In this document: positions 1 through 64,000 of the stretch, piece by piece
Numbering within the stretch: position 1 is the stretch's first letter
How the letters are laid out: every line of letters starts with the position of its first letter
Source: Flavobacteriales bacterium
GTDB taxonomy: Bacteria > Bacteroidota > Bacteroidia > Flavobacteriales > JASBRU01
DNA: 64,000 bases
Direction of reading: 5' to 3'
Assembly (NCBI GenBank): GCA_030149285.1
Contig: JASBRU010000004.1
Coordinates: 248,001 to 312,000, forward strand
Position numbers and translations under genes: made by a program
The notes under the pieces: generated by a model
Seen by the model: only the letters and a program-made list of their open reading frames with translations
The model's database searches: none
Told to the model about the DNA's origin: nothing

Positions 1-1056
1 GTGGTAAATGATGTAACCTCTACAGGCTTTACTACTGATATTACATCAGGAGTAAATGCTCCAGGGGCATCTCGTTATCCGCAATCTACATGGTCTTCTC
101 TTTCAGCATATGCAAATGACCAAATAGAGGTAGGCAGTAAGTTTATTATTCAGGTAGGTTTACGCTTCAACCAGTTTAAGCTAGACTCTGATTTTGATAC
201 CTCTTTTTATCCATTCCCGTTTACATCGGCAACTATAAATAATAGTGCTGTTACAGGAAGTATTGGAGGGGTTTATAGACCAACCAAATCATGGGTAATT
301 AGTGCAAACTTAGGAACAGCATACCGTTCTCCAAATGTAGATGATATAGGTAAGGTATTTGATTCTGAGCCTGGAGCGGTAACCGTACCTAACCCCAGCT
401 TAAATGCAGAACAAGCCTATAATGTAGACTTTGGAGTAACCAAAATTTTTGGAAACTTTGTAAAGGTTGATGCTACTGCATATTATACCATTTTACAAGA
501 TGCATTGGTTCGTAGAAATTTTCAGTTAAACGGACAAGACAGCATTATGTACGATGGTACTTTAAGCCAAGTGCAAGCCATACAAAACGCTGCAGAAGCA
601 AATGTGTATGGTGTGCAAGCAGGAGTTGAGGTAAAGCTCCCTTCGGGCTTTAGTTTATCGTCTAACATTAACTACCAAAAAGGAGAAGAAGAGTTAGATG
701 ATGGATCAACTAGCGCATCTAGACATGCTGCTCCGTTATTTGGAGTTACTCGCCTTACCTATAGCTATAATAAGTTAGATCTTCAGTTTTATTCAATGTA
801 TCAGGCAGAACGTAATTTTGAGGATTTGCCAATAAGTGAACAAGGTAAAGATGAGATATATGCTAAGGATGAGAATGGTAATAACTATTCCCCATCTTGG
901 TATACATTAAATTTAAAAGCTATGTATCAATTATCAGATGCATTGAGCCTAAGCGCGGGTGTAGAGAATATAGCTGACAAGCGTTACCGCCCATACAGTT
1001 CAGGTATCTCTGCACCGGGAAGGAACTTTGTTTTCTCCTTGAGAGCTAATTTCTAA
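1..1056 (+). CDS. TonB-dependent receptor, C-terminal part (5' end outside window)
   Basis: The reading frame is open from the first base, so this is the C-terminal 351 residues of a longer outer-membrane receptor. The sequence consists of alternating amphipathic beta strands separated by polar loops, and it ends in a typical receptor terminus (ENIADKRYRPYSSGI, then a final strand ending in Phe). The family imports siderophores, cobalamin, metals or glycans using TonB energy. The plug domain and TonB box lie upstream, so the substrate cannot be inferred. A strong hairpin terminator follows 21 bases after the stop. The GTG at base 1 is only the window edge and should not be read as a true start. 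Confidence 0.88.
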   Translation: MVNDVTSTGFTTDITSGVNAPGASRYPQSTWSSLSAYANDQIEVGSKFIIQVGLRFNQFKLDSDFDTSFYPFPFTSATINNSAVTGSIGGVYRPTKSWVISANLGTAYRSPNVDDIGKVFDSEPGAVTVPNPSLNAEQAYNVDFGVTKIFGNFVKVDATAYYTILQDALVRRNFQLNGQDSIMYDGTLSQVQAIQNAAEANVYGVQAGVEVKLPSGFSLSSNINYQKGEEELDDGSTSASRHAAPLFGVTRLTYSYNKLDLQFYSMYQAERNFEDLPISEQGKDEIYAKDENGNNYSPSWYTLNLKAMYQLSDALSLSAGVENIADKRYRPYSSGISAPGRNFVFSLRANF

Positions 1057-1077
1057 TCAGAAATATCACATTATATA

Positions 1078-1101
1078 AAAGCCCGCTAATTAGCGGGCTT
1101 T
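1078..1101 (+). terminator. Intrinsic terminator after the TonB receptor
   Basis: A perfect inverted repeat AAAGCCCGCT / AGCGGGCTTT with loop AATT lies 21 bases after the receptor stop, followed by a T-rich tract. The same AAGCCCGC...GCGGGCTT stem recurs elsewhere in the window. Confidence 0.85.
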
Positions 1102-1194
1102 GGTTTTTTAGATAAAGGGGGGCTATAATTAGAAAAATTTATAATTTACGCATCAAATGTAATATAGTAAATACCTCATTGTAAGTTATTTTTA

Positions 1195-2316
1195 ATGCAA
1201 TCATTCAACTTTGTTGTTAACGCTATAGCTAGTGTAAATGCTTTTGTGTTGTTTTCTTTTTTGATGTTTAGAAAAAACAACTCTTTGCCTAATCAGGCAA
1301 TAGCTATCATTATGTTAGTCCCCGCTTTATATTTTGCCAATAGTATGTTGATGCTTAATCAACAAGGTTGGCAATTTTATCCTGTATTTTTTATCGTTCA
1401 GTTTTTAGCAATTCTTTACACGCCATCAGTTTCAACCTACGTATATGCTTTACTTGGAAAGAGCCTTAAAAAACTGTTGCCTATATATATAGTTGCAGGA
1501 CTAATTGGTGTAATACCAATTTATTTAGGAGTGCAGTTTATGGGTTGGACTGTAAGTGAACAGCAGTTATTTTTTGAAAAACTGATAAAGGGGCCTTACC
1601 CTATATCTGTAACTATTTACAGTATTATCTTCTATTCTTTTCAGCAAATAATATTTATATACCTATTGGTAGTAGTGCTAAAAGCAAAACACAAAGCTTT
1701 AGGGTATCACTCAAATCTAGATAAAACAAAGCACCATTACCTTCAAAATTTCATGACTCTTTTGGTGGTTTTTAATTTTTTAATAGTTGTGTTGTATTTG
1801 GTTTTTGATATTCTTTTTGTTGAATATACGCTCTTGCCTTTAATTATAGGTACAATATATACTTACATAGTGTATTATGCATTTAAGAGTAATACAGTTT
1901 ATACAAAAGAAGGATATAAAATTCATCTAAAAACAGCTACAGAAATAGAGCATGATAGTGTTGATGAAGATGACTCTAAAGAGGAGCAACAAACCAAAGA
2001 GATTATAAGTGAGATTGATAAAGCACTTCATATAGATGGCTTATTAAGGGACCCACAGTTATCAATAAATAAGCTAGCCGGTCATATAAACAAGTCTGTA
2101 AAGTCTGTATCAAGAACCATTAATACTGAAATGCAGTCTAATTTTTATGATTTGGTAAACTCAAAAAGAGTTGAGGAATCTAAAAAACTACTTCAATCTA
2201 AAAAAGAATATACAATAGAAGGAGTAGCCTATGAAGTGGGCTTTAATAGCAGAGCTTCTTTTTATAGGGCATTCAAAAAATATGCTGGGACAACCCCAAC
2301 TGACTACACAAAATAG
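1195..2316 (+). CDS. AraC-family transcriptional regulator with N-terminal multi-helix membrane domain
   Basis: The first ~235 residues form about seven hydrophobic helices, with no periplasmic domain of note. A charged linker follows, and residues ~270-373 are an AraC-type double helix-turn-helix with the typical ending (EVGFNSRASFYRAFKKYAG, then TPTDY). The architecture predicts a membrane-bound transcription factor that senses something in or near the inner membrane; this role is inference. It stands alone between two secreted or outer-membrane genes on the same strand. The start ATG at 1195 gives a hydrophobic first helix without a signal peptide. Target genes are unknown; the flanking receptor and T9SS protein are obvious candidates. 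Confidence 0.85.
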   Translation: MQSFNFVVNAIASVNAFVLFSFLMFRKNNSLPNQAIAIIMLVPALYFANSMLMLNQQGWQFYPVFFIVQFLAILYTPSVSTYVYALLGKSLKKLLPIYIVAGLIGVIPIYLGVQFMGWTVSEQQLFFEKLIKGPYPISVTIYSIIFYSFQQIIFIYLLVVVLKAKHKALGYHSNLDKTKHHYLQNFMTLLVVFNFLIVVLYLVFDILFVEYTLLPLIIGTIYTYIVYYAFKSNTVYTKEGYKIHLKTATEIEHDSVDEDDSKEEQQTKEIISEIDKALHIDGLLRDPQLSINKLAGHINKSVKSVSRTINTEMQSNFYDLVNSKRVEESKKLLQSKKEYTIEGVAYEVGFNSRASFYRAFKKYAGTTPTDYTK

Positions 2317-2435
2317 CTTTGTTTTGTCTCATTGGCGGTAATTGAGACAGCTTTTCATTATCAATTCTTACATCTTTTGTATTCCAATCATACATTAGCA
2401 TTCTAATGAAATAATGATAATCAATTCCCTTAATT

Positions 2436-3734
2436 ATGAAAAGAATACTACTCTTAACACTATTAATTTTTATAGGTTTTTTCTCTATGGCTCAGCAATG
2501 GGAGTCAACAAATTTGGCAACATTTAATTTTGCTAATACAACTTTAGAGAGTCATAATAATACTCTATACAGTATATACAACACTAGTTTATCAGGAGAT
2601 GTATATACTTTAGATGCAGGAAAAACAAGCTGGACCCAGCAAACATTTAGTGGTGTAACAGGCTTTCCTACGTTTTTAGAAAGCACAGGAGATAAGCTTT
2701 ATCTAGGAACAGTTGGATTAGGCTTTAGTATGATTTATTATACAACTGATAATGGTGCTACTTTTGTTGAAGACACAGTAGGTTTACCAAAGTTTACATC
2801 AGGTGTAAATACACTTTATGGGTTTCAATTTTTTAATGGTAAGGTTGTAGCCAACATGGGGTCATCAGGTTATTGGTTAAAAGATACCGCTGATGTTTCT
2901 TGGGCTCAAATAGATGTGCCTACTTTTTTTAATGGAGGAACAGATCCTCTGGCTTTTTATAATGATAGTATTTATGCTTTTGATAATGCAGCAGCAACAA
3001 CATTTTATGTTTCCGGAGATTATGGAGCAACATGGATGACAAGAACGATAAGCTTACCGGCTTCTTATAAAGCAGATTTATTAATAGCCAATGCTTCTAC
3101 CGGAAGACTATATACTTCAGGTTCATCAAATAGTGGAGCGCAGTATGGAGTATATTATTCTGATGACCATGGGTTTAACTGGACTGAAGCAACTAACCTT
3201 AACACATTTATTGGCACAGATGCTAATGGTGGTCAGCAAGAAGTAACTGCTATGTATGCAAACGGCAACACTATATTTATGGCACTTGAGAATGATGCGT
3301 CAAACTCTAGGCCTGATGTATTAAGCTCTTCAACGGGTATTGCTAATATGGCAGTAGACACGGTAGGGCTATTAACTGACCCAAGCGGGATGATGAATGG
3401 AGCTAGATTTTTAGAATTTCAGGGAGACGTGTATATGGGGCTTAATGTTAGAGATGTTTATAGGAAGTCTTCATCAAGTACAATAGGATTGTCGGAAACC
3501 AACTTAAACGAGGTTATTTTGTATCCAAACCCAAGTTCAGAGAAAATATATTTTAGCGGACTAAATGGGGTAAATAATAGAGTAAGAATTATTAATACTA
3601 TAGGAGTTGAAGTAATAAATACAACCATGCTAAGTAATAGTATTGAAATTTCGGGTTTAGCTAAAGGTATATATGTTGTACAAATTTTATCAGATGGGAA
3701 GTTAGTGGAGACAATGAGGTTGTTTAAAAATTAA
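2436..3734 (+). CDS. Secreted BNR/beta-propeller-like protein with T9SS type A sorting domain
   Basis: Residues 1-19 are a signal peptide (MKRILLLTLLIFIGFFSMAQ). The middle ~320 residues contain repeated short strands with SGDYGATW and SDDHGFNW motifs, which are Asp-box-like turns typical of sialidase or exo-glycosidase-type beta-propellers and photosynthesis-stability-like repeats. Residues ~350-432 are a Por secretion tail: LYPNPSSEKIYF, then a central strand region, then SGLAKGIYVVQI. The protein is therefore probably exported by the type IX system and anchored or released at the surface. No catalytic residues could be assigned, so enzymatic activity is uncertain. Confidence 0.82.
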   Translation: MKRILLLTLLIFIGFFSMAQQWESTNLATFNFANTTLESHNNTLYSIYNTSLSGDVYTLDAGKTSWTQQTFSGVTGFPTFLESTGDKLYLGTVGLGFSMIYYTTDNGATFVEDTVGLPKFTSGVNTLYGFQFFNGKVVANMGSSGYWLKDTADVSWAQIDVPTFFNGGTDPLAFYNDSIYAFDNAAATTFYVSGDYGATWMTRTISLPASYKADLLIANASTGRLYTSGSSNSGAQYGVYYSDDHGFNWTEATNLNTFIGTDANGGQQEVTAMYANGNTIFMALENDASNSRPDVLSSSTGIANMAVDTVGLLTDPSGMMNGARFLEFQGDVYMGLNVRDVYRKSSSSTIGLSETNLNEVILYPNPSSEKIYFSGLNGVNNRVRIINTIGVEVINTTMLSNSIEISGLAKGIYVVQILSDGKLVETMRLFKN

Positions 3735-3775
3735 TATTCCCTGAAAACTACTTTCTGATTTAATTCAGATTGTTG

Positions 3776-4492
3776 TCAAAGCTCGCTAATTAGCGAGCTT
3801 TTTTTATTAGAGAAACTATATTTTTTTACCAAATACCATGTTATAATTCCAGGTATAATAATGGTTTGCCATGAGAAAAATAGAAGCTGCTCCCATCCGC
3901 CTAATTCAACAATATCTCCTTTAATTACAAATAGCGAATTACCAAGAGGTCCTGCTGAAAAAACTACTATGCTAACTATAATCCACCCAAAGTGTAAACC
4001 CAATGGAGCATATAATGATTTGGTTTTAGCAAAAGCATAGGCAAACATCCATCCTGCAGCACCGGTTAAAAGAAAAACATAAGTCATTGGAATAATACCA
4101 CTACCAAACATTTGATAGCTAAACCAATGATATATACCAAATGCTGCTGCACTTATAACGCAGCCCCAGTTAACCCCTAATAGCTTGATAAGTAAATATA
4201 AAATTGCTCCGCGAAAAATTAACTCTTCTAACAGAGCTGCTTTAAATGTCCACCAAATACCATTTAGGCTCTCCATGAAGCCATAGTCAGGGTTTCTTAT
4301 GTAACTAACTTCATTAAAATAGGCTTGGCCTAATAGATTAATTGTACAAAATAACACCATAAGTACAAACCCTGAAGTAAACTCTTTCAAGCGGCGCAAA
4401 TTGGGTTTAATACCTAATACAGTTATATGTTCTCTTTTAAATAACCAAAGAGTAACCCAGCAGAGAATAAATACAACTAAAACACCTAGCAT
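3776..4492 (-). CDS. CPBP family intramembrane glutamic endopeptidase
   Basis: A 238-residue integral membrane protein with about seven hydrophobic segments. The CPBP (Abi/Rce1-like) catalytic motifs are all present: E89-E90 and R94 in LLEELIFRGAI, H122 in FGIYHW, and H167 in LHFGW. Family members cleave CAAX-type or other membrane peptides or are implicated in bacteriocin self-immunity; the substrate here is unknown. The last seven codons and the stop lie inside a terminator hairpin. The ATG at 4492 follows an AT-rich upstream region. The neighbour downstream on the same strand ends elsewhere, so this looks monocistronic. Confidence 0.87.
   Translation of the reverse strand: MLGVLVVFILCWVTLWLFKREHITVLGIKPNLRRLKEFTSGFVLMVLFCTINLLGQAYFNEVSYIRNPDYGFMESLNGIWWTFKAALLEELIFRGAILYLLIKLLGVNWGCVISAAAFGIYHWFSYQMFGSGIIPMTYVFLLTGAAGWMFAYAFAKTKSLYAPLGLHFGWIIVSIVVFSAGPLGNSLFVIKGDIVELGGWEQLLFFSWQTIIIPGIITWYLVKKYSFSNKKSSLISEL
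3778..3801. terminator. Shared bidirectional terminator that also codes the end of the CPBP gene
   Basis: Perfect inverted repeat AAAGCTCGCT / AGCGAGCTTT with loop AATT, followed by a T run on the plus strand (3802-3806). Read on the minus strand, the same bases are the last codons (S-S-L-I-S-E-L-stop) of the CPBP protease gene. Confidence 0.8.
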
Positions 4493-4572
4493 ACCACAAA
4501 ATTATTTTAAACTTGGGCTAATATACTTTTAATAAGTAAAATATAATTCTTTACGGCTGGTTTATATATATG

Positions 4573-5292
4573 CTAAATCGAATATCCTTTCATTCTGCCT
4601 TGGTGTGTGAAACTTAGTTTTGTGTATATGCGTTCACCGGCTGTTGAGGCGACTAATACTACTTGCGTACTACCGTTTTCATAAGCCTCGGATAACAACT
4701 TATCTGTCATTATTCTACCTAATCCCAAACCTTGGTATTTAGGAATGGTTCCAATCATATGTAGACCGGAAATACCATTGCTATCTAACAGTATTAAACC
4801 ACAGCTTACAAACTCACCCTCATATTCGCCAATAAATAATTTTAGTATAGAAGAATTAAGTAAAGCGATAATAGTATCAGAAAGGACTTCGTAACCGAAG
4901 GATAAGGATGCAATTTTTGCAAACATCTCTGCTGTTTGGTTATTGTTAACGGGTACTATTGAAGGAAATTTTTGTGCAAGTTTGTTTTCTTCTTTCAAGT
5001 CCAAATACATTCCGGCAACATCATATCTCAATGGGAAACCATTTCTTTGAAGGCTAGATTCAACAGTTTTGTCATCTGCTATTGAAATAGCATTGGGTAA
5101 TATGTTTGAGTTAATTTTTGAGCGTAACTCACTGAAGTCTACTTCAGATTCATTCAGCCTAAAAACTTTGCTAGGCCAAGAATCATTGCCAGATTTGACA
5201 TAATTATACTGATTGCCTTTTACAAGGGAATTAGTTCTTTCCCCTATATGCTCCCACAGTTCAAATAAGTTATTAATGATATAATTTTTCAT
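4573..5292 (-). CDS. GNAT family N-acetyltransferase
   Basis: A 239-residue protein. The C-terminal half (residues ~115-239) carries a GNAT fold with the acetyl-CoA pyrophosphate-binding signature (PKYQGLGLGRIMT). The N-terminal ~110 residues are a less conserved extension, giving a two-domain form seen in several stand-alone GNAT proteins. The substrate is unknown. Its ATG overlaps the TGA of the upstream MFS gene by four bases (5289-5292), so the two are translationally coupled. Together with the Crp/Fnr gene above, this forms a three-gene regulator-efflux-acetyltransferase cassette that would suit drug or toxic-amine resistance (inference). Confidence 0.82.
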   Translation of the reverse strand: MKNYIINNLFELWEHIGERTNSLVKGNQYNYVKSGNDSWPSKVFRLNESEVDFSELRSKINSNILPNAISIADDKTVESSLQRNGFPLRYDVAGMYLDLKEENKLAQKFPSIVPVNNNQTAEMFAKIASLSFGYEVLSDTIIALLNSSILKLFIGEYEGEFVSCGLILLDSNGISGLHMIGTIPKYQGLGLGRIMTDKLLSEAYENGSTQVVLVASTAGERIYTKLSFTHQGRMKGYSI

Positions 5293-6479
5293 TTTGTTTT
5301 ATTCGTATAAAATTTAAGAATTACTATTGAGATGACTCCAACTATTAAGTATCCTATAACAATGGGTGTTACAGAATGATTATAAAAATGACCAATTAGT
5401 ATTGATAATGGAACTGATAATAGTGTTGAAACAGCACCTATTATAGAGGCACCTAAGCCTGCAATGTGTCCCAATGGTTGAATGGACAAAGAACTTAAGT
5501 TACCTACCAATACTCCGTAACTAAAGAGCTGAATAAACATAAATATAACAAAGAACCCTAAGCTGGGTGAGTTGTAATAGTTGGCAAATGAGAATAGGAC
5601 TGTAGTAATTAAGCTAGTTGTAATAGCAATTTTAACCAGTTTTACCATGCCTAATAAAAGCACAAGCTTGCCATTTAAAAAAGAGGCCACCCCAATGCTT
5701 AAAGCTAAAAAGGCGAAATAATATGGGTAGTTGCTTTTAAGCTGGTACTGAAATTCAAAAATGGGCTGTGATAGGTTGAGGTAAGTAATAAAAACTCCTG
5801 AATACAAGCCAAGAATAATAATGTAGCTCAAAGAAGCTTTGTTTTTAATAACCTCTAAAGATGCATTTAAAATATGTTTTAGTGTAAAGCTTTTTCTCTT
5901 TTGGAAAGCTAAGGTTTCGGGCATTCGGTATTTAAATAGTATAAACGTACAAGCTCCTAAAACTATAAATGCAAGAAATAATAATCTCCAGTTTGAAACA
6001 AGTAAAATAGATTTTCCGATAATTGGAGATAAAGTAGGAGTAAGAATATATATGACCATTATAAATGACATTGCTTTTGCCATTATATTCCCTTCAAATC
6101 GGTCTCTAACTATAGCCAAACTAATAACTCTTGGAGCACCTAGCCCCATACCCTGAATAACTTGCCCAATAAGTAAGTGTGTTAAATTTTGTGACAAAAA
6201 TGAGATGATGCAACCTAAAAGAAATAATAACAAGCCAATGTATACTGTAGGTTTACGGCCAAGATTGTCTGATAATGAACCATAAATGAGTTGACTAGCC
6301 CCTAAGCCTAAGTAGAGTAATGAAATGCTTAATTGTATTTGGTTTTTGTTACTAAGCTCAAAGGATGTAGATATATCATGAAAAGCAGGCAAGAGCATAT
6401 TTATAGAGAAAGACACTAAAGCCATTAATAATGCCACTAATGAGATGAATTCGATAAAACTTACTTCCTTACTTTTCAT
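5289..6479 (-). CDS. MFS drug efflux transporter, Bcr/CflA-like
   Basis: A 396-residue protein with twelve predicted membrane helices. Residues ~60-135 carry the Bcr/CflA-type signatures: YGSLSDNLGRKPT (motif A between helices 2 and 3), IQGMGLGAPRVISLAIVRD, and the helix-5 motif C-like TPTLSPIIGK. The family exports bicyclomycin, chloramphenicol and related compounds by proton antiport; the specific substrate here is not predictable. It lies 52 bases downstream of a Crp/Fnr regulator gene and overlaps the following GNAT gene by ATGA, so the three are probably co-transcribed. Confidence 0.86.
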   Translation of the reverse strand: MKSKEVSFIEFISLVALLMALVSFSINMLLPAFHDISTSFELSNKNQIQLSISLLYLGLGASQLIYGSLSDNLGRKPTVYIGLLLFLLGCIISFLSQNLTHLLIGQVIQGMGLGAPRVISLAIVRDRFEGNIMAKAMSFIMVIYILTPTLSPIIGKSILLVSNWRLLFLAFIVLGACTFILFKYRMPETLAFQKRKSFTLKHILNASLEVIKNKASLSYIIILGLYSGVFITYLNLSQPIFEFQYQLKSNYPYYFAFLALSIGVASFLNGKLVLLLGMVKLVKIAITTSLITTVLFSFANYYNSPSLGFFVIFMFIQLFSYGVLVGNLSSLSIQPLGHIAGLGASIIGAVSTLLSVPLSILIGHFYNHSVTPIVIGYLIVGVISIVILKFYTNKTK

Positions 6480-6531
6480 GGAACAAAAGTCAGGAGAGCC
6501 GAAGTCAAATTCCTTAATCTGTATTAAGAAA

Positions 6532-7107
6532 TCACTTCTTTAGGAGGTCATGCCTAACTTTACTTAAATGTTCAGGGCTAATATTAAGGTAAGAAGCAAT
6601 TATATATTGTGGAACACGAGGTTCTATATACCCGTATTTATCTCTAAACTCAAGGTAACGTTCTTCGGCAGTTTTATTAAGCTGATTAAATGCCCTATTG
6701 TATAAGCGAGTATATGATTGTTGAATTTTTATCCTAGAAAAGCTTTCCATTGCAGGTACCTCTTTGTACAGTTGTTCTAGGTCATTTTTATGAATTTGCA
6801 ATATAGTTGTAGGCTCATAAACAGTTAAGTATATATTACTAGTTGTATCTGATAAGTAACTATACAGGTCATTTATCCAGGCACTTTCAATGCCAATCTG
6901 AATGGTTATTTCTCTAGCTTGATTATCAATAATATAAACCCTAACAAGACCCTTTTCAATAAACTTCATGTGTTTAGATACAGTAGCATAAGAAGGAATT
7001 ATATCCGATTTATCATATTCTTTTTTATGAAACTTATCCAGGACTCTCTGTAAGTCAGAGTCATTAATGCTAACAGTGTTCTTTATATCGGTAATAAGGT
7101 TATGCAT
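6532..7107 (-). CDS. Crp/Fnr family transcriptional regulator
   Basis: A 191-residue protein with an N-terminal cyclic-nucleotide-binding-like beta-roll (residues ~25-115) and a short C-terminal helix-turn-helix (VPQYIIASYLNISPEHLSKVR), the common Bacteroidota form. No clear Fe-S cysteines are present, so it is unlikely to be an FNR-type oxygen sensor. It is the first gene of a minus-strand set with the Bcr/CflA-like exporter and a GNAT protein and probably regulates them (inference). A paralog of the same size is found at 11860-12429, also next to small stress-type genes. Confidence 0.86.
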   Translation of the reverse strand: MHNLITDIKNTVSINDSDLQRVLDKFHKKEYDKSDIIPSYATVSKHMKFIEKGLVRVYIIDNQAREITIQIGIESAWINDLYSYLSDTTSNIYLTVYEPTTILQIHKNDLEQLYKEVPAMESFSRIKIQQSYTRLYNRAFNQLNKTAEERYLEFRDKYGYIEPRVPQYIIASYLNISPEHLSKVRHDLLKK

Positions 7108-7159
7108 TTATATAAATTGTTTTAAGAAATGTAAATTTAAGGCTTAAATAACGAATGAT

Positions 7160-7738
7160 ATGAAAATAGCTAGAGTTGTTATATTGCTACTTATGTGCTC
7201 TTTTAGTTCTTTAAAAGCACAAGAGAACCCAGACTCCTTGCTTATGGATTTGGAGTTTACAGAAATTTCTGAAACAGCTTTTTTAGAGGTATATACAGAT
7301 ACCGAAATGCATGAATATGTGAAGGCATTTAAAGCATTAGGCTTATCTATTAGAGATACCTGCTATGAAATTTGTGAAGAATACTTAGTGGATAATAACT
7401 CGGGAGAAGAAATGTACTTACCATCAGGTTATGATGCAGGTGTTTTAGGTTTAGTATTTTCGCCATCTGCTAAGTTTATGCTAGTCTATTCGTCGTATGA
7501 TGGACCGGATTATGATAACTATTATGAGGATAGGGCAGAGTTTTTTCTTTTTTCTGTAAAAAAAGGGAAAGGGTTGTCAGCAGTTAAGCTTTATGGAGAA
7601 TTTTATACAAAAGATTGGTCTATAGAAGAAATTATATGGATTGATGATAAAACCATTGCTCTAAAAATTTATGAAGGCCCTCGTAGAGGAAATGGTGTAC
7701 AAGGAGGCTATAAGTACTTAAAAACAACTATTAAATAA
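7160..7738 (+). CDS. Hypothetical secreted protein
   Basis: A 192-residue protein I do not recognise. Residues 1-20 are a signal peptide ending in LKAQ. The mature part is acidic and aromatic-rich, with a stretch around residue 110-130 of repeated Asp/Tyr (SSYDGPDYDNYYEDRAEF). It begins divergently from the Crp/Fnr gene, 52 bases away, and ends one base before the GTG start of the GyrI-like gene, so it is the first gene of a probable 3-gene plus-strand operon with that gene and the VOC gene. No catalytic motif was seen. Confidence 0.65.
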   Translation: MKIARVVILLLMCSFSSLKAQENPDSLLMDLEFTEISETAFLEVYTDTEMHEYVKAFKALGLSIRDTCYEICEEYLVDNNSGEEMYLPSGYDAGVLGLVFSPSAKFMLVYSSYDGPDYDNYYEDRAEFFLFSVKKGKGLSAVKLYGEFYTKDWSIEEIIWIDDKTIALKIYEGPRRGNGVQGGYKYLKTTIK

Positions 7739-7739
7739 A

Positions 7740-8216
7740 GTGAAATTTAGAATAGAAATTTTACCAGAAACAAAGCTAATAGGTGTGCGAATGAAAATGT
7801 CATTTGCCAATAACAAAACGGCAGAACTGTGGAAAAGCTTTATGCCCCGCAGGAATGAAGTAGGTAGCAGAACGAGCATTGATTTTTTCTCAATGCAAAA
7901 ATATGGGGAGGATTTTAGTACTACTAAGTTTAACCCCAATGCAGTTTTTGAAAAGTGGGCAGCCGTTGAGGTAAATAGTTTTGATACGGTTCCGGAAGGG
8001 ATGGAAGCTTATACAATAAAGGGCGGTAAATATGTAGTGTTCCATTATATAGGTGCGGCAAACGGACCATTCAACCCCTTTCAGTATATATTTCAGGAGT
8101 GGTTGCCACAATCTGGTTACCAAATAGATAACAGGGAGCACTTTGAAGTATTGGGCGAAGGCTATAATCCTACTGACCCAAATGCCGAAGAAGATATATG
8201 GATTCCGATTAAATAA
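7740..8216 (+). CDS. GyrI-like / effector-binding domain protein
   Basis: A 158-residue stand-alone GyrI-like (SOUL/AraC effector-binding) domain. The N-terminal IEILPETKLIGVRMKMS followed by WKSFMPRR is typical of the stand-alone family, which binds hydrophobic or cationic small molecules and includes cyclopropanoid hydrolases and gyrase inhibitors. I chose the GTG at 7740, one base after the previous stop, because an internal ATG at 7791 would remove the conserved first strand. It probably belongs to one operon with the secreted protein upstream and the VOC gene 6 bases downstream. Confidence 0.78.
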   Translation: MKFRIEILPETKLIGVRMKMSFANNKTAELWKSFMPRRNEVGSRTSIDFFSMQKYGEDFSTTKFNPNAVFEKWAAVEVNSFDTVPEGMEAYTIKGGKYVVFHYIGAANGPFNPFQYIFQEWLPQSGYQIDNREHFEVLGEGYNPTDPNAEEDIWIPIK

Positions 8217-8222
8217 AAGAAT

Positions 8223-8639
8223 ATGTCATTTTCTATTGATTTTTTAGACCATGTAGCAATAATGGTAGCCGATGTTAATGCCTCGGCAGACTGGTATGAA
8301 AAAGTACTGGGTTTAAAAAGATACCAACTGCCAGAGTGGGGAGAGTATCCGGCATTTATGTTGGCAAATAAAGCAGGGGTAGCACTGTTTCCAGTGGATA
8401 GCTCTAATAATAATAGTTATAAAAACAGAATAAGAATAGACCATTTTGCCTTTAATGTGACCAATGAAAATTTTGAAAAAGCAAAACAACAGTATGAAAA
8501 ACTAGGGTTACAATTTCAAATTCAGGATCATCATTACTTCCACTCTATTTATACAAAAGATTTAGACGGGCATGTAGTAGAATTAACAACACTTGTAGTA
8601 GAAGAAAAAGACTTTTATAAAATAAAGCCTAGTAAATAA
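8223..8639 (+). CDS. VOC family (glyoxalase/bleomycin-resistance fold) protein
   Basis: A 138-residue single-module vicinal-oxygen-chelate protein. Putative metal ligands are a His in the opening LDHVAIMV strand, a His in RIDHFAFNV, and a Glu in GHVVELTT, as expected for the two beta-alpha-beta-beta-beta repeats. The family includes lactoylglutathione lyases, extradiol dioxygenases and antibiotic-binding proteins; the substrate is unassigned. Its 3' end overlaps the 3' end of the convergent SLC13 transporter gene by 25 bases (8615-8639). Confidence 0.82.
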   Translation: MSFSIDFLDHVAIMVADVNASADWYEKVLGLKRYQLPEWGEYPAFMLANKAGVALFPVDSSNNNSYKNRIRIDHFAFNVTNENFEKAKQQYEKLGLQFQIQDHHYFHSIYTKDLDGHVVELTTLVVEEKDFYKIKPSK

Positions 8640-10054
8640 TAGCAAAACAAGCTAATCACGGCTATTGAGATGATATTTAAAATAACCCCGGCACGTACCA
8701 TATCAGCTACTTTTATATGACCACTGGCAAACACAATAGCATTGGGTGGCGTAGACATAGGTAGCATAAAAGCACAACTGGCGGCAAGTGTAACAGGTAT
8801 AGTAAACAACAGCACATCTGCACTAACGCCTAGGGCTGCTCCGGCTACAACAGGTACAAATACGGCTGTTAAAGCCACATTACTCATTACTTCTGTCATA
8901 AACAACGAAACAAGTGTAAGCCCCAATAATAACAGGAATAACTGACTGTTATCCATTGCTGAAAACGCAGCCCCTATTTGTTCAATAATTCCCACATTGT
9001 ATAATGCTGAGGCTAAACTTAAACCTCCGCCAAAAAGCAATAAAATACCCCATGGCAGTTCTTTGGTGTCTTTCCACTCTAAAAGTACAGTCCCTGATTT
9101 TTTATTTGACGGGATGAGGTAAAAAGCCAAAGCGGCTACCATGGCAATGCCTGTGTCTGTTAGTACATTAGTATCTAGCGTTTTATTAATGCTGGTTCTA
9201 AAAACCCAGAGTAAAGCAGTAATTATAAAAACGATTAGCACCCGCTTTTCTCCACCTTTTAAGGATCCTAATTTTTCCATTTCATGGCTAATCAGTTCTT
9301 GTGTTCCGCTTTTTAGCTGAAGGTTGGTTTTGTACAATATTTTGGTTAGTAAAATATACAGTACAAAAAGCAAAATTAGTGCAATAGGTAAGCCAATTAA
9401 TATCCAGCTACCAAAGCTAAGTTCAATGCTGTAAGTTTCTCTTAAAAAGCCTGCTAATACCAAGTTGGGAGGCGTGCCAATTAGTGTTGCCATACCGCCG
9501 ATGTTGGCGCTATAAGCAATGCCCAGCATTAAAGCCAATGCAAACCGTTTGTAGTCTTTTGCTTCAATATCTAGTTTGTTTTCTGCGGCTAGCATATTCA
9601 GTACAGAGACTGCTATAGGTAGCATCATTACAGTGGTTGCTGTGTTGCTAATCCACATACTTAAAAAAGCAGTTGCCAGCATAAAACCAAGTAATACTTT
9701 ATTGGTGCCTGTGCCTGTAAGTTTGATGATGCCTAGGGCAATACGTTTATGCAGATTCCATTTTTCCATGGCAAGGGCAATCATAAAACCACCAAAAAAC
9801 AAAAATACAATGGGACTCGCATAGGGGGCAGCAGCAGCTTTGCTATCAGAAACACCCAGTAAAGGGAATAATATAATAGGCAGTAATGCGGTAACGGGTA
9901 TAGGAATAGCTTCTGTAATCCACCATATTAACATTAAAGAAGCTACACATATAACTTTCCATGCTTCTGGGCTAAAATTGCCAAAAGGGAAAAGTAATAG
10001 GACAATAAAAACCAAAGGACCGGCTATTAAGCCTATGATTTTTGATTTTTTCAT
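8615..10054 (-). CDS. SLC13/DASS family sodium-dicarboxylate-type transporter
   Basis: A 479-residue membrane protein with about 11-12 helices and two inverted repeats. It carries the DASS hallmark WISNTATTVMMLPIA (Ser-Asn-Thr sodium/substrate loop) in the first half and a second re-entrant loop region (MSTPPNAIVFASG) in the second half. The family imports succinate, malate, citrate or sulfate with sodium. The substrate specificity cannot be set from sequence alone. The gene is monocistronic, and its tail overlaps the VOC gene. The ATG at 10054 gives the usual family length. Confidence 0.9.
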   Translation of the reverse strand: MKKSKIIGLIAGPLVFIVLLLFPFGNFSPEAWKVICVASLMLIWWITEAIPIPVTALLPIILFPLLGVSDSKAAAAPYASPIVFLFFGGFMIALAMEKWNLHKRIALGIIKLTGTGTNKVLLGFMLATAFLSMWISNTATTVMMLPIAVSVLNMLAAENKLDIEAKDYKRFALALMLGIAYSANIGGMATLIGTPPNLVLAGFLRETYSIELSFGSWILIGLPIALILLFVLYILLTKILYKTNLQLKSGTQELISHEMEKLGSLKGGEKRVLIVFIITALLWVFRTSINKTLDTNVLTDTGIAMVAALAFYLIPSNKKSGTVLLEWKDTKELPWGILLLFGGGLSLASALYNVGIIEQIGAAFSAMDNSQLFLLLLGLTLVSLFMTEVMSNVALTAVFVPVVAGAALGVSADVLLFTIPVTLAASCAFMLPMSTPPNAIVFASGHIKVADMVRAGVILNIISIAVISLFCYYLLGFIL

Positions 10055-10169
10055 GATGCTCGTTTAATTTATATCAATATTAATAAAACTCTATATTTTA
10101 AAGGTGAAATTTATACGTGAGCAAAAAAAAATAAATTTTCTTGTGATTTTTTCTTCATAAACTACACTA

Positions 10170-10706
10170 ATGAGGCAGTATGAATTAAAGACAACTTCTT
10201 TGGAAGAAAAAGAAAAGGCCTTTATTAAATTAATTGATGATAATGAAAGGCTTATTTATAAAGTTGCGTCAGTGTATACTGATACTTATCAAGATAGAGA
10301 AGATCTAATTCAAGAGATTGTGTATCAATTATGGAAATCATATGACTCGTTTGAGAGTAGGTCTAAAATAAATACATGGTTGTATAGGGTCTCTATGAAT
10401 GTGGCAATTTTTCATTTAAAAAGAGTTAAAAAAAAGAAAATACATACATCTCCATTAAATGAAGAAGTGGCGCAAACACACTTAACAGAAACTGAAAATA
10501 AGGATCACAAATGGCAAGAGGTTACTAAGCATATTAAAAATTTAAACCTACTTGAAAAAGGAGTTATAATGCTGTACTTAGAGGGTAAGAGCTATGAAGA
10601 AATTTCAAGTATAGTGGGGATTAGCGTAACTAATGTTGGAACCAAATTATCTAGAATAAAAGCAAAACTAAAACAACAAATAAACAAGAGTAATGGAAAT
10701 AGATGA
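10170..10706 (+). CDS. ECF-type RNA polymerase sigma factor
   Basis: A 178-residue protein with sigma region 2 (residues ~25-95, including DLIQEIVYQLWKSYDSFE and INTWLYRVSMN) and region 4 (residues ~120-170, with the helix-turn-helix YEEISSIVGISVTNVGTKLSR). Region 1.1 and region 3 are missing, as expected for an ECF sigma. Its last 14 bases overlap the start of a small four-helix membrane protein gene, a spacing typical of a sigma factor and its regulator. The controlled regulon is unknown. Confidence 0.92.
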   Translation: MRQYELKTTSLEEKEKAFIKLIDDNERLIYKVASVYTDTYQDREDLIQEIVYQLWKSYDSFESRSKINTWLYRVSMNVAIFHLKRVKKKKIHTSPLNEEVAQTHLTETENKDHKWQEVTKHIKNLNLLEKGVIMLYLEGKSYEEISSIVGISVTNVGTKLSRIKAKLKQQINKSNGNR

Positions 10707-11286
10707 TTTAAAAAATGCATGGAATGAACTAGGAGAGAAAAGTAATCCTAAAACACTTTCTAATAGAACTGGTTTAAAATTTGACTCAAAACCTTTCAGG
10801 TCTAAGCTTAGTAAGGTTTTGATACCAGAGATTATAGGAGGAATTATATGTTTCTTTGGGGCGAGCTATATTGTACTATATTTTGGCAGGTTAGACACTT
10901 TTTTTCTAAGAAGTTTAGGTCTAGTTACAGTATTACTTTTTTTGGTTTTACCAATTGTAAGTATTACCCTTTTATTTCAAATGAATAAACTGGGTGACTT
11001 GAGCCGTTCTTATGCAGAAACAATTAAGAAGTTTACAAAGCATGAAATACGATTTAAAGTTTTTCAGAAAATTACAATAGGACTGAGCTTTATCTTATTG
11101 ATAGCAACAGTAGTGTTGTTATCAAAAATATTAAACGGAAGGCATGTTCTTAGCGATAAATATATTTCAGCAGCTATTTATGCAGCAGGGTTTCTATTTA
11201 CCTATTTCTTTTCAAGATGGGTTTGGAGGTACTATGTAGGCTCATTAAATAAAGCATCAGAACTATTAAGAGATATAGACAGCTAA
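10693..11286 (+). CDS. Four-helix membrane protein, candidate anti-sigma-type partner
   Basis: A 197-residue protein with a short soluble start (MEIDDLKNAWNELGEK, a motif common at the N-terminus of Bacteroidota sigma-linked membrane proteins), then two helical hairpins at residues ~45-95 and ~135-175. No classical zinc-binding anti-sigma domain (HxxxCxxC) is visible, so the role as an anti-sigma factor is inferred only from the 14-base overlap with the ECF sigma gene. An inverted repeat follows the stop. Confidence 0.65.
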   Translation: MEIDDLKNAWNELGEKSNPKTLSNRTGLKFDSKPFRSKLSKVLIPEIIGGIICFFGASYIVLYFGRLDTFFLRSLGLVTVLLFLVLPIVSITLLFQMNKLGDLSRSYAETIKKFTKHEIRFKVFQKITIGLSFILLIATVVLLSKILNGRHVLSDKYISAAIYAAGFLFTYFFSRWVWRYYVGSLNKASELLRDIDS

Positions 11287-11313
11287 GAAGAAGTGTTTTA
11301 AAACACCTCTTCT
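11286..11313. terminator. Hairpin between convergent genes (weak)
   Basis: An inverted repeat with arms AGAAGA-GTGTTTT and AAAACAC-TCTTCT and one A/C mismatch lies immediately after the plus-strand stop and 14 bases before the 3' end of the convergent gene. There is no clear T tract after it on the plus strand; a short one exists on the minus strand. It may be a terminator or an mRNA-end stabiliser. Confidence 0.45.
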
Positions 11314-11327
11314 AAAAGGCTTTAAAC

Positions 11328-11780
11328 TTATTCTTGAGATTTAATAGGTTCTAGTAGTGTAGAAACTCCCACTCTGTTCCAAGCATTAATAGTAGCAACT
11401 GCCATAATGATGTCAGCAATTTTTTCTTTACCCAATTTGTCTAATGCCTTTTCATACAAGTTATTTGTTAAACCTTTTTCAGAAATCAATGTAATTTCCT
11501 CGGTCATCTGAAGAATAATTTTTTCTTCATCCGTAAAGAAATGAGAGTGATCCCAGGCGTTTAAAGCATGTATACGGTATTGCTTTTCGCCTTTTTCTAC
11601 TGCTTCTTTTATATGCGACTGGATGCAGTATGCACAACCGTTTATTTGGGAAGCCCTGATGTAGATTAATAAAACTTCAGCCTCGGTAAGTGTGCTAGAG
11701 TAAGCATCTTTATTTAACTGAATAAGAGGGTTAAAGGCATTGGGTTTTACCTCTCCCATTAAAAACCTATCTGCTTTCAT
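11328..11780 (-). CDS. AhpD-like carboxymuconolactone decarboxylase family protein
   Basis: A 150-residue all-helical protein with the AhpD-type redox motif C49-A-Y-C52 plus H56 (NGCAYCIQSH). This motif marks the alkylhydroperoxidase D-like branch and not the true decarboxylases. It probably detoxifies peroxides or acts as a thiol-disulfide partner. It lies 79 bases downstream of a Crp/Fnr regulator gene on the same strand, a frequent pairing in Bacteroidota, so regulation by that protein is likely (inference). Length is normal for the family. Confidence 0.87.
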   Translation of the reverse strand: MKADRFLMGEVKPNAFNPLIQLNKDAYSSTLTEAEVLLIYIRASQINGCAYCIQSHIKEAVEKGEKQYRIHALNAWDHSHFFTDEEKIILQMTEEITLISEKGLTNNLYEKALDKLGKEKIADIIMAVATINAWNRVGVSTLLEPIKSQE

Positions 11781-11859
11781 AATAATGTGTTTTATAATTA
11801 TGAAGCAAAATTGAGGAGCCTAGCCCAGAAAAAAATTAATCATGATTAAGAAATGAAAT

Positions 11860-12429
11860 CTACTCTTGTAAACCTCTTACTTTACTTAAAAACTCGGGTG
11901 TAAAACCTAAATAGGAGGCTAGCATATATTGCGGAACCCTTTGCATAAACTCAGGATTGTTGTCTCTAAAGTGCTCATACATTTCTTTGCCGGACATGTT
12001 GAACATAAATTGTACCCGTTTCTGATCAGCTATGCGTACAATCTCTAATATTTTTCTAAAATAGCTGTTTAAATTAGTTGAGGTTTCAAATAATGCTTCT
12101 AGTTTTTCTTGGGGTATTTTAAGCACAATAGAGTCTTCTACAGCTTGTATGTTTAAATAAGCAGGCGTTTTGTTTATTAGGCTATCGTAGTCAGAAATCC
12201 ACCAATCTTCAATAGCAAAGTTTACTATTTTTTCTACTCCTTTTTTATTGATAAAGAAAGAGCGTAAACAACCCTTTACTACAAAGTAGTGGTGTAAACT
12301 GTGTGTCCCTTCTTTTAATAGAAACTCTTTATTTTTTACCTCTTGCAATTCTAACTCTTTTGTAAAGGCATTTAACTCTTTGTCAGAGATATTTACAAAA
12401 CGCCGTATATGATTTTTAATTTCTTCCAT
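11860..12429 (-). CDS. Crp/Fnr family transcriptional regulator
   Basis: A 189-residue protein with a cyclic-nucleotide-binding beta-roll (residues ~20-115) and C-terminal helix-turn-helix (VPQYMLASYLGFTPEFLSKVR). No Fe-S cysteine set is visible. The gene begins 3 bases after the stop of the transglutaminase-like gene, so the two are co-transcribed, and an AhpD-like gene follows 79 bases later. Its paralog at 6532-7107 has the same length and similar HTH. The predicted role is local control of this small set in response to stress or electrophiles, which is inference. Confidence 0.87.
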   Translation of the reverse strand: MEEIKNHIRRFVNISDKELNAFTKELELQEVKNKEFLLKEGTHSLHHYFVVKGCLRSFFINKKGVEKIVNFAIEDWWISDYDSLINKTPAYLNIQAVEDSIVLKIPQEKLEALFETSTNLNSYFRKILEIVRIADQKRVQFMFNMSGKEMYEHFRDNNPEFMQRVPQYMLASYLGFTPEFLSKVRGLQE

Positions 12430-12432
12430 AGC

Positions 12433-12993
12433 TTACGCACTAAGGTTTTGAATACAAGTTTCTCTTATCGCCCAAAGCTCATCAAAGGTATAGGGTAAGT
12501 TGTTTTTTTGTAACCAGTCTTTTAAATAAGTCTTATGAAAATCTACTTTATAACTTGCCACTTGCTCAGGCTCTATTTCTTCTTCGTACAGTATAGCATC
12601 TTTTATCTTTTCAAAGTCAGAACTATTGGTGGTAATATCAGTAGCTAGTCCATTAATTTTTAAATAGCAATGTGCTTCGGGTATATACTCTATACTATTG
12701 TTAGCTAAGGTGTTGCCAATGGCTTTGGTGTTACTCTTATTCATTTTATAAATAGCCAGAATGAGTTTTACATCGGATAACTTGTTTAAATCAGCTACCT
12801 TTTTTAAAAAAGCATGCTTAGAACTACAGGTGCCTTTTTCTTCAGTGAGTACTAAACTCACATCTGTTCGATTGCTATTTCTGCCATACGGCAATTGTTG
12901 AGTGTAGTTAAGCAGTTCAGTCCAAGTTTGTATGCCTTTCGCCTTAATTTTTTTTGTTAAATCATCTGTTGCTATCAATAACTGAGAACTCAT
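12433..12993 (-). CDS. Transglutaminase-like cysteine protease-fold protein
   Basis: An approximately 186-residue protein with a possible Cys-His-Asp triad in the order expected for transglutaminase-like proteins: Cys56 in KGTCSSKHAFL, His108 in PEAHCYL, and Asp119 in ATDIT. This assignment is by motif pattern only. I prefer the ATG at 12993 (starting MSSQLLIATDD) over the upstream ATG at 13050, because the extra 19 residues look non-conserved. The gene is the first of a probable operon with the Crp/Fnr gene 3 bases downstream. Its substrate is unknown. Confidence 0.6.
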   Translation of the reverse strand: MSSQLLIATDDLTKKIKAKGIQTWTELLNYTQQLPYGRNSNRTDVSLVLTEEKGTCSSKHAFLKKVADLNKLSDVKLILAIYKMNKSNTKAIGNTLANNSIEYIPEAHCYLKINGLATDITTNSSDFEKIKDAILYEEEIEPEQVASYKVDFHKTYLKDWLQKNNLPYTFDELWAIRETCIQNLSA

Positions 12994-13191
12994 AGTGGAG
13001 TGATTTGAGTATAAAATTACTAGATTTTTAGACTTGCCAATCCCTTTCACTGCAAAATAAAACCCCCTTACTGAATAATGCTACTTAATAATTCTAAAAA
13101 GTTTTCTATTTGTTCTAGGAAAGAGAGATGTTATGATTTTCTTTTTGCTACGAATGTTTCAATGGAAGATTACACCTAAGTATTAGTAAAG

Positions 13192-14109
13192 ATGATGAAA
13201 AAAATACTTTTATTAAGCGCTGTGTTATTGGTTTTTGCATCTACTTACGCACAAACTACAGTTACGTTTCAACCTAATGCGGCTAATGGTAAAGATGCTT
13301 GGGTGTGGTCTTACCAACCAGTTGTAGACATAAATTTTGGGCAGGCAAATAGCAGTAATGGAGGTTTACATAATGTGTTACGTGCAGAGTCTTGGGAGTG
13401 GGATGCAGGAGTAGCAGATACAATAAGGGGTTTAATAGACTTTGATTTATCAAGTATTCCTGCCAATGCTACTATTATAGATGCAAAGTTATCGTTGTAT
13501 TTTTTCGCGAATTTAAATTTCACTCAACAAGTTGGCAATAACGAATTAATAATTGAACGCATAACCAGTGCTTGGGATGAGGGCTTGGTAACATGGAATA
13601 ACCAACCAACCTCTACATCCGTTAATCAAGTATTGTTACCTAAAAGCAACTCTACTACACAAGATTATTTAGACATGGATGTAACACAGCTGGTAACAGA
13701 TATATATCAAAACTCAGGCAGTAGTTATGGCTTTATGCTAAAAATGCAAACAGAGGTTCCATTTAGAGGTTTATCATTTGCCTCAAGCGACCATGTTGAC
13801 GCAACAAAACACCCAAAGCTAGAGGTTACTTATACAGTACCTGTTGGCACAAAAGAGAATGAAGAAAAGGGAGATATTAAACTATTTCCAAATCCATCAT
13901 CAGATATATTACAGGTTATGCACCCAAAAGAAACTTCGGAGTTATTGGTTATGAATGTTTCAGGAAGTGTAATATATGCTGTAAAGCCCAATAATGATAA
14001 TCAAACAGCAATAGATGTATCTCGCTTAAGTGCAGGGGTATATTTGTTGTCTATTAAAACAGCGGATGCAACTATCAGAAGAAAGTTTGCAATAGAACGC
14101 AACAATTAA
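13192..14109 (+). CDS. Secreted DNRLRE-domain protein with T9SS type A sorting domain
   Basis: A 305-residue secreted protein: signal peptide at residues 1-21 (ending in ASTYAQ), a DNRLRE/CBM96-like beta-sandwich at residues ~25-215 (with FDLSSIPANATIIDAKLSLY, TSAWDEGLVTWNNQP and HPKLEVTYT), and a Por secretion tail (LFPNPSSDILQV, then SRLSAGVYLLSI) at ~225-305. The domain is usually found in surface polysaccharide-binding proteins. It lies 13 bases upstream of the LytS-type kinase gene, so it may be co-transcribed with the signalling genes. Confidence 0.85.
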   Translation: MMKKILLLSAVLLVFASTYAQTTVTFQPNAANGKDAWVWSYQPVVDINFGQANSSNGGLHNVLRAESWEWDAGVADTIRGLIDFDLSSIPANATIIDAKLSLYFFANLNFTQQVGNNELIIERITSAWDEGLVTWNNQPTSTSVNQVLLPKSNSTTQDYLDMDVTQLVTDIYQNSGSSYGFMLKMQTEVPFRGLSFASSDHVDATKHPKLEVTYTVPVGTKENEEKGDIKLFPNPSSDILQVMHPKETSELLVMNVSGSVIYAVKPNNDNQTAIDVSRLSAGVYLLSIKTADATIRRKFAIERNN

Positions 14110-14122
14110 TTAACTTGGGTTA

Positions 14123-15226
14123 ATGAAAGAAAAAGGAGGGTTCAAAAATACGGTTAATTTACTATCGGTTAACCTGGTATTTTGGGTGCTGCTCTCCTTT
14201 TTTGATATTGTAAGGATGTACTTGTACTATGCAAACTCAGCACAAGAAGATCCCTTTCCACTCAACTATGCATTATCTTATACTATACCTAACTATTTGG
14301 CATGGGCAGTAGTTTCAATTCCTATATGGTGGCTTACCAAAATTTTATATGCGCAAAAACTTAGAGTAGCTATTCCGGCTCATATAGTACTATCATTTAT
14401 TATAACAGCTATACAGATGTTTCTGATGCTGGTATTTTATAAATCAGCACATGATTTATTTATGGAAGAACCTTTTGAGTCTACCATAATTGATGCTTAT
14501 AGGGCAAACCTTCCCAGAATAGGGTATAGCATAACTTTTTACATCATTATTGTTTTAATAATAGTATCATTTAAAACATACAAAAGCTTTCAGTCGCAAA
14601 AAGTAAAAGCAGTTGAGCTGGAGTCCGAACTAAAAGGGGCTCAGTTAGACAATTTAAAGATGCAGTTAAAACCACATTTTTTATTTAATGCATTGAATAC
14701 GGTGAATATGCAAATCCGTAAAAAAGAAAATGAGGACGCCATAAATATGATTACGGCTTTAAGCGATTTACTTAGATCTACCCTTACCAGAGAAAATGCC
14801 CAAAAGGTAACTTTGGACTATGAGCTGGAGATGATAAAGAAGTATTTAAAAATTGAGGAGGCCAGGTTTGATGACTCTTTAAAGGTTGAGATAAATGTTC
14901 AGCAAGATGCGAATAGCTGTTTAGTGCCAAACCTAATACTGCAACCAATAGTAGAGAATGCTTTTAAGCATGGAGTATCAGAAAACTTAGATAATACAAC
15001 CATTCGTATTAAAGCAGAAATAGCTCATAAAAAACTACACTTATCAGTATACAATAGTGGGTCTAAATTGGCGGATAATTGGGATATAAACAAACACAAA
15101 AGAGTAGGGCTTACAAATACAATAGAAAGACTTGCAAGATTATATGGTAAGGATGCCGAATTAAAAGTATCCAATGCAGAAGACGGTGTTTTGGTAAACA
15201 TAAATATTCCTTGTGAGAACGCATGA
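14123..15226 (+). CDS. LytS/YehU-type sensor histidine kinase
   Basis: A 367-residue membrane kinase. Four hydrophobic helices span residues ~14-150, a coiled segment follows, then the His_kinase domain with phospho-acceptor H185 in LKPHFLFNALN, and the ATPase N-box ILQPIVENAFKHG at ~271-284 with a GLTNTIERL segment near the end. No extracytoplasmic sensor domain is apparent, so the membrane helices themselves probably sense the signal. Its stop overlaps the ATG of the LytTR regulator by four bases (15223-15226), which indicates translational coupling. Confidence 0.93.
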   Translation: MKEKGGFKNTVNLLSVNLVFWVLLSFFDIVRMYLYYANSAQEDPFPLNYALSYTIPNYLAWAVVSIPIWWLTKILYAQKLRVAIPAHIVLSFIITAIQMFLMLVFYKSAHDLFMEEPFESTIIDAYRANLPRIGYSITFYIIIVLIIVSFKTYKSFQSQKVKAVELESELKGAQLDNLKMQLKPHFLFNALNTVNMQIRKKENEDAINMITALSDLLRSTLTRENAQKVTLDYELEMIKKYLKIEEARFDDSLKVEINVQQDANSCLVPNLILQPIVENAFKHGVSENLDNTTIRIKAEIAHKKLHLSVYNSGSKLADNWDINKHKRVGLTNTIERLARLYGKDAELKVSNAEDGVLVNINIPCENA

Positions 15227-16014
15227 AACAGATAAGAGCCATAGTAGTAGATGATGAAAAGAAAGCCCGAGAGGGTTTGACCGAACTGTTGAAAAGCAGA
15301 GAAGGTATTGAACTATTGTGTACATGTACTAATGGCTTAGAGGCAATTAAGGAAATAAATGACCAACAGCCCGATTTGGTTTTTTTAGATATACAAATGC
15401 CTAGAGTTAATGGCTTTGAGGTTTTGAGTAGTATAAATACAAGCCAAATGCCAGCCATAGTTTTTGTAACAGCCTATGACAAATATGCCTTAAGAGCTTT
15501 TGAGGTACATGCGATAGACTATTTATTAAAACCCTTTGATAATAGTAGGTTTGATAGGGCTCTACAAAAAGCCATAGACCACATTAATAGTAATAAAACA
15601 AACTCTAATGTTCAGTTAGAGGCTTTGTTGCAAGATTTTTTAAACCAGCAAACACAAAAGTCTGAGATTATTAAAACGGAGCGCAATTCCAGTCAAAAAA
15701 TAATCATTAAATCTGGCGGGAAAATATACTTTTTAAAACCAGAAGAGATTATTTGGTTAGAAGCCCAAGACTATTATATAAAAATACATACCAAAAATGC
15801 CTCGTACTTGGTACGAGAAAGCTTAAAAAAGATGGAGGCTGAGCTACCCCAAAACTTCATCAGAATACATAAGTCTTCGATAGTAAATGTTGATTACATT
15901 CAGGTAATTGAGCCACACTTTAGAGGCGATTACCACCTTACACTTACCAATAAGCAGCAGCTGAGGATAAGTCGTAATTATCGCGAAAACATCAATAAAT
16001 ATATCGGAAAATGA
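15223..16014 (+). CDS. LytTR-family response regulator
   Basis: A 263-residue response regulator with a receiver domain (residues 1-125; acidic pocket D10-D11, phosphorylation site D56 in LVFLDIQMP, Lys in LLKPFD) and a C-terminal LytTR DNA-binding domain (residues ~160-262, with IIWLEAQDYYIKI and FIRIHKSSIVNVDYI). Cognate partner of the LytS-type kinase by four-base overlap. It also overlaps the downstream esterase gene by four bases, so the esterase is probably part of the same transcript and perhaps its output. Confidence 0.94.
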   Translation: MKQIRAIVVDDEKKAREGLTELLKSREGIELLCTCTNGLEAIKEINDQQPDLVFLDIQMPRVNGFEVLSSINTSQMPAIVFVTAYDKYALRAFEVHAIDYLLKPFDNSRFDRALQKAIDHINSNKTNSNVQLEALLQDFLNQQTQKSEIIKTERNSSQKIIIKSGGKIYFLKPEEIIWLEAQDYYIKIHTKNASYLVRESLKKMEAELPQNFIRIHKSSIVNVDYIQVIEPHFRGDYHLTLTNKQQLRISRNYRENINKYIGK

Positions 16015-16715
16015 AAAAAACAATTTTATTAGGATTGTTGGCAGTATCTACTATTGCCAATGCTCAGCTAGACATGACTGTACCGGAAGAGGTATTAGCA
16101 GAAATGACAAAAAAAGAGTCTGAATCTTTTAGCTACAAAGTGGTTTACCCAGAAAACTATGATGCTAACAAAGAATACCCCGTTGTATTGGGCCTATCGG
16201 GTGGTGGCCAAACCGAAGACATAGTAGACTATTGCTATTATGTAATGTATAGATCAGATTACTTTAAAAAAGACTTTATAACGGTAATGCCTATTGCCCC
16301 TGAAGGCAAAAATTTCAGAACTTATTCGGCTACCGAAATAAAGGCGATGACCAAAGAAATTAGGCAGAATGAGAATGCTACTGATGAGGGCTGGATAGTA
16401 ATAGGTACCTCTAATGGTGGTGTAGCATCCTTTAATTATGCATCTGTAGAGCCTAAGCTTTATGACGGGCTTTTTGCAATGCCAGGTGGTACACCCTTAG
16501 TGGTTTTTCCGGAGGAATGGAAAAAATACAAGGCTTTTGTAATTTCAACAGGCTTAGAAGATATACCCGATTGGCAAAGCTTTACTAAGGAAACAGCAGA
16601 TAATATTAAAGAGACGGGGGTGAATGTTACCTATAAACAAATAACAGGGCAAGGGCATGTGTTTAGCCCTGAGTATGATGTAGACCAGATTTACAAACTC
16701 TATTTTGAAAGATAG
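16011..16715 (+). CDS. Secreted alpha/beta hydrolase (esterase-like)
   Basis: A 234-residue protein with a signal peptide (residues 1-18, ending in ANAQ) and an alpha/beta-hydrolase fold similar to the esterase/phospholipase group. The nucleophile Ser sits in VIGTSNGGVAS, the oxyanion region in GLSGGGQ, a likely Asp in EDIPDW and the catalytic His in GQGHVFSPEYD. It is probably periplasmic. The substrate is unknown. The start overlaps the LytTR gene stop (ATGA), so it belongs to the kinase-regulator unit, and a strong terminator closes the operon. Confidence 0.8.
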   Translation: MKKTILLGLLAVSTIANAQLDMTVPEEVLAEMTKKESESFSYKVVYPENYDANKEYPVVLGLSGGGQTEDIVDYCYYVMYRSDYFKKDFITVMPIAPEGKNFRTYSATEIKAMTKEIRQNENATDEGWIVIGTSNGGVASFNYASVEPKLYDGLFAMPGGTPLVVFPEEWKKYKAFVISTGLEDIPDWQSFTKETADNIKETGVNVTYKQITGQGHVFSPEYDVDQIYKLYFER

Positions 16716-16720
16716 TATTT

Positions 16721-16745
16721 AGGCCCGCTTTTAGCGGGCTTTTTT
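16721..16745 (+). terminator. Intrinsic terminator after the kinase/regulator/esterase operon
   Basis: Stem GCCCGCT / AGCGGGC with loop TT at 16723-16739, followed by T6. It sits 5 bases after the esterase stop and marks the operon end. Confidence 0.87.
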
Positions 16746-16803
16746 AATGCATTTAGGTAAGGGTTCTTGTAAAAAAGCTATTTTTAGCAGAAATAAAACT
16801 TAC

Positions 16804-17454
16804 ATGAAAAAGTTTTTACAACTAAACTGGTCTAGACTTATACTCCCATACCTTTTTACTGGGCTGATTTTTTTGGCAATGGTTCTTATCATAGAAAGGT
16901 CATTGTATTATTCAGAAGAGGGCATACCGGATGATTTCAACTTCACTTATTTTGTACTTTTCTTAGTTGTACTATTACCTCTGTTTTTGTTGATAATAGT
17001 TGCTTTTGAGTGGTTATACAAACATAGAGTAAGAGAAAAGGCATTTTCAATAGAGCCATTTAATAAACTAGAGGAAATAGGTTTTTCTAAGCTATATATT
17101 AATCAACTAAACAAAATGGCTTTAATAGAAGAAACAAAGTGTGCTAAAATAGGTGGGTACTTTGTCTCTTGCTTTGTAGAGAAAGAAAAAACCAAAAGAC
17201 TAGAGTTTAGGTTTGATATTGATTTCCCAAAAATATATGGCAAAGAAGCCTCAAACCTCTTAAAAGAGTATAAAGAACAGAACTTAAGCTATGCTAGCAT
17301 AAGCTTGTTTTATAATACAAAAGAAACAAAGAACCTTACAATTGCAGACTTAAAAACCGACTTAGAAAACTTTGCAATTAGTATAAAAGAAAAAGGATTT
17401 GAACCAATTATTCTTAAAATTAAACTTCGAGAGAGTTGGTATGACTTTTCTTAA
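16804..17454 (+). CDS. Hypothetical membrane-anchored protein
   Basis: About 216 residues from the ATG at 16804 (starting MKKFLQLNW). An earlier in-frame ATG at 16747 lies directly after the terminator and would add 19 non-hydrophobic residues, so I favour the later start. Two membrane helices at residues ~10-32 and ~48-72 are followed by a soluble domain of about 140 residues rich in Lys and Glu. I do not recognise the soluble domain. It is followed 6 bases later by the next unknown gene, so the two are likely co-expressed. Confidence 0.6.
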   Translation: MKKFLQLNWSRLILPYLFTGLIFLAMVLIIERSLYYSEEGIPDDFNFTYFVLFLVVLLPLFLLIIVAFEWLYKHRVREKAFSIEPFNKLEEIGFSKLYINQLNKMALIEETKCAKIGGYFVSCFVEKEKTKRLEFRFDIDFPKIYGKEASNLLKEYKEQNLSYASISLFYNTKETKNLTIADLKTDLENFAISIKEKGFEPIILKIKLRESWYDFS

Positions 17455-17490
17455 AGAAGTATGTGTGAAAGTATACTTAATGATGTAATT

Positions 17491-18054
17491 ATGGCTAGAA
17501 GAAAAAAATTAATAGTATGGACTGGTATTTTGATACTCATTCTAGTAGTTTGTTATATGGTTTTACCTCAAGTGATAGGGACTATTATATCAGCTGGGCC
17601 AAGAAACCCAAGGCTTGAAATTGAGGAAACCTACAAAATAGGTTGGTGGTCTAATCAAGAAGCTTTGACTGTTGAATCATTTGAAGTGGAATTTGTTGAA
17701 AGCAAACTAAATTTGTTCAATAACAAATCGTTGATTAAATATACCGTTAAAGGGAAAATGAAGAAAGACGGACATTGGCGACCGTCAATTAAAAGTGTTC
17801 ATATCTCACAAAGGTTTTTGAGAAGGCATAATGCTGAATTATATTTTCTCTCAGATACAGTTAAAACTCCAGAGGGCATGATTGAAATAACACCTATAAT
17901 TGAGGTTGAGAAAGATAAAAACTATAATGGGGAAGAAATAGAGTTTGAGTTTACTAATGAGATAAAGTTAGAATCGTTTCATTGGGGAGCTAATAGAGTT
18001 CGTTTTCAGTGCGATGATAAATGGCAGGATTTAATTCTAAGCCAAACAAAATAA
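17491..18054 (+). CDS. Hypothetical protein with N-terminal membrane anchor
   Basis: About 187 residues from the ATG at 17491 (MARRKKLIVW), giving a positive N-terminus followed by one hydrophobic helix (residues ~7-30), a signal-anchor. The mature part is a beta-rich soluble domain with no known motif, facing the periplasm by the positive-inside rule. An ATG at 17461 would add ten residues. The gene ends 12 bases before the POT transporter gene, which suggests a shared transcript. Function unknown. Confidence 0.6.
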   Translation: MARRKKLIVWTGILILILVVCYMVLPQVIGTIISAGPRNPRLEIEETYKIGWWSNQEALTVESFEVEFVESKLNLFNNKSLIKYTVKGKMKKDGHWRPSIKSVHISQRFLRRHNAELYFLSDTVKTPEGMIEITPIIEVEKDKNYNGEEIEFEFTNEIKLESFHWGANRVRFQCDDKWQDLILSQTK

Positions 18055-18066
18055 TTCATTATAATA

Positions 18067-19383
18067 ATGGAAACTACACTAGAAAAACCTAAGGTTGGAT
18101 TACCTGTATTTCTTTTAAATATTCTCACTGCTTTTGATAGGTTTATCTATTATGGTTTTCGGGCAATAGTAGTTTTATATTTAGTTACTCAGGTTTCTGA
18201 AGGAGGTATGGGCGTTACAGATTCTCAAGGTTATAAGCTTTATGAAGGGCTTATGTTAGCAGTAGCTATAGCATCTGTGGTAACAGGAGTGCTTAGTGAT
18301 TTTGTTACCAAATATAAATATGGGGCAATTATAGGATATATATTGGTTTCTGTAGGCTTGTTTACCATTATTACTGGCAATACAGTCAATAATATGTATG
18401 CTGGGTTAATAATAATAGCCTTAGGTAATGGCTTTACAAAGTTGAATTTAAACGTTTTACTGGGCAGGCTATTTAATAAGCAGGATAAACGAAGAGACGG
18501 AGCCTTTTTATTTTCTTATGGTGCTATAAATATAGGAGCTTTTGCATCAAGCATTATAATAGGCTTAATAGCAGGGACAAAGGGGTATGTTTATGCTTTC
18601 ACTATTCTTATGATATTAGCCTTTTTAATGGCTGTTTTTCTCTTTATCATCAAGGGCTACTTAAAAGATTATGAAACTACAGATGAACAGATTATTAATG
18701 CTGGAGCTTTTGGGGCTTTGGATTATGAAGAGATAAATCAAAAAAAATCATCAATGTATATTACCGGATGGAGGTCTTTTTGGGCAATCTTTATTGCTAT
18801 ACAATGCTCACTCATTTTCTGGGGCTTGTATGAGTATAGTACAAGTATGTTAAATAGTTATATGATGGCTAATGAGTTTGACATATCTATAAGAACTTTT
18901 TTTTATGGCGGTATTAATGCTGCTGTAATTATTCCTTTAGCAATAGGATTAGGGTTTATCTCTTTTCTTTCAAAAAAATGGAAAGCCAGATATAATTATA
19001 TCAGCACATTTGGTTTAGCATATATATTATTTGTATTAACAGTAATGGGCACATACTTTGTTTTAGATACAAGCCTAGGTATAGGGTCTAGCATAATTAT
19101 TAGTATTGTACTAATACAAGTTTTTGCCAGTATTGCTGAAAGCTTTATTTCTCCTTGGACTCTTTCGTATTTAACTAGGGTTACACCTACAAAAATTACG
19201 GCCACCGTTCTCGGTATCTTTTGGTTACTCACTTATATGGCAAACACATATGTTGCTAAGCTTACAGAAGATATTCATTTATCGGAGCCTAAGGTGCTTA
19301 TAAGTATGGCTATTGCCGCTTTATGTATAGGTATAATATTAGTTTTTATAGGCAGGCCACTTCAAAGATGGGTAGGGATTTAA
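18067..19383 (+). CDS. POT/PTR2-family proton-dependent peptide transporter
   Basis: A 438-residue major facilitator protein. The first helix carries the POT signature (DRFIYYGFRAIVVLYL, the ExxERFxYYG-type motif; the usual Glu is replaced by Asp-Arg). The helix-4/5 GxGxxKxN-type motif appears as GNGFTKLNLNVLLG, and the rest has the expected twelve or so helices. The family imports di- and tripeptides with protons; the change in the first motif leaves strict peptide specificity open. The MepB-like gene starts 5 bases after its stop. Confidence 0.83.
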   Translation: METTLEKPKVGLPVFLLNILTAFDRFIYYGFRAIVVLYLVTQVSEGGMGVTDSQGYKLYEGLMLAVAIASVVTGVLSDFVTKYKYGAIIGYILVSVGLFTIITGNTVNNMYAGLIIIALGNGFTKLNLNVLLGRLFNKQDKRRDGAFLFSYGAINIGAFASSIIIGLIAGTKGYVYAFTILMILAFLMAVFLFIIKGYLKDYETTDEQIINAGAFGALDYEEINQKKSSMYITGWRSFWAIFIAIQCSLIFWGLYEYSTSMLNSYMMANEFDISIRTFFYGGINAAVIIPLAIGLGFISFLSKKWKARYNYISTFGLAYILFVLTVMGTYFVLDTSLGIGSSIIISIVLIQVFASIAESFISPWTLSYLTRVTPTKITATVLGIFWLLTYMANTYVAKLTEDIHLSEPKVLISMAIAALCIGIILVFIGRPLQRWVGI

Positions 19384-19388
19384 CAAAT

Positions 19389-19883
19389 ATGATAATGACC
19401 CTAAAAGAAGATGTACTATTTGCAAAAGAGCAGTTGTATGATAAGCTGTTATTGCAGCTAACAGATTATAAAGAGGAAAGAGAAAGCAAAGAATACAATG
19501 CCTGTTCTTTTAAGCTAAACGGTAAAAGTGTTTTAAGCAGAAAGGCAAAGATTACTCCCAAAAAAGTAGGGCAATTTGTAACTATTTGGAAACGCATAAA
19601 CGGAGGCCCCATACAGCCTTTTGATGATACCGATGCTATAGACTATGTAGTTGTAAATGTGAGCGATGCAGATAATGCCGGACAGTTTGTGTTCCCAAAA
19701 GAAGTACTGATAAAACAAGGCGTAATTTCTACAAAAGCAAAAGAGGGCAAGCGCGCCATACGTGTATACCCACCATGGGAGAGAGCTATAAATAAACAAG
19801 CCCAAAAAACCCAACAATGGCAACAAGCTTACTTTTTAGCTATACCAATTGATGTAGATAAGGCACGAAGGTTATTTACCTGA
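19389..19883 (+). CDS. MepB family protein
   Basis: About 164 residues from the ATG at 19389, five bases after the POT stop; a longer frame reaches back into the POT gene but is less plausible. The sequence matches the MepB family pattern: RKAKITPKKVGQFVTIWKR, then GQFVFPKEVL, then GKRAIRVYPPWE and TQQWQQAYF. MepB is known mainly from the Staphylococcus mepRAB locus, where its function is unresolved. It is probably cytoplasmic and co-transcribed with the transporter. Confidence 0.8.
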   Translation: MIMTLKEDVLFAKEQLYDKLLLQLTDYKEERESKEYNACSFKLNGKSVLSRKAKITPKKVGQFVTIWKRINGGPIQPFDDTDAIDYVVVNVSDADNAGQFVFPKEVLIKQGVISTKAKEGKRAIRVYPPWERAINKQAQKTQQWQQAYFLAIPIDVDKARRLFT

Positions 19884-19906
19884 CCAAATTAAACGGTAAA
19901 ATTTGG
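19884..19906. terminator. Weak hairpin between convergent genes
   Basis: Arms CCAAATT and AATTTGG with a nine-base loop lie directly after the MepB-like stop and 18 bases before the 3' end of the convergent DUF3883 gene. No strong T tract follows, so the terminator call is tentative. Confidence 0.35.
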
Positions 19907-19923
19907 AAGTGGGATTTGCACTA

Positions 19924-21153
19924 TTAGCTCTTTTTAGTTTTTGATACTTCATAATTTGTAGGCTTAAGCGTAAAGTCATTTAATAAATCCATTCCATTAA
20001 TAATAAAATACCTTGCTGAATGGGATTCAGAGTCATATTCATATAAACGGTAAATTTTGTATTGGTTTGGGTTTTCTTTACAAAAAGAAAGTTCGGTCTC
20101 CGAAATATAAAAGGGATGATTTTTCCCAAACTTAGTGGTTTTTACTTCAATAAATAAATCGTTTCCATTTTCGTCATAGCTATGTATATCATAGCCTACT
20201 CCATCTAATTTTTTTTTAATTATTCTCTTTTTTAATATACCAAGTTCTTTTAGGTACTGCTCTTCAGCTTTTTTAACCAACTCTTCTCCTTTTGTACCTA
20301 ATCTTTTTTGAGATTGCTTGTTTTTTTCCCAGTTTATATTTCGCCCTTTATAACTTCGTTTTAGAGTTAATAATGTTTCTATTTTATTAGGTCCATATTC
20401 GTCTTTTGTTAAGGAGCTTATCTCATGTTTAATATCTTCTTCTTCGGTAGTAGGTTTTAAATGTCTTGCAACAGAAAAGATAAAGTCTTGAACTAATAGG
20501 TGTAATGATTGATCAGAATAATTCTCTTTATGTCGTGTAAAATTTCGATACTTATTAAGGAATTCTTTGTCTTTTTTTATGAATTTTAATACTTCATTTG
20601 CGACATTATTAAAAGCAATTATATTATTTACCCTTCCTTTAATAATTTCTGGACCCTTTACTTTTTCACAAAAGCTTTTTACTTCCGTATATTTATATAG
20701 ATAATATTTGTCTGGAAATTGTAAAGATAAATATAGCGAAATAGCTCTCAAGTCAATTTTATAGAGCTTTTCTGTAGCATTTTCCGAAAGGAATGTATAA
20801 TTGTCATCATTTATTTTTTGAAATTCTTCAACTCTAGTGATTAATTCGTTATCTTCATTAAACAAGAAATCAAAAGCATTAACATATTCATCATAAAATA
20901 GCTCAAACATTTTTGAAGAATAATTAGTCGGATGGTAACTTTTACTGACCCATAAATTTTTATTCCCAGATACCTTAAATGCGTTTTTAAACATTTCGGT
21001 TTTATCGTTTACACTCCAGTCCCATTTAATAAATACTTGTTTTAGAACAGGCCATTTGTACTTTTCTTTGTGCTCACTTAAGGGTTTTTTAAAATAGGCT
21101 TTGTAAAGAATCCAGTATTCTTCTAGTTTTTTAAGGTCAATATTGTATTCCAT
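19924..21153 (-). CDS. DUF3883 nuclease-like protein with McrB-like N-terminal region
   Basis: A 409-residue protein. The C-terminal ~125 residues are a DUF3883 (NO VEIN C-terminal) domain of restriction-endonuclease-like fold: GTKGEELVKKAEEQYL at ~286-301, then D322 in GVGYDIHSYD and E336-V-K338 in FIEVKTT, which keep the D-ExK active-site pattern. The N-terminal ~165 residues (KYKWPVLKQVFIKWDW; LRAISLYLSLQFPDKYYLYKY) resemble the region found in front of many McrB-type GTPases, though no GTPase domain is present. It could be a stand-alone anti-phage or restriction-like protein (inference). It is flanked by inverted repeats and stands alone on its strand. Confidence 0.72.
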   Translation of the reverse strand: MEYNIDLKKLEEYWILYKAYFKKPLSEHKEKYKWPVLKQVFIKWDWSVNDKTEMFKNAFKVSGNKNLWVSKSYHPTNYSSKMFELFYDEYVNAFDFLFNEDNELITRVEEFQKINDDNYTFLSENATEKLYKIDLRAISLYLSLQFPDKYYLYKYTEVKSFCEKVKGPEIIKGRVNNIIAFNNVANEVLKFIKKDKEFLNKYRNFTRHKENYSDQSLHLLVQDFIFSVARHLKPTTEEEDIKHEISSLTKDEYGPNKIETLLTLKRSYKGRNINWEKNKQSQKRLGTKGEELVKKAEEQYLKELGILKKRIIKKKLDGVGYDIHSYDENGNDLFIEVKTTKFGKNHPFYISETELSFCKENPNQYKIYRLYEYDSESHSARYFIINGMDLLNDFTLKPTNYEVSKTKKS

Positions 21154-21207
21154 GAGGTCAAAGATTTATTATGATTCAATAACCTCAAAATACTCAAGAT
21201 AAAAAAG

Positions 21208-21245
21208 AGTATAAATACTTGATTAAGCTAGGCGGTATTTATACT
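21208..21245. promoter_or_regulatory. 11-bp perfect inverted repeat upstream of the DUF3883 gene
   Basis: AGTATAAATAC (21208-21218) and GTATTTATACT (21235-21245) are perfect inverted arms around a 16-base spacer, 54 bases upstream of the DUF3883 start and downstream of the ZIP gene. It may be an operator or a weak terminator. The rest of the 145-base gap shows nothing else. Confidence 0.45.
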
Positions 21246-21299
21246 TAAAATAAAGGTTTAAGGACTTAATTTGTTGCTGATTCAGTAATAAGTTTAGTC

Positions 21300-22133
21300 T
21301 TACCCCAAAGCTACATCCAAGCTCATCATTACCAAAAAGCCACCAATAAAACCAAGGGTGGAGACATCGGTATATTTATCCCGCTGAGATTCGGGTACTA
21401 CCTCTTCTATAACCACAAATATCATGGCGCCTGCTGCAAATGCTAAGGCATAAGGCAATATAGGCGTAGCATACAATACTGCTGCTGCACCCACTACACC
21501 TGCTACGGGTTCTACAATGGCAGAGAGTTGTCCGTACCAAAAGCTTTTCCTGCGGCTTACCCCTTGTCGGCGTAAAGGCATGGCAACAGCAATTCCTTCC
21601 GGGAAGTTTTGCAAACCAATCCCTAATGCCAAGGCTACGGCACCACCAATTTGCCAGCTATCGCTAATACCGGCACCTATAGCGCCAAAAGCTACACCTA
21701 CCGCCAACCCTTCGGGTATGTTGTGTAGGGTAATAGCCAATACCAATAAGGTGGTTCTATGCCAGTTGGTTTTGGGTCCTTCGCTTTCATCTTTTTTAAA
21801 GTTGATGTGCAAGTGAGGCACCAATCTGTCTAAGCCAAACAAAAACAGAGCACCTGCAGCAAAACCTAAAGCAGGAGGTAACCACATCCATTTTTCGCCT
21901 ACTTGATCTTTACTCATTTCTATGGCGGGCGCTAGTAACGACCAATAACTGGCGGCAATCATTACACCACCCGTAAAGCCCAACATACCATCTAGCCACT
22001 TACGGCTCATGTCTTTAAAAAAGAACACTAATGATGCACCTGCAGCCGTAACCAACCACGTAAATGTAGTGGCAATTAATGCTTGCTGAACAGGGCTAAA
22101 TTGTTCTAACCATACAAATAATGAATCGAACAT
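21300..22133 (-). CDS. ZIP family divalent metal transporter
   Basis: A 277-residue protein with eight predicted helices. The binuclear metal site motifs of ZIP proteins are both present: H137-N138-x-P-E141 in LHNIPEGLAVG and N176-x-x-E179 in QNFPEGIAVA. It imports zinc, iron or manganese; the metal is not decided by sequence. The gene starts two bases downstream of the DtxR/MntR gene, so it forms a regulator-transporter operon on the minus strand, presumably controlled by that regulator through the palindromic box at 22847-22866. Confidence 0.93.
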   Translation of the reverse strand: MFDSLFVWLEQFSPVQQALIATTFTWLVTAAGASLVFFFKDMSRKWLDGMLGFTGGVMIAASYWSLLAPAIEMSKDQVGEKWMWLPPALGFAAGALFLFGLDRLVPHLHINFKKDESEGPKTNWHRTTLLVLAITLHNIPEGLAVGVAFGAIGAGISDSWQIGGAVALALGIGLQNFPEGIAVAMPLRRQGVSRRKSFWYGQLSAIVEPVAGVVGAAAVLYATPILPYALAFAAGAMIFVVIEEVVPESQRDKYTDVSTLGFIGGFLVMMSLDVALG

Positions 22134-22135
22134 GC

Positions 22136-22804
22136 TTATATCTTTTTGATGTAAATATTTTTACTTACTAAGTTGGAAACCGTTTGGGCTCCTGCTTTAT
22201 TTATGCTGATGGAAACCGACTTATCAAAAGCAATAATTTCCTTTACTTCTATTTCTGCGCCTAGTACCAATCCGGTTTGCTCTAGGTACTGCAAAAATTC
22301 TGTAGAGCTGTCTTTTACACCCACCACTACTGCTTTATCCTCTGTTTTTAAATCCTCTAGCATTACCTCTTTGTGCAGGGCTATGTTTCCTTCCTTATCG
22401 GGGATGGGATCGCCATGCGGATCGTACTTAGGGTTGCCCAAAAAATCATCCAAACGAACAGTCAATTCTTTAGAGCGGATATGCTCTAATTGTTCGGCTA
22501 TATCATGTACTTCATCCCAGCCAAAGCCCAATTTTTCTACCAAAAACACTTCCCATAAACGATGCTTTCTTACGGTGCCCACAGCAACTTCTCTTCCTTC
22601 TGAGGTAAGGTTTGTACCCTGATACTTTTTATAATCTACCAAGCCTTTTTCGGCCAGTTTTTTAATCATATCGGTTACCGATGAAGCCTTGGTTTCCAGT
22701 CTCTTGGCTATATCATTAGTACTAGCCCCTTTTTTGCTTTTAAGGGTTAGGCTAAAAATAGCTTTCAGGTAATTCTCTTCTGTATAGGATATTGCATTTG
22801 TCAT
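22136..22804 (-). CDS. DtxR/MntR family metal-dependent transcriptional regulator
   Basis: A 222-residue protein in three parts: an N-terminal winged HTH (residues ~8-70, with GASTNDIAKRLETKASSVTDMIKKL), a dimerisation/metal-binding domain (~70-145, with LWEVFLVEKLGFGWDEVHDIAEQLEHI containing candidate His/Glu ligands), and a C-terminal FeoA-like SH3 domain (~150-222). A -7 box sits eight bases before the ATG on the minus strand, and a DtxR-type palindrome is in the shared upstream region. It probably represses its own operon with the ZIP transporter, and the divergent diheme cytochrome operon, in a metal-dependent way. Confidence 0.9.
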   Translation of the reverse strand: MTNAISYTEENYLKAIFSLTLKSKKGASTNDIAKRLETKASSVTDMIKKLAEKGLVDYKKYQGTNLTSEGREVAVGTVRKHRLWEVFLVEKLGFGWDEVHDIAEQLEHIRSKELTVRLDDFLGNPKYDPHGDPIPDKEGNIALHKEVMLEDLKTEDKAVVVGVKDSSTEFLQYLEQTGLVLGAEIEVKEIIAFDKSVSISINKAGAQTVSNLVSKNIYIKKI

Positions 22805-22812
22805 ACTGGGGG

Positions 22813-22820
22813 CAAATATA
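22813..22820 (-). promoter_or_regulatory. -7 promoter box for the dtxR-ZIP operon
   Basis: Reads TATATTTG on the minus strand, matching the Bacteroidota TAnnTTTG consensus. The -33-like TTG lies 16 bases further upstream (22837-22839), and the ATG is eight bases downstream. Confidence 0.65.
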
Positions 22821-22846
22821 CAGAAATTTAGAAATACAACATATTA

Positions 22847-22866
22847 TTTTTAGGCTTGTCTAAAAA
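22847..22866. promoter_or_regulatory. DtxR/MntR-type operator candidate
   Basis: TTTTTAGGCTTGTCTAAAAA is palindromic at 16 of 20 positions, with perfect 7-base outer arms (TTTTTAG / CTAAAAA), resembling the TTAGGC-type boxes of this regulator family. It sits between the divergent regulator operon and the diheme cytochrome operon, so it could control both. Confidence 0.62.
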
Positions 22867-22920
22867 TATTCTTGTGTAAGCAGAATAATCTATGCATATT
22901 TGCAAAAAATAGTTGGTGAA

Positions 22921-24150
22921 ATGACGTTCAAAAAGATATCGATACTAATTGTAATTGCTTTGTTTGCAGTTGTTTCTGCATGTGAAACCATTATGCCGGA
23001 TGAACCTGCACCGGAAGAAGTTTTGGCAGAGCCCATAGAAGATTTAACACCTGCTCAGTTGAATTTACACTTACAAGGAGATGGCGAATTTGCCAGAATA
23101 TTTAGTCAAGCAGAAGGTTTAGGACCAATATTTGTGCAAGCCTCTTGCGAGAGCTGCCATATAGGCGATGGCAAAGGACATTTGTTTACCGCTTTAACCC
23201 GTTTTGGACAATACGAACAAGATGGCGTTACGTGGAACTCCTTATTAAACCAAGGCGGACCACAATTACAGCATCGTTCTATAGCCAACTATCCGGCTGA
23301 GGCAATCCCGAATGGGGTTCGTCAAGCTACATTTATTGCACCCAATGTTACGGGATTAGGCTTTTTAGAAGCAGTGACAGATCAGACTATTTTAGACTTG
23401 ATGAATGAGCAAGCTTTGGCTGGTATCGTATCGGGAACAGTAAATTATGTAGATGCTCCTGATTTTTTCACCCCAAAAGCACATCATATACCCAATGGGC
23501 AAGGACAATACATAGGTAGATTTGGCAGAAAAGCAGCGGCTATAGACTTAGTGCATCAAACTACCAATGCCTATAAGCAGGACATGGGAATCACCTCTGA
23601 TTTTGATTTGCAAGACCCTATCAATTATGCAGTTTCAGGCTTGTCAGGAGACAATGTTGCAGATCCTGAAATACCTGCCGGAACTGTAAATGCGGTAGCT
23701 TTTTATATACAGACTTTAAAAGCACCACCTCGTAGAAACACCAATGACCCGCAAGTAATAGCCGGAGAAAACATTTTTAAGCAAATAGGCTGTGAGAATT
23801 GTCACAAACAAACACTTACAGCAGGCCCATCAATAATATCCGAAATTAATAATAAAGACTTTCATCCTTACACAGATATGTTACTACATGATATGGGGCC
23901 GGAATTAGATGATGGATATACCGAGGGTTCAGTTGCAACATCAGAATGGAGAACAATGCCTTTGTGGGGCTTAGGCTTACAGAAAGACTCACAGGGAGGC
24001 ACACAGTTTTTATTGCACGATGGTAGAGCTACAAATTATAATCAGGCAATACAGCTACATGGTGGCGAAGCTGACTTTGCCAGAGCAAACTACCGTCAGC
24101 TAAGCCAAGCGCAGAAAGATCAATTATTTAAATTTTTAGACTCACTATAA
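22921..24150 (+). CDS. Diheme cytochrome, DUF1111-type di-heme oxidoreductase lipoprotein
   Basis: 409 residues from the ATG at 22921; a TTG at 22900 is a poorer start. A lipoprotein signal ends in VSAC. Two CxxCH heme motifs are present: CESCH at ~76-80 and CENCH at 291-295. The core motifs (GGPQLQHRSI, FIAPNVTGLGFLEAV, WGLGLQKDSQ, FLLHDGRATNYNQAI) fit the diheme oxidoreductase (formerly thiol oxidoreductase) family related to cytochrome c peroxidase/MauG. Such genes often accompany imelysin iron-uptake proteins, but none is here. It overlaps the Rieske gene by one base and lies next to a DtxR-type box. Confidence 0.88.
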   Translation: MTFKKISILIVIALFAVVSACETIMPDEPAPEEVLAEPIEDLTPAQLNLHLQGDGEFARIFSQAEGLGPIFVQASCESCHIGDGKGHLFTALTRFGQYEQDGVTWNSLLNQGGPQLQHRSIANYPAEAIPNGVRQATFIAPNVTGLGFLEAVTDQTILDLMNEQALAGIVSGTVNYVDAPDFFTPKAHHIPNGQGQYIGRFGRKAAAIDLVHQTTNAYKQDMGITSDFDLQDPINYAVSGLSGDNVADPEIPAGTVNAVAFYIQTLKAPPRRNTNDPQVIAGENIFKQIGCENCHKQTLTAGPSIISEINNKDFHPYTDMLLHDMGPELDDGYTEGSVATSEWRTMPLWGLGLQKDSQGGTQFLLHDGRATNYNQAIQLHGGEADFARANYRQLSQAQKDQLFKFLDSL

Positions 24151-24575
24151 TGGAAAGCCGTAGAAATTTCTTGAAAAAAACAGGAGGCTTTACAGCTGCT
24201 ATGTGCTCCGGTATTGGCTTGTCTGCTTTACTGCAAAGCTGTACCACCATTAAAAATGTAGATGTAAAATATGCCAATAAAAAGCTATCTGTAGCAAAAT
24301 TGGATTTAGGCGAAGAGGGCATTACCATTTTAAGAAATGACAAGCTGAGTGCAGGTGTTTACCTTATTCAGCATGATGAAGGTTATGCAGCCTATTTAAT
24401 GTTGTGTACCCACAAAAACTGTGAGTTACAACCCACAGGCACTTTTATGACTTGCCCATGCCATGGTAGTGAGTTCTCTAATAAAGGAGAGGTATTAACC
24501 GGACCAGCAACAGAGCCTTTACATCAATTTAAAGTAACTGAAGACGATACACATGTATATGTTTGGCTAGACTAA
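24150..24575 (+). CDS. Tat-exported Rieske [2Fe-2S] lipoprotein
   Basis: A 141-residue protein with a twin-arginine signal (SRRNFLKKTGG at 3-13), a lipobox ending at C31 (LLQSC), and a Rieske domain with ligands C86/H88 in CTHKNC and C102/H105 in CPCHGSEF. The disulfide cysteines C91 and C104 are also in place. It is not the large cytochrome bc1-type subunit. Its ATG overlaps the diheme cytochrome stop (TAATG), and it probably passes electrons to or from that cytochrome in the periplasm or outer membrane (inference). Confidence 0.9.
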   Translation: MESRRNFLKKTGGFTAAMCSGIGLSALLQSCTTIKNVDVKYANKKLSVAKLDLGEEGITILRNDKLSAGVYLIQHDEGYAAYLMLCTHKNCELQPTGTFMTCPCHGSEFSNKGEVLTGPATEPLHQFKVTEDDTHVYVWLD

Positions 24576-24581
24576 AAAATT

Positions 24582-25799
24582 ATGAAAACAAGAATTATAC
24601 TATTCATCTTTGCATTGTTTGGCGTGAATGCTTTTGCTCAACAGGATACTACAAAAGTTTGGCAAAGAACTGGCACTGGAGACTCAACAGATACCCAACA
24701 AGACGCTATTTATAATCGCCCATTTATTACAGTAGGTAAAAGCAGTACTGCAGTTGGGGGTTATTTAGAGGGGAATACTAACTATTTTGTGGAAGATGGT
24801 ATTACCGAAGGCTTTTCGATGGAATTGAGACGCTTTAATATCTTCTTATACTCAACAATTAGTTCCAGAATCCGCTTTTTATCGGAGTTAGAATTTGAAC
24901 ATGGCACAAAAGAAATTGCCTTAGAAACCGCCTTATTGGATTTTAGGGTAAACAATTCTTTAAATATTAGAGGGGGTATTATTTTGCCACAATTAGGTTT
25001 GTTTAATGCCAATCATGATTCACCAAACTGGGAGTTTGTTGAGCGCCCTTTATCATCTACACAGATAATACCTACAACTTTATCGGAAGTTGGCTTTGGG
25101 GTAAACGGTAAGTTTTATTTGGGCAATAATATTATTGGCTATGATGCTTATTTGATAAACGGTTTACAATCGGGTGTGGTATTAAATGATCAAGGGAGAA
25201 CCTTTTTAGAAGCCGGTAAATCTGAAGAAATGTTTGGAGAAGACAACAATGGAATGCCGGGTTTTAACGGACGAATTGGCTTAGCCAACAGGAAATGGGG
25301 AGAGGTAGGAGCTTCTTACTACACAGCTGTTTACAACGACTTTAGAGTGGACGGAACCACTGTAGCAGATAAGAACAGCCTGCATATTTTTGCACTGGAT
25401 TATAATACCAGTTGGGGCAAGCTTACAGCTAAAGGAGAATATGTATATGCCTTTGTAGAGATACCTACAGAACTAAATGGCCTATATGCCAGCGAGCAAC
25501 ACGGTGGTTTTATCGATTTGATTTACCCGATTATAGAAAGGCAAATGGCAGGATATAAGAATGCAAAAATTAATTTGAGTACACGATTAGAGTATGTGGA
25601 TTTAAACTACGGAACAATACCCGAAACAGGGGCACAAATACGAGATGATATATATTCTTTAGCTGTTGGTTTGAGCTTTAGACCAACTCCAACCACAATT
25701 TTTAGAGCGAATTATCGCTACCAATGGCAAACAGATTTCTTGGGGAATCCGGCAGTAAATACCGCGGGTATTCAAGTAGGCTTTGCTACTTATTTCTGA
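24582..25799 (+). CDS. Outer-membrane beta-barrel (porin-like) protein
   Basis: A 405-residue protein with a signal peptide ending at FAQ (residue ~19) and a C-terminal Phe (NTAGIQVGFATYF), typical of an outer-membrane barrel. Strands such as GGYLEGNTNYF, RRFNIFLYSTIS and FRANYRYQW resemble the phosphate-selective porin O/P family. It is the last gene of the diheme-Rieske operon, six bases downstream. A barrel linked to two redox lipoproteins suggests a metal or small-molecule uptake route (inference). Its stop overlaps the convergent LpxH-like gene by ten bases. Confidence 0.8.
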   Translation: MKTRIILFIFALFGVNAFAQQDTTKVWQRTGTGDSTDTQQDAIYNRPFITVGKSSTAVGGYLEGNTNYFVEDGITEGFSMELRRFNIFLYSTISSRIRFLSELEFEHGTKEIALETALLDFRVNNSLNIRGGIILPQLGLFNANHDSPNWEFVERPLSSTQIIPTTLSEVGFGVNGKFYLGNNIIGYDAYLINGLQSGVVLNDQGRTFLEAGKSEEMFGEDNNGMPGFNGRIGLANRKWGEVGASYYTAVYNDFRVDGTTVADKNSLHIFALDYNTSWGKLTAKGEYVYAFVEIPTELNGLYASEQHGGFIDLIYPIIERQMAGYKNAKINLSTRLEYVDLNYGTIPETGAQIRDDIYSLAVGLSFRPTPTTIFRANYRYQWQTDFLGNPAVNTAGIQVGFATYF

Positions 25800-26557
25800 T
25801 AATCAGGGGCACCGTATTCTTTCAGCTCTAGCTTTTCGCCGTCAAATACTGCGTAGGTAAAGTACTGTATCCAATCACCAAGATTTACGTACTGGCTGTT
25901 TTCGCCAATTTTCATATCAATAGGTAAGTGGCGGTGTCCAAATACGAAGTAATCGTAGTGTTCTTTTTCCAATACCTCTTTGCAATAGATGGCCAGCCAT
26001 TCTTTGTCTTCGCCTAAAAACTTTGCATCATTACTTCCGGTAGCAATTCGGCTTCTGCCCGACCAAAAATTGGCAAGACTAATCCCAAAATTGGGGTGTA
26101 AACGAGCAAATAGCCATTGGCATACTTTGTTGGCAAATACTTTTTTAATGAATTTGTAGCCATAGTCGCCGGGGCCTAAGCCATCGCCATGCCCAATGTA
26201 AAACTTCTTGCCGTTGTATTCTCTGGTAATGGGTTCTCTGTAAAGAGTAACCCCAATCTCTTTGGGGAGGTAATCAAAAATCCACATATCGTGGTTTCCG
26301 GTAAAAATTGTAACAGGAATACCGGAGTCGGTAATTTCAGCTATCTTACCTAATAGTCTTACAAAACCTCTAGGGACAGCGGTTTTGTATTCAAACCAAA
26401 AATCGAAAATATCACCTACCAAATATATTTCGGCAGCATCTTTTTTAGCCTCGTCTAACCACTTAATCAGGTGTTTCTCACGAACCAAACTCTTCTCGTA
26501 AGAAGGAACACCAAAGTGCATATCGGAAACAAAATATATTTTCTCACCTTTTTGCAT
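25790..26557 (-). CDS. UDP-2,3-diacylglucosamine diphosphatase, LpxH-like metallophosphoesterase
   Basis: A 255-residue calcineurin-like phosphoesterase. The five metal motifs are present: D-x-H in VSDMHFG, GDxFDFW in LVGDIFDFWFEY, GNHD in FTGNHDMW, GHGDGLG, and the GHRH in FVFGHRHLP. LpxH-type enzymes remove UMP from UDP-diacylglucosamine in lipid A synthesis. I chose the ATG at 26557; an earlier ATG at 26599 lies inside the sodA terminator and adds a non-conserved stretch. The gene follows sodA on the same strand and may be on its own promoter. Confidence 0.88.
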   Translation of the reverse strand: MQKGEKIYFVSDMHFGVPSYEKSLVREKHLIKWLDEAKKDAAEIYLVGDIFDFWFEYKTAVPRGFVRLLGKIAEITDSGIPVTIFTGNHDMWIFDYLPKEIGVTLYREPITREYNGKKFYIGHGDGLGPGDYGYKFIKKVFANKVCQWLFARLHPNFGISLANFWSGRSRIATGSNDAKFLGEDKEWLAIYCKEVLEKEHYDYFVFGHRHLPIDMKIGENSQYVNLGDWIQYFTYAVFDGEKLELKEYGAPDYQK

Positions 26558-26588
26558 GCGCCAAAAATAGCCTTTTTTGAGCAATAAA

Positions 26589-26611
26589 AAGAGCGGCACT
26601 TGGCCGCTCTT
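26589..26611 (-). terminator. Intrinsic terminator after sodA
   Basis: Stem AAGAGCGGC / GCCGCTCTT around a short loop, followed on the minus strand by a T tract (complement of the A run at 26586-26590). It lies 25 bases downstream of the sodA stop and separates it from lpxH. Confidence 0.8.
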
Positions 26612-26635
26612 AAAATAGTAAGGGTATGCTTACTC

Positions 26636-27241
26636 TTACTTTGCTTCGTTATATCTACGTGTAACCTCGTCCCAGTTAATTACATTAAAGAAAGCATTAA
26701 TGTAGTCAGGTCTGCGGTTTTGGTAGTTTAGGTAGTATGCATGTTCCCATACATCTAATCCTAAAATTGGAGTCCCGCTGCATTCAGCAATATCCATTAA
26801 AGGGTTGTCTTGGTTTGGAGTAGAGCATACAGAAAGTTTTCCGCCGTCTACACATAACCATGCCCAACCAGAACCAAAACGAGTAGCTGCCGCTTTAGAA
26901 AACTCATCTTTAAATGCATCAAAAGAACCAAACGTACTGTTGATAGCATCTGCAATTTCTCCTGTAGGGTTGCCACCACCATTTGGCGACATTACGCTCC
27001 AAAATAAGCTGTGGTTGTAAAAACCACCACCATTGTTGCGTACCGCACCTGAGTGAGCAGAAATGTTTGCTAAAATATCTTCGATAGATTTTCCTGCAAG
27101 GTCAGTACCTTCAATTGCAGCGTTTAAGTTGTTTGTGTAACCTGCATGGTGCTTGCTATGGTGTATTTCCATTGTGCGAGCATCAATATGTGGTTCTAAA
27201 GCATCGTAAGCATACGGTAAATTCGGTAATTCGAAAGCCAT
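26636..27241 (-). CDS. sodA: Fe/Mn superoxide dismutase
   Basis: A 201-residue dismutase. Metal ligands H27 (MEIHHSKHH), H77 (FYNHSLFW), D163 and H167 (DVWEHAYY) are all present. The second-sphere Gln at residue ~144 (PNQDNPL) is placed as in manganese or cambialistic forms, but metal choice cannot be fixed from sequence. It converts superoxide to hydrogen peroxide in the cytoplasm and has no signal peptide. It is monocistronic, with a terminator after it and a TAGATTTG-type box about 45 bases upstream. Confidence 0.95.
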
Positions 27242-27284
27242 GTTTTTCTTATTTAGGGTTTATCAAATCGTTTTATTATACCAA

Positions 27285-27292
27285 CAAATCTA
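27285..27292 (-). promoter_or_regulatory. -7 box candidate upstream of sodA
   Basis: CAAATCTA on the plus strand reads TAGATTTG on the minus strand, matching TAnnTTTG, 43 bases before the sodA ATG. No well-spaced -33 element was found. Confidence 0.45.
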
Positions 27293-27364
27293 GGGCATTA
27301 ATGTTTAATTTGAAAACAAGCCGGATAGTAATAATCTATACGGGTATTGGTTTTACTGATGAGC

Positions 27365-27976
27365 TTATTTTTTTACAAAAAGTAGTTGCAGGTAATTTTT
27401 GAATTGCAATAGCTGTTTAGATGTAATATCAGCAGCATTTAATGCTTTTGAAACCACAAACCCTCCTTCAAAAACCACTATAAATTGATCTGCCAATGCT
27501 TTCTTATCAACTTGTAAAGCTGCTTTGTATTCTTTCAATACAGCTTCTATCATTTGCTCAAATGTTTTTCGCCATTGCAAAAGCACATCTGCAATAAAAT
27601 CTTTTATGTCATCACTAAAATGGTTGGGCTCATGATTATAGGACGCATATAAACAACCTGGGTAAGGATTTTCCAACTGTTGCATCATATCTATAAACTC
27701 TTGTACAAATTGCAGCAGTCTCTCTAGTGGGTCTTCAATAGATTCTGTTTTTTCCAAAACCCTGTTCATTTCTGCAATATCTACTCGGGCATATTCTTCT
27801 ATTAGTGCTTTTGCTAGATCATCTTTTGTTTTAAAATGATAAAAGAATGCTCCTTTTGTAATCCCTGTTCGGTCCAAAATCCTGTCAATGGTTGTTCCTG
27901 CAAAGCCATTCTCTTGCACTAAGGTTTTAGATTGTGCCAGTATATTGTCTCTTGTTGGTTTTCCGTCTCTTCCCAT
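27365..27976 (-). CDS. TetR/AcrR family transcriptional regulator
   Basis: A 203-residue repressor with an N-terminal TetR helix-turn-helix (residues ~8-52, with ENGFAGTTIDRILDRTGITKGAFFYHFKTKDDLAKAL) and a helical ligand-binding C-terminal domain. It is divergent from the fatty acid hydroxylase gene, with a 110-base shared upstream region that holds two near-identical operator-like repeats bracketing a -7 box. Autoregulation together with control of the hydroxylase is the natural reading. The inducer is probably a lipid-like or hydrophobic molecule, as an inference from the partner gene. Confidence 0.9.
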   Translation of the reverse strand: MGRDGKPTRDNILAQSKTLVQENGFAGTTIDRILDRTGITKGAFFYHFKTKDDLAKALIEEYARVDIAEMNRVLEKTESIEDPLERLLQFVQEFIDMMQQLENPYPGCLYASYNHEPNHFSDDIKDFIADVLLQWRKTFEQMIEAVLKEYKAALQVDKKALADQFIVVFEGGFVVSKALNAADITSKQLLQFKNYLQLLFVKK

Positions 27977-28006
27977 ACAGTAAAAGTATAAAAAAATTTA
28001 AACAAA

Positions 28007-28020
28007 CCAGTTGGTATAAA
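28007..28020 (+). promoter_or_regulatory. TetR operator candidate, copy 1
   Basis: CCAGTTGGTATAAA is repeated 40 bases downstream with two changes. It contains the palindromic centre ACCAGTTGGT and precedes the -7 box of the divergent hydroxylase gene. Confidence 0.55.
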
Positions 28021-28032
28021 TAAAAAAGAAAT

Positions 28033-28040
28033 TATATTTG
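28033..28040 (+). promoter_or_regulatory. -7 promoter box of the fatty acid hydroxylase gene
   Basis: TATATTTG, a perfect TAnnTTTG, with a TTG 19 bases upstream at 28011-28013. It lies between the two operator-like repeats. Confidence 0.65.
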
Positions 28041-28046
28041 CACCAT

Positions 28047-28060
28047 CTAGTCGGTATAAA
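28047..28060 (+). promoter_or_regulatory. TetR operator candidate, copy 2
   Basis: CTAGTCGGTATAAA matches the repeat at 28007-28020 in 12 of 14 bases at an exact 40-base spacing, placing the promoter -7 box between the two. Confidence 0.55.
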
Positions 28061-28086
28061 AATAAAAACCCAAACAAAACAAAAAG

Positions 28087-28860
28087 ATGAAAGAAGTAAT
28101 AATGGGGCTTCCAAGCCCTGCCGAACTAATTTTTAACCCAATTTCATACATTGTTTTTGCCATGTATGGAGGGCTGATGATATGGGAATGGTTGTTTCCG
28201 GCAAGGCAGTTGCCTGAGATAAAACACTGGAAGTTAAGAGGCATTGTGTCGTTTACAGTCTTCTTTTTCCTATCCTCTTATTTACCATTATTATGGGATG
28301 GATATTTAGCAGAATTTCAGGTTTTTGATTTAACATTCTTAGGTACTGTTGGGGGTGCTTTTGTAGGCTTGCTTATTTATCAATTTGCCTTTTATGCATG
28401 GCATAGAAATATGCATAAAAGCAATAAGCTATGGAGGGTTTTCCATCAAATGCATCATAGCGCAGAACGTATGGATACATTTAGTGCTTTTTATTTAAGC
28501 CCTATGGATATGATAGCCTTTACATTATTAGGAAGTTTTTGTTTGGTTGTTATAGGAGGTTTTACACCTGCAGCAAGCACTTTATTTCTTTTAATAAGTA
28601 CTTTTCTGGCAATTTTCCAGCATAGCAACATCAAAACCCCACAATGGTTGGGTTATATTATTCAAAGACCAGAAGCACATACCGTGCATCATGCAAGAGG
28701 CATCCATGCTCACAACTATTGCGACCTGCCTTTTATAGATATGATTTTCAGAACCTTTAAAAATCCGGCTACTTATGAAAACGAAACCGGTTTTTATGAT
28801 GGCGCTTCTGCAAGAGTGGTAGAGATGATAATATTTAAAGATGTTTCTGAAGAAAAATAG
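28087..28860 (+). CDS. Fatty acid hydroxylase / sterol desaturase superfamily protein
   Basis: A 257-residue integral membrane di-iron enzyme. The histidine boxes are in place: HRNMH (around 103-107), HQMHHS (~119-124) and HTVHHARGIHAHNYCDL (~199-215). The family hydroxylates or desaturates lipids using oxygen. It is shorter than, and clearly distinct from, the two AGMO-like genes at 47532 and 48881. It is divergent from a TetR gene and probably under its control. The ATG at 28087 could also begin at 28102; the first is preferred because it is nearer the promoter. Confidence 0.85.
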   Translation: MKEVIMGLPSPAELIFNPISYIVFAMYGGLMIWEWLFPARQLPEIKHWKLRGIVSFTVFFFLSSYLPLLWDGYLAEFQVFDLTFLGTVGGAFVGLLIYQFAFYAWHRNMHKSNKLWRVFHQMHHSAERMDTFSAFYLSPMDMIAFTLLGSFCLVVIGGFTPAASTLFLLISTFLAIFQHSNIKTPQWLGYIIQRPEAHTVHHARGIHAHNYCDLPFIDMIFRTFKNPATYENETGFYDGASARVVEMIIFKDVSEEK

Positions 28861-28946
28861 CTTCATAAACCCTTGAAAAGAAATGACAGTTATGCTTAAA
28901 GGAAACCAAATCAATCAGTATATTGGTTTCCTTTATTGCATGCTTC

Positions 28947-31900
28947 ATGAATAAACCTTTTGTCATTTATAATGCCTCTGCCGGATCGGGCAAGACCTTT
29001 ACACTTGTAAAGGAGTACCTCAAGATTTGCTTGCGTACTTCTAACCCCAATCGGTATAAAAATATTTTGGCAATTACCTTTACCAATAAGGCAGCTGCCG
29101 AAATGAAGGAGCGTGTATTGCTTACACTCAAGGTATTTGCATCAGGTGAATTAGAAGGAACAGGTAAAGCTCTTTTTGAGCAGATTGTTGAAGAGACAGG
29201 CTTATCGCCCGAAGAAGTAGAAAAGCGATCGCAAAATATATTGGAGGACTTACTCCATAACTACTCTGCTTTTTCTATTAGTACCATTGATAAATTTACC
29301 CATCGCATTATTCGCACTTTTGCTTTGGACTTAGAGCTTCCTGCCAATTTTGAGGTGGAGTTGGACAGAGATAGACTTTTATCCGAATCGGTAGATTTAT
29401 TGATTAGCAAAGCGGGCTCTGATGATGAGTTGACCCAAGCTTTATTGGAGTTCACGGAGAGTAAAACGGATGACGAAAAGAGTTGGCATATAGAGCGAGA
29501 TATAGCGCAGATAGGAGCTGAATTGATGAATGAAGGAAGCAGGGAAGCTTTGAAATTACTCAAAGACTTTTCTTTAGAAGACTTTTTTGTCATCCGAGCG
29601 AATCTGCAAAAGCAACAAAAGCAGACAGAGAAAAAAATTAAAGAAATAGGTGCTCAAGCCTTAGATTTGATAAATGAGCAAGGTATCGACCCTAAGTCTT
29701 TTTACTATGCAGATTTACCCAACTTTTTTAAGAAGCTACAGAATAACAAACTAAATGACATTTCTACAGGGACTCGTTTGGCAAAGAATATGAATGAAGG
29801 AATATTGTATTCTAACAAAGCCAATGAGATTGATGCCATCAAAATAGACGGCATACAAAACGAGCTTGTAGCCGCGTATGAAGAAGGTTTGACTTTCCTA
29901 GAGGGAGAAAAGCCGCGTTACATCATCAATGATTTAATCCTGAAAAACTTTTATGCCTTAGCCGTTTTGCATGAGGTAGAGAAGCAAATGGATGAGGTAA
30001 AAACGCGGAATAACTTGATGCATATCTCTGAGTTCAACCAAAAAATTGCGGATGTAATTAGCGAGCAACCCGTGCCTTTTATATACGAACGTTTAGGCGA
30101 GCGATATCACCATTATTTTATTGATGAGTTTCAAGACACTTCAGTTTTGCAATGGAAAAACCTGATGCCTTTGGTTGAAAACTCGGTTTCTAGAGAAGGT
30201 GGAAGTACCATGTTGGTGGGCGATGGTAAGCAAGCAATTTACCGTTGGCGTGGCGGAGAGGTAGAGCAGTTTTTGGGCTTATCGGAAAATGAGGACAGCA
30301 GCAATAAGGTAAAAGTAGGCGATTCTATTCTCACCAAATTTGAGCGACAAGTAGAAACCTTAGATACCAACTGGCGTAGCTTCTCGGAGATTATTGAATT
30401 TAATAATTCCTTTTTTCAGTCGGCAGCAACACGGCTACACAACCCTGCTTACCAGCAACTGTTTGAGAAAGCAACACAAAATATCAACCACAACAAAGGG
30501 GGCTATGTGCATATTGAGTACATAGAATATACCGATGATTTTGAGGAACAGAATTGCAAAAAAACCTTGGATACAATCCGAGAGTTAAGGCAAGACGGCT
30601 TTACCTATGCAGATATTGCTATCCTGACTAGGAAAAACCAACACGGTACTTTATTGGCCAATTACCTAATGGATAATCAGGTGCCGGTTATTTCTACCGA
30701 ATCACTACTCTTATCAAGCTCTAATGAGGTACAGTTTTTAATCTCTTTATTGAGAGTAATTGCCTTTAATGAAGATTACCAAAGCCGACTTTCGGTACTG
30801 GAATATATCATCCAAAATTCGGGGCTTGATTTTAGCGATGAGGAGAAACACAATTTACTTTCTTCTTTAGCAAAGACCACGATAGTAGGCTTTTTTAAAG
30901 GCTTAAACGAGCAAGGCTTTGCCATAGATTATTACAAACTGAATACCCTACCCTTATATGAATTAACCGAAGAAATTGGCAGAAGCTTTAAACTACTAGA
31001 AAAGGCAGATGCCTATGTTCAGTTTTTTATGGATGCTGTTTTTGAGTATGCTCAAAAAAGCAAAGGGGGTCTAAGAGACTTTATTGAATGGTGGGATGAG
31101 AAATCAGAAAAGCTATCCATCAACATGCCGGATGATATGGATGCTGTGCGCATTATGACCATCCATAAATCGAAAGGGTTGGAGTTTCCGGTGGTGTTAT
31201 TTCCTTTTGCCAATTGGGAAGCACAAGGGGAGAATAACCCTAGATTATGGATAGAACTAGATGAATCGTACGGACTGCCAACCGCTTTAATCTCTCCAAA
31301 TAAAAGTCTAGAAGAAACCGAGCCGAAATACCAAAAAGTATATCAAGATTATAAAGCCAAAGTACAGTTAGATAACCTGAACTTGCTATATGTAACCTTT
31401 ACCAGACCGGAACAAAGGTTGTATGTATTTACCAGTCCAACAGGCAGGTCTAGAAACCTATCGGAATACATTACGGGCTACTTAAAAGACAAAGATATTT
31501 TTGAAAAAGACAAGCAAGTATACACTTTTGGTGAACCCCAACCCAACAAGCCTGACCACCACCAAAAGCCCGAGACCATACTCTTTGAAGAAACCATTTC
31601 TGAAGACTGGCGAGACCGCATTTTTGTGAGTAAGTCTGCACCACTTATTTGGGAGGTAGACGACGTAAGCAATGCCACCGAATGGGGTAACTTGGTACAC
31701 ACGGCTATGTCCAGAATAAGAGTAGTATCAGATTTGCCCGATGCCATAGAAAGCATGTATTTAGAGGGCTTGATGGATGCTGAGAACAAAGTAAAGATTG
31801 AAAGTTTGGTAAAAAGATTACTCTCGATGCCAGAGATACAACCTTATTTTGAGGAAGGCTTGGAAGTAAAATTAGAATCAGATTTATTACTAACCAATGG

Positions 31901-32099
31901 CGATAGCTTGCGACCGGATAGGGTGGTGATTCATAACCCAATCCACGCTACCATATTAGATTATAAAACTGGTGGGGCAGATGCTTCGCATACCCAACAG
32001 CTAGATGAATATGCACATGTATTAGAGCAAACCGGCTTTGAAAAAGTAAACAAGGTATTGGTATACTTGGGCAAAGAACAATTCATTAAGCGTTGGTAA
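28947..32099 (+). CDS. AddA-like ATP-dependent helicase/nuclease
   Basis: 1050 residues from the ATG at 28947 (an upstream ATG at 28923 adds eight residues). UvrD/RecB-type helicase motifs: Walker A ASAGSGKTF near residue 10-18, ITFTNKAAAEM (Ia), FIDEFQDTS (II), GDGKQAIYRWRGG (III), LDTNWRS (IV), IMTIHKSKGLEFPVV (V) and LLYVTFTRPEQRLYV (VI). A C-terminal PD-(D/E)XK nuclease ends with ATILDYKTGG. With its AddB partner it processes double-strand breaks. That partner, at 44571-47375 on the other strand, is 12.5 kb away instead of adjacent. Confidence 0.92.
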   Translation: MNKPFVIYNASAGSGKTFTLVKEYLKICLRTSNPNRYKNILAITFTNKAAAEMKERVLLTLKVFASGELEGTGKALFEQIVEETGLSPEEVEKRSQNILEDLLHNYSAFSISTIDKFTHRIIRTFALDLELPANFEVELDRDRLLSESVDLLISKAGSDDELTQALLEFTESKTDDEKSWHIERDIAQIGAELMNEGSREALKLLKDFSLEDFFVIRANLQKQQKQTEKKIKEIGAQALDLINEQGIDPKSFYYADLPNFFKKLQNNKLNDISTGTRLAKNMNEGILYSNKANEIDAIKIDGIQNELVAAYEEGLTFLEGEKPRYIINDLILKNFYALAVLHEVEKQMDEVKTRNNLMHISEFNQKIADVISEQPVPFIYERLGERYHHYFIDEFQDTSVLQWKNLMPLVENSVSREGGSTMLVGDGKQAIYRWRGGEVEQFLGLSENEDSSNKVKVGDSILTKFERQVETLDTNWRSFSEIIEFNNSFFQSAATRLHNPAYQQLFEKATQNINHNKGGYVHIEYIEYTDDFEEQNCKKTLDTIRELRQDGFTYADIAILTRKNQHGTLLANYLMDNQVPVISTESLLLSSSNEVQFLISLLRVIAFNEDYQSRLSVLEYIIQNSGLDFSDEEKHNLLSSLAKTTIVGFFKGLNEQGFAIDYYKLNTLPLYELTEEIGRSFKLLEKADAYVQFFMDAVFEYAQKSKGGLRDFIEWWDEKSEKLSINMPDDMDAVRIMTIHKSKGLEFPVVLFPFANWEAQGENNPRLWIELDESYGLPTALISPNKSLEETEPKYQKVYQDYKAKVQLDNLNLLYVTFTRPEQRLYVFTSPTGRSRNLSEYITGYLKDKDIFEKDKQVYTFGEPQPNKPDHHQKPETILFEETISEDWRDRIFVSKSAPLIWEVDDVSNATEWGNLVHTAMSRIRVVSDLPDAIESMYLEGLMDAENKVKIESLVKRLLSMPEIQPYFEEGLEVKLESDLLLTNGDSLRPDRVVIHNPIHATILDYKTGGADASHTQQLDEYAHVLEQTGFEKVNKVLVYLGKEQFIKRW

Positions 32100-32104
32100 A
32101 ACTA

Positions 32105-32112
32105 TATATTTG
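32105..32112 (+). promoter_or_regulatory. -7 box candidate upstream of kbl
   Basis: TATATTTG lies 5 bases after the AddA-like stop and 23 bases before the kbl ATG. It matches the TAnnTTTG consensus; the -33 element is unclear. Confidence 0.5.
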
Positions 32113-32134
32113 CTTTTTATAAAAAACACAAGAT

Positions 32135-33331
32135 ATGTACGGCAACATCAAACAACATTTACAAGAAGAGTTACAAGCCATAGATGAGGCAGGATTATAT
32201 AAAAGAGAGCGTATTATTACTACGCCTCAAGGAGCAGAAATAGAAGTATTGACAGGTGAAACTGTATTGAACTTTTGTGCCAACAACTACTTAGGCTTAT
32301 CTAGCCACCCAAAAGTAATTGAGGCTGCAAAAGATGCGCTAGATACTCATGGTTATGGAATGTCTTCGGTACGTTTTATTTGTGGTACGCAAGACATTCA
32401 TAAAGAACTGGAGCAAAAAATTGCTGAGTTCTCGGGAACAGAAGATACTATACTTTACGCAGCGGCTTTTGATGCTAATGGCGGTGTGTTTGAACCATTA
32501 TTAGGAGAAGGGGATGCTATTATTTCAGACTCTTTAAACCACGCTTCTATTATAGATGGTGTGCGTTTGTGCAAGGCGGCAAGATACCGTTATGCTAACA
32601 ATGATATGGCAGACTTAGAAGAGCAGTTAAAGAAAGCCAACCAAGCAGGCCACAGACATAAAATTATTGTAACGGATGGTGTATTCTCTATGGATGGCGT
32701 AGTAGCTAAACTTGATGAAATATGCGACTTAGCCGATAAGTATGATGCGATGGTAATGGTGGATGATTGTCACTCATCTGGTTTTATGGGTAAAACCGGT
32801 AGAGGTACTGCAGAGCATTGCGGTGTAATGGGCAGAGTAGACATTATTACCGGAACCTTAGGCAAGGCCTTAGGTGGCGCTATGGGTGGATATACAACCG
32901 GTAAAAAAGAAATCATTGATATGTTGCGCCAACGTTCTCGTCCGTACTTATTTTCTAACTCATTAACGCCTGCTATTGTTGGAGCTTCTATTCAGGTATT
33001 TGATTTATTGAGCGAGACTACAGAGTTGAGAGATCAACTAATGTGGAACACAGACTACTTTAAAAAAGGAATTACCGAAGCAGGCTTCGATATTAAAAAA
33101 GGAGATTCGCCTATTGTACCTGTAATGTTGTACGATGCCAAGCTATCTCAGCAAATGGCGGATAGATTATTAGAAGAAGGTATTTATGTAATTGGGTTCT
33201 TTTACCCGGTTGTACCAAAAGGACAAGCGCGTATTCGCGTGCAGCTTTCGGCAGCTCATACCAAAGAACATTTAGATAAAGCCATAGCCGCCTTCACCAA
33301 GGTTGGAAAAGAATTAGGAGTGATATCCTAA
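32135..33331 (+). CDS. kbl: Glycine C-acetyltransferase (2-amino-3-ketobutyrate CoA ligase)
   Basis: A 398-residue PLP enzyme of the alpha-oxoamine synthase family. The PLP lysine is K244 in [36 protein letters not shown] and [12 protein letters not shown] are the family hallmarks. Kbl joins 2-amino-3-ketobutyrate to glycine and acetyl-CoA in threonine degradation; 8-amino-7-oxononanoate synthase is the main alternative but fits less well. No threonine dehydrogenase neighbour is seen. It has its own -7 box and a strong terminator. Confidence 0.93.
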
Positions 33332-33333
33332 AC

Positions 33334-33364
33334 AAAAAAGCCCGCTCAATGAGCGGGCTTTTTT
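33334..33364 (+). terminator. Intrinsic terminator after kbl
   Basis: A-run, stem AAGCCCGCTC / GAGCGGGCTT with loop AAT, and T6, beginning 2 bases after the stop. Bidirectional in form. Confidence 0.9.
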
Positions 33365-33429
33365 ATGCTTTATGGAAAAGCTATAAAAAAGGAATCTTAT
33401 ATTTAGAGAATCATTATAACAAAAACAAC

Positions 33430-34479
33430 ATGAAAAAAATTATCGCAATAACTTTTGCATTCCTACTTACACTTAACTTAAATGCACAAACCAATAGTGC
33501 TTATGACCTAATAGAAGAAGGGATTGAATTATTTGATAGAGGTGATTTTGAGGGAGCCCTTGAAAAGTATGATGAGGCTTTAGAGATTGAAGAGAATAAT
33601 TTGGGAGCAATGTCTGAAAAGGCAAATACTTTAGTTGCTCTAGGAAGGTATAAAGAAGCAGTAAAACTCTGTAAGTTTTTGATAAAAGAGTCTCCTGATA
33701 AGAGATTTGATTTGAGGCTAGATTATACTACATATGGAACAGCCTTGGATTTAATGGGGAAAGGGAAAAAGGCGGTAAAGATTTATAATAAAGGAATTAA
33801 GAAGTTCCCTGGGTACTACTTGCTTCACTATAATAAAGCAATAGCTTTATCGGGACTCAATAAATATGAAGATGCAATTGAAGCTTTTCAGGCATCTGTA
33901 AAAGTAAACCCAATTCATGCAAGCTCTCATAATGGTATTGCTAGAGTATCTTATTCTGTAGATAAAATCCCTTCTATACTTGCATTAGGTTGTTTTTTAG
34001 TGATTGAGCCAACAGGACAAAGGGCAGAGCAAAACCTTGAACTATTAGAAATGCTATTATCATCCGGAATTAAGAGAAATGATGATGGGAGCACCACAAT
34101 TTTTTTGAACACCGATAATATCTCTGATAAAAAAAGGGAAAATGATTTTTCTATGGTAGAAATGATTTTAAATATGTCTGCTGCGCTTGATGTAGATGAA
34201 TCAAACAAAGAGAAAACAAAACAACAGTTGTTTACTGAAAAATTTGAAACATTGTTTTCCATGATAGAAGAACAAGTAGAAACCAATTACGGATTTTATT
34301 GGGAGTTTTACGGACCGTATTATTCAGAGCTACATGCTAAGGAATATACAGAGGTTTTCTCATATATTATAGCTTCTTCATCGGGAGATAAAGAAGTAAC
34401 AGATTGGTTAGAAGCAAATGGTGATAAAGTAGATGAATTTAATTCGTGGTCATCTACTTATAATTGGAATATGGACTAA
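33430..34479 (+). CDS. Secreted tetratricopeptide-repeat protein
   Basis: 349 residues from the ATG at 33430, giving a signal peptide ending in LNAQ; an ATG at 33349 inside the terminator region is rejected. TPR-type helices fill residues ~25-185 (ELFDRGDFEGALEKYDEALE; ALDLMGKGKKAVKIYNKG; ALSGLNKYEDAIEAFQAS). The C-terminal ~160 residues are helical and unknown. It probably acts in the periplasm as a protein-binding scaffold, but no partner is suggested by neighbours. It is flanked by two near-identical terminators. Confidence 0.78.
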   Translation: MKKIIAITFAFLLTLNLNAQTNSAYDLIEEGIELFDRGDFEGALEKYDEALEIEENNLGAMSEKANTLVALGRYKEAVKLCKFLIKESPDKRFDLRLDYTTYGTALDLMGKGKKAVKIYNKGIKKFPGYYLLHYNKAIALSGLNKYEDAIEAFQASVKVNPIHASSHNGIARVSYSVDKIPSILALGCFLVIEPTGQRAEQNLELLEMLLSSGIKRNDDGSTTIFLNTDNISDKKRENDFSMVEMILNMSAALDVDESNKEKTKQQLFTEKFETLFSMIEEQVETNYGFYWEFYGPYYSELHAKEYTEVFSYIIASSSGDKEVTDWLEANGDKVDEFNSWSSTYNWNMD

Positions 34480-34480
34480 C

Positions 34481-34512
34481 AAAAAAGCCCGCTCATTGAG
34501 CGGGCTTTTTTA
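34481..34512. terminator. Bidirectional terminator between TPR gene and bacilliredoxin gene
   Basis: A6, stem AAGCCCGCTC / GAGCGGGCTT with loop ATT, T6. It begins one base after the TPR stop and serves both the plus gene and, with its A-run, the minus gene ending at 34530. Confidence 0.9.
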
Positions 34513-34529
34513 ATTATTCAAATGGTAGA

Positions 34530-34943
34530 TTAACAAAATTCGTCAAAAGCCATTTTTAAGTTTTCGGCAATTAGTTCGGCTGGGCGCCCTTCAATGTGAT
34601 GACGCTCTATCATGTGCACTAACTCTCCATTTTTGAATAAAGCCATTGCTGGCGAAGAAGGAGGAAATGGCAACATGTAAGCACGTGCCTTTTCTACCGC
34701 TTCTTTATCATTACCTGCAAAAACTGTAATTAGGTTATCAGGCTTTTTATCATAGCTGGCAGCCATTGTTGCAGCAGGGCGAGCATTACGTGCCGCACAT
34801 CCACAAACAGAGTTTACCATTACAAGGGTAGTACCTTCTTTACTACCTAATATTTGATCTACTTCTTCTGCCGTGCGTGTTTCTTTAAAGCCTGCATTTA
34901 CAAGCTCTTCGCGCATTGGGGCAACCATATCTTCAGGATACAT
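34530..34943 (-). CDS. Bacilliredoxin (BrxA/BrxB, YphP/YqiW family)
   Basis: 137 residues from the ATG at 34943 (MYPEDMVAPMREEL is the family start; the ATG at 34991 adds 16 unrelated residues). The thioredoxin-like fold carries the Cys-Gly-Cys motif in NSVCGCAARN, which attacks mixed disulfides with low-molecular-weight thiols. In bacilli these are bacillithiol; whether this organism makes bacillithiol is not shown here. A TAATTTTG-type promoter box is seen at 34989-34996 on the minus strand. Confidence 0.9.
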   Translation of the reverse strand: MYPEDMVAPMREELVNAGFKETRTAEEVDQILGSKEGTTLVMVNSVCGCAARNARPAATMAASYDKKPDNLITVFAGNDKEAVEKARAYMLPFPPSSPAMALFKNGELVHMIERHHIEGRPAELIAENLKMAFDEFC

Positions 34944-34988
34944 ATATCGTGTGTTTTTTGTGTTATTGTAATACGAGTTTACAGAGTA

Positions 34989-34996
34989 CAAAATTA
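34989..34996 (-). promoter_or_regulatory. -7 box candidate upstream of bacilliredoxin
   Basis: CAAAATTA reads TAATTTTG on the minus strand, matching TAnnTTTG, 45 bases before the chosen start. Confidence 0.45.
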
Positions 34997-35072
34997 CGAA
35001 TAAAATTGTTCATGCACCCATCCAATAGTTTAGCCAACTATAGGGGTATTTAAAAAGATAAGAGAATTGTGA

Positions 35073-35555
35073 TTAGATAAACAAGTAGTCTTTGTAAGAG
35101 TCTACTTTGTTGGCTTCGGTAATAGTTTGCAAAGACTCTTTTAGCGTTGCCAATTGCTTAGCAGATAAAAAAGTAATGCTATAATCCTCTACTACTTTCT
35201 GTCCATTTTTGGTAAGGTTTATCTCTAGTTTCTTTCTCAACAGACCTTCGGTAATTTTAAAACCGGTTATGTCTTTTTTGTTGATGTAAGAAGTTTTGGC
35301 AAATAATTTACTCAATGCAAACTGAGAGGTGATTTCTACCATTTCGGTTTCTGCATCGTATTTAAAAATAGGCATTCCGGTAAATACATATACCAGTGTT
35401 ACTACTCCTAAACTTATTAGTCCTAGGTAGCCCAATGCGTAGTTGCTTAATGAACCCTCTATAGAGTACATTACGAGGTCTGCAATAGATGTGATAAGCA
35501 ATACCAGTGCTATCAATCTTATCCAAGTTCTTATTTTTCTGTTGCTAATCTTCAT
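35073..35555 (-). CDS. Hypothetical two-helix membrane protein with PH-like domain
   Basis: A 160-residue protein: two membrane helices at residues ~12-28 and ~38-60, then a C-terminal beta-rich soluble domain (residues ~65-160) similar in layout to bacterial PH domains (bPH: FKYDAETEMVEITSQF, then ITGFKITEGLLRKKLEINL). The family assignment is by shape, not by a firm motif. A perfect 18-base palindrome overlaps its -7 box, which suggests it is controlled by a dimeric regulator. Function unknown. Confidence 0.62.
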   Translation of the reverse strand: MKISNRKIRTWIRLIALVLLITSIADLVMYSIEGSLSNYALGYLGLISLGVVTLVYVFTGMPIFKYDAETEMVEITSQFALSKLFAKTSYINKKDITGFKITEGLLRKKLEINLTKNGQKVVEDYSITFLSAKQLATLKESLQTITEANKVDSYKDYLFI

Positions 35556-35577
35556 CTATTAGTTTTTTTCAGGATTA

Positions 35578-35585
35578 CAAATGTA
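35578..35585 (-). promoter_or_regulatory. -7 box upstream of the PH-like membrane protein
   Basis: CAAATGTA reads TACATTTG on the minus strand, a perfect TAnnTTTG, 22 bases before the ATG. It partly overlaps the palindrome at 35582-35599. Confidence 0.55.
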
Positions 35586-35599
35586 AGAAATTTCTTACA
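35582..35599. promoter_or_regulatory. Perfect 18-bp palindrome, operator candidate
   Basis: TGTAAGAAATTTCTTACA is a perfect palindrome that overlaps the -7 box of the minus-strand gene at 35073-35555, so a dimeric regulator bound here would block the promoter. A second inverted repeat (TTATTAAC / GTTAATAA, 35605-35627) follows. Confidence 0.5.
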
Positions 35600-35802
35600 A
35601 TTATTTATTAACGTCTGCTGTTAATAAAATCGTATATAATTGTTACGTAAATATTTAGTCAATAGTTTGTAGCAGAAGCATATTTTTTCGGAAGTAGGTA
35701 ACCAATAACCGTGCCGAGGGTTGTAGGACAGCTTCAATTGTTAGACTTGTAAAAGGGGAAAGGTTGCTTAAAGATTCTATTTTTCAATTTGTTTCTTCAT
35801 TT

Positions 35803-36278
35803 CCTTTTGCTTTGATGCAAAACAACCCTCTACTTTCTTTTGCAGCCACCAGAAGTATCTCTTCATTTTCTTTGCGTGTTTATAGAATTAGAGATCTTCC
35901 TTTTGTCTTGATACAAAAGGAACAAAAATCAAGGCTGCTCAAAATCCACTAAAAAACTGCGTTTTACGCTGAAACAAAAGCTGTTTGAGCTCGAAGAGCG
36001 AGTTCTTTTGTTTCTATACGCTTAAAAACTTGTTTTTCTTCACATGAATTTTAAGATGCCGCTTTATTGCTTTCTACGAAAGCAACGAGTCTTCCCTCAG
36101 TATAGTGCTTTGTTTGCGTTAAGAATTTTCGAAGCCTTGGAGAAAATTTAGCAAAGCAAGTGCGGTTTTAGCCTTTAGGCTAAAAATACCTTGGGAAGGC
36201 GGTCTTTTCTTTTGCTTCGTTTTCTTTGGACAAGCAAAGAAAATGAAGAGGCATTTGTTTTCAAGGCAAAATGAACAG
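35803..36278. repeat. Nested inverted-repeat element, copy 1 (476 bp variant)
   Basis: This fills most of the 729-base gene-free stretch 35556-36284. Outer ends CCTTTTGCTTTGATGCAAAA and TTTTCAAGGCAAAATGAACAG, then a second arm pair (35861-35878 with 36231-36248, 17 of 18 bases inverted), then an inner left arm at 35899-35934 like the other copies. The inner core shares the CACTAAAAAACTGCG and TTCTATACGCTTAAAAAC blocks with the other copies; the segment between the CAAAAG / CTTTTG arms is flipped relative to them. The right third is different sequence with its own hairpins. The 62-codon frame across it is not a gene. Confidence 0.8.
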
Positions 36279-36284
36279 GTAAAA

Positions 36285-36731
36285 CTATCTTTTCTTCTGA
36301 AAAAAAGAAACCAATAACTCCCCTGCTTCTTCTTTAAAAAGTCCGCTTTTTACTTCTGTTTTGGGGTGTAATAAGTTTTTGGAGTGAACCGAAAACCCGC
36401 GTTTTTCATCGGAAGCAGCATATACAATACGGCTTATTTGAGACCAGTACGAAGCTCCTGCACACATCACACAAGGTTCTAGGGTAACGTATAGAGTGCA
36501 GTCTTTTAGGTATTTGCCACCCAAATAATCGGCGGCGGCAGTAAATACTTGCATTTCGGCATGAGCAGTTACATCATTCAAACGTTCGGTAAGGTTGTGG
36601 GCACGGGCAATAATACGCTTGTTAGAAACAATTACGGCACCCACCGGTACCTCGTCCAGTTCGTAGGCTTTTTGGGCTTCTTTCAAAGCCTCTTTCATAA
36701 AGTGTTCGTCAGAGTGTATGGTTAAGCTCAT
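36285..36731 (-). CDS. tadA: tRNA-specific adenosine deaminase, TadA-like
   Basis: A 148-residue cytidine-deaminase-fold protein. Zinc ligands H57 (in HAEM, with catalytic E59) and the PCxxC pair C87/C90 (LEPCVMCAG) are present. TadA converts the wobble adenosine of tRNA-Arg to inosine; guanine deaminase is a less likely alternative. The 3' end lies only 6 bases from the repeat copy 1. It is the downstream neighbour of the unknown lipoprotein on the same strand (14-base gap), so the two are probably co-transcribed. Confidence 0.92.
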   Translation of the reverse strand: MSLTIHSDEHFMKEALKEAQKAYELDEVPVGAVIVSNKRIIARAHNLTERLNDVTAHAEMQVFTAAADYLGGKYLKDCTLYVTLEPCVMCAGASYWSQISRIVYAASDEKRGFSVHSKNLLHPKTEVKSGLFKEEAGELLVSFFQKKR

Positions 36732-36745
36732 TGTAAATCAAAAAA

Positions 36746-37405
36746 TTACTCTATGTACCTAAATGTCTGATAAATTTTACCAATATGGCCTCTATTAGCA
36801 AAGTCTTCAAAGTTTTTAATAGAAGAGTTTTCATTAGCTAAAAAAGAAATCATTATTGCATTGAGATTTTCATTCTTTTTTGGAATAGGGATCAAAAACA
36901 TAATTTTATATATGCCATTATAACCTTGATCAATATAAGCGCTATAGTCAACTTTAACTTCTGCTAAATACATCTCTTCACCATCAAACTTTTTCTTTCC
37001 AACAGAAATTAACTCAAACCCCTCAATGTCTTTCCTAATGCTAGAAGTAAAGTCCTCAAGCAGACCAAGGGAAGCATTTTTTGTTTTAATTGTTACTTTG
37101 TCAGTGTAACCAATAGATAGCTCTTCTGTTACAATGCCATCTTCTATATACTTTAATTTTATGTGGTTAATTTTGTCATTCGGGAAAGTAGCCTCAATAC
37201 CATCAGGGTACTCAATTGCAAATCTTGAAGCAGGTAAGCCCATATCTTTGCAAGAATTTTCATCAGCAACATAAATATTATTAAATGTATGCTTTTCTAC
37301 TTCAGGCATAGGTCCGAGGTCTGCTTTAGCAGGAATTGTCTGGTAGTTAAATTCACAAGAAGTAATTATTAATAAGAATAGTAATGGGAGTGCATTTTTT
37401 TTCAT
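36746..37405 (-). CDS. Hypothetical lipoprotein
   Basis: A 219-residue protein with a lipoprotein signal peptide (residues 1-16, then ITSC, lipid-attached Cys at ~17). The mature part is a beta-rich domain of unknown type with few cysteines. It precedes tadA by 14 bases on the same strand. A TACCTTTG-type box at 37445-37452 sits inside a solo fragment of the dispersed repeat 40 bases upstream. Function unknown. Confidence 0.68.
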   Translation of the reverse strand: MKKNALPLLFLLIITSCEFNYQTIPAKADLGPMPEVEKHTFNNIYVADENSCKDMGLPASRFAIEYPDGIEATFPNDKINHIKLKYIEDGIVTEELSIGYTDKVTIKTKNASLGLLEDFTSSIRKDIEGFELISVGKKKFDGEEMYLAEVKVDYSAYIDQGYNGIYKIMFLIPIPKKNENLNAIMISFLANENSSIKNFEDFANRGHIGKIYQTFRYIE

Positions 37406-37440
37406 AATGAATCCAAAAAGTTAGTAAGTAGATTTAATTT

Positions 37441-37487
37441 CAAGCAAAGGTAAGATATGTTTGGTATGCTTCAAGGCAAAATGAACA
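37441..37487. repeat. Solo right-end fragment of the dispersed repeat
   Basis: 47 bases matching 36231-36277 of copy 1 in the same orientation: CAAGCAAAG at the left, TTCAAGGCAAAATGAACA at the right. tadA and the lipoprotein lie between the two. It includes a CAAAGGTA that reads TACCTTTG on the minus strand, a possible -7 box for the lipoprotein gene. Confidence 0.55.
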
Positions 37488-37574
37488 TAATCAATTATCT
37501 ACCTTGTTTTTTAGCCAATTAACTATGCATTTCTCCTAAATAGTTTTGTAATTTCGCAGCGCAAAACACAAACT

Positions 37575-39329
37575 ATGCTACGTACACACACTTGCGGAGA
37601 ACTGAATATGAAAGCTGTAGGGCAAACCGTAACCCTATCAGGCTGGGTACATAAATCGCGCGATTTTGGTGGAATGACCTTTATCGACCTACGCGATAGA
37701 TACGGTATTACTCAACTTTCGTTTAACGAAGAAAGTGGTGATATGCTAGAGCAAGCTCGTAAACTAGGCCGTGAGTTTGTAGTGCAAGTTACCGGAGAGG
37801 TAATAGAGCGTAGCAATAAAAACCTGAAAATCCCTACAGGGGAAATAGAGATAAAAGTTACTGCATTAAACATATTAAATGCTTCTAAAACTCCACCGTT
37901 TACTATTGAAGATGAAACGGATGGTGGCGAAGAGTTGCGTATGAAATACCGTTACCTAGACTTACGCCGTAAGCCGGTACGCGAAAACATGTTGCTACGT
38001 AGCCGTGTGAATTTAGAAGTACGAAAGTACTTGAGTGAGCAAGGTTTTGTAGATGTAGAAACTCCTTACTTAATTAAATCTACACCGGAAGGTGCTAGAG
38101 ACTTTGTAGTGCCATCGCGCATGAACCAAGGTCAGTTTTATGCGTTACCACAGTCACCTCAAACCTTTAAGCAGTTGCTAATGGTTTCGGGTTTAGATAA
38201 ATACTACCAAATTGTAAAATGCTTTAGAGACGAAGACCTTCGCGCCGATCGTCAGCCTGAATTTACACAGATTGACTGCGAAATGAGTTTTGTAGAGCAA
38301 GAAGACATCCTAAATACTTTTGAAGGAATGCTAAAGCATATCCTAAAAGAAGTAAACGGTGTAGAGATTGACACTGTACCAAGGATGACTTATGATGATG
38401 CCATTAAACAATATGGTTCTGACAAGCCGGATATTCGTTTTGAGATGAAGTTTGGCGAGTTGAATGAGGTTGCCAAAAACAAAGGCTTTAATGTATTTGA
38501 CAGTCAAGAACTGGTAGTAGGTATTGCTGCTCCGGGTTGTGCAGATTACACCCGTAAGCAAGTAGATGCCTTAATAGATTTTGTAAAGAGACCACAAGTT
38601 GGCGCAAACGGATTGGTTTGGGCTAAGTATAATGAGGATGGTACTTTTAAATCATCGGTAGATAAATTTTATAGTCAAGAAGACCTTGCCGAATGGGCAA
38701 ACGTATTGGGTGCAAACCCCGGCGATTTAATGCTGGTTATGGCTGGTGATGCCAACAAAACAAGAACCGCATTAAATGTGTTACGTTTAGAAATGGGTGA
38801 GCGTTTAGGCTTAAGAGACCCTAAGGTATATGCTCCGTTATGGGTATTAGACTTCCCTTTATTAGAGTGGGACGAAGAAACCGAGCGTTACCATGCAATG
38901 CACCACCCTTTTACTTCGCCAAAGCCTGAAGACATGCACATGTTAGAAACAGACCCGGGTAAGGTAAGAGCCAATGCTTATGATATAGTGTTGAACGGTT
39001 CTGAAATAGGTGGTGGTTCTATTCGTATACACGATAAAGAAGTGCAAAAACGCATGTTTACCTTACTAGGTTTTAGCGATGAAGAAGCAAAAAACCAGTT
39101 TGGGTTTTTAATGGATGCTTTCCAGTATGGCGCACCTCCGCATGGTGGTATTGCCTTTGGTTTTGACAGATTGGTTGCCTTATTGGGCGGACAAGAGAGC
39201 ATCAGAGATTTTATAGCTTTCCCTAAAAACAACGCAGGCCGCGATGTGATGATTGATGGCCCATCAGAGATATCAGAAGAACAATTAAACGAGCTAGGCC
39301 TGAAATTAGATTTCAGCAATGACGAGTAA
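37575..39329 (+). CDS. aspS: Aspartate-tRNA ligase
   Basis: A 584-residue class II synthetase. N-terminal OB-fold anticodon domain (residues 1-~110; [23 protein letters not shown]), then the catalytic core with motif 2 ([20 protein letters not shown]), the bacterial GAD insert (~285-410), and motif 3 near the end ([15 protein letters not shown]). The bacterial insert and full length mark a bacterial-type enzyme. Presence of gatC at 60491 leaves open whether AspRS is discriminating. Its last bases overlap the ClC gene start by 11. Confidence 0.96.
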
Positions 39330-41100
39330 ACCTCAGTCTTTACTAGGCAAATTTTTAGTCTGGCGGGTGAAGCATATTTCACACCGGCAATTTGTATTGC
39401 TCTTAAGTATCGTTATTGGCTTTTTAGCGGGAATAGCTGCTGTGGTTATCAAAAACTCAGTGCATTTTATCCAAGAGTTACTGATACATGATTCAATTAA
39501 GGAGTATAAAAGCTATCTGTACTTTGCCTATCCGCTTATTGGTATTGCTGTTGCTGTAGTATTTATCAAATATGTTATTCGCAATCGAGTAGGGCATGGT
39601 ATTCCAACGGTACTACACACTATTTCCAAGCGCAATGGTATCATGAAAAGATATCAAATGTTTGCCTCAGTAATTACCAGTGCCTTTACAGTGGGTTTTG
39701 GGGGTTCGGTAGGACTAGAGGGGCCAACCGTTTCTACGGGTTCTGCTTTGGGTTCAAACATTGCGCAAGCAATGCACCTCAATTACAAAACACGCATCTT
39801 ATTAATCGGTTGTGCAGCAGCCGGAGCCATGGCATCTATTTTTAAAGCACCTATTGCTGCTATTGTATTTGCCATAGAGGTTTTCATGCTCGATTTAACA
39901 CTATTTTCATTAGTACCCTTATTACTGGCATCAGTATCTGCGGCAGTAACATCACTATTCTTTTTAGGCGATGATGTACTGTTTCACTTCTCATTAAAAG
40001 ATGCTTTTCAGTTAAGCGATATTCCTTTTTATATGTTGTTGGGAGTAGTAGCGGCAATCTTCTCAGTGTACTTTACAAAGGTGTATTTTTTCATTGCTAA
40101 GTTTTTCGATAGGATAAAAAACACCTTTAATAAATTACTTATTGGTGGCTTATTGTTAGGACTACTACTCTATTTGTTCCCTCCGCTATATGGAGAAGGC
40201 TATGAACTCATCAATAGTTTATTAGAGGGTAAAGCCGAGCAGGTTTTAGAGCACACTATGTTTGAGAGCCTAAACTCGCAGTTCTTAGGAGTTGCAGTCT
40301 TCTTCTTGGCGGTATTGTTACTAAAGATTGTAGCAACCTCTATTACTTTTGGCGCAGGTGGTATTGGTGGGATATTTGCACCAACCCTATTTATGGGTAG
40401 TACCATGGGCTTTTTGGTGGCTAAGGTGGTTAACGGCTTAGGTATTGGTAAACTATCCGAAAGTAACTTTACCCTTGTAGGGATGGCAGGTTTAATGGCA
40501 GGCGTACTGCATGCACCGCTTACAGCAATCTTCTTAATTGCAGAGTTGACAGGTGGTTATGAGTTGTTTATTCCGCTAATGATTACTTCGGCAATTTCAT
40601 TTGCGCTGGTAAAATACTTCTTACCACACTCTGTTTATACCATGCAATTGGCCAAACGAGGCGAACTTTTAACCCACAATAAAGATCAGGCGATATTAAC
40701 TTTATTAAAACTGGACTCTGTAATAGAAAACGACTTTATGCCTGTAAAACCAAACATGAATTTGGGTGAAATGGTAAAGGTGGTATCTAGCTGTAAGCGA
40801 AACTTATTTCCGGTACTGAACAAGGATAATGAGCTGAAAGGGGTAATTACCTTAGATGACATTCGTGAGATTATGTTTACGCCCCAACTGTATGAAGAGG
40901 TGCTCGTAAAAAACATTATGCACAACCCTCCAGAAGTAATCTTCTACGAGGAAACGATGGATGTGGTAATGGAAAAATTCAAAGGCAGTGGCGCCTGGAA
41001 TTTACCGGTTATCCGAGATGGGCGTTACGTTGGCTTTGTATCTAAATCAAAGTTGTTCTCGGTTTATCGCCGTAAATTGATAGAGTTCTCTGGGGATTAA
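39319..41100 (+). CDS. ClC-family chloride channel/antiporter with CBS domains
   Basis: A 593-residue protein. The ClC core (residues ~20-440) has the three selectivity-filter motifs [24 protein letters not shown] and [13 protein letters not shown], plus a C-terminal pair of CBS domains (~460-590). The typical gating Glu is present in the GLEGP motif; the proton-pathway Glu was not resolved, so channel versus antiporter is uncertain. The start overlaps aspS by 11 bases, suggesting coupled expression by chance of packing. Confidence 0.93.
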
Positions 41101-41162
41101 TTGGAACCTTTCAAAGCCAATTATAATTTGTAGATTTCGGGGTGTAATAAAATACTTCCCCT

Positions 41163-42053
41163 ATGAAACGTATACTTAAGCTTACAGCTGTATTTATTAT
41201 TCTATTTTCTATAAATAGCAGGGCTCAAATAGATTCTCTGAGCTTAAACAACTTAATTCAGATTGCCAAAGTCTATTCAAGAGGGTCAAGTGCACAGGGG
41301 GATGCCTATGCTGAAAAAATAGATTCTTTAAGAACACCTACGCTTAATCATATGTGCGATTTATATATTGCAATTAATAAAGACCGTATGTCACTTTTGT
41401 CTGACAAATTCTTAACAAGACCCAGTAACGAAGAATTAAAACTATTCTTTGTGATTAGAAAGATAAACTCTAATAACCGAAGTGATAAACCCATTGATAA
41501 TATGGATGTGGCTAAAGAAGTTTTGGCAAGTGATTTTGATGAAAGATGGTTGTTGATAGATTATTACTCTAAAATAAATCATGGACTTTCTTTTTTATTT
41601 AATGATGCAGACTTAAGTAAAGAGAATATAGACTTCTCTAGATTTAATCTTAAAAATAAGACAGAAGAAGCAATCCTGTTTTCCGCACTATGTGATGCTT
41701 TTTTGCTGAGGTTTAGAGTTTTACAAATGATGAAAAACGACGAGAAGTTACTAGAGGTTGCAAGTAGACTTCCAAAAATAAATGGTAAAGATTATTACTA
41801 TTATAAAGATTTTGATTTTGAAGATTTTGAGTGGTCTGGTTATGATAAAGAAAACTCTTTTAAGGAAAGAAGCATAAGGGCGTTATACTCTTACTTAATA
41901 GCTCATATGAATGCAGAAGCCGAATTAGGAAATGAAGAAGGGTTAGTTCGCAAAATTTATGTAAACTCAATAATGTCACAGAAAAAATACTTTAAGTATT
42001 CAGGTAATAAGAGAGACTTAAAAAAGATGTACAAAAAGTCTGGTTTAGATTAA
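41163..42053 (+). CDS. Hypothetical secreted protein
   Basis: A 296-residue protein with a signal peptide (residues 1-22, MKRILKLTAVFIILFSINSRAQ). The mature region is helical with no motif I recognise; lengths of charged helices (residues ~60-200) suggest a repeat-like scaffold. It ends seven bases before the alpha/beta hydrolase gene, which also begins with a signal peptide, so the pair is likely co-transcribed. Function unknown. Confidence 0.62.
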   Translation: MKRILKLTAVFIILFSINSRAQIDSLSLNNLIQIAKVYSRGSSAQGDAYAEKIDSLRTPTLNHMCDLYIAINKDRMSLLSDKFLTRPSNEELKLFFVIRKINSNNRSDKPIDNMDVAKEVLASDFDERWLLIDYYSKINHGLSFLFNDADLSKENIDFSRFNLKNKTEEAILFSALCDAFLLRFRVLQMMKNDEKLLEVASRLPKINGKDYYYYKDFDFEDFEWSGYDKENSFKERSIRALYSYLIAHMNAEAELGNEEGLVRKIYVNSIMSQKKYFKYSGNKRDLKKMYKKSGLD

Positions 42054-42060
42054 CTTTATT

Positions 42061-42981
42061 ATGAAACAAAGCCTAAAACTAATTATATCCTTAGTATTCC
42101 TCCTTTTTGTCAATACCACAAATGCACAAAACGGAAAGATTTTATCTAAAGGATTAGTAGATATATCTGAAACTCCTGTGTGGAGAATGGTATCTGAAAA
42201 CGATGTTTTAAAGCCCGATTATGAACACTTAAACCGATTAGATTTTTATGCTATTATTTATGAAAGTGATGGGTTAAAGGTTAGAGGTATAATAGTAGAG
42301 CCAAAAGCTGAAGGGAAGTACCCAGTTGTTATTTTTAACCGCGGGGGAAATCGCGATTATGGTCAATTAACTATTGGCACGATGGTTATGGTAATGTCTA
42401 AGTTAGCAGCAGAAGGTTATGTGATTATAGGTAGTAATTATCGTACTAATGATGAGTTTGGCGGGGTGGAAATTAATGATGTGCTATGCTTAACAGAAAC
42501 CGTGAAAGAAATTGAAAAGGCAGACGATAACTGTATTGGAATGATGGGTTGGTCTAGGGGAGGCATGATGACCTATTTATCACTGAAAAATTCTACTAAA
42601 ATAAAAACGGCAGTAGTAGGTAATGGAGTAGCAGACTTAAGTGCAGAAATAGATTTTCGCCCGAAGATGGAAGCTTATGTATATGCTCAATGTATCCCAA
42701 ATTATTGGGAGAATAAGGATGCTGAACTTAAAAAACGTTCTGTAATATATTGGGCAGATGAACTGAATAAAAACAGTAGTTTGTTAATTTTATGCGGAAC
42801 AAAAGACACTAAAGTAAACCCCAAGCAAGCAGATTTAGCAGCCAATAAATTATCAGAAATAGGGTATAACTATGAGCTACGTAAATTTGAAACAGATCAT
42901 CGCTTTTCTGATAAGCGAAAGGAACTAAATGACCTGTTAATTGAATGGTTTAATAAGGAGCTGAAAAACCATTGTGAATAG
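42061..42981 (+). CDS. Secreted alpha/beta hydrolase, prolyl-oligopeptidase-like
   Basis: A 306-residue protein with a signal peptide ending in NAQ (residue ~23) and an alpha/beta hydrolase core. The nucleophile elbow is MGWSRGGMM, the Asp lies near LILCGTKDTKV, and the catalytic His is in FETDHRF, matching the peptidase S9 (dipeptidyl-peptidase-like) subfamily of hydrolases. It lacks the beta-propeller of true prolyl oligopeptidases. Substrate unknown. It is probably co-transcribed with the preceding gene and is followed by a 433-base gap holding repeat copy 2. Confidence 0.82.
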   Translation: MKQSLKLIISLVFLLFVNTTNAQNGKILSKGLVDISETPVWRMVSENDVLKPDYEHLNRLDFYAIIYESDGLKVRGIIVEPKAEGKYPVVIFNRGGNRDYGQLTIGTMVMVMSKLAAEGYVIIGSNYRTNDEFGGVEINDVLCLTETVKEIEKADDNCIGMMGWSRGGMMTYLSLKNSTKIKTAVVGNGVADLSAEIDFRPKMEAYVYAQCIPNYWENKDAELKKRSVIYWADELNKNSSLLILCGTKDTKVNPKQADLAANKLSEIGYNYELRKFETDHRFSDKRKELNDLLIEWFNKELKNHCE

Positions 42982-43048
42982 AATAGTTGCTCTTTGTTTA
43001 TTGCCATAAGTTAATAGGGTTTCTATAGGGATTAATTTTCTCTCCTTT

Positions 43049-43404
43049 CCTCTTGCCTTGGTGCAAAAGGAACAAAAAATCAAGGCCACTCAAAATTCAC
43101 TAAAAAACTGCGTTTTTACACTAAAACAAAAGAACTAGCCTACGGCTCAAAACAGCTTTTGTTTCTATACGCTTAAAAACTTGTTTTTCTTCATGTGAAT
43201 TTTAAGATGCCGTTTTATTGCCTTCAAAGAAAGCAACTAGATGAAGTGTTTCCAGAAATAGCTGTAAATCAAGTGGAGTTGCGCCGACCAAAGGGAGGCA
43301 GGGCATGAAATGATAGATTTATCAGCGGTTTTGCTTGTAAAGCAAAAATTTCCTTAAACAATCTTGAACTTTTGGTTCGTTTTGTTTCAAGACAAAATGA
43401 ACAG
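43049..43404. repeat. Nested inverted-repeat element, copy 2 (356 bp)
   Basis: Occupies most of the 433-base gap 42982-43414 between convergent genes. Left arm 43049-43087 contains a hairpin with CTTGG loop and ends in ATCAAGGCC; right arm 43363-43404 contains TTTTGTTTCAAGACAAAA and ends ATGAACAG. The arms are imperfect inverted repeats. Relative to copy 3, the arms have the same orientation but the whole core (43088-43362) is reverse-complemented, with roughly nine of ten bases matching over its full length. Confidence 0.82.
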
Positions 43405-43414
43405 ATAAAGAGGC

Positions 43415-43849
43415 TTACAGTGCAAGTTGCATCACATAATGCGGACCAATACCTTCAATAGCAAACTCATCACCTACTTTGCTAAAGTTTAGCTTTTTGT
43501 AGTAGCCACAGGCGGTAGTTCGGGCATTGCACCAGAGCACGTCAGCATTTCTTTCTTTCAGAATTTCTAGGCTTTTGTGTACCAAAGCAGCACCGTAACC
43601 TTTGCCTCTATGCTTGGGTTCGGTAGCCATGCCTCGTAAACGATAAGGATTTTTAGCCTCTACTTTAGGCTCATCATGATTGTAATAGGAAGCAATGCTA
43701 ACTATCTCTCCATCTAAAAAGTAAGCCAAATGAAAACTGTTGGGATGTTCATCATCAGGATACTCACACATGGATATTGGTTGATTAGGGCGCAACACTT
43801 TATGCCTTAAAGGCCTTGTTTCTGCTGCCGTAACCAAGCGTATTTCCAT
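43415..43849 (-). CDS. GNAT family N-acetyltransferase
   Basis: A 144-residue GNAT with the acetyl-CoA-binding segment KHRGKGYGAALV and a preceding RLRGMATEP strand. Distinct from the longer GNAT at 4573. The start overlaps the purQ stop by one base (TAATG), so it is translationally coupled to purQ; a functional link to purine synthesis is not obvious. Substrate unknown. Its 3' end lies ten bases from repeat copy 2. Confidence 0.85.
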   Translation of the reverse strand: MEIRLVTAAETRPLRHKVLRPNQPISMCEYPDDEHPNSFHLAYFLDGEIVSIASYYNHDEPKVEAKNPYRLRGMATEPKHRGKGYGAALVHKSLEILKERNADVLWCNARTTACGYYKKLNFSKVGDEFAIEGIGPHYVMQLAL

Positions 43850-44544
43850 TAAGCAGGCACTAAACTTGTAAGGATAGATTCAAATAACAAACGACCATCT
43901 GTGTTGCCTAAGTTTTCATCTGCAGCACGCTCCGGGTGAGGCATCATACCAAAAACGTTTTTGGTTTTGTTAGTTACACCCGCAATGTTTTGCACAGATC
44001 CGTTAGGATTAGCACGCATATTCACGCCACTTTCTGCATCGCAGTAACGGAATAAGATTTGCTTGTTATCAGATAGCTCTCTAAGGGTTTGGTCATCAGC
44101 AAAATAACGGCCTTCGCCATGAGCAATCGGTATTTTTAAGGCTTTACCTTTGTCTAAGGTAGCGGTAATTGCAGTTGTATCGGTAGCCGGTTTGATGTAT
44201 ACGTTTTTGCAGATAAACTTCTGGTTATCATTGTGTAACAATGCGCCAGGTAATAAACCTGTTTCACATAATACCTGAAAACCATTACATACACCTAGTA
44301 CATATCCTCCGTTGTTGGCAAATTCTATCACCTTCTCCATAATAGGAGAAAACTTAGCAATAGCACCAGAACGCAAGTAGTCTCCGTAAGAGAAACCACC
44401 TGGCAACACTACAAAGTCTACACCCTGTAAGTCAGTGTCTTTGTGCCATAGTTCAACAACTTCTTGTTTAAGGATATTGCGCAACACGTATATCATATCG
44501 TGATCGCAATTTGAGCCGGGAAATATTACAACGCCAAATTTCAT
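43849..44544 (-). CDS. purQ: Phosphoribosylformylglycinamidine synthase subunit PurQ
   Basis: 231 residues from the ATG at 44544; five more residues are possible upstream. Class I glutamine amidotransferase: nucleophile Cys in LGVCNGFQVL, His and Glu in MMPHPERAADE, and GGFSYGDYLR. PurQ supplies ammonia to PurL for FGAM formation in purine synthesis. Presence of a separate PurQ implies a small-type PurL and a PurS elsewhere, as no partner is near. A -7 box lies four bases upstream of the ATG, so the mRNA is probably leaderless. Confidence 0.95.
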   Translation of the reverse strand: MKFGVVIFPGSNCDHDMIYVLRNILKQEVVELWHKDTDLQGVDFVVLPGGFSYGDYLRSGAIAKFSPIMEKVIEFANNGGYVLGVCNGFQVLCETGLLPGALLHNDNQKFICKNVYIKPATDTTAITATLDKGKALKIPIAHGEGRYFADDQTLRELSDNKQILFRYCDAESGVNMRANPNGSVQNIAGVTNKTKNVFGMMPHPERAADENLGNTDGRLLFESILTSLVPA

Positions 44545-44548
44545 GGTG

Positions 44549-44556
44549 CAAATGTA
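44549..44556 (-). promoter_or_regulatory. -7 promoter box of purQ
   Basis: CAAATGTA reads TACATTTG on the minus strand, a perfect TAnnTTTG, only four bases before the purQ ATG. A clear -33 TTG is not found at the right spacing. Confidence 0.55.
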
Positions 44557-44570
44557 CAAAAATCCAATAG

Positions 44571-47375
44571 TTAATTCGCTACAATTTCTTCATCTCTGGT
44601 ACGAAACGGAATTGCCGTATTATACAGCTCTTCTATTAGGCGAATTAGACAATTTTCTATGTCAGTAATATCAGCAGAAGTGAGATTATTATTGCCGTTT
44701 AGGATGAGCTCCATTAAATAACTACTGGGTTTTCTGAGTGAGAATATCCCTGAAGAAATCTCGGCATCGGGGTTGTTTTTTAGGTAAAAATAAGCGTACA
44801 TCAGTAATTGAAAAGGCTTTCCGTAATCAGGGTCTGTAAAGGGTAGTTCTATTTCATCAACCTTTAAAGTACGGGGTTCTACAAAACCAGTTTTATAGTC
44901 AATAATGCGGGTTTGCCCATTTAGCCTATCAATTCGGTCTATGATACCCCTAATTTTTACAGTTTTATCTAAGTTTTTTAGTGGGAGATACACCTCAAAT
45001 TCTTGCTCCAAGCCTACAATTTCCAGCTTTGCATTTTCTGCTTTCAGCTTTCTTTGTTCTGCTTTTAAGAAATTGGTAATGAATCGAATAGCGACAGAGT
45101 AAGTCAATAAATTTTTGCCAGATTTGATGTCTCCATTCTTAAAATGTTGCTCAAAATACTTGGTAACCAAATTGGGTACTTCTTTTTTGAGTGCTTTAAT
45201 AGCCTCATGATCAATCTCAAAGCCAATTAAGGGCCTGTATAATTCCTCTAAAGTATCGTGTATTACTTGCCCTAGCGTATTGGCGGCAACGGTTTCTTCC
45301 AGTTCATCGGTATCATCAATGCCCAATACTTTTTTATGGTAAAAGTCAAGTGGGTTGCGGATATACGTAGCCAACGAAGATGGCGAAAAGCCTTTTTCGG
45401 CCAATTCATCTAATCGCTCTAAAATTGGTGCAGTTTTTACAATTTCAAAGGAATTCGGCTCGTTTTGTCGTACCGGAGCGTTGTATAAAGTCTTGTTAAA
45501 CTGTATGTTAGGGTTTATATGAACCAGTTCATTTTCTAATTGAGTTATGAAACGACTTTGCTCCCCACTTCCAAAGGCATCTGTCTCGGTATTATACAGC
45601 AAATAAATGTTTTCTGCACGCTGTAATAATCGGTAAAAGTGATAGGCATAAACTGCATCTTTTTCTTCATACGTAGGTAAGCCTGTTTCCTTTTTTATGT
45701 CATACGGAATGAGGCTGTTAGCTGTTTTACCGGAGGGTAAAGTGCCCTCGTTTACAGCAGTTAGAATAATGGTTTTAAAGTCTAAAGCACGGGTTTCTAA
45801 CATCCCCATTAATTGCAGTCCGCTAAGGGGTTCTCCAAAAAAGGAAAGTGTATCGGTATTGACGAGTTGTTTAAAGAAACTTTGCAAAGTCTTATTATCC
45901 GAAATAAAACCATATTCGGTTTGTAATGACTTTAATCGGTTGAGAATTTTAGAAAAATGAAACAAGTATTCCAGTTCAATGCTACTGTTGGATGTTTTTT
46001 GTTCAGAAAATGTGTCCTTTAAAAGGGTAATTAGGGCAGATAATCGACCTAAAAGTGTGTTTGCATCATTTTTTGAGTCTTCGAAGAGCAATTGAAGCAC
46101 ATTTTCATTTTTATGTTCCATTTTTTGGCTCAACTTTTCTAAATCTCGGTAAGAAACAAAAGCCATGTTACGCTTTATGATGTCACTAACCAATGCCCCC
46201 GAAACGGAATTCCCGAGGATGGCCATTGTGTAGCTATTTTCGAGCAAAGCATTTACATCTTTATGATAAAAACGAGCAGTTTTGTCAACGCTCTCTCTGT
46301 AGCGTTCTACCTGGCTATGCAGCGAAAAAAATACCTCAAAAAACTGGGTTAAAGGAACGTTTTTGAGGGGGTATCCCATCGTTACATTTACCTTGTCTAC
46401 CGTTTTTGGCAATGAATTCAATGTGGGCAAAAGCAGGTTCTCATCGGCCAACACAATTGCCGTATCTTGTAATTTTGGAGAAAGTTCTTTTTGCAAAATA
46501 TTTCCGGCAATTTTTGCCTGGCCAATTTGTCCGGCAACACCTATTACCTCAATAATTTTTTTGTCCTTTTGTAATGAATTTTCTACCCAATTGAAAGCGC
46601 TTCCCTTTGGGAGTTTTCTATTTGCCCGATGGTTTCGTAAAAACAAACCTGCCTCATGTTTGGGGTTGTGTAAATAATATTCATCTGCATCCCAAAAAAT
46701 CTCAGCTATGCCTTCAGTTAGTAGGTAGTCGATGATTTGTTCTTCGGCTTTGTTGAGGGCGTTTAATCCGGCAAAGAGAATTTTCTTTCCCTCCTGACTA
46801 ATTTTCAGGTGCACTTTGTCAGGATTTTCTGCCACCTGACGGTATGCCATCCCTTGGTACCCTTGCTTTTTAGCTAATAAATTGTTGTTGAGTGCTTTGT
46901 AATATTTGCCTAAAGATTTCCAGAACTTTAGGTAACTTTTAATTAGGGTAGTTGCCTCAGCTTCATCTCCTACGCCCCAGCTTTCTAATTTTTTGGCTTC
47001 CTCTAAATAAGAGAATAGATAATCGGGGTTAATTAAATATCTGTCAACTTCATTAAAATCGTACAACATTAAATGTCCCCATTTGCTAAAACTTTCAAAG
47101 GGTTCAATATTTTCTCCATCTACCTGCTTACAAGCATTGTACAGCTCAAAAAGTAAGCTCACATTATCTAGTACTTTAATGCCCGAAACATACTCTACAA
47201 AGTCTTCTGCAGCCAATATTTGTGGCATCCATATAGGTTTTTCAATACGCTTAGATAGCTCTGTTTTTAGAAACAAACCCGCTCTACGACTGGGTAAAAC
47301 AATAATCAACTCTTCGGTGTTGCTGCCGTAGTTGTTAATGATGTGGGACGCTATTTTTCCTAAAAAACTTTCCAT
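44571..47375 (-). CDS. AddB-like PD-(D/E)XK nuclease/helicase-fold protein
   Basis: 934 residues from the ATG at 47375. The N-terminal part has a degenerate helicase fold (LIIVLPSRRAGLFLKTEL replaces Walker A, so it is probably not an ATPase), and the C-terminal part is a PD-(D/E)XK nuclease with RIIDYKTG at about residue 838. This is the Bacteroidota AddB-type partner of the AddA-like gene at 28947. No Fe-S cysteine cluster like that of Bacillus AddB was recognised. The two subunits are encoded on opposite strands and 12.5 kb apart. Confidence 0.86.
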   Translation of the reverse strand: MESFLGKIASHIINNYGSNTEELIIVLPSRRAGLFLKTELSKRIEKPIWMPQILAAEDFVEYVSGIKVLDNVSLLFELYNACKQVDGENIEPFESFSKWGHLMLYDFNEVDRYLINPDYLFSYLEEAKKLESWGVGDEAEATTLIKSYLKFWKSLGKYYKALNNNLLAKKQGYQGMAYRQVAENPDKVHLKISQEGKKILFAGLNALNKAEEQIIDYLLTEGIAEIFWDADEYYLHNPKHEAGLFLRNHRANRKLPKGSAFNWVENSLQKDKKIIEVIGVAGQIGQAKIAGNILQKELSPKLQDTAIVLADENLLLPTLNSLPKTVDKVNVTMGYPLKNVPLTQFFEVFFSLHSQVERYRESVDKTARFYHKDVNALLENSYTMAILGNSVSGALVSDIIKRNMAFVSYRDLEKLSQKMEHKNENVLQLLFEDSKNDANTLLGRLSALITLLKDTFSEQKTSNSSIELEYLFHFSKILNRLKSLQTEYGFISDNKTLQSFFKQLVNTDTLSFFGEPLSGLQLMGMLETRALDFKTIILTAVNEGTLPSGKTANSLIPYDIKKETGLPTYEEKDAVYAYHFYRLLQRAENIYLLYNTETDAFGSGEQSRFITQLENELVHINPNIQFNKTLYNAPVRQNEPNSFEIVKTAPILERLDELAEKGFSPSSLATYIRNPLDFYHKKVLGIDDTDELEETVAANTLGQVIHDTLEELYRPLIGFEIDHEAIKALKKEVPNLVTKYFEQHFKNGDIKSGKNLLTYSVAIRFITNFLKAEQRKLKAENAKLEIVGLEQEFEVYLPLKNLDKTVKIRGIIDRIDRLNGQTRIIDYKTGFVEPRTLKVDEIELPFTDPDYGKPFQLLMYAYFYLKNNPDAEISSGIFSLRKPSSYLMELILNGNNNLTSADITDIENCLIRLIEELYNTAIPFRTRDEEIVAN

Positions 47376-47460
47376 TGGGTATGGTTCTTGCAATATTCGC
47401 AAAAAAGTAAAGAAATATCGGCATTTTATAGAGATATCGAGGTGGGAACGATTTTTTTAT

Positions 47461-47468
47461 TAAATTTG
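47461..47468 (+). promoter_or_regulatory. -7 promoter box of the first AGMO-like gene
   Basis: TAAATTTG, a perfect TAnnTTTG, 63 bases before the ATG at 47532 and in the 156-base gap shared with the divergent AddB gene. No clear -33 TTG. Confidence 0.5.
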
Positions 47469-47531
47469 CAACATGAATTAGCGCTTAACTAATTCATTTC
47501 AACACATTTAGTGTAATAAAACGGAACTGTT

Positions 47532-48782
47532 ATGGAAGGCTTTTTTGGACCAAAAAACTTCTGGCTGCTTGTCGTTCTTGTAATGACAATCATCCTAGCC
47601 GAGTTCTTGTATCTAAAGTATGTACGAAAAGAAGAGGGATTTAGATTTAAGAACTCTGTAGCGAATTTTAGCATTAGCGTATTCGATCGCTTTTTTGCAT
47701 TAATGGTTACACCAATTGCATATCTTATGTATCATTATGTGCATGAGCATTATGCTATATGGGATATCAAAGAAAATATTTGGTCTGTAATAGTTGTGTT
47801 TTTTGCTGTTGACTTTCTTTGGTACTGGTACCACAGAGCAGGGCATCGCATCAATGTTTTGTGGGGTGCGCATATCGTTCACCATCAAAGTGAAGATTAT
47901 AACCTTACGGCAGCCCTTACCATTACTCCTTTTCAGGCTATATTAGGGCACTTGTTCCGCATTATATTACCAATTATCGGCTTTCCGCCGGAAGTAGTGA
48001 TTACACAATATTTAATTGCAGGGGGTTATCAGTTTTTCTTGCATACAACTACAGTAAAAACTTTAGGTCCATTAGAGTGGATATTTGTTACGCCATCTCA
48101 CCACAGAGTACACCATGGGGTAAACGATAAGTATATTGATAAAAATTACGGTGGCACACTTATTATATGGGACCGTATGTTTGGTACGTATGTAAAAGAA
48201 GATGAGCCTGTAAAATATGGTATTACTTCTTCTTTAAAAAATCGCCAGTTTTTTTGGGGTTTATTCCACTACTGGTATGATTTGGGACAACGTGCAAAAC
48301 AATTAGATACTTTTTCTGACAAAGTAAAGTTGTTTTTAAAAGGACCCGATTGGCAACCCGAAGGAAAAATTTTACAACAAGTTCCTGAACTTTATACCGA
48401 GTATGATGGTTATGACTATAAAGAGAATGATTTATCGTACGGATTACGTTGGTATGTAGGTATACAAATAGGACTTGGATTTTTAACAGTATCCGTTGCA
48501 TCCTACTACTGGGACTTATTTAGCCCCGTACAATTGGGAATCATCACAGCATACGTTTTACTCTCTTTATTTAGTGTAGGACGTTTAATGGAAAAGAAGA
48601 AGCTGGCATTCCATTTAGAGTTAGCTAAATCTATTTTATTTGTAGCAGCATCTATTTGGGTCTTCCACAACTTCGAGTGGTTTATACCAATTGTTATAGG
48701 AATTACGTTAGTATCTGCAGTCTGTGCACTGTGGTTTTACAAGTTCCGTGATGAAATGGGATATATTAAGCAGAAGAACTAG
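47532..48782 (+). CDS. AGMO-like sterol desaturase/alkylglycerol monooxygenase family protein
   Basis: A 416-residue membrane di-iron protein. Histidine boxes HRAGH, HIVHHQSEDYN and TPSHHRVHHG sit at residues ~105-200, and the YIDKNYGGTLIIWDRMFGTY segment is the one shared with animal alkylglycerol monooxygenase (AGMO/TMEM195). Six or more hydrophobic segments flank it. AGMO cleaves ether lipids with a pterin cofactor; in bacteria the activity is mostly untested. It is the first of two tandem paralogs (about half identical) and is divergent from AddB. Confidence 0.85.
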   Translation: MEGFFGPKNFWLLVVLVMTIILAEFLYLKYVRKEEGFRFKNSVANFSISVFDRFFALMVTPIAYLMYHYVHEHYAIWDIKENIWSVIVVFFAVDFLWYWYHRAGHRINVLWGAHIVHHQSEDYNLTAALTITPFQAILGHLFRIILPIIGFPPEVVITQYLIAGGYQFFLHTTTVKTLGPLEWIFVTPSHHRVHHGVNDKYIDKNYGGTLIIWDRMFGTYVKEDEPVKYGITSSLKNRQFFWGLFHYWYDLGQRAKQLDTFSDKVKLFLKGPDWQPEGKILQQVPELYTEYDGYDYKENDLSYGLRWYVGIQIGLGFLTVSVASYYWDLFSPVQLGIITAYVLLSLFSVGRLMEKKKLAFHLELAKSILFVAASIWVFHNFEWFIPIVIGITLVSAVCALWFYKFRDEMGYIKQKN

Positions 48783-48880
48783 ACTAAAAAAACCTTAGTT
48801 CCGGACTGATAAAATTTTCTTTTAAAAACCGACGTGATTGGCACAGTTTATGCCTATCACATTAGAAAATTATACATCAA

Positions 48881-50128
48881 ATGGAAAGCCTGTTCAGTGC
48901 CAAAAATTTTTGGTTTATCGCAATCATCGCCTTTAGTATAATAGGGGTAGAATACTTATTTTCTAAAATTACTAAACGCGGATATTATCGTTTTCAGAAT
49001 ACCGTGTCTAATATAAGTACAGGAGCTTTTGATAGGCTCTTTGCACTATTTCTTACACCCTTTGCCTACGGCTTATTTAAAACTGTACAAGAAAACTACG
49101 GTTTAATAGATATTCCGTTTAATGCATGGACCTGGATACTCTCTTTTTTCCTTTTCGATTTAATGTGGTACGTATACCATATGTTAGGGCATAGAGTAAA
49201 TGTATTGTGGGGTGCACATATTATCCATCATCAAAGCGAAGACTTTAATTATACAGTACCTTTAAGCATTACGCCTTTCCAGTCTATTATTAGATATAGT
49301 ATATGGATGGTATTACCGTTTATAGGTTTTCCTGCCGAAATGGTTATTGCCAATACCGTTTTAAATGGCGCATATCAATTCTTTTTACATACACAGTTTG
49401 TACCTAAGCTAGGACCTATTGAGTGGGTGTTTGTTACCCCTTCTCATCATAGAGTACACCACGGTGCAAACCCAGAGTATATTGACAAAAACTACGGTGG
49501 TATTTTAATTATTTGGGATAGAATGTTTGGTACTTATGCAGAGGAAAAAGCACCTGTAGTATTTGGTGTAACTAAATCTATCAAGTCTAGACAGTTTTTT
49601 ACCCACCAGTTCCACTACTGGTATGACTTATGGCAACGTTCTAAACAACTGGATAACTTTCCTGACAAAGTACGCCTATTCTTTAAAGGCCCTGAGTGGG
49701 AGCCAAAAGATAAACATCTTGTTTCTGCAGACTTGTATGTAGATAAGGGTAAGTATGACTACCAACACTTATCGTACAACCTTAGAGCCTATATAACTAC
49801 CCAAATGATATTTACAATGGGAGTGCTAAGTTATATAGCCTATAACTTTGCGAGCTTTAAACCCAATATTCAGCTGTTGGCTGTAGTTATTGTATTAAAC
49901 ACCTTGGTAAGCGCGGGTGCCTTTTTAGAGAAAAGAGGCTATGCGGTTTACTCTGAGTTTGTGAAGTTTATTTTACTGAATGTGTTTATAGGATCCTTAT
50001 ACCATGATAACATCAACTTTACAGCCATCTTTGGTATGTCTTTTGCCATTAGCACAGGCTTTATCTTATGGGTATCTACTCAGTACGATGAGCTAAGAGA
50101 GGTAACATGGCATCATCACACACACTAA
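48881..50128 (+). CDS. AGMO-like sterol desaturase family protein (tandem paralog)
   Basis: A 415-residue protein parallel to the gene 98 bases upstream: HMLGH, HIIHHQSEDFN and TPSHHRVHHG boxes at nearly the same positions, and YIDKNYGGILIIWDRMFGTY. The first box replaces Arg-Ala with Met-Leu between its two His but keeps the iron ligands. The pair most likely arose by tandem duplication and diverged in substrate. The 98-base gap has no clear terminator. Its stop lies six bases from the convergent nadD gene. Confidence 0.85.
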   Translation: MESLFSAKNFWFIAIIAFSIIGVEYLFSKITKRGYYRFQNTVSNISTGAFDRLFALFLTPFAYGLFKTVQENYGLIDIPFNAWTWILSFFLFDLMWYVYHMLGHRVNVLWGAHIIHHQSEDFNYTVPLSITPFQSIIRYSIWMVLPFIGFPAEMVIANTVLNGAYQFFLHTQFVPKLGPIEWVFVTPSHHRVHHGANPEYIDKNYGGILIIWDRMFGTYAEEKAPVVFGVTKSIKSRQFFTHQFHYWYDLWQRSKQLDNFPDKVRLFFKGPEWEPKDKHLVSADLYVDKGKYDYQHLSYNLRAYITTQMIFTMGVLSYIAYNFASFKPNIQLLAVVIVLNTLVSAGAFLEKRGYAVYSEFVKFILLNVFIGSLYHDNINFTAIFGMSFAISTGFILWVSTQYDELREVTWHHHTH

Positions 50129-50134
50129 GAAACG

Positions 50135-50710
50135 TTACTTTTTATAGAAATTCATCTCATCAATAAACTGCCATACTTTGGCTGGTAGCATGGGGCTTAC
50201 ATTCTTTTTATCCTTAATTGCTTTACGGATGAAGGTAGAGGCTATTTGCATAATAGGTGCATCTACCATATGTACTTTTGGATGCTCTTTTAGTTTGCCT
50301 CCATCAGCCTCTATACGAGGGTATACATACAGCTCGTGGTAATCTAAAATGGTTTCGTAGTTCTTCCACTTATGGAAGGTTTGCAGATTATCTGCACCCA
50401 TAATTAAAGCAAAATCTTTATCTGGGTATTTGTCTACCAATGCAGCCAATGTATTGGCTGTGTAAGAAGGTTGTGGCAAACCAAACTCTATGTCTGTAGA
50501 GCGCATGCCGGGCAGGTCCTCTATAGCTAGGTTTACCATATATAGGCGCTGCCTATCATCCAGCAGGGTGCTTTTCTTTTTAAAGGGGTTATGCGGAGTA
50601 ACTACATACCAAACTTCATCCAAATCAGTAAACTGCAACATGTAGTTGGCTATTACCAAGTGTCCTATATGTATGGGGTTATATGTACCAAAATAGAGAC
50701 CTACCTTCAT
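50135..50710 (-). CDS. nadD: Nicotinate-nucleotide adenylyltransferase
   Basis: A 191-residue nucleotidyltransferase with the HxGH motif at H14-H17 (GTYNPIHIGHL) and the C-terminal ISSTxIR-type motif seen as IASTFIRKAIK. NadD forms deamido-NAD from nicotinate mononucleotide. Last gene of a yicC-gmk-nadD operon with no gap to gmk; this arrangement is common in Bacteroidota. Confidence 0.95.
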   Translation of the reverse strand: MKVGLYFGTYNPIHIGHLVIANYMLQFTDLDEVWYVVTPHNPFKKKSTLLDDRQRLYMVNLAIEDLPGMRSTDIEFGLPQPSYTANTLAALVDKYPDKDFALIMGADNLQTFHKWKNYETILDYHELYVYPRIEADGGKLKEHPKVHMVDAPIMQIASTFIRKAIKDKKNVSPMLPAKVWQFIDEMNFYKK

Positions 50711-51277
50711 TTATCCTATAAATTTTGAAACCAAATTATGGGCTTCATTTTTTGCTTCTTCTAAGTCATCATTTAAAATGATGGTGTCAAACTGATTGGC
50801 AAAAGATAACTCTTCTTCTGCTTTGGCAACACGTTTAGCCAAACTGGCATCATCTTCGGTACCTCTGCCTTGTAGGCGTCTTTTCAACTCATCTACAGAT
50901 GGAGGCTGTACAAAAACGGCTAAGGCACTATCGCCAAATTGTTTTTTCAGGTTTAAACCACCTTGTACATCAATATCAAAAATTACATGCTTGCCTTCTG
51001 CCCAAATACGTTCTACTTCACTACGTAAGGTGCCGTAATAGGTGCCTTCATATACCTCTTCATACTCTAAAAACTCATTGTTGTCAATTTTGTTTTTAAA
51101 ATCTTGGGTAGATAAAAAGTAATAATCTTTTTGATGCTCTTCTTTTCCTCGCTTAGCGCGTGAAGTAGCAGATATAGAAAAACTCAACTGCGGTATGGTA
51201 TCCAGTAAATGATGCACCAATGTGGTTTTGCCGGAGCCAGATGGAGCAGAAAATATAATGAGTTTACCGCTAGGCAT
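50711..51277 (-). CDS. gmk: Guanylate kinase
   Basis: A 188-residue kinase with the P-loop at 11-19 (APSGSGKTT), the GMP-binding [15 protein letters not shown] segment and [14 protein letters not shown]. Converts GMP to GDP. It starts directly after yicC with no spacer and ends where nadD starts, so the three form one transcript. Confidence 0.97.
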
Positions 51278-52144
51278 TTACAATACGTTTAAAATTTGCT
51301 CTTTTATTTTTTCCAGCTCGTCTTTCATCATTACTACCACCTTTTGCATACCCGCATGGTATGACTTAGAGCCAATAGTATTTATTTCTCTGCCCATTTC
51401 CTGAACAATAAAGCCCAACTTTTTACCATTAGACTCAGTACCGTTTAGCTCTTGCTTAAAGTAGTTGCAATGGCTGGTCAAACGTACTTTTTCTTCGGTA
51501 ATATCCATTTTCTCTAGGTAGTAAATTAGCTCTTGTTCAAGCCTGCTTTTATCAACCTGGTCGCCCAATTCGGCTAAGTTTTTTTCTAGGCGTTCGCGTA
51601 CACTTGCTACACGCTCACTTTCAAAAGTCTCAACAGAGGTTAAGCCTTCTTGTATATTGTTTACTCTTAGTACAAAGTCTTTTTCCAGCTCAGCACCTTC
51701 ATCGGTTCTAAAAACATTAAATTTTTCTACAGCTTCAAAAATACAAGTTAGTATTTGCTTCCATTCTTCCTCATCTAGCTCTACACGCTCAGGGCTTACC
51801 ACATCGGGCATTTTTACTGCCGTAGATAGTATGTCTTGGCTGTTTAAGCCATTTTCTGCATCAATGCTTTTTAGCTGATCGATATAGCCTTTTACTAACG
51901 ATTTGTTGATAGTATAGGTGCGCTCGTCGCCGGTAACCTCTGCGTAAAGAGAGAAGTCTACCTTACCGCGTTTAATGTGCTTTGCCAACTCGGTACGTAA
52001 TACCAATTCTTTCTCTCGGTAAAAAGAGGGCATGCGCATGTTTAAGTCTAGCTGTTTGCTGTTTAACGACTTTACTTCTACCGTAATTTTTTTGGTAGGA
52101 AGCTGTAACACGGCTTTACCAAAACCTGTAAGTGATTGTATCAT
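51278..52144 (-). CDS. YicC family endoribonuclease-like protein
   Basis: A 288-residue protein: YicC-like N-terminal domain (MIQSLTGFGKAV, then EVKSLNSKQLDLNMRMP) and the C-terminal DUF1732 domain (YYLEKMDITEEKVRLTSH, then GKKLGFIVQEMGREINTIGSK). Family members are stress-related RNases. First gene of the operon with gmk and nadD. A -7 box seven bases before its ATG suggests a very short leader. Confidence 0.93.
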   Translation of the reverse strand: MIQSLTGFGKAVLQLPTKKITVEVKSLNSKQLDLNMRMPSFYREKELVLRTELAKHIKRGKVDFSLYAEVTGDERTYTINKSLVKGYIDQLKSIDAENGLNSQDILSTAVKMPDVVSPERVELDEEEWKQILTCIFEAVEKFNVFRTDEGAELEKDFVLRVNNIQEGLTSVETFESERVASVRERLEKNLAELGDQVDKSRLEQELIYYLEKMDITEEKVRLTSHCNYFKQELNGTESNGKKLGFIVQEMGREINTIGSKSYHAGMQKVVVMMKDELEKIKEQILNVL

Positions 52145-52151
52145 AAGGCTG

Positions 52152-52159
52152 CAAATTTA
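52152..52159 (-). promoter_or_regulatory. -7 promoter box of the yicC-gmk-nadD operon
   Basis: CAAATTTA reads TAAATTTG on the minus strand, a perfect TAnnTTTG, seven bases before the yicC ATG at 52144. Confidence 0.55.
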
Positions 52160-52170
52160 GGTAAAATGAT

Positions 52171-53064
52171 TTAGGCTTTTACCTTTGCCGGCTTACTTAC
52201 TATATATACCCCTGCAAAAACAAGTGCTGCAGAGATAATTTTAATGGCATTTAAAGAGTCGTGCCCCACCATTATAGCTACTATAGATGCAAATATGGGT
52301 TGTGAGTAAATGTAAAAACTCACCCCGGATGCATTTAACTTTTTAAGTCCGTACATATTAAATAAGTAAGCCAATACGGATGTACCAAGGATTACAAAAG
52401 CCGTTTCTAGGTATATAATAGTTGGCATTTCTGCCCAGTTTACGGCTGTCATTTGGCTATACCCAAATGGGAAAACAAATAATAACCCAAACATAAACAC
52501 CCATTTTACCACCACAATGGTGTCGTACTTATTTATTAAAGGCTTGGCTATTACCAAGTATATACCGTAGGATAATGAGTTGATGAATACCATAAGGTTT
52601 CCTAAAAAGGTGCCAGACTGTCCTAAGGAAATTGTTTTTCCGTAGGTCATTAGCAACACAGCTCCGGAAAGCCCTACTACTATACCTAGTATTTTTCTTC
52701 GTGTAATTTTTTCTTTTAGGATAAATGCTGCCATCATTAAAACCATAATGGGGTTGGTGGTCATAATAATGCCTGCATTAATTTGGGTGGTCATACTCAA
52801 GCCCTCTAAAAAGAAAAGCTGATTGATGGTAATACCAAACAAACCACAAGCCATAAACCTAGGGATGTCCTCTTTTTTTATGCCGTCTTTTTTAAAGTTG
52901 GGGCGCAGTAAAGTAAAGATGAGAAAACCACCTATTACACGTGTAAGTACCAGTCCAAAAGAGCCTATGTAACCGTTCATTACATCTTTGGCTACGGTGT
53001 AGTTAATACCGTAAATAAGGTTAGCCGTAAGTACAGCTATATGTGCCAGTAAATTCTTGTTCAT
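52171..53064 (-). CDS. EamA/DMT-family transporter
   Basis: A 297-residue protein with ten predicted helices in two EamA repeats (residues ~5-140 and ~150-290). The family exports amino acids or metabolites or transports sugars; the substrate is unknown. It lies nine bases downstream of the ArsC-like gene on the same strand, so the two may be co-transcribed, and it ends 26 bases before yicC, which has its own promoter. Confidence 0.85.
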   Translation of the reverse strand: MNKNLLAHIAVLTANLIYGINYTVAKDVMNGYIGSFGLVLTRVIGGFLIFTLLRPNFKKDGIKKEDIPRFMACGLFGITINQLFFLEGLSMTTQINAGIIMTTNPIMVLMMAAFILKEKITRRKILGIVVGLSGAVLLMTYGKTISLGQSGTFLGNLMVFINSLSYGIYLVIAKPLINKYDTIVVVKWVFMFGLLFVFPFGYSQMTAVNWAEMPTIIYLETAFVILGTSVLAYLFNMYGLKKLNASGVSFYIYSQPIFASIVAIMVGHDSLNAIKIISAALVFAGVYIVSKPAKVKA

Positions 53065-53072
53065 TCAATTTT

Positions 53073-53420
53073 TCAGAAAGCACTTTTAGCGGCTTCCACA
53101 ACACTTTTGCTATTTCCAACAAATATTTGATTATCCACTACCATTACCGGACGCTTTAAAAAGGTATACTCGTTTAGTATCAGTTCTCGGTAATCATCTT
53201 CGCTTAAATTTTGGTTAGCCAAGCCCAAGCTTTTGTATTTCATGGCGCGACGGCTAAACAAACTCTCGTAAGAACCACTTAACTGTTTCATCTTATCCAA
53301 TTGAGCCTCGGTAATGGGTTCTGTTTTGATGTCTTGCAACACCACGTCATCACTAGGGTTTAGCTCCTTAATAATTCGCACACAAGTGCTGCAAGTAGAG
53401 AGATGATAGATCTTTTTCAT
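53073..53420 (-). CDS. ArsC/Spx-like thioredoxin-fold protein
   Basis: About 115 residues from the ATG at 53420; an ATG at 53441 adds seven residues upstream of the fold. Residues 2-15 hold MKKIYHLSTCSTCVRII, a CxxC pair as in arsenate reductase-family and Spx-like proteins. The later region (LFSRRAMKYKSL, then TFLKRPVMVVDNQ) matches the ArsC layout. No ars genes are near, so a redox regulator or unrelated reductase role is more probable than arsenate reduction. Confidence 0.82.
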   Translation of the reverse strand: MKKIYHLSTCSTCVRIIKELNPSDDVVLQDIKTEPITEAQLDKMKQLSGSYESLFSRRAMKYKSLGLANQNLSEDDYRELILNEYTFLKRPVMVVDNQIFVGNSKSVVEAAKSAF

Positions 53421-53438
53421 AGCCTGAACAATTTGCCG

Positions 53439-53446
53439 CAAAGATA
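53439..53446 (-). promoter_or_regulatory. -7 box candidate upstream of the ArsC-like gene
   Basis: CAAAGATA reads TATCTTTG on the minus strand, a perfect TAnnTTTG, 18 bases before the chosen ATG. Confidence 0.5.
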
Positions 53447-53528
53447 GGTTTATATAGTTGAATACACAGGCTAATCGGCATACTTTAAAGCTCCTCGCAT
53501 ATTTCTTAGCAGATACATAAAGCTTTAT

Positions 53529-53536
53529 TACATTTG
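53529..53536 (+). promoter_or_regulatory. -7 promoter box of the trans-sulfuration gene
   Basis: TACATTTG, a perfect TAnnTTTG, 35 bases before the ATG at 53572. The -33 element is not clear. Confidence 0.5.
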
Positions 53537-53571
53537 TAGTAATTGATAATCAGAAAAACAGAATAAATTAT

Positions 53572-54717
53572 ATGAAATTCGGAACCAAAGTTATTCACGC
53601 AGGACTAGAACATGACTCTGCAACCGGAGCAGTAATGACTCCTATTTACCAAACATCAACTTACGCGCAAGCATCACCGGGAGACCATAAAGGTTTTGAG
53701 TACTCACGTACCGGAAACCCAACCCGTGCTGCACTTGAGCGAAACATTGCAGCTATAGAAAACGGTAAGCATGGTTTGTGTTTTGGTAGTGGATTGGCTG
53801 CTATAGATGCAGTAATAAAGTTATTAAACCCCGGCGATGAGGTGATTTCTACCAACGACTTATACGGTGGTTCGTACCGAATTTTTACCAAGATATTTGA
53901 GAAATACGGCATCAAGTTTCACTTTGTAGGGATGCAAGACCCAGTGAAAATTGAGTCGATGATAAATGACAATACCAAACTGATTTGGGTAGAAACACCA
54001 ACTAACCCAATGATGAATATTATTGACATTGAGGCTGTAAGCAGAATTGCAAAAGCAAAAGGCTTGTTATTAGCGGTAGACAATACCTTTGCTACCCCAT
54101 ATTTGCAAAACCCAATAGATTTAGGGGCTGATATAGTAATGCACTCTGTAACCAAGTACTTAGGCGGCCACTCTGATGTGGTAATGGGTGCTTTGGTAGT
54201 AAATGATGATGCATTGGCAGAGCAGTTGTACTTCATTCAAAATAGTAGTGGAGCAGTACCGGGTCCACAAGACAGCTTTTTAGTACTAAGAGGTATTAAA
54301 ACCTTACACTTACGTGTACAAAGACATTGCGAAAATGGTGAGAAAGTAGCTCATTACTTAGCTTCTCATCCAAAAGTAGATAAGGTATATTGGCCGGGCT
54401 TTGAAAGCCATCCAAACCACGAGGTTGCCAAAAAGCAAATGCGTGGTTTTGGCGGTATGATATCTTTTACCCTAAAAGGTAATCGCATGGAAGATGCTCA
54501 TAAAGTAATCTCTACTATGCATGTGTTTACCTTAGCAGAATCGTTAGGTGGTGTAGAGTCTTTATCAGGACACCCTGCTACCATGACGCATGCTGCTATC
54601 CCAAAAGAAGATCGTGAAAAAACCGGAGTAGTAGATTCATTAATCCGCTTGAGTGTTGGTGTAGAGGATGCCGATGATTTATTGGCAGATTTAAAACAAG
54701 CTTTAGACAAGATATAA
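53572..54717 (+). CDS. Cystathionine gamma-synthase/lyase-type PLP enzyme
   Basis: A 381-residue PLP enzyme of the trans-sulfuration family. PLP lysine K195 in SVTKYLGGHSD, YSRTGNPTR at 44-52 and DLYGGSYRIF at ~96-105 are the hallmarks. It may be a synthase (metB) or a lyase (mccB-like); Bacteroidota genomes hold both, and the sequence alone does not settle it. Starts a small plus-strand run with the TrkA-like gene (one-base gap) and the SDR gene. No methionine genes are adjacent. Confidence 0.9.
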   Translation: MKFGTKVIHAGLEHDSATGAVMTPIYQTSTYAQASPGDHKGFEYSRTGNPTRAALERNIAAIENGKHGLCFGSGLAAIDAVIKLLNPGDEVISTNDLYGGSYRIFTKIFEKYGIKFHFVGMQDPVKIESMINDNTKLIWVETPTNPMMNIIDIEAVSRIAKAKGLLLAVDNTFATPYLQNPIDLGADIVMHSVTKYLGGHSDVVMGALVVNDDALAEQLYFIQNSSGAVPGPQDSFLVLRGIKTLHLRVQRHCENGEKVAHYLASHPKVDKVYWPGFESHPNHEVAKKQMRGFGGMISFTLKGNRMEDAHKVISTMHVFTLAESLGGVESLSGHPATMTHAAIPKEDREKTGVVDSLIRLSVGVEDADDLLADLKQALDKI

Positions 54718-54718
54718 T

Positions 54719-55396
54719 ATGATAGGTCAACGTTTTGCCGTAATTGGCTTGGGTCAGTTCGGTTCGGCTATTGCAAGAAACCTCTCTGAAAGAGGGGCTG
54801 AGGTAATAGCTATTGATTATAATGAAGACAATGTAGAGGCACTGAAAGATCACGTGGCTTATGCTGTAACCTTAGATGCTACAGATAAGAAAGCATTGCA
54901 ATCGCAAAACATAGAAGATATGGATGCGGTGGTAGTGTCTATAGGCGAGAACTTTCAGGGTTTGCTGCTATGTACCTTTATTTTACAAGAGCTAGAGGTA
55001 AAACGGATTATAGCCAGAGCACAAGGTCCTACACAACGTAAAATCTTAGAAAAAATGGGTGTTACCGAAATTCTTTCTCCGGAAGATGAGGTAGGTAACA
55101 ACGTTGCAGAGCAATTGGTAAACCCAAGTGTATTGATGTGTATGACTCTGCCGGATGATTTTGAGATTGTAGAGATTAAAGCTCCAAAAGCGGTTATCTC
55201 TAGGTCTTTAGATGATATAGGCTTGCGTGTAAAGTATAAGGTAAACCTGATAACGGTATTACGACAGTCTGAAAAAGACGGCAAGCATCATATTATTGGT
55301 GTACCTAAGTCTGATACTCAAATAGAAGAGAACGATATTATTGTAGTGTTTGGTAAAACACGAAACATCGATAGGTTTATCGAAATCAATAATTGA
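54719..55396 (+). CDS. TrkA/KtrA-like potassium uptake regulatory subunit
   Basis: A 225-residue protein with a RCK-N Rossmann domain (IGLGQFGSAIARNLSE at ~6-21, then an acidic strand end IAIDYNEDN) and a C-terminal RCK-C/TrkA-C domain (~140-225). The single-domain-pair size fits KtrA rather than two-repeat TrkA. It gates a Ktr/Trk potassium channel via nucleotides; no channel gene is in the window. It starts one base after the PLP enzyme stop and its stop overlaps the SDR start by one base, which supports co-transcription. Confidence 0.9.
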   Translation: MIGQRFAVIGLGQFGSAIARNLSERGAEVIAIDYNEDNVEALKDHVAYAVTLDATDKKALQSQNIEDMDAVVVSIGENFQGLLLCTFILQELEVKRIIARAQGPTQRKILEKMGVTEILSPEDEVGNNVAEQLVNPSVLMCMTLPDDFEIVEIKAPKAVISRSLDDIGLRVKYKVNLITVLRQSEKDGKHHIIGVPKSDTQIEENDIIVVFGKTRNIDRFIEINN

Positions 55397-56103
55397 TGAA
55401 TTATTACTTTATTACCGGTACTAGCCGTGGCATTGGCAAAGCAATAGCAGAACTGTTATTAATGGATGCCAATAATAAAGTAATTGGTATATCCAGAGAG
55501 CAGTCTATTAGTAATCCTAACTATAAACACATCACTTTTGATTTGAGTGATGAAAAGGCAATTACAAACTTCCAATTTCAGGTTCCTGATGATGCAAAAA
55601 AAGTTTGCTTAATAAATAATGCAGGTGCAATTGGGCAAATAAAACCACTTGGAGAAATAGATTCGATAAGTATTGTTAAAGTATTTACAATAAATACAAT
55701 AGCACCTTCTGTTTTAAGTAATAATTTTATAGCGCAATTAGCTAATCACTCGGCAAGAAAGACCATTTTAAATGTAAGCTCAGGTGCCGGAAAAAGGGCC
55801 ATAGAATCGTGGGCAACTTACTGTGCCTCTAAAGCAGCCATAGATTTATTTTCTGAAACAATAGCCAAAGAGCACCCTGAAATACGAGTGTATTCTATTG
55901 CTCCGGGGTTAGTTGATACACAAATGCAAGTAGAAATACGAAGCGCCAACAAAGAAGACTTTAAATATGCCAGTGTGTTTAAAGGCTATCATGATAATGG
56001 CGAATTGAATGACCCTAATACTGTTGCAGAGAAGTACATCAAAATCTTGAATAACCCTACCGATTACCCCGATGTTGTTTTTTCGTTGAGGGATATTGAA
56101 TAA
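55396..56103 (+). CDS. Short-chain dehydrogenase/reductase, benzil/sepiapterin reductase-like
   Basis: 235 residues from the ATG at 55396, which overlaps the previous TGA. Cofactor motif TGTSRGIG at 7-14, NNAG in the centre, and the catalytic SSGAGKRAIESWATYCASKAA giving Ser, Tyr and Lys. The C-terminal APGLVDTQMQ region resembles benzil reductase and sepiapterin reductase. A pterin role would suit the AGMO-like enzymes upstream, but this is speculative. Its position in a Ktr-like operon is unexplained. Confidence 0.82.
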   Translation: MNYYFITGTSRGIGKAIAELLLMDANNKVIGISREQSISNPNYKHITFDLSDEKAITNFQFQVPDDAKKVCLINNAGAIGQIKPLGEIDSISIVKVFTINTIAPSVLSNNFIAQLANHSARKTILNVSSGAGKRAIESWATYCASKAAIDLFSETIAKEHPEIRVYSIAPGLVDTQMQVEIRSANKEDFKYASVFKGYHDNGELNDPNTVAEKYIKILNNPTDYPDVVFSLRDIE

Positions 56104-56155
56104 TAGGGCAATTACGTCTTAATACTTTTCTATATTTATACTTAGTCTAAAAAAA

Positions 56156-56761
56156 ATGACAATGAGAGCCAAAACCCTACTATTAACAATGCTATTCTTA
56201 GCAGTTTCTTTTACAGCATTTTCTCAAGAGTATAAAAAAGAAATTCGAAAAGGGTTTAATGCCTATAATAGACTATTAATTTCTGAAAGATATGATGAAG
56301 CATTTGATTACCTAAATGATGACTTTTTACAATTGTTTCCTAAAAAACAATTAATAGAGGAGTTTAAAAGCATTACAGAAAATGATGTAATGAGCGTGAA
56401 AATTGTTGACCCATCAATACTTGAAGTTTATGATAGAGAAAAAATTGAGAAAAATTATTATGTAATACTGGTGTACTCGAATATTCTAAGAACAAGTTTT
56501 AAGTTGATAGAAGATGAAACGGCTGAGCAATATAGTTTACGTATGGCTGAAGCTAAAAAGGAGTTAGAAGCATTATTTGGTATAGAGAATGTTAAATATG
56601 ATAAGGATGAAACAGTATTTAACGTATATACAGAATCTAAGGTTGTAGCAACTTCTATAAATGGAGATAGCAATTGGAAGTATTTAGTAATAGACCCTTC
56701 CATTAAATTTGTATACGAAAGAATATTACCAAAAACTATTGTACAAAAAGCATTTCAATGA
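56156..56761 (+). CDS. Hypothetical secreted protein, tandem paralog A
   Basis: A 201-residue protein (a second start at 56162 is possible) with a signal peptide ending in AFSQ (residue ~24) followed by EYKKEIRKGF. The mature domain is of unknown family and about 175 residues, with an alpha/beta look and no cysteines. Its 3' end overlaps the start of the next paralog by four bases (ATGA), so the two are translationally coupled. Function unknown. Confidence 0.68.
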   Translation: MTMRAKTLLLTMLFLAVSFTAFSQEYKKEIRKGFNAYNRLLISERYDEAFDYLNDDFLQLFPKKQLIEEFKSITENDVMSVKIVDPSILEVYDREKIEKNYYVILVYSNILRTSFKLIEDETAEQYSLRMAEAKKELEALFGIENVKYDKDETVFNVYTESKVVATSINGDSNWKYLVIDPSIKFVYERILPKTIVQKAFQ

Positions 56762-57354
56762 AAACTATAACAAAGTTCTTAACGCTAATTTTTATAACAG
56801 CATCTATTACAGCATTTTCTCAAGAGTATAAAAAAAATATTGAGAAAGAGTTTTCAGCATATTTACAATTAATATTGAATGGAGATTTTGAACAGTCTAC
56901 GGAGTATATTATGGAAGAGATGTTCGAATATATTCCAAAAGAAACATTGGTTTCATTAATGGAGTCTATGCTAAATGACCCTGACATTAAAATGTCAATT
57001 AAAGACTCTAAAGTTATAGAGATAAATGATTCTAAAGAAATTGAAGGGAAGCATTATGCGATACTCATATATTCCAATTTAATGACAATGGAATTAGTGA
57101 AACAAGAAGATGAAACAGAGGAGGAGTATTCTTCTAGGGTTGACTTAACTATATCTTCTTTGAAAATTACTTTTGGCCCAGAAAATGTAACCTATAGTGG
57201 AGAAGGACCTATAGAAATTTATGCTAGAAAAAGAGCTTGTGCAGTTTCTCTTAATGGCGAAAGCCAATGGAAGTTTATTACTATACAGGAGAAACAAAGG
57301 TTTCTCTTAGAAAAAATATTACCAAAAGAATTAATAGAAGAGTTGTTCTGGTAA
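56758..57354 (+). CDS. Hypothetical secreted protein, tandem paralog B
   Basis: A 198-residue protein homologous to the preceding gene: signal peptide ending AFSQ, then EYKKNIEKEFSAY, a similar middle part (SKVIEINDSKEIEGKHYAILIYSNL against a like stretch in paralog A), and ending ILPKELIEELFW versus ILPKTIVQKAF. The four-base overlap with paralog A and equal length suggest recent tandem duplication with divergence. It is followed 12 bases later by a YcxB-like membrane gene. Confidence 0.68.
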   Translation: MKTITKFLTLIFITASITAFSQEYKKNIEKEFSAYLQLILNGDFEQSTEYIMEEMFEYIPKETLVSLMESMLNDPDIKMSIKDSKVIEINDSKEIEGKHYAILIYSNLMTMELVKQEDETEEEYSSRVDLTISSLKITFGPENVTYSGEGPIEIYARKRACAVSLNGESQWKFITIQEKQRFLLEKILPKELIEELFW

Positions 57355-57366
57355 CAACATAGCCTT

Positions 57367-57888
57367 ATGAAATTTATATACAGACTTACAAAAGAAGACT
57401 TACTGGTACATCTTTTATACAAGAATAGAAGTTTAAGAAAGAAGCTTCCAGCTAGAAGTGTTACTATAATCTTAATCTTGTTTCTTTTATCAATGGATAG
57501 ATATAAAAAGGATGGATTTGATGGGGCAATCGTACTAATATCAATAACTACAATAGTCTTTATCTATTACTCGTTTTTTATAAAATATGTATATAGATAT
57601 TTATATAAAGTACATATTGACAAAAAGTTAGCCCGAAAAGCTGATAAAGAAATAGTATTTCAAATAGAAGGAGAATATCTTTACCTAAAAGACAATATTA
57701 GTGAATGTAAATTACTTTTGTCAGCAGTTGAGGAGGTACATGAAATAGGTAAGTATTTCTTTTTAGAAACCTCACACGCGGATAGCATTGTAATCCCTAA
57801 AAGAGCCATAGAGAATAATAGCACATTTAAACTATTCTTAAGAAACCTAGATGTTGAGTATAATGAAAACCTAAAATGGAAGTGGTAG
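57367..57888 (+). CDS. YcxB-like membrane protein
   Basis: A 173-residue protein with two membrane helices at residues ~30-48 and ~55-78, then a C-terminal beta-rich domain of the YcxB type (SAVEEVHEIGKYFFLETSHADSIVIPKRAIEN). Family function is unknown. It is probably the last gene of the operon with the two secreted paralogs, and it is followed by the 401-base gap that contains repeat copy 3. Confidence 0.75.
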   Translation: MKFIYRLTKEDLLVHLLYKNRSLRKKLPARSVTIILILFLLSMDRYKKDGFDGAIVLISITTIVFIYYSFFIKYVYRYLYKVHIDKKLARKADKEIVFQIEGEYLYLKDNISECKLLLSAVEEVHEIGKYFFLETSHADSIVIPKRAIENNSTFKLFLRNLDVEYNENLKWKW

Positions 57889-57912
57889 GTTAATTTTTTA
57901 TTCTCTTCCTTT

Positions 57913-58268
57913 CCTTTTGCCTTGATGCAAAAGGAACAAAAAATCAAGAAGTGTTTGAGGAAATTTTTGCTTTGCAGCAAAACCGCTGCTAAATCTTACC
58001 GTTCCATGCCCTGCCTCCCTTTGGTCGGCGCAATTCCACTTGATTTACAGCTATTTCTGGAAACACTTCATTCTATTTGCCTTCTTTGAAGGCAACAAAG
58101 TGGCATCTTAAAATTCACGTAAAGAAAAACAAGTTTTTAAGCGTATAGAAACAAAAGCTGTTTGAGCCGTAGGCGAGTTCTTTTGTTTTAGCGTAAAACG
58201 CAGTTTTTTAGTGGATTTTGAGCGGCCTTGAATTTTTGGTTCGTTTTGTTTCAAGACAAAATGAACAG
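57913..58268. repeat. Nested inverted-repeat element, copy 3 (356 bp), core inverted
   Basis: Fills most of the gap 57889-58289 between convergent genes. Left arm 57913-57948 has the perfect hairpin CCTTTTGC-CTTGAT-GCAAAAGG; right arm 58225-58268 has TTTTGTTTCAAGACAAAA and ends ATGAACAG, as in copy 2. The core 57949-58224 is the reverse complement of the copy 2 core over its whole length. Because the arms are distinguishable and not flipped, this is a core inversion, not just opposite insertion. Confidence 0.83.
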
Positions 58269-58289
58269 GAAAGAGATATTTTAATTACA

Positions 58290-58691
58290 CTAAGCATATT
58301 TCAAGCAAAGCCTCAAGTCTTTAGCGCCCTTCAATAACATTCTTTCGATACTACCATTAGACTCAAATTTTGAAAAAAGGACATCATTTTCATTAAAGTC
58401 ATCTACAGCTAATTTTTCAGATATTAATGGAGTAAGCTCATTAATTCTGATGCTTTTTGTCGCCTTTCCATGTAAAGCTTCCCAGAAATTTTTAGGCTTA
58501 TATATTGTAATCAGGAAATAATCCTCAATGTTTTCATAAGAGATTGATATTTTTAACCTCTTACCTTTAAACTCAATATTGTAAAAGGCATTGCCTGCAT
58601 TGTATTCCTTACTAACTTTTAGGCTAAACTCTGATTGTAAAAAAGAATAGTATTCCTTTACGGCACTTATATACTTTACTTTTTCAATCAT
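58290..58691 (-). CDS. Hypothetical protein
   Basis: A 133-residue cytoplasmic protein I do not recognise. It lacks a signal peptide and is mixed alpha/beta, with strands KRLKISISYEN and DYFLITIYKPKNFWEALHG. It lies 11 bases downstream of trpS on the same strand and so is probably co-transcribed. Its 3' end is 21 bases from repeat copy 3. Function unknown. Confidence 0.6.
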   Translation of the reverse strand: MIEKVKYISAVKEYYSFLQSEFSLKVSKEYNAGNAFYNIEFKGKRLKISISYENIEDYFLITIYKPKNFWEALHGKATKSIRINELTPLISEKLAVDDFNENDVLFSKFESNGSIERMLLKGAKDLRLCLKYA

Positions 58692-58702
58692 TTTAAGAAA
58701 AG

Positions 58703-59671
58703 TTAATACCCCAATTTAGCCCTTACCCTAGCCAATACCTCTTTTGCTACAACCTTAGCTTTAGCAGCTCCCTTAGCAAGTTCTGCATCCAATTCGGGCA
58801 GGTTGTCCATGTAGTAGTTAAACTTCTCGCGTTCGGCTTTAAAGTTCTCTAAAATTAGCTCGTATAATGCCTGTTTTGCATGCCCATAACCATAGTTTCC
58901 GCCCAAATAGTTTTGACGCAGAACTTCAGTTTGCTCCGGGGTAGCTAGCAATTTGTATAAAGCAAATACATTATCGGTATCAGGGTCTTTAGGCTCTTCA
59001 AGTGGAGTACTATCAGTAACAATACCCATTACCTGTTTGCGCAATTGCTTTTCGGGTAAAAATATATCTATAAAGTTGTTGTAAGACTTACTCATCTTTT
59101 GCCCATCGGTACCCGGTACAATCATTACGTTTTCATCAATCTTAGCTTCAGGTATCACCAAGGTTTCGCCGTACTTGTAGTTTAGCGAACTAGCAATATC
59201 ACGGGTCATTTCTAAATGCTGAATCTGATCTTTACCCACCGGCACAAAATTGGCATCGTACAATAAAATATCTGATGCCATTAATACTGGGTAAGTAAAC
59301 AAACCTGCATTTACATCTGCCAATCGGCTAGATTTATCTTTAAACGAATGTGCATTCGTTAGCATTGGGTAGGGTGTCATGCAGTTTAGGTACCAAGTCA
59401 ACTCGGTTACCTCTGTTACATCAGATTGACGATAGAAAGTGTTTTTATCGGTATCAAAACCAAAAGCAAGCCAAGCTGCAGCTACAGAGTATGTATTGCT
59501 TTTCAATAACTCTGCATCTCTTATGGTGGTTAAAGAGTGTAAGTCTGCGATAAAAAAGAAAGAGTCGTTCGCTGCTTCTTGAGATAATTTGATGGCGGGT
59601 TTGATAGCGCCTAAAATATTACCCAAATGCGGACGACCTGTACTTTGAATGCCTGTTAAAATTCTTGCCAT
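58703..59671 (-). CDS. trpS: Tryptophan-tRNA ligase
   Basis: A 322-residue class I synthetase. The HIGH-type motif is P14-H15-L16-G17-N18 (TGRPHLGNILG) and the KMSKS motif is in DGQKMSKSYNNF. Length is normal for bacterial TrpRS. It is preceded by 43 bases shared with the divergent acyltransferase gene and followed by a small unknown gene 11 bases away. No T-box or leader peptide was seen. Confidence 0.96.
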   Translation of the reverse strand: MARILTGIQSTGRPHLGNILGAIKPAIKLSQEAANDSFFFIADLHSLTTIRDAELLKSNTYSVAAAWLAFGFDTDKNTFYRQSDVTEVTELTWYLNCMTPYPMLTNAHSFKDKSSRLADVNAGLFTYPVLMASDILLYDANFVPVGKDQIQHLEMTRDIASSLNYKYGETLVIPEAKIDENVMIVPGTDGQKMSKSYNNFIDIFLPEKQLRKQVMGIVTDSTPLEEPKDPDTDNVFALYKLLATPEQTEVLRQNYLGGNYGYGHAKQALYELILENFKAEREKFNYYMDNLPELDAELAKGAAKAKVVAKEVLARVRAKLGY

Positions 59672-59734
59672 TGTATTATTTGTTTACTCCGTAAAAGTAG
59701 AAAATTGGTAGCAATTGTGTAAACCTAAATTATT

Positions 59735-59742
59735 TACATTTG
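59735..59742 (+). promoter_or_regulatory. -7 promoter box of the acyltransferase gene
   Basis: TACATTTG with a TTG 17 bases upstream (59715-59717), a full Bacteroidota-type promoter. The GTG start is five bases downstream, suggesting a leaderless mRNA. Confidence 0.65.
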
Positions 59743-59747
59743 CGATT

Positions 59748-60494
59748 GTGAAAATAATAGGGAAAACACTTATTTTACTTTGGAAGTTTTGGTTTTTGCT
59801 TACAGCATTAATCACAATACTTATACTCCTGCCTTTTCTCATTATTTTTTCTGTGAGTCCTAAAACCTTTAAGCAGTTTTTTGTTTGCGAGCGTATTTGG
59901 GCAAAGGCAATGTTGTTTTTAAACGGCTTTCCATATAAAGTAGAGTACGAGGCTCCTATAGAAAAAGGCAAAAAATATATTTATTGCGCCAATCATTCTT
60001 CCTTAATAGATATACCATTAACGCTGGCCATTATACCCAATCCGTTTTTATTTATTGGTAAAGTAGAGTTGGCAAAATACCCGCTATTTGGCTATTTTTA
60101 TAAACGCACTAATATTTTGGTAGACAGGAGCAGTATAAAAAGTAGGCAAAAGGTATATGAAGATGCCAAAGTAAAAATTGATGAAGGCTACGGAATATGT
60201 ATTTACCCTGAGGGAGGTATACCCAGAGGCTTACCGAAATTAGGGAACTTTAAAATGGGTGCCTTTAAGTTGGCAATAGAAAAACAGATTCCAATAATTC
60301 CGATTACCTTTGCAGACAACCGTAGGTTATACCCTGCCGAGCTGTTTTTTAAAGGCAAACCGGGTTTACTGAGAGTAACCATTCATAAACCCTTAGAAGT
60401 TGAGGGGCTGACACTTTCAGATCAGCACAGACTAAAAGAGGAGTGTTATGATATTATGGATAAACGTTTAACCGAATATGGCGTAAACGCATGA
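59748..60494 (+). CDS. 1-acyl-sn-glycerol-3-phosphate acyltransferase (PlsC family)
   Basis: About 248 residues from the GTG at 59748; the frame extends to a TTG at 59715, but that TTG is the -33 element of the promoter. An N-terminal helix (~8-32) anchors the protein. The catalytic NHSSLID (HX4D) and the YPEGGIPRG (motif III) are present. It transfers an acyl chain to lysophosphatidate in phospholipid synthesis. The gatC start overlaps its stop by four bases. Confidence 0.88.
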   Translation: MKIIGKTLILLWKFWFLLTALITILILLPFLIIFSVSPKTFKQFFVCERIWAKAMLFLNGFPYKVEYEAPIEKGKKYIYCANHSSLIDIPLTLAIIPNPFLFIGKVELAKYPLFGYFYKRTNILVDRSSIKSRQKVYEDAKVKIDEGYGICIYPEGGIPRGLPKLGNFKMGAFKLAIEKQIPIIPITFADNRRLYPAELFFKGKPGLLRVTIHKPLEVEGLTLSDQHRLKEECYDIMDKRLTEYGVNA

Positions 60495-60787
60495 AAATAG
60501 ATAAAAAAGATTTTGATAAACTGGCACACCTTGCCAGACTAGAGTTTACTGATGAAGCCAGAGAAACCATGTTGAATGATATGGAAAAGATTGTAGGCTT
60601 TATAGATAAGATAAACGAGTTAGACCTAGAGGGTGTAGAGCCTTTGGTGTATGTAAACGAAGGCGAAAATGTATTGCGAGAAGATATAATGCGCCACGAT
60701 ATTACACAGCAAGAAGCCCTGAAAAATGCCCCACAAAAAGATACCGACTACATAAAAGTGCCTACTGTACTGACTAACAAGAAGTAG
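60491..60787 (+). CDS. gatC: Asp/Glu-tRNA amidotransferase subunit GatC
   Basis: A 98-residue protein with the GatC pattern: KLAHLARLEFTDEARE near the N-terminus, DKINELDLEGVEPLVY in the middle and NAPQKDTDYIKVPTVL at the end. It stabilises GatA in the GatCAB transamidosome for Gln-tRNA (and perhaps Asn-tRNA). gatA and gatB are not in the window. The four-base overlap with the acyltransferase indicates co-transcription. Confidence 0.93.
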   Translation: MKIDKKDFDKLAHLARLEFTDEARETMLNDMEKIVGFIDKINELDLEGVEPLVYVNEGENVLREDIMRHDITQQEALKNAPQKDTDYIKVPTVLTNKK

Positions 60788-60845
60788 TTTATTAAAAAGT
60801 GTGCTATGAAGTTGTTTAAAAACCTATTTAATTTAGTTTAGCAAA

Positions 60846-62267
60846 ATGGTTTTTAGCTCCAGTATATTTTTATTGTATTTCTTGCCCATATTTCTGCTAG
60901 TATACAACCTAGTTGGCAGAAAGCTTAAAAACTATGTGTTGCTTGCTGCCAGTGTGTTTTTTTACGCATGGGGCGCACCCAAATTTGTATTTGTAATTAT
61001 TGCCTCTACCATTATAGATTTTTATGTGGTAAAAAAACTACATCAATCAGAGGCTGAGAAAACCCGAAAACAACTCTTATTACTATCCATTACGCTCAAC
61101 TTAGGCTTGTTGGTGTTTTTCAAGTACTCCAACTTTTTTGTTGAGAATGTAAATAGCTTATTACAATCTTTTGGAGTAAAAGAAATTCCTTGGCTCAAAG
61201 TGGCTTTACCTATAGGTATATCCTTTTACACGTTCCAAACGCTTACGTATGCCATAGATATTTACCGAAGAGAATCGGTACCACTTAAAAAATTGACGGA
61301 TTACCTTTTGTATATCCTGTCTTTTCCGCAAATGATTGCCGGCCCTATTGTACGATTCAATTCTGTAGCCAAGCAAATTACCTCTCGTGTAGAAACGGAT
61401 AACGATAGGTTATTGGGCTTTTACAGGTTTTGTATTGGTTTGGCCAAAAAAGTGCTGATTGCCAATGTAATGGGTGAGCAGGCGGATGTGTACATGAATG
61501 GCAATTTTCAGGATTTAGAAATGGCGCAAGCATGGGTAGGTATTATTGCCTATACCTTCCAAATTTACTTCGACTTCTCCGGTTATTCTGATATGGCCAT
61601 TGGTTTAGGTAAAATGATGGGCTTTACTTTCCCGGAGAACTTCAACTCGCCGTATACCTCTAAAAACATATCGGAGTTTTGGCGTAGGTGGCACATCACT
61701 CTTGGAGGTTTTATGAGAGACTATTTATACATTCCTTTAGGTGGTAATAGAGTAAGTAGTAAAGGTAGGTTGTACTTTAACCTATGGTTGGTATTTTTCT
61801 TATCGGGCTTGTGGCATGGTGCCTCATGGAACTTTGTATTATGGGGAGTATATCATGGTTTCTTCTTAATTTTAGATAGGCTATTCTTGGTAAAAGTATT
61901 TAAGAAGCTAGGCAATGTACCAAGTGTAATATTTACCTTCTTTTTAGTGGTTATTGGTTGGGTTATTTTCAGGATAGAAGATGTAACTCAAATACCAATA
62001 TATATATCTAAGTTATTTGATTTTTCTACTATTCAAGCGCCAAAAACAATACCTGCCTTTTACAAAGTGGGTATTGTAGCCGCTATCTTCTCGTTTATTA
62101 CACTTAGCAAGTGGGGTAAAAAGCTAGAGCAGTTTATTTTTCATAACGAGGAATACAAATGGTATACACATGCCTTACTAGCATTAATGTCTATATTATT
62201 CTTAATTGTGTCTATCAGTTCAGTATCATCATCTGGCTTTAATCCGTTTATTTATTTTAGGTTTTAA
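60846..62267 (+). CDS. MBOAT-family O-acyltransferase, AlgI-like
   Basis: A 473-residue protein with about 11 helices. MBOAT motifs: FWRRWHITLGGFMRDYLYIP, and the active-site His in LSGLWHGASWNFVLWG. AlgI-type proteins pass acetyl groups across the membrane for O-acetylation of exopolysaccharides such as alginate. It is followed directly by two AlgJ/AlgX-like proteins, so the three act as one polysaccharide O-acetylation unit. The polymer is unknown. Confidence 0.93.
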   Translation: MVFSSSIFLLYFLPIFLLVYNLVGRKLKNYVLLAASVFFYAWGAPKFVFVIIASTIIDFYVVKKLHQSEAEKTRKQLLLLSITLNLGLLVFFKYSNFFVENVNSLLQSFGVKEIPWLKVALPIGISFYTFQTLTYAIDIYRRESVPLKKLTDYLLYILSFPQMIAGPIVRFNSVAKQITSRVETDNDRLLGFYRFCIGLAKKVLIANVMGEQADVYMNGNFQDLEMAQAWVGIIAYTFQIYFDFSGYSDMAIGLGKMMGFTFPENFNSPYTSKNISEFWRRWHITLGGFMRDYLYIPLGGNRVSSKGRLYFNLWLVFFLSGLWHGASWNFVLWGVYHGFFLILDRLFLVKVFKKLGNVPSVIFTFFLVVIGWVIFRIEDVTQIPIYISKLFDFSTIQAPKTIPAFYKVGIVAAIFSFITLSKWGKKLEQFIFHNEEYKWYTHALLALMSILFLIVSISSVSSSGFNPFIYFRF

Positions 62268-63455
62268 ATGAAATGGAAAAAGCCCACATACAAGCGCATT
62301 TTATTTTACGTTCTGCTTCTATTGCTTTTTTTGCCTATTCTTCAAAAGCAGTTTAAAATATTTAAGCCCAAACCCCTAAAGGGTTATATAGAAAAAATGG
62401 AGCCCGCTGAGCTTACCGATAGTACTTGGTTTAGCGGAGAATATCAAGCTCATCAGCAAAAGTATATTGAGGAAAACATTGGTTTAAAGCCACTTTTTGT
62501 TAGGATTAATAACCAAAGAGAATACTCCTTTTTTAATGACTCCAGAATATGGGATATCGTAATAGGTAAAGAGGGTTTTATTTACACAAGAGGTTATGTA
62601 GATGCCTATTATGGTAATGATACCATTAGCAGAGATAGTATTTTTACAAAAGTAAAAATGCTAGATATGATTAGCGATACCTTGCGTAAAAAAGGCACAG
62701 AACTTATAGTTATGATTGCCCCAGGCAAAGGGAGCTATTACCCGGAATATTTACCGGACGAGTTTATACCAACTGAATGGGAGCCAATGCCTAATTACAG
62801 AAATTATGTTGAAGCATTAAATGGTACAGATATTAATTTTTTAGACTTTAACAGATGGTTTAGAGAGATGAAAGATACTGCTAAGTATCCCTTATACCCG
62901 AAAACAGGGGTGCATTGGAGTACTTTTGGAGAGTTTAGGGCATTAGACTCATTGGTGAACTATATATCTTATATAAACAATTGCAATGGCCCCGACTTTA
63001 GGCTGAATGAAGACGGTATAGGCTATGGCAAAAAAGTAAATGAAGGAGATCAGGACGCAGAGTATACCATGAATTTGATTTTTGATATACCCGATTTTAA
63101 GATGGCTTATCCGGGTTTTTATTATGCAAAAGATAGTACTACCTGTATACCTAAAATGCTTACAATTTCTGATAGTTACTTTACAGGGATATTCTATTAC
63201 TACAGGTTTTTGAGTGAAGGCTTTGACGATGCTGATTTTTGGTACTACTTTGATGAAATACATACGCTAGAACAAAATGATACGGTAAGTGTAGCGGAAT
63301 TAGACTTGATACCCGAAATAGAGAAAAATGATGCCATTATACTATTATGTACAGATGGTAATCTAAACCGCCTAGGCTTTGGTTTTGTAGAGCGAGCCTA
63401 CAAAGAGTATTTTCTGAACGATAACTCTACTGAAACTAGTACAGGAGGTGAATGA
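62268..63455 (+). CDS. AlgJ/AlgX-like SGNH-fold O-acetyltransferase
   Basis: A 395-residue protein anchored by an N-terminal helix (residues ~10-27), starting directly after the MBOAT stop. The AlgJ/X domain is seen as a KEGFIYTRGYV strand, IAPGKGSYYPE, H216 in KTGVHWSTFG and Ser303 in TISDSYFTG. The usual D-x-H pair is G-V-H here, so the acidic residue of the triad is not in its normal place. It probably takes acetyl groups from AlgI and places them on a periplasmic polysaccharide. Confidence 0.82.
   Translation: MKWKKPTYKRILFYVLLLLLFLPILQKQFKIFKPKPLKGYIEKMEPAELTDSTWFSGEYQAHQQKYIEENIGLKPLFVRINNQREYSFFNDSRIWDIVIGKEGFIYTRGYVDAYYGNDTISRDSIFTKVKMLDMISDTLRKKGTELIVMIAPGKGSYYPEYLPDEFIPTEWEPMPNYRNYVEALNGTDINFLDFNRWFREMKDTAKYPLYPKTGVHWSTFGEFRALDSLVNYISYINNCNGPDFRLNEDGIGYGKKVNEGDQDAEYTMNLIFDIPDFKMAYPGFYYAKDSTTCIPKMLTISDSYFTGIFYYYRFLSEGFDDADFWYYFDEIHTLEQNDTVSVAELDLIPEIEKNDAIILLCTDGNLNRLGFGFVERAYKEYFLNDNSTETSTGGE
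63443..63448 (+). promoter_or_regulatory. Strong Shine-Dalgarno sequence inside the upstream gene's end
   Basis: AGGAGG, three bases before the ATG at 63452 of the second AlgJ-like gene and within the last codons of the first. Such SD sites are uncommon in Bacteroidota. Confidence 0.45.
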
Positions 63456-64000
63456 TGAAAAAATGGTATTCTAAATTACTGTTTTACCTCTTGCTACTAT
63501 TGCTGTTTGTTCCTCTTATTCAACAACAGTTTCATTTTTCAAGAGAAAAACCACTGAAGGGTTATTTTGAGAAAATGGAAGCAGATACCCTTACATTAAA
63601 GGGATGGTTTAGTGGGGAATATCAGAATAATCAACAAGCTTATACCGAAGAGAACATTGGTTTTAAAGCCTCTTTTGTTAGGATTAATAATCAAATAGAT
63701 TTTTCTTTATATCAAGATCTAAATGCAGAGAATGTAATTAGGGGTAAGAATGGGTTTTTTCATGGGGGAGACTATATAAGGGCATATACAGGAGAAGATT
63801 TTCTTGGTGAAAGCCATATCATCAACAAAGTTGAAAAACTGAAAATGATAAGTGATACATTATCTAAAAAAGGGATAGATATTATTGTGGTTTTTGCTCC
63901 CGGTAAGGCACACTTTATGCCAGAAACCATACCAGAGGAGTATTTAAAGAACAAGGGAGACTCTACTAACTATGAATATTACGCCAAAGAGATTCATAAA
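63452..64000 (+). CDS. AlgJ/AlgX-like protein, N-terminal part (runs off window)
   Basis: Open from the ATG at 63452 to the window end (183 codons seen). It overlaps the preceding TGA by four bases (ATGA). The first 25 residues are an anchor helix, and residues ~40-180 match the previous gene: KPLKGYFEKME, WFSGEYQNNQQAYTEENIGFK, VRINNQ, then a RGKNGFFHGGDYI strand and VFAPGKAHFMPE. The second half, including the catalytic His and Ser, lies outside. Probable tandem duplicate with a second acetylation target. Confidence 0.8.
   Translation, partial: MMKKWYSKLLFYLLLLLLFVPLIQQQFHFSREKPLKGYFEKMEADTLTLKGWFSGEYQNNQQAYTEENIGFKASFVRINNQIDFSLYQDLNAENVIRGKNGFFHGGDYIRAYTGEDFLGESHIINKVEKLKMISDTLSKKGIDIIVVFAPGKAHFMPETIPEEYLKNKGDSTNYEYYAKEIHK

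Follow-up and report, generated by a model that had tools for sequence, protein, structure and literature searches.

Rare inversion of a hairpin tip in a dispersed palindromic element of Bacteroidota and Negativicutes, probably by replication template switching

A palindromic repeat occurs three times in the window, the 64,000-nt stretch analysed here (Flavobacteriales bacterium, assembly GCA_030149285.1, contig JASBRU010000004.1, positions 248,001 to 312,000 of the forward strand), which is part of a 2.05 Mb genome in 9 contigs that is 76% complete. Each repeat unit consists of a small 5′ hairpin and a linker, followed by a long hairpin (the rod) with an invariant tip, AACTCGC..GCTCAAACA. In the first copy, this tip lies between the same arms in the opposite orientation. 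How did it come to be inverted, and does the inversion represent a programmed switch or a mutation? The features of the three copies are as follows.

35897..35922, + strand: 5′ terminal hairpin of copy 1, TTCCTTTTGTCTTGATACAAAAGGAA, with loop CTTGAT complementary to the linker
35928-35933, + strand: linker of copy 1, ATCAAG, complementary to the loop CTTGAT of the 5′ hairpin
35933..36060, + strand: rod hairpin of copy 1, 128 nt, closing triplet GGC...GCC
35971..35980, + strand: left tip arm of copy 1, GAAACAAAAG (AAAACAAAAG in other copies)
35981..36004, + strand: flipped tip segment of copy 1, CTGTTTGAGCTCGAAGAGCGAGTT
36005..36014, + strand: right tip arm of copy 1, CTTTTGTTTC
36067..36085, + strand: small hairpin, TTGCTTTCTACGAAAGCAA, linking the rod unit with a second unit, of type A, that faces the opposite way
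36086..36248, - strand: second unit of copy 1, type A, tail-to-tail, ending in a hairpin at 36215-36248
43047..43211, + strand: 5′ hairpin and rod of copy 2, canonical tip at 43124-43164
43243..43402, - strand: second unit of copy 2, type B, end hairpin at 43375-43402
58102..58266, - strand: 5′ hairpin and rod of copy 3, canonical tip at 58149-58188
57911..58080, + strand: second unit of copy 3, type B, end hairpin at 57911-57936

The tips of copies 2 and 3 read AAACAAAAG-AACTAGCCTACGGCTCAAAACAG-CTTTTGTTT and AAACAAAAG-AACTCGCCTACGGCTCAAACAG-CTTTTGTTT, respectively. The sequence-only reading of this DNA had described the segment of copy 1 as the reverse complement of that in copies 2 and 3, and we find the same for all five other tip-bearing copies in the genome. 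When reverse-complemented, the 24 nt of copy 1 agree at 20-21 positions with the 22-24 nt of the other copies (alignment score +12 to +16), whereas the segment as written scores -1.5 to -5.5. A palindromic segment would make orientation meaningless, but the tip is identical to its own reverse complement at only 2-6 of 22-24 positions; it is therefore not palindromic, and its orientation is unambiguous. Six rods in this genome carry a tip (copies 1-3 and those at C9:25 kb, C9:138 kb and C5:343 kb), of which five have AACTCGC first, leaving copy 1 as the sole flipped one. Undoing the inversion lowers the edit distance between the rods of copies 1 and 3 (~130 nt) from 18 to 7, which places the flip beyond chance. 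In addition, the left arm of copy 1, GAAACAAAAG, differs from AAAACAAAAG in the other copies by an A to G change, which completes its complementarity to the right arm. The genomes searched included no congener from which the event in copy 1 could be dated.

The same reading had also placed the flip within a larger inversion, giving two nested levels in one repeat family. The inner level, an inversion between hairpin arms, stands and recurs in three other genomes, but the outer level was not found: in all full copies in the genome, the relative orientation of 5′ hairpin, linker and lower rod is constant. These copies are collinear through hairpin, linker and rod, have unrelated flanks, and differ solely in the strand of insertion. 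The span given for the inner flip, 35899-36025, takes in the 5′ hairpin and the upper rod, while the whole rod extends over 35933-36060. Beyond a small hairpin, the rod unit usually has a second, tail-to-tail unit that is of type A or of type B; this arrangement resembles paired REP elements and is not a second nested inversion. The complete elements (35897-36248, 43050-43402 and 57911-58266) are composites of outward-facing units that we call X, A and B, joined at a TTGCCTTC..GAAGGCAA hairpin. The type A unit of copy 1 recurs at C9:25 kb and in inverted form at C9:105 kb, and the type B unit contains a conserved stretch, GCGCCGACCAAAGGGAGGCAGGGC. An additional 5′ hairpin motif (TTCCTTTTGCTTTGATGCAAAA), possibly a remnant, lies at 35801-35822, ~96 bp upstream of copy 1.

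Across genomes, the order of the element is a 5′ hairpin, an A-rich linker with TCAAG or TCTAG, and a rod with closing triplets GGC/GCC, GTC/GAC or GAC/GTC. In 69 elements, the rod measures 119-149 nt, mostly 124-137 nt. The loop of the 5′ hairpin and the linker form complementary pairs (CTTGAT/ATCAAG, CTTGAA/TTCAAG, CTTGAC/GTCAAG), with a complementarity above that of all 2000 re-pairings across elements; in the CATTG/CTAG class it is only partial. The arm sequences of the rod differ between elements and co-vary, since for 35 of 37 diverged elements the best-pairing arm is the opposite one of the same element. Together with the near-fixed orientation of the tip (see below), these co-varying arms indicate that the structure is maintained. 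No Rfam family scored above its gathering threshold (permissive scans of the window and its relatives gave sub-threshold chance matches only), and no description of the element was found in the open-access literature by sequence fragment or by topic, subscription journals lying outside the search. To judge by Rfam and the open literature, it appears to be undescribed.

The element is common to Bacteroidota and Negativicutes, with up to about 150 copies per genome. A search of 398 genomes of the same order with the tip pattern AACTCGCN(2-14)GCTCAAACA gave 58 places in 25 genomes, most of them in the hairpin-linker-rod architecture, against 6 for a reversed-pattern control. A scan of 84,980 species for the flipped tip returned two matches, in Flammeovirga sp. 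EKP202 (Bacteroidota) and Anaerospora hongkongensis (Negativicutes), and the tip motif is present in 54 of 251 genomes of the class of Anaerospora. Viral contigs contained the canonical form in a few cases and the flipped form in none, and two plasmid searches gave one short match and none, respectively. No protein was recurrently encoded beside the element in a neighbour-protein search. A Y1 transposase was ruled out as an obligatory mobilizer, because PF01797 is absent in five genomes carrying 7-21 motif copies each (G327, G607, G784, G787 and G910); it is also absent in the incomplete genome of copy 1.

The element also occurs in variant arrangements. Some Negativicutes copies have tip and rod without the 5′ hairpin, with a TTGAGACAAGATTTGCGCGCGCCTC...GTCTCAA outer stem instead, and form a separate subfamily. 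In two further genomes of the order, the 5′ hairpin forms part of tandem arrays with repeats of 333-353 bp (L053 7433-8619, period 333; L056 2234-3265, period 353). In several genomes, two or more elements follow one another in alternating orientation at distances of about 210-330 bp, reminiscent of BIMEs and REPINs (G776 C13:17506/17735/17949; G787 C1:142519/142851; G910 C1:76984/77257; L070). With 154 tip-motif copies, Flammeovirga sp. EKP202 (L122, G744) would be a good model for studies of copy number and transcription.

Tabulated over 64 genomes, tips with the same 5′ anchor are canonical in 269 cases (the sum over a per-genome table) and flipped in 4, with none in the reversed-pattern controls. 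One orientation thus accounts for 98.5% of copies and flips for about 1.5%, a percentage that is not a population rate, as the 64 genomes were picked for carrying the motif and Flammeovirga alone contributes 144 canonical copies, more than half. The four flip-bearing genomes comprise two Bacteroidota and two Negativicutes, and a further 147 genomes from the order to which Flammeovirga belongs added none. Such a distribution indicates a rare event that occurs in place, rather than an alternating switch.

We consider replication template switching within an imperfect palindrome the probable cause of the tip flip in copy 1, with a probability of roughly 80%. Three kinds of observation bear on this reading. 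The first is an orthologous locus with near-identical flanks in two related Negativicutes species, canonical in one (G754) and flipped in the other (G773), where the flipped tip is the reverse complement of the tip of the same locus. The second is the geometry of the flips. Flipped copies carry, between the same arms, the ancestral spacer in reverse-complemented form. The breakpoints differ among the four cases, yet all lie inside the rod arms, with inverted spans reaching from about 0-11 to 33 nt into them. The arms flanking the tip measure 10/10 bp in copy 1 and are longer in the other three flips. The third is the rewriting of an arm. Compared to a near-identical canonical sibling, the flipped Flammeovirga copy has kept its left arm, and its right arm is now the exact complement of it (TTGAGCCTAAATGATTTT/AAAATCATTTAGGCTCAA). 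With a plain inversion, the edit distance falls from 18 to 7 in copy 1, from 28 to 6 in G773 and from 18 to 7 in Flammeovirga, and a four-point template-switch model, which has two more free breakpoints than the two-breakpoint inversion, leaves 6, 5 and 3 edits, respectively. For copy 1 and G773, plain inversion is only 1 edit worse (7 versus 6 and 6 versus 5), so that non-reciprocity is clear only in Flammeovirga (7 versus 3).

Template switching is known to couple the homogenization of repeat arms to spacer inversion where the arms exceed 9 bp (PMC8604942). It can also create hairpin stems and preserve them (PMC8794818), and at quasipalindromes it is established in E. coli (PMC7202029). Applied to copy 1, the event would start from a dispersed, conserved palindromic element with a small 5′ hairpin and a ~128 nt rod. 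The replicating strand would stall in the imperfect palindrome and jump to the complementary arm, where it would copy the tip backwards before returning within the other arm. This would leave the spacer inverted, and one arm could become the perfect complement of the other. We infer this replication step from its products; the event would be rare and non-programmed, and would have happened separately in each of the four flip-bearing genomes. The flip adds a case to a known type of mutation.

Other routes to an inverted tip can be weighed against the same observations. Gene conversion or recombination between oppositely oriented copies could have brought in an inverted tip, with the palindromic arms serving as homology, and there is ample material for it: many copies per genome on both strands, with rod arms that are nearly self-complementary. 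We nevertheless regard it as unlikely, given that the tip stem of copy 1, GCTC-TTC-GAGC, occurs in no other copy in its genome and that the flipped tip in the G754/G773 pair is the reverse complement of that locus's own tip. A programmed switch, in which a site-specific recombinase would act on the arms as in an inverton or phase-variation system, agrees with the inverted segment sitting between inverted arms in every case, but we give it very little credence. Differing breakpoints leave no fixed recombination sites, arm sequences vary between elements, one orientation dominates, and the arm rewriting in Flammeovirga is not reciprocal. A 24-nt spacer is also very short for recombinase inversion, and no recombinase domain turned up in 19 scanned proteins encoded beside or close to the three window copies. 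The arms of the flipped copies thus point to template switching rather than to a recombinase. Least probable of all is an assembly or consensus artefact, as might arise from sequencing trouble at hairpins in a metagenome-assembled genome of this completeness and contig number, since the 44-nt region is short enough for single short reads, the same type of event occurs in named genomes, and the flip at the orthologous G754/G773 locus has collinear flanks.

What the element does is a separate matter, and its maintained structure makes a role as RNA, DNA site or mobile unit testable. Of 22 informative lineages, 17 have more wobble pairs on the TGTTTGAGC..GCGAGTT strand (Wilcoxon p = 0.02). In gaps between co-directional genes, this strand falls in the 3′ region of the upstream gene, by 36 to 12 overall and by 13 to 3 when counted by lineage (p = 0.02). 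Both signals come from one shared set of loci, and wobble was tested first on the opposite strand; they are therefore suggestive only. Selection for RNA on the AACTCGC strand was rejected, as G.T pairs do not exceed A.C pairs (59 versus 100). The two weak strand signals make a 3′-UTR structure plausible, as has been proposed for REP elements, and hint at transcription as 3′-UTR RNA from the TGTTTGAGC..GCGAGTT strand. Wobble pairs make up only about 2-3.5% of pairs in rods, which is low for an RNA helix, so that a role at the level of DNA is also possible. Tentatively, then, rod and 5′ hairpin may form an undescribed structured element that is common to Bacteroidota and Negativicutes, has an asymmetric, invariant tip and co-varying loop/linker pairing, and possibly acts as a strand-specific 3′-UTR RNA. 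If so, a tip flip would move a recognition motif to the other strand, making the rare flipped copies natural mutants and ready-made test cases for the role of the element. In our view, an element that has one architecture across two phyla and is absent from Rfam is of more interest than the flip itself.

Among known dispersed repeats, the ERIC elements of enterobacteria are similar in being intergenic imperfect palindromes, of about 127 bp. They occur in different hosts, and we know of no counterpart in them of the tip motif or the 5′ hairpin. The REP/BIME/REPIN elements with their RAYT transposases are likewise dispersed intergenic palindromes, often in inverted pairs, and, like the element described here, often adjoin the 3′ ends of genes (PMC3733652). 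However, REPs measure 20-40 bp and carry GTAG or CGTC tags (PMC3733652), whereas the present unit spans about 165-180 nt, has a 5′ hairpin, a conserved linker and a closing triplet, and occurs in the five genomes mentioned above that encode no Y1 transposase.

For the flip, the closest comparisons are with two kinds of small inversion. Hairpin-loop inversions in chloroplasts, e.g. at trnH-psbA, also involve a small loop bounded by short inverted arms, but they are frequent enough to vary within species (PMC2903610), while here about 1.5% of copies are flipped. Quasipalindrome template switches share the inverted spacer, complementary arms of at least 10 bp that are made perfect, and recurrent independent events (PMC8604942, PMC8794818, PMC7202029). 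The yeast spacers are 2-5 bp, whereas the inverted stretch here is a conserved tip of 24 nt at its shortest, takes in far more of the rod at its longest, and lies in a dispersed bacterial repeat. In the literature that we found, tip inversion is documented mainly in yeast, chloroplasts and primates; the flips described here provide clear bacterial examples of it within a large natural palindrome, including one at an orthologous locus.

Follow-up and report, generated by a model that had tools for sequence, protein, structure and literature searches.

A flipped copy and the mosaic, extragenic repeat family of Bacteroidia-like genomes around it

Two copies of a 356-bp repeat in a Flavobacteriales genome carry the same arms in the same orientation around cores that are reverse complements of each other. 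Both lie in the window, by which we mean the whole 64,000-nucleotide stretch of DNA that was analyzed, copy A at 43049-43404 and copy B at 57913-58268, with the module map placing their left limits at 43045 and 57909. In each, the left arm (armL) stands on the left and the right arm (armR) on the right, and both aligned directly between the copies, TTAATTTTCTCT..ATCAAG against TTTATTCTCT..ATCAAG for armL (95% identity) and CTTGAAnTTTTGGTTCGTTTTGTTTCAAGACAAAATGAACAG with 1 mismatch in 42 for armR (98%). The ~275-bp core scored 262 in the inverse alignment and 53 in the direct one. This pattern is far beyond chance, and a repeat search of the window recovered these inverted blocks as its pairs I1, I3, and I4. 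The first-pass annotation had described this arrangement and had taken the two arms to be distinguishable, which they are: armL and armR are 74 to 81% identical to each other, and the arm model matched all five arms that the three copies in the window carry at E < 1e-12. With arm and core of A and B scored apart, the arms were distinct and the core aligned in the inverse sense only; neither indistinguishable arms nor a directly aligning core was found. It was likewise correct that insertion in opposite orientations cannot yield fixed arms with an inverted core, and, as it had stated, no transposase or recombinase gene was found in the window by Pfam searches of essentially all open reading frames (ORFs) of ≥100 amino acids unless overlapped by longer ORFs.

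The copies belong to a non-coding, extragenic, mosaic repeat family of the surrounding, Bacteroidia-like class. The explanation that we favor, and hold to be probable, is a mosaic family of half-elements in which arms and modules exchange without a dedicated invertase and which spreads passively in the manner of miniature inverted-repeat elements (MITEs). Copy B has the look of a relic left by pieces being shuffled among copies, not of a working genetic switch.

Anatomy of the elements

Each core consists of two different stem-loop modules joined at a small palindrome, GTTGCCTTCAAAGAAGGCAAC, that marks the core center. The element is built from half-elements of ~170 nt, each an arm of ~42 nt with a module (M1, M2, or Z) directly 3' of it, and two such halves stand tail to tail at the small hairpin. 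Single halves and head-to-tail arrays are other forms of the family. In copy A, a pseudoknot-like armL of the ATCAAG type (43045..43084, plus strand, placed by alignment, arm model, and module map) is followed by M1 (43085..43216, plus), a stem-loop with the closing stem CTCAAAATTCAC/GTGAATTTTAAG, then by the central hairpin (43218..43237, from the module map), the reversed M2 (43241..43360, minus), and a reversed armR of the TTCAAG type (43361..43404, minus, from the arm model and module map). Copy B has the modules in the opposite order, M1 being 92 to 93% and M2 91 to 93% identical between the two copies. Here armL (57909..57950, plus) sits on M2 (57949..58074, plus), which has an intact 9-bp closing stem, GAAGTGTTT/AAACACTTC; beyond the central hairpin (58077..58096), the reversed M1 (58097..58226, minus) carries the reversed armR (58225..58268, minus), so that both arms are swapped. 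The arms of copy B were placed by the arm model and module map, and its hairpin and M1 by the module map. A third copy in the window, copy C (35895-36278), resembles A and B in its left arm and in one of the two core halves. Its armL (35895..35935, plus, arm model and module map) and M1 (35934..36065, plus, module map) lead to a central hairpin seen in the sequence, TTGCTTTCTACGAAAGCAA (36067..36085), and to a reversed module Z with an arm type of its own, ..CTTTGCTTGTCCAAAG.. (36091..36256, minus); outside the Z arm lies a truncated second arm, a scrap of armR (36254..36278, minus, module map).

The genome itself, a 9-contig assembly that is 76% complete, was searched piecewise, an approach that may miss divergent copies, and the pieces were compared by BLAST with all copies found. 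The eight copies recovered are different pairings of halves. With hp for the central hairpin and a prime for a reversed piece, copy A reads armL-M1-hp-M2'-armR', copy B armL-M2-hp-M1'-armR', copy C armL-M1-hp-Z', copy D hp-M1'-armL', copy E Z-hp-M1'-armL', copy F armR-M2-hp-Z', copy G M1-like-hp-M2' with the arms absent, and copy H hp-M2'-armR'. Where arms survive, armL is on M1 four times (A, C, D, and E) and armR on M2 three times (A, F, and H); the sole exception is the swapped copy B.

Conserved structure and distribution

Two inverted repeats interleave within each arm, as in TTCCTTTTGC-CTTGAT-GCAAAAGGAA-CAAAAA-ATCAAG, giving an H-type, pseudoknot-like layout in which the spacer is six bases long and A-rich. 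Its helices show compensatory changes: among 18 distinct arms from many genomes the covariation was 0.243, versus 0.086 after shuffling and at most 0.067 with the partners slid, and a second alignment of 13 distinct arms, again from many genomes, gave 0.285 versus 0.075. The second helix is mostly invariant (CTTGA/TCAAG), with essentially the last pair alone varying (AU, UA, or CG), and the CTAG-type arms of one family (f7) retain it only in part. The second helix is thus supported, though not as a universal feature. In module M2, 13 of 20 pairs were compensatory, with changes on both sides, in an alignment of 11 sequences (0.490, versus 0.213 shuffled and at most 0.197 in slides). The outermost M2 stem varies in concert in many copies, as in GAAGTGTTT/AAACACTTC, GAGCATTTT/AAAATGCTC, and GGAAGCTT/AAGCTTCC, and is intact in copy B and not in A or F. 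Other families of the order have M2-like sequences with an arm immediately on their 5' side, an arrangement seen for most M2 homologs in other genomes; among them is Poritiphilus flavus, whose M2 is paired with a Z-like module, like that of copy F. The whole of copy B gave fold z-scores of -5.9 as DNA and of -6.6 and -4.2 as RNA of the plus and minus strands, respectively.

With a covariance model of the arm, 82 of the 148 genomes sampled from the order gave matches at E ≤ 0.01, where the weaker matches may be due to chance; at E ≤ 1e-5, the model matched 82 of the 198 genomes sampled from the class, roughly 40%. None of the 125 arms at the loci inspected lay inside an ORF of ≥120 amino acids. 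Gaps bearing an arm were fewer than expected between divergent genes (p 0.0007) and more frequent between convergent ones (p 0.005), and copies A and B are both between convergent genes. In several genomes the units form same-strand arrays; integron-like attC cassettes, suggested by such same-strand arms spaced ~300 bp apart, were discarded as a candidate on the ground that the units of the inspected arrays hold no genes. The window gave no match to Rfam 15 at the gathering score, and one relative gave only a signal recognition particle RNA. In the open literature, which was the scope of our search, we found no description of the repeat family and nothing on inversions between short inverted repeats; the family appears to be undescribed.

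The covarying structure in both arm and M2, the fact that it recurs in several families with the arm immediately 5' to M2, and its presence inside an unrelated-looking MITE of another genome (G307, below) would also suit a structured RNA, or a site in single-stranded DNA, that is selected for a function in the host, carried by various mobile elements, and shuffled as a by-product. We think this unlikely. No Rfam family corresponds to it, it has neither promoter nor expression support, the copy number and placement resemble those of passive repeats, many genomes have no arm, and the G-U pairs of arm and M2, which we searched for a strand preference, favor neither strand clearly. As a tentative proposal, arm plus module might be a conserved structured nucleic acid, a pseudoknot and then a stem-loop, that has a selected function of its own, reassorts like a cassette at a fixed boundary, and travels in several unrelated non-autonomous elements.

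Arm exchange and the origin of copy B

The exchange of arms is seen most fully in G115, a complete, single-contig genome of the same order. There, modules K1 and K2 each occur with arm a and with arm b, making all four combinations, and arm b is found on K3 as well. The arms of K1b and K3b are 100% identical over the whole arm while their modules are 66% identical; conversely, the K1a and K1b modules are 92% identical and their arms 77%. The exchange break lies approximately at the arm/module boundary (TC[A/T]AG, then the module). These combinations, with the break at that boundary, indicate that arms move independently of modules. Copies A and B give a similar picture, in that arms on the same module are 76% and 79% alike and the better match is the other arm (95 to 98%). 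On this evidence, the exchange of arms is general in the family, with copy B as one case, and reassortment of arms between copies is probably the pattern of the wider family.

The first-pass annotation went too far in stating that recombination between the arms, or an active invertase, was required, since arms and modules exchange independently in the family and replacement of arms also gives swapped arms. The need for an invertase is further weakened by the longest exact stretch that an element's two arms have in common, which is 7 bp, and by the recombinase genes of the assembly (76% complete): no serine recombinase was found in it, and its two tyrosine recombinase genes are on another contig, one of them near a weak, partial arm match (15.9 bits).

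An inversion of the core and a double exchange of arms would fit the same data from A and B equally well, and for copy B alone a single inversion across TCAAG is the simplest account. Both arms of copy B are swapped at once, which one inversion explains more simply than two replacements. For the event in copy B only, then, it is a serious possibility, which we rate somewhat below probable, that the core inverted once, intramolecularly, between the imperfect inverted arms of an element that is otherwise an ordinary repeat. Such an inversion would proceed by recombination, or by a template switch during replication, across the closing stem CAAAAAATCAAG/CTTGAATTTTTG, and it overlaps with the explanation that we favor. 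It agrees with arms that are swapped together on two intact modules, with junctions that lie within the common TCAAG, and with the predicted fold of copy B, in which the inner segments of the two arms pair with each other. However, the exact stretch common to the arms is short for it, and the reassortment between copies in G115 needs no inversion. Copy B is probably the derived form, as it is the only exception among the eight copies. The direction and age of the event rest on that majority, because no orthologous locus of a close relative was found; in a search by way of the neighboring TrpS, the closest was 74% identical and none was usable to date the flip. Neither an exchange intermediate nor an empty site was observed.

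Inverted arms around a ~275-bp segment, with one copy flipped, are also what an active inverton or phase-variation switch would present, with a site-specific recombinase acting on the arms, and Bacteroidota invertons are mostly intergenic (PMC11892184). We consider such a switch very improbable here. Only one of eight copies is flipped and the cores have diverged by 7 to 9%, the few identical base pairs and the recombinase genes of the assembly speak against it, and a flipped promoter in A or B, between convergent genes, would have no downstream gene start. Similarly, inverted arms around a short intergenic segment with both orientations among the copies are shared with known invertons, but the family has no near-perfect repeats and no invertase nearby, and its orientation is fixed per copy as far as visible. 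It is also very improbable that copy B is an artifact of metagenome assembly. A fragmented, incomplete assembly does invite misjoins at repeats, but A and B differ at 7 to 9% of core sites, by which short reads or k-mers should separate them, the M2 closing stem is intact in B, unlike A and F, and arm swapping recurs in the single-contig G115.

In the mosaic explanation that we prefer, rare events of strand switching or gene conversion would exchange pieces from copy to copy, or from one end of a copy to the other. These events would take place at the hairpin bases, where the arms have only a few bases in common (TCAAG) and no dedicated invertase would act. Copy B would be one fixed product of such exchange, whether by one inversion across TCAAG..CTTGA or by two arm replacements. 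The terminal repeats and probable 3-bp target duplications of G307 suggest that the elements may spread passively, as MITE-like non-autonomous units that rely on a transposase supplied from elsewhere.

Mobility and relation to known elements

The genome G307 has at least 32 arms, many of them identical; the arms whose surroundings were inspected sit within a ~238-bp element that has the terminal inverted repeats GTGAAGTTTTCGAAATAA and TTATTTTGAAAGCTTTAC and TNA flanks. The 3-bp flanks matched in 12 of 21 cases versus 7.2 in shuffles (135 of 10000 shuffles); for the non-tandem copies alone, set against the TTA/TAA background, the figure was 10 of 14 (p 0.09), which is suggestive only. The element is probably a MITE with 3-bp target duplications. 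Since the arm is internal to it, an arm need not be a transposon end. Around copies A and B no target duplication was seen and no terminal repeats like those of G307 were recognized. The family as a whole resembles MITEs in being small, non-coding, and dispersed, with inverted arms, and in having separate terminal repeats with probable TNA duplications in that one genome; it differs in that the arms in the window are only ~75 to 80% alike with a covarying pseudoknot-like layout, and in the mosaic exchange of inner modules.

No transposase was linked to the family, and no autonomous partner emerged. The arms could in principle be REP-like sites of a RAYT (TnpA-REP, HUH Y1) transposase, making the elements BIMEs or REPINs, which are likewise mosaics of intergenic repeats that fold into hairpins and stand in opposite orientations (PMC2817692; PMC6006769), and the Bacteroidetes RAYT subclass 2.6 has atypical flanking hairpins (PMC6006769). 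Nevertheless, this is improbable. PF01797 (Y1_Tnp) was absent from this genome (76% complete) and from four arm-bearing genomes that are 96 to 99% complete (G010, G025, G026, and G032), and no arm lay beside any of 20 Y1_Tnp hits. RAYT genes of relatives carry other REPs (ACGGGCTTTAGCCCGT), and a RAYT/REP origin was rejected on the absence of the gene and this difference. Moreover, a second helix is interleaved with the first in the arms, which have no GTAG/GTGG foot, and the family is made of ~170-nt halves of arm plus module, not of 20- to 40-bp REPs. An IS91-type rolling-circle element, suggested by GAAC/CAAG in the arms, was set aside as well, PF04986 being absent from this genome and present in only 2 of 40 genomes searched. 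To the extent of these searches, the family does not require RAYT or IS91 transposases as partners. With the ends of IS200/IS605 elements the family shares hairpins near the ends and possible single-strand recognition, but its ends are mutual inverted repeats, no guide or cleavage tetranucleotide was recognized, and no TnpA was found in the genome. Overall, the family behaves as BIMEs do in being a mosaic repeat, and in one genome it behaves as a MITE, but it lacks the features that define REP/RAYT BIMEs.

The repeat family is a likely source of assembly breaks in these genomes. The flipped copy opens a view on repeats that are widespread and in which ends and middles are reassorted at a single boundary, and it makes testable how bacterial genomes come to cut and rejoin folded DNA that has no obvious enzyme. 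A pseudoknot-like motif that is kept by compensatory changes across the class, and is absent from Rfam, calls for an explanation, whether as a transposase site, an RNA, or something else.

Other genes in the window

A UvrD-like helicase (28923-32099) and a protein with a PD-(D/E)XK nuclease domain at its C-terminal end (44571-47402) are possibly an AddAB-like pair whose genes lie apart. Two adjacent genes of the fatty-acid-hydroxylase family, similar in length (47532-50128), share a repeated 105-bp stretch that is 74% alike.

Settings of the arm in other genomes

In genomes of genus g5, units of ~290 to 460 bp bearing the arm, the pseudoknot-like end piece of the repeat family, are arrayed on the same strand, separated by few genes or none (loci L104, 4082-7806; L043, 4044-5585; and L105, 8720-9622). 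Genome G307 contains at least 32 arms, and at L279 to L298 the arm is internal to a MITE of ~238 bp (e.g., L293, 516-753) with terminal repeats GTGAAGTTTTCGAAATAA and TTATTTTGAAAGCTTTAC and TNA flanks; tandem copies have TTA/CTA in common. RAYT-type Y1 transposase genes at L054, L058, and L063 have their own flanking REPs, ACGGGCTTTAGCCCGT and GTCCCAACGGGAC, which are unrelated to the arms. In genomes G081 (L247 to L255) and G050 (L265), arms are often only a few hundred bases or less from a contig end, and the arm-bearing repeats therefore probably break short-read assemblies.

Copy C and Poritiphilus flavus

Upstream of copy C (35895-36278), arm scraps TTCCTTTTGCTTTGATGCAAAA and CTTCATTTTCTTTGCGTG at 35800-35887 suggest older elements, nested or decayed. 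Elements of the family also cluster beside trpS in Poritiphilus flavus (L149, 9340-10400). The Z-type arm of that cluster, TTTCGTTTTCTTTGGACAAGCAAAGAAAATGAA, is nearly identical to that of copy C, and the organisms are distant; this near-identity may reflect horizontal transfer or strong constraint.
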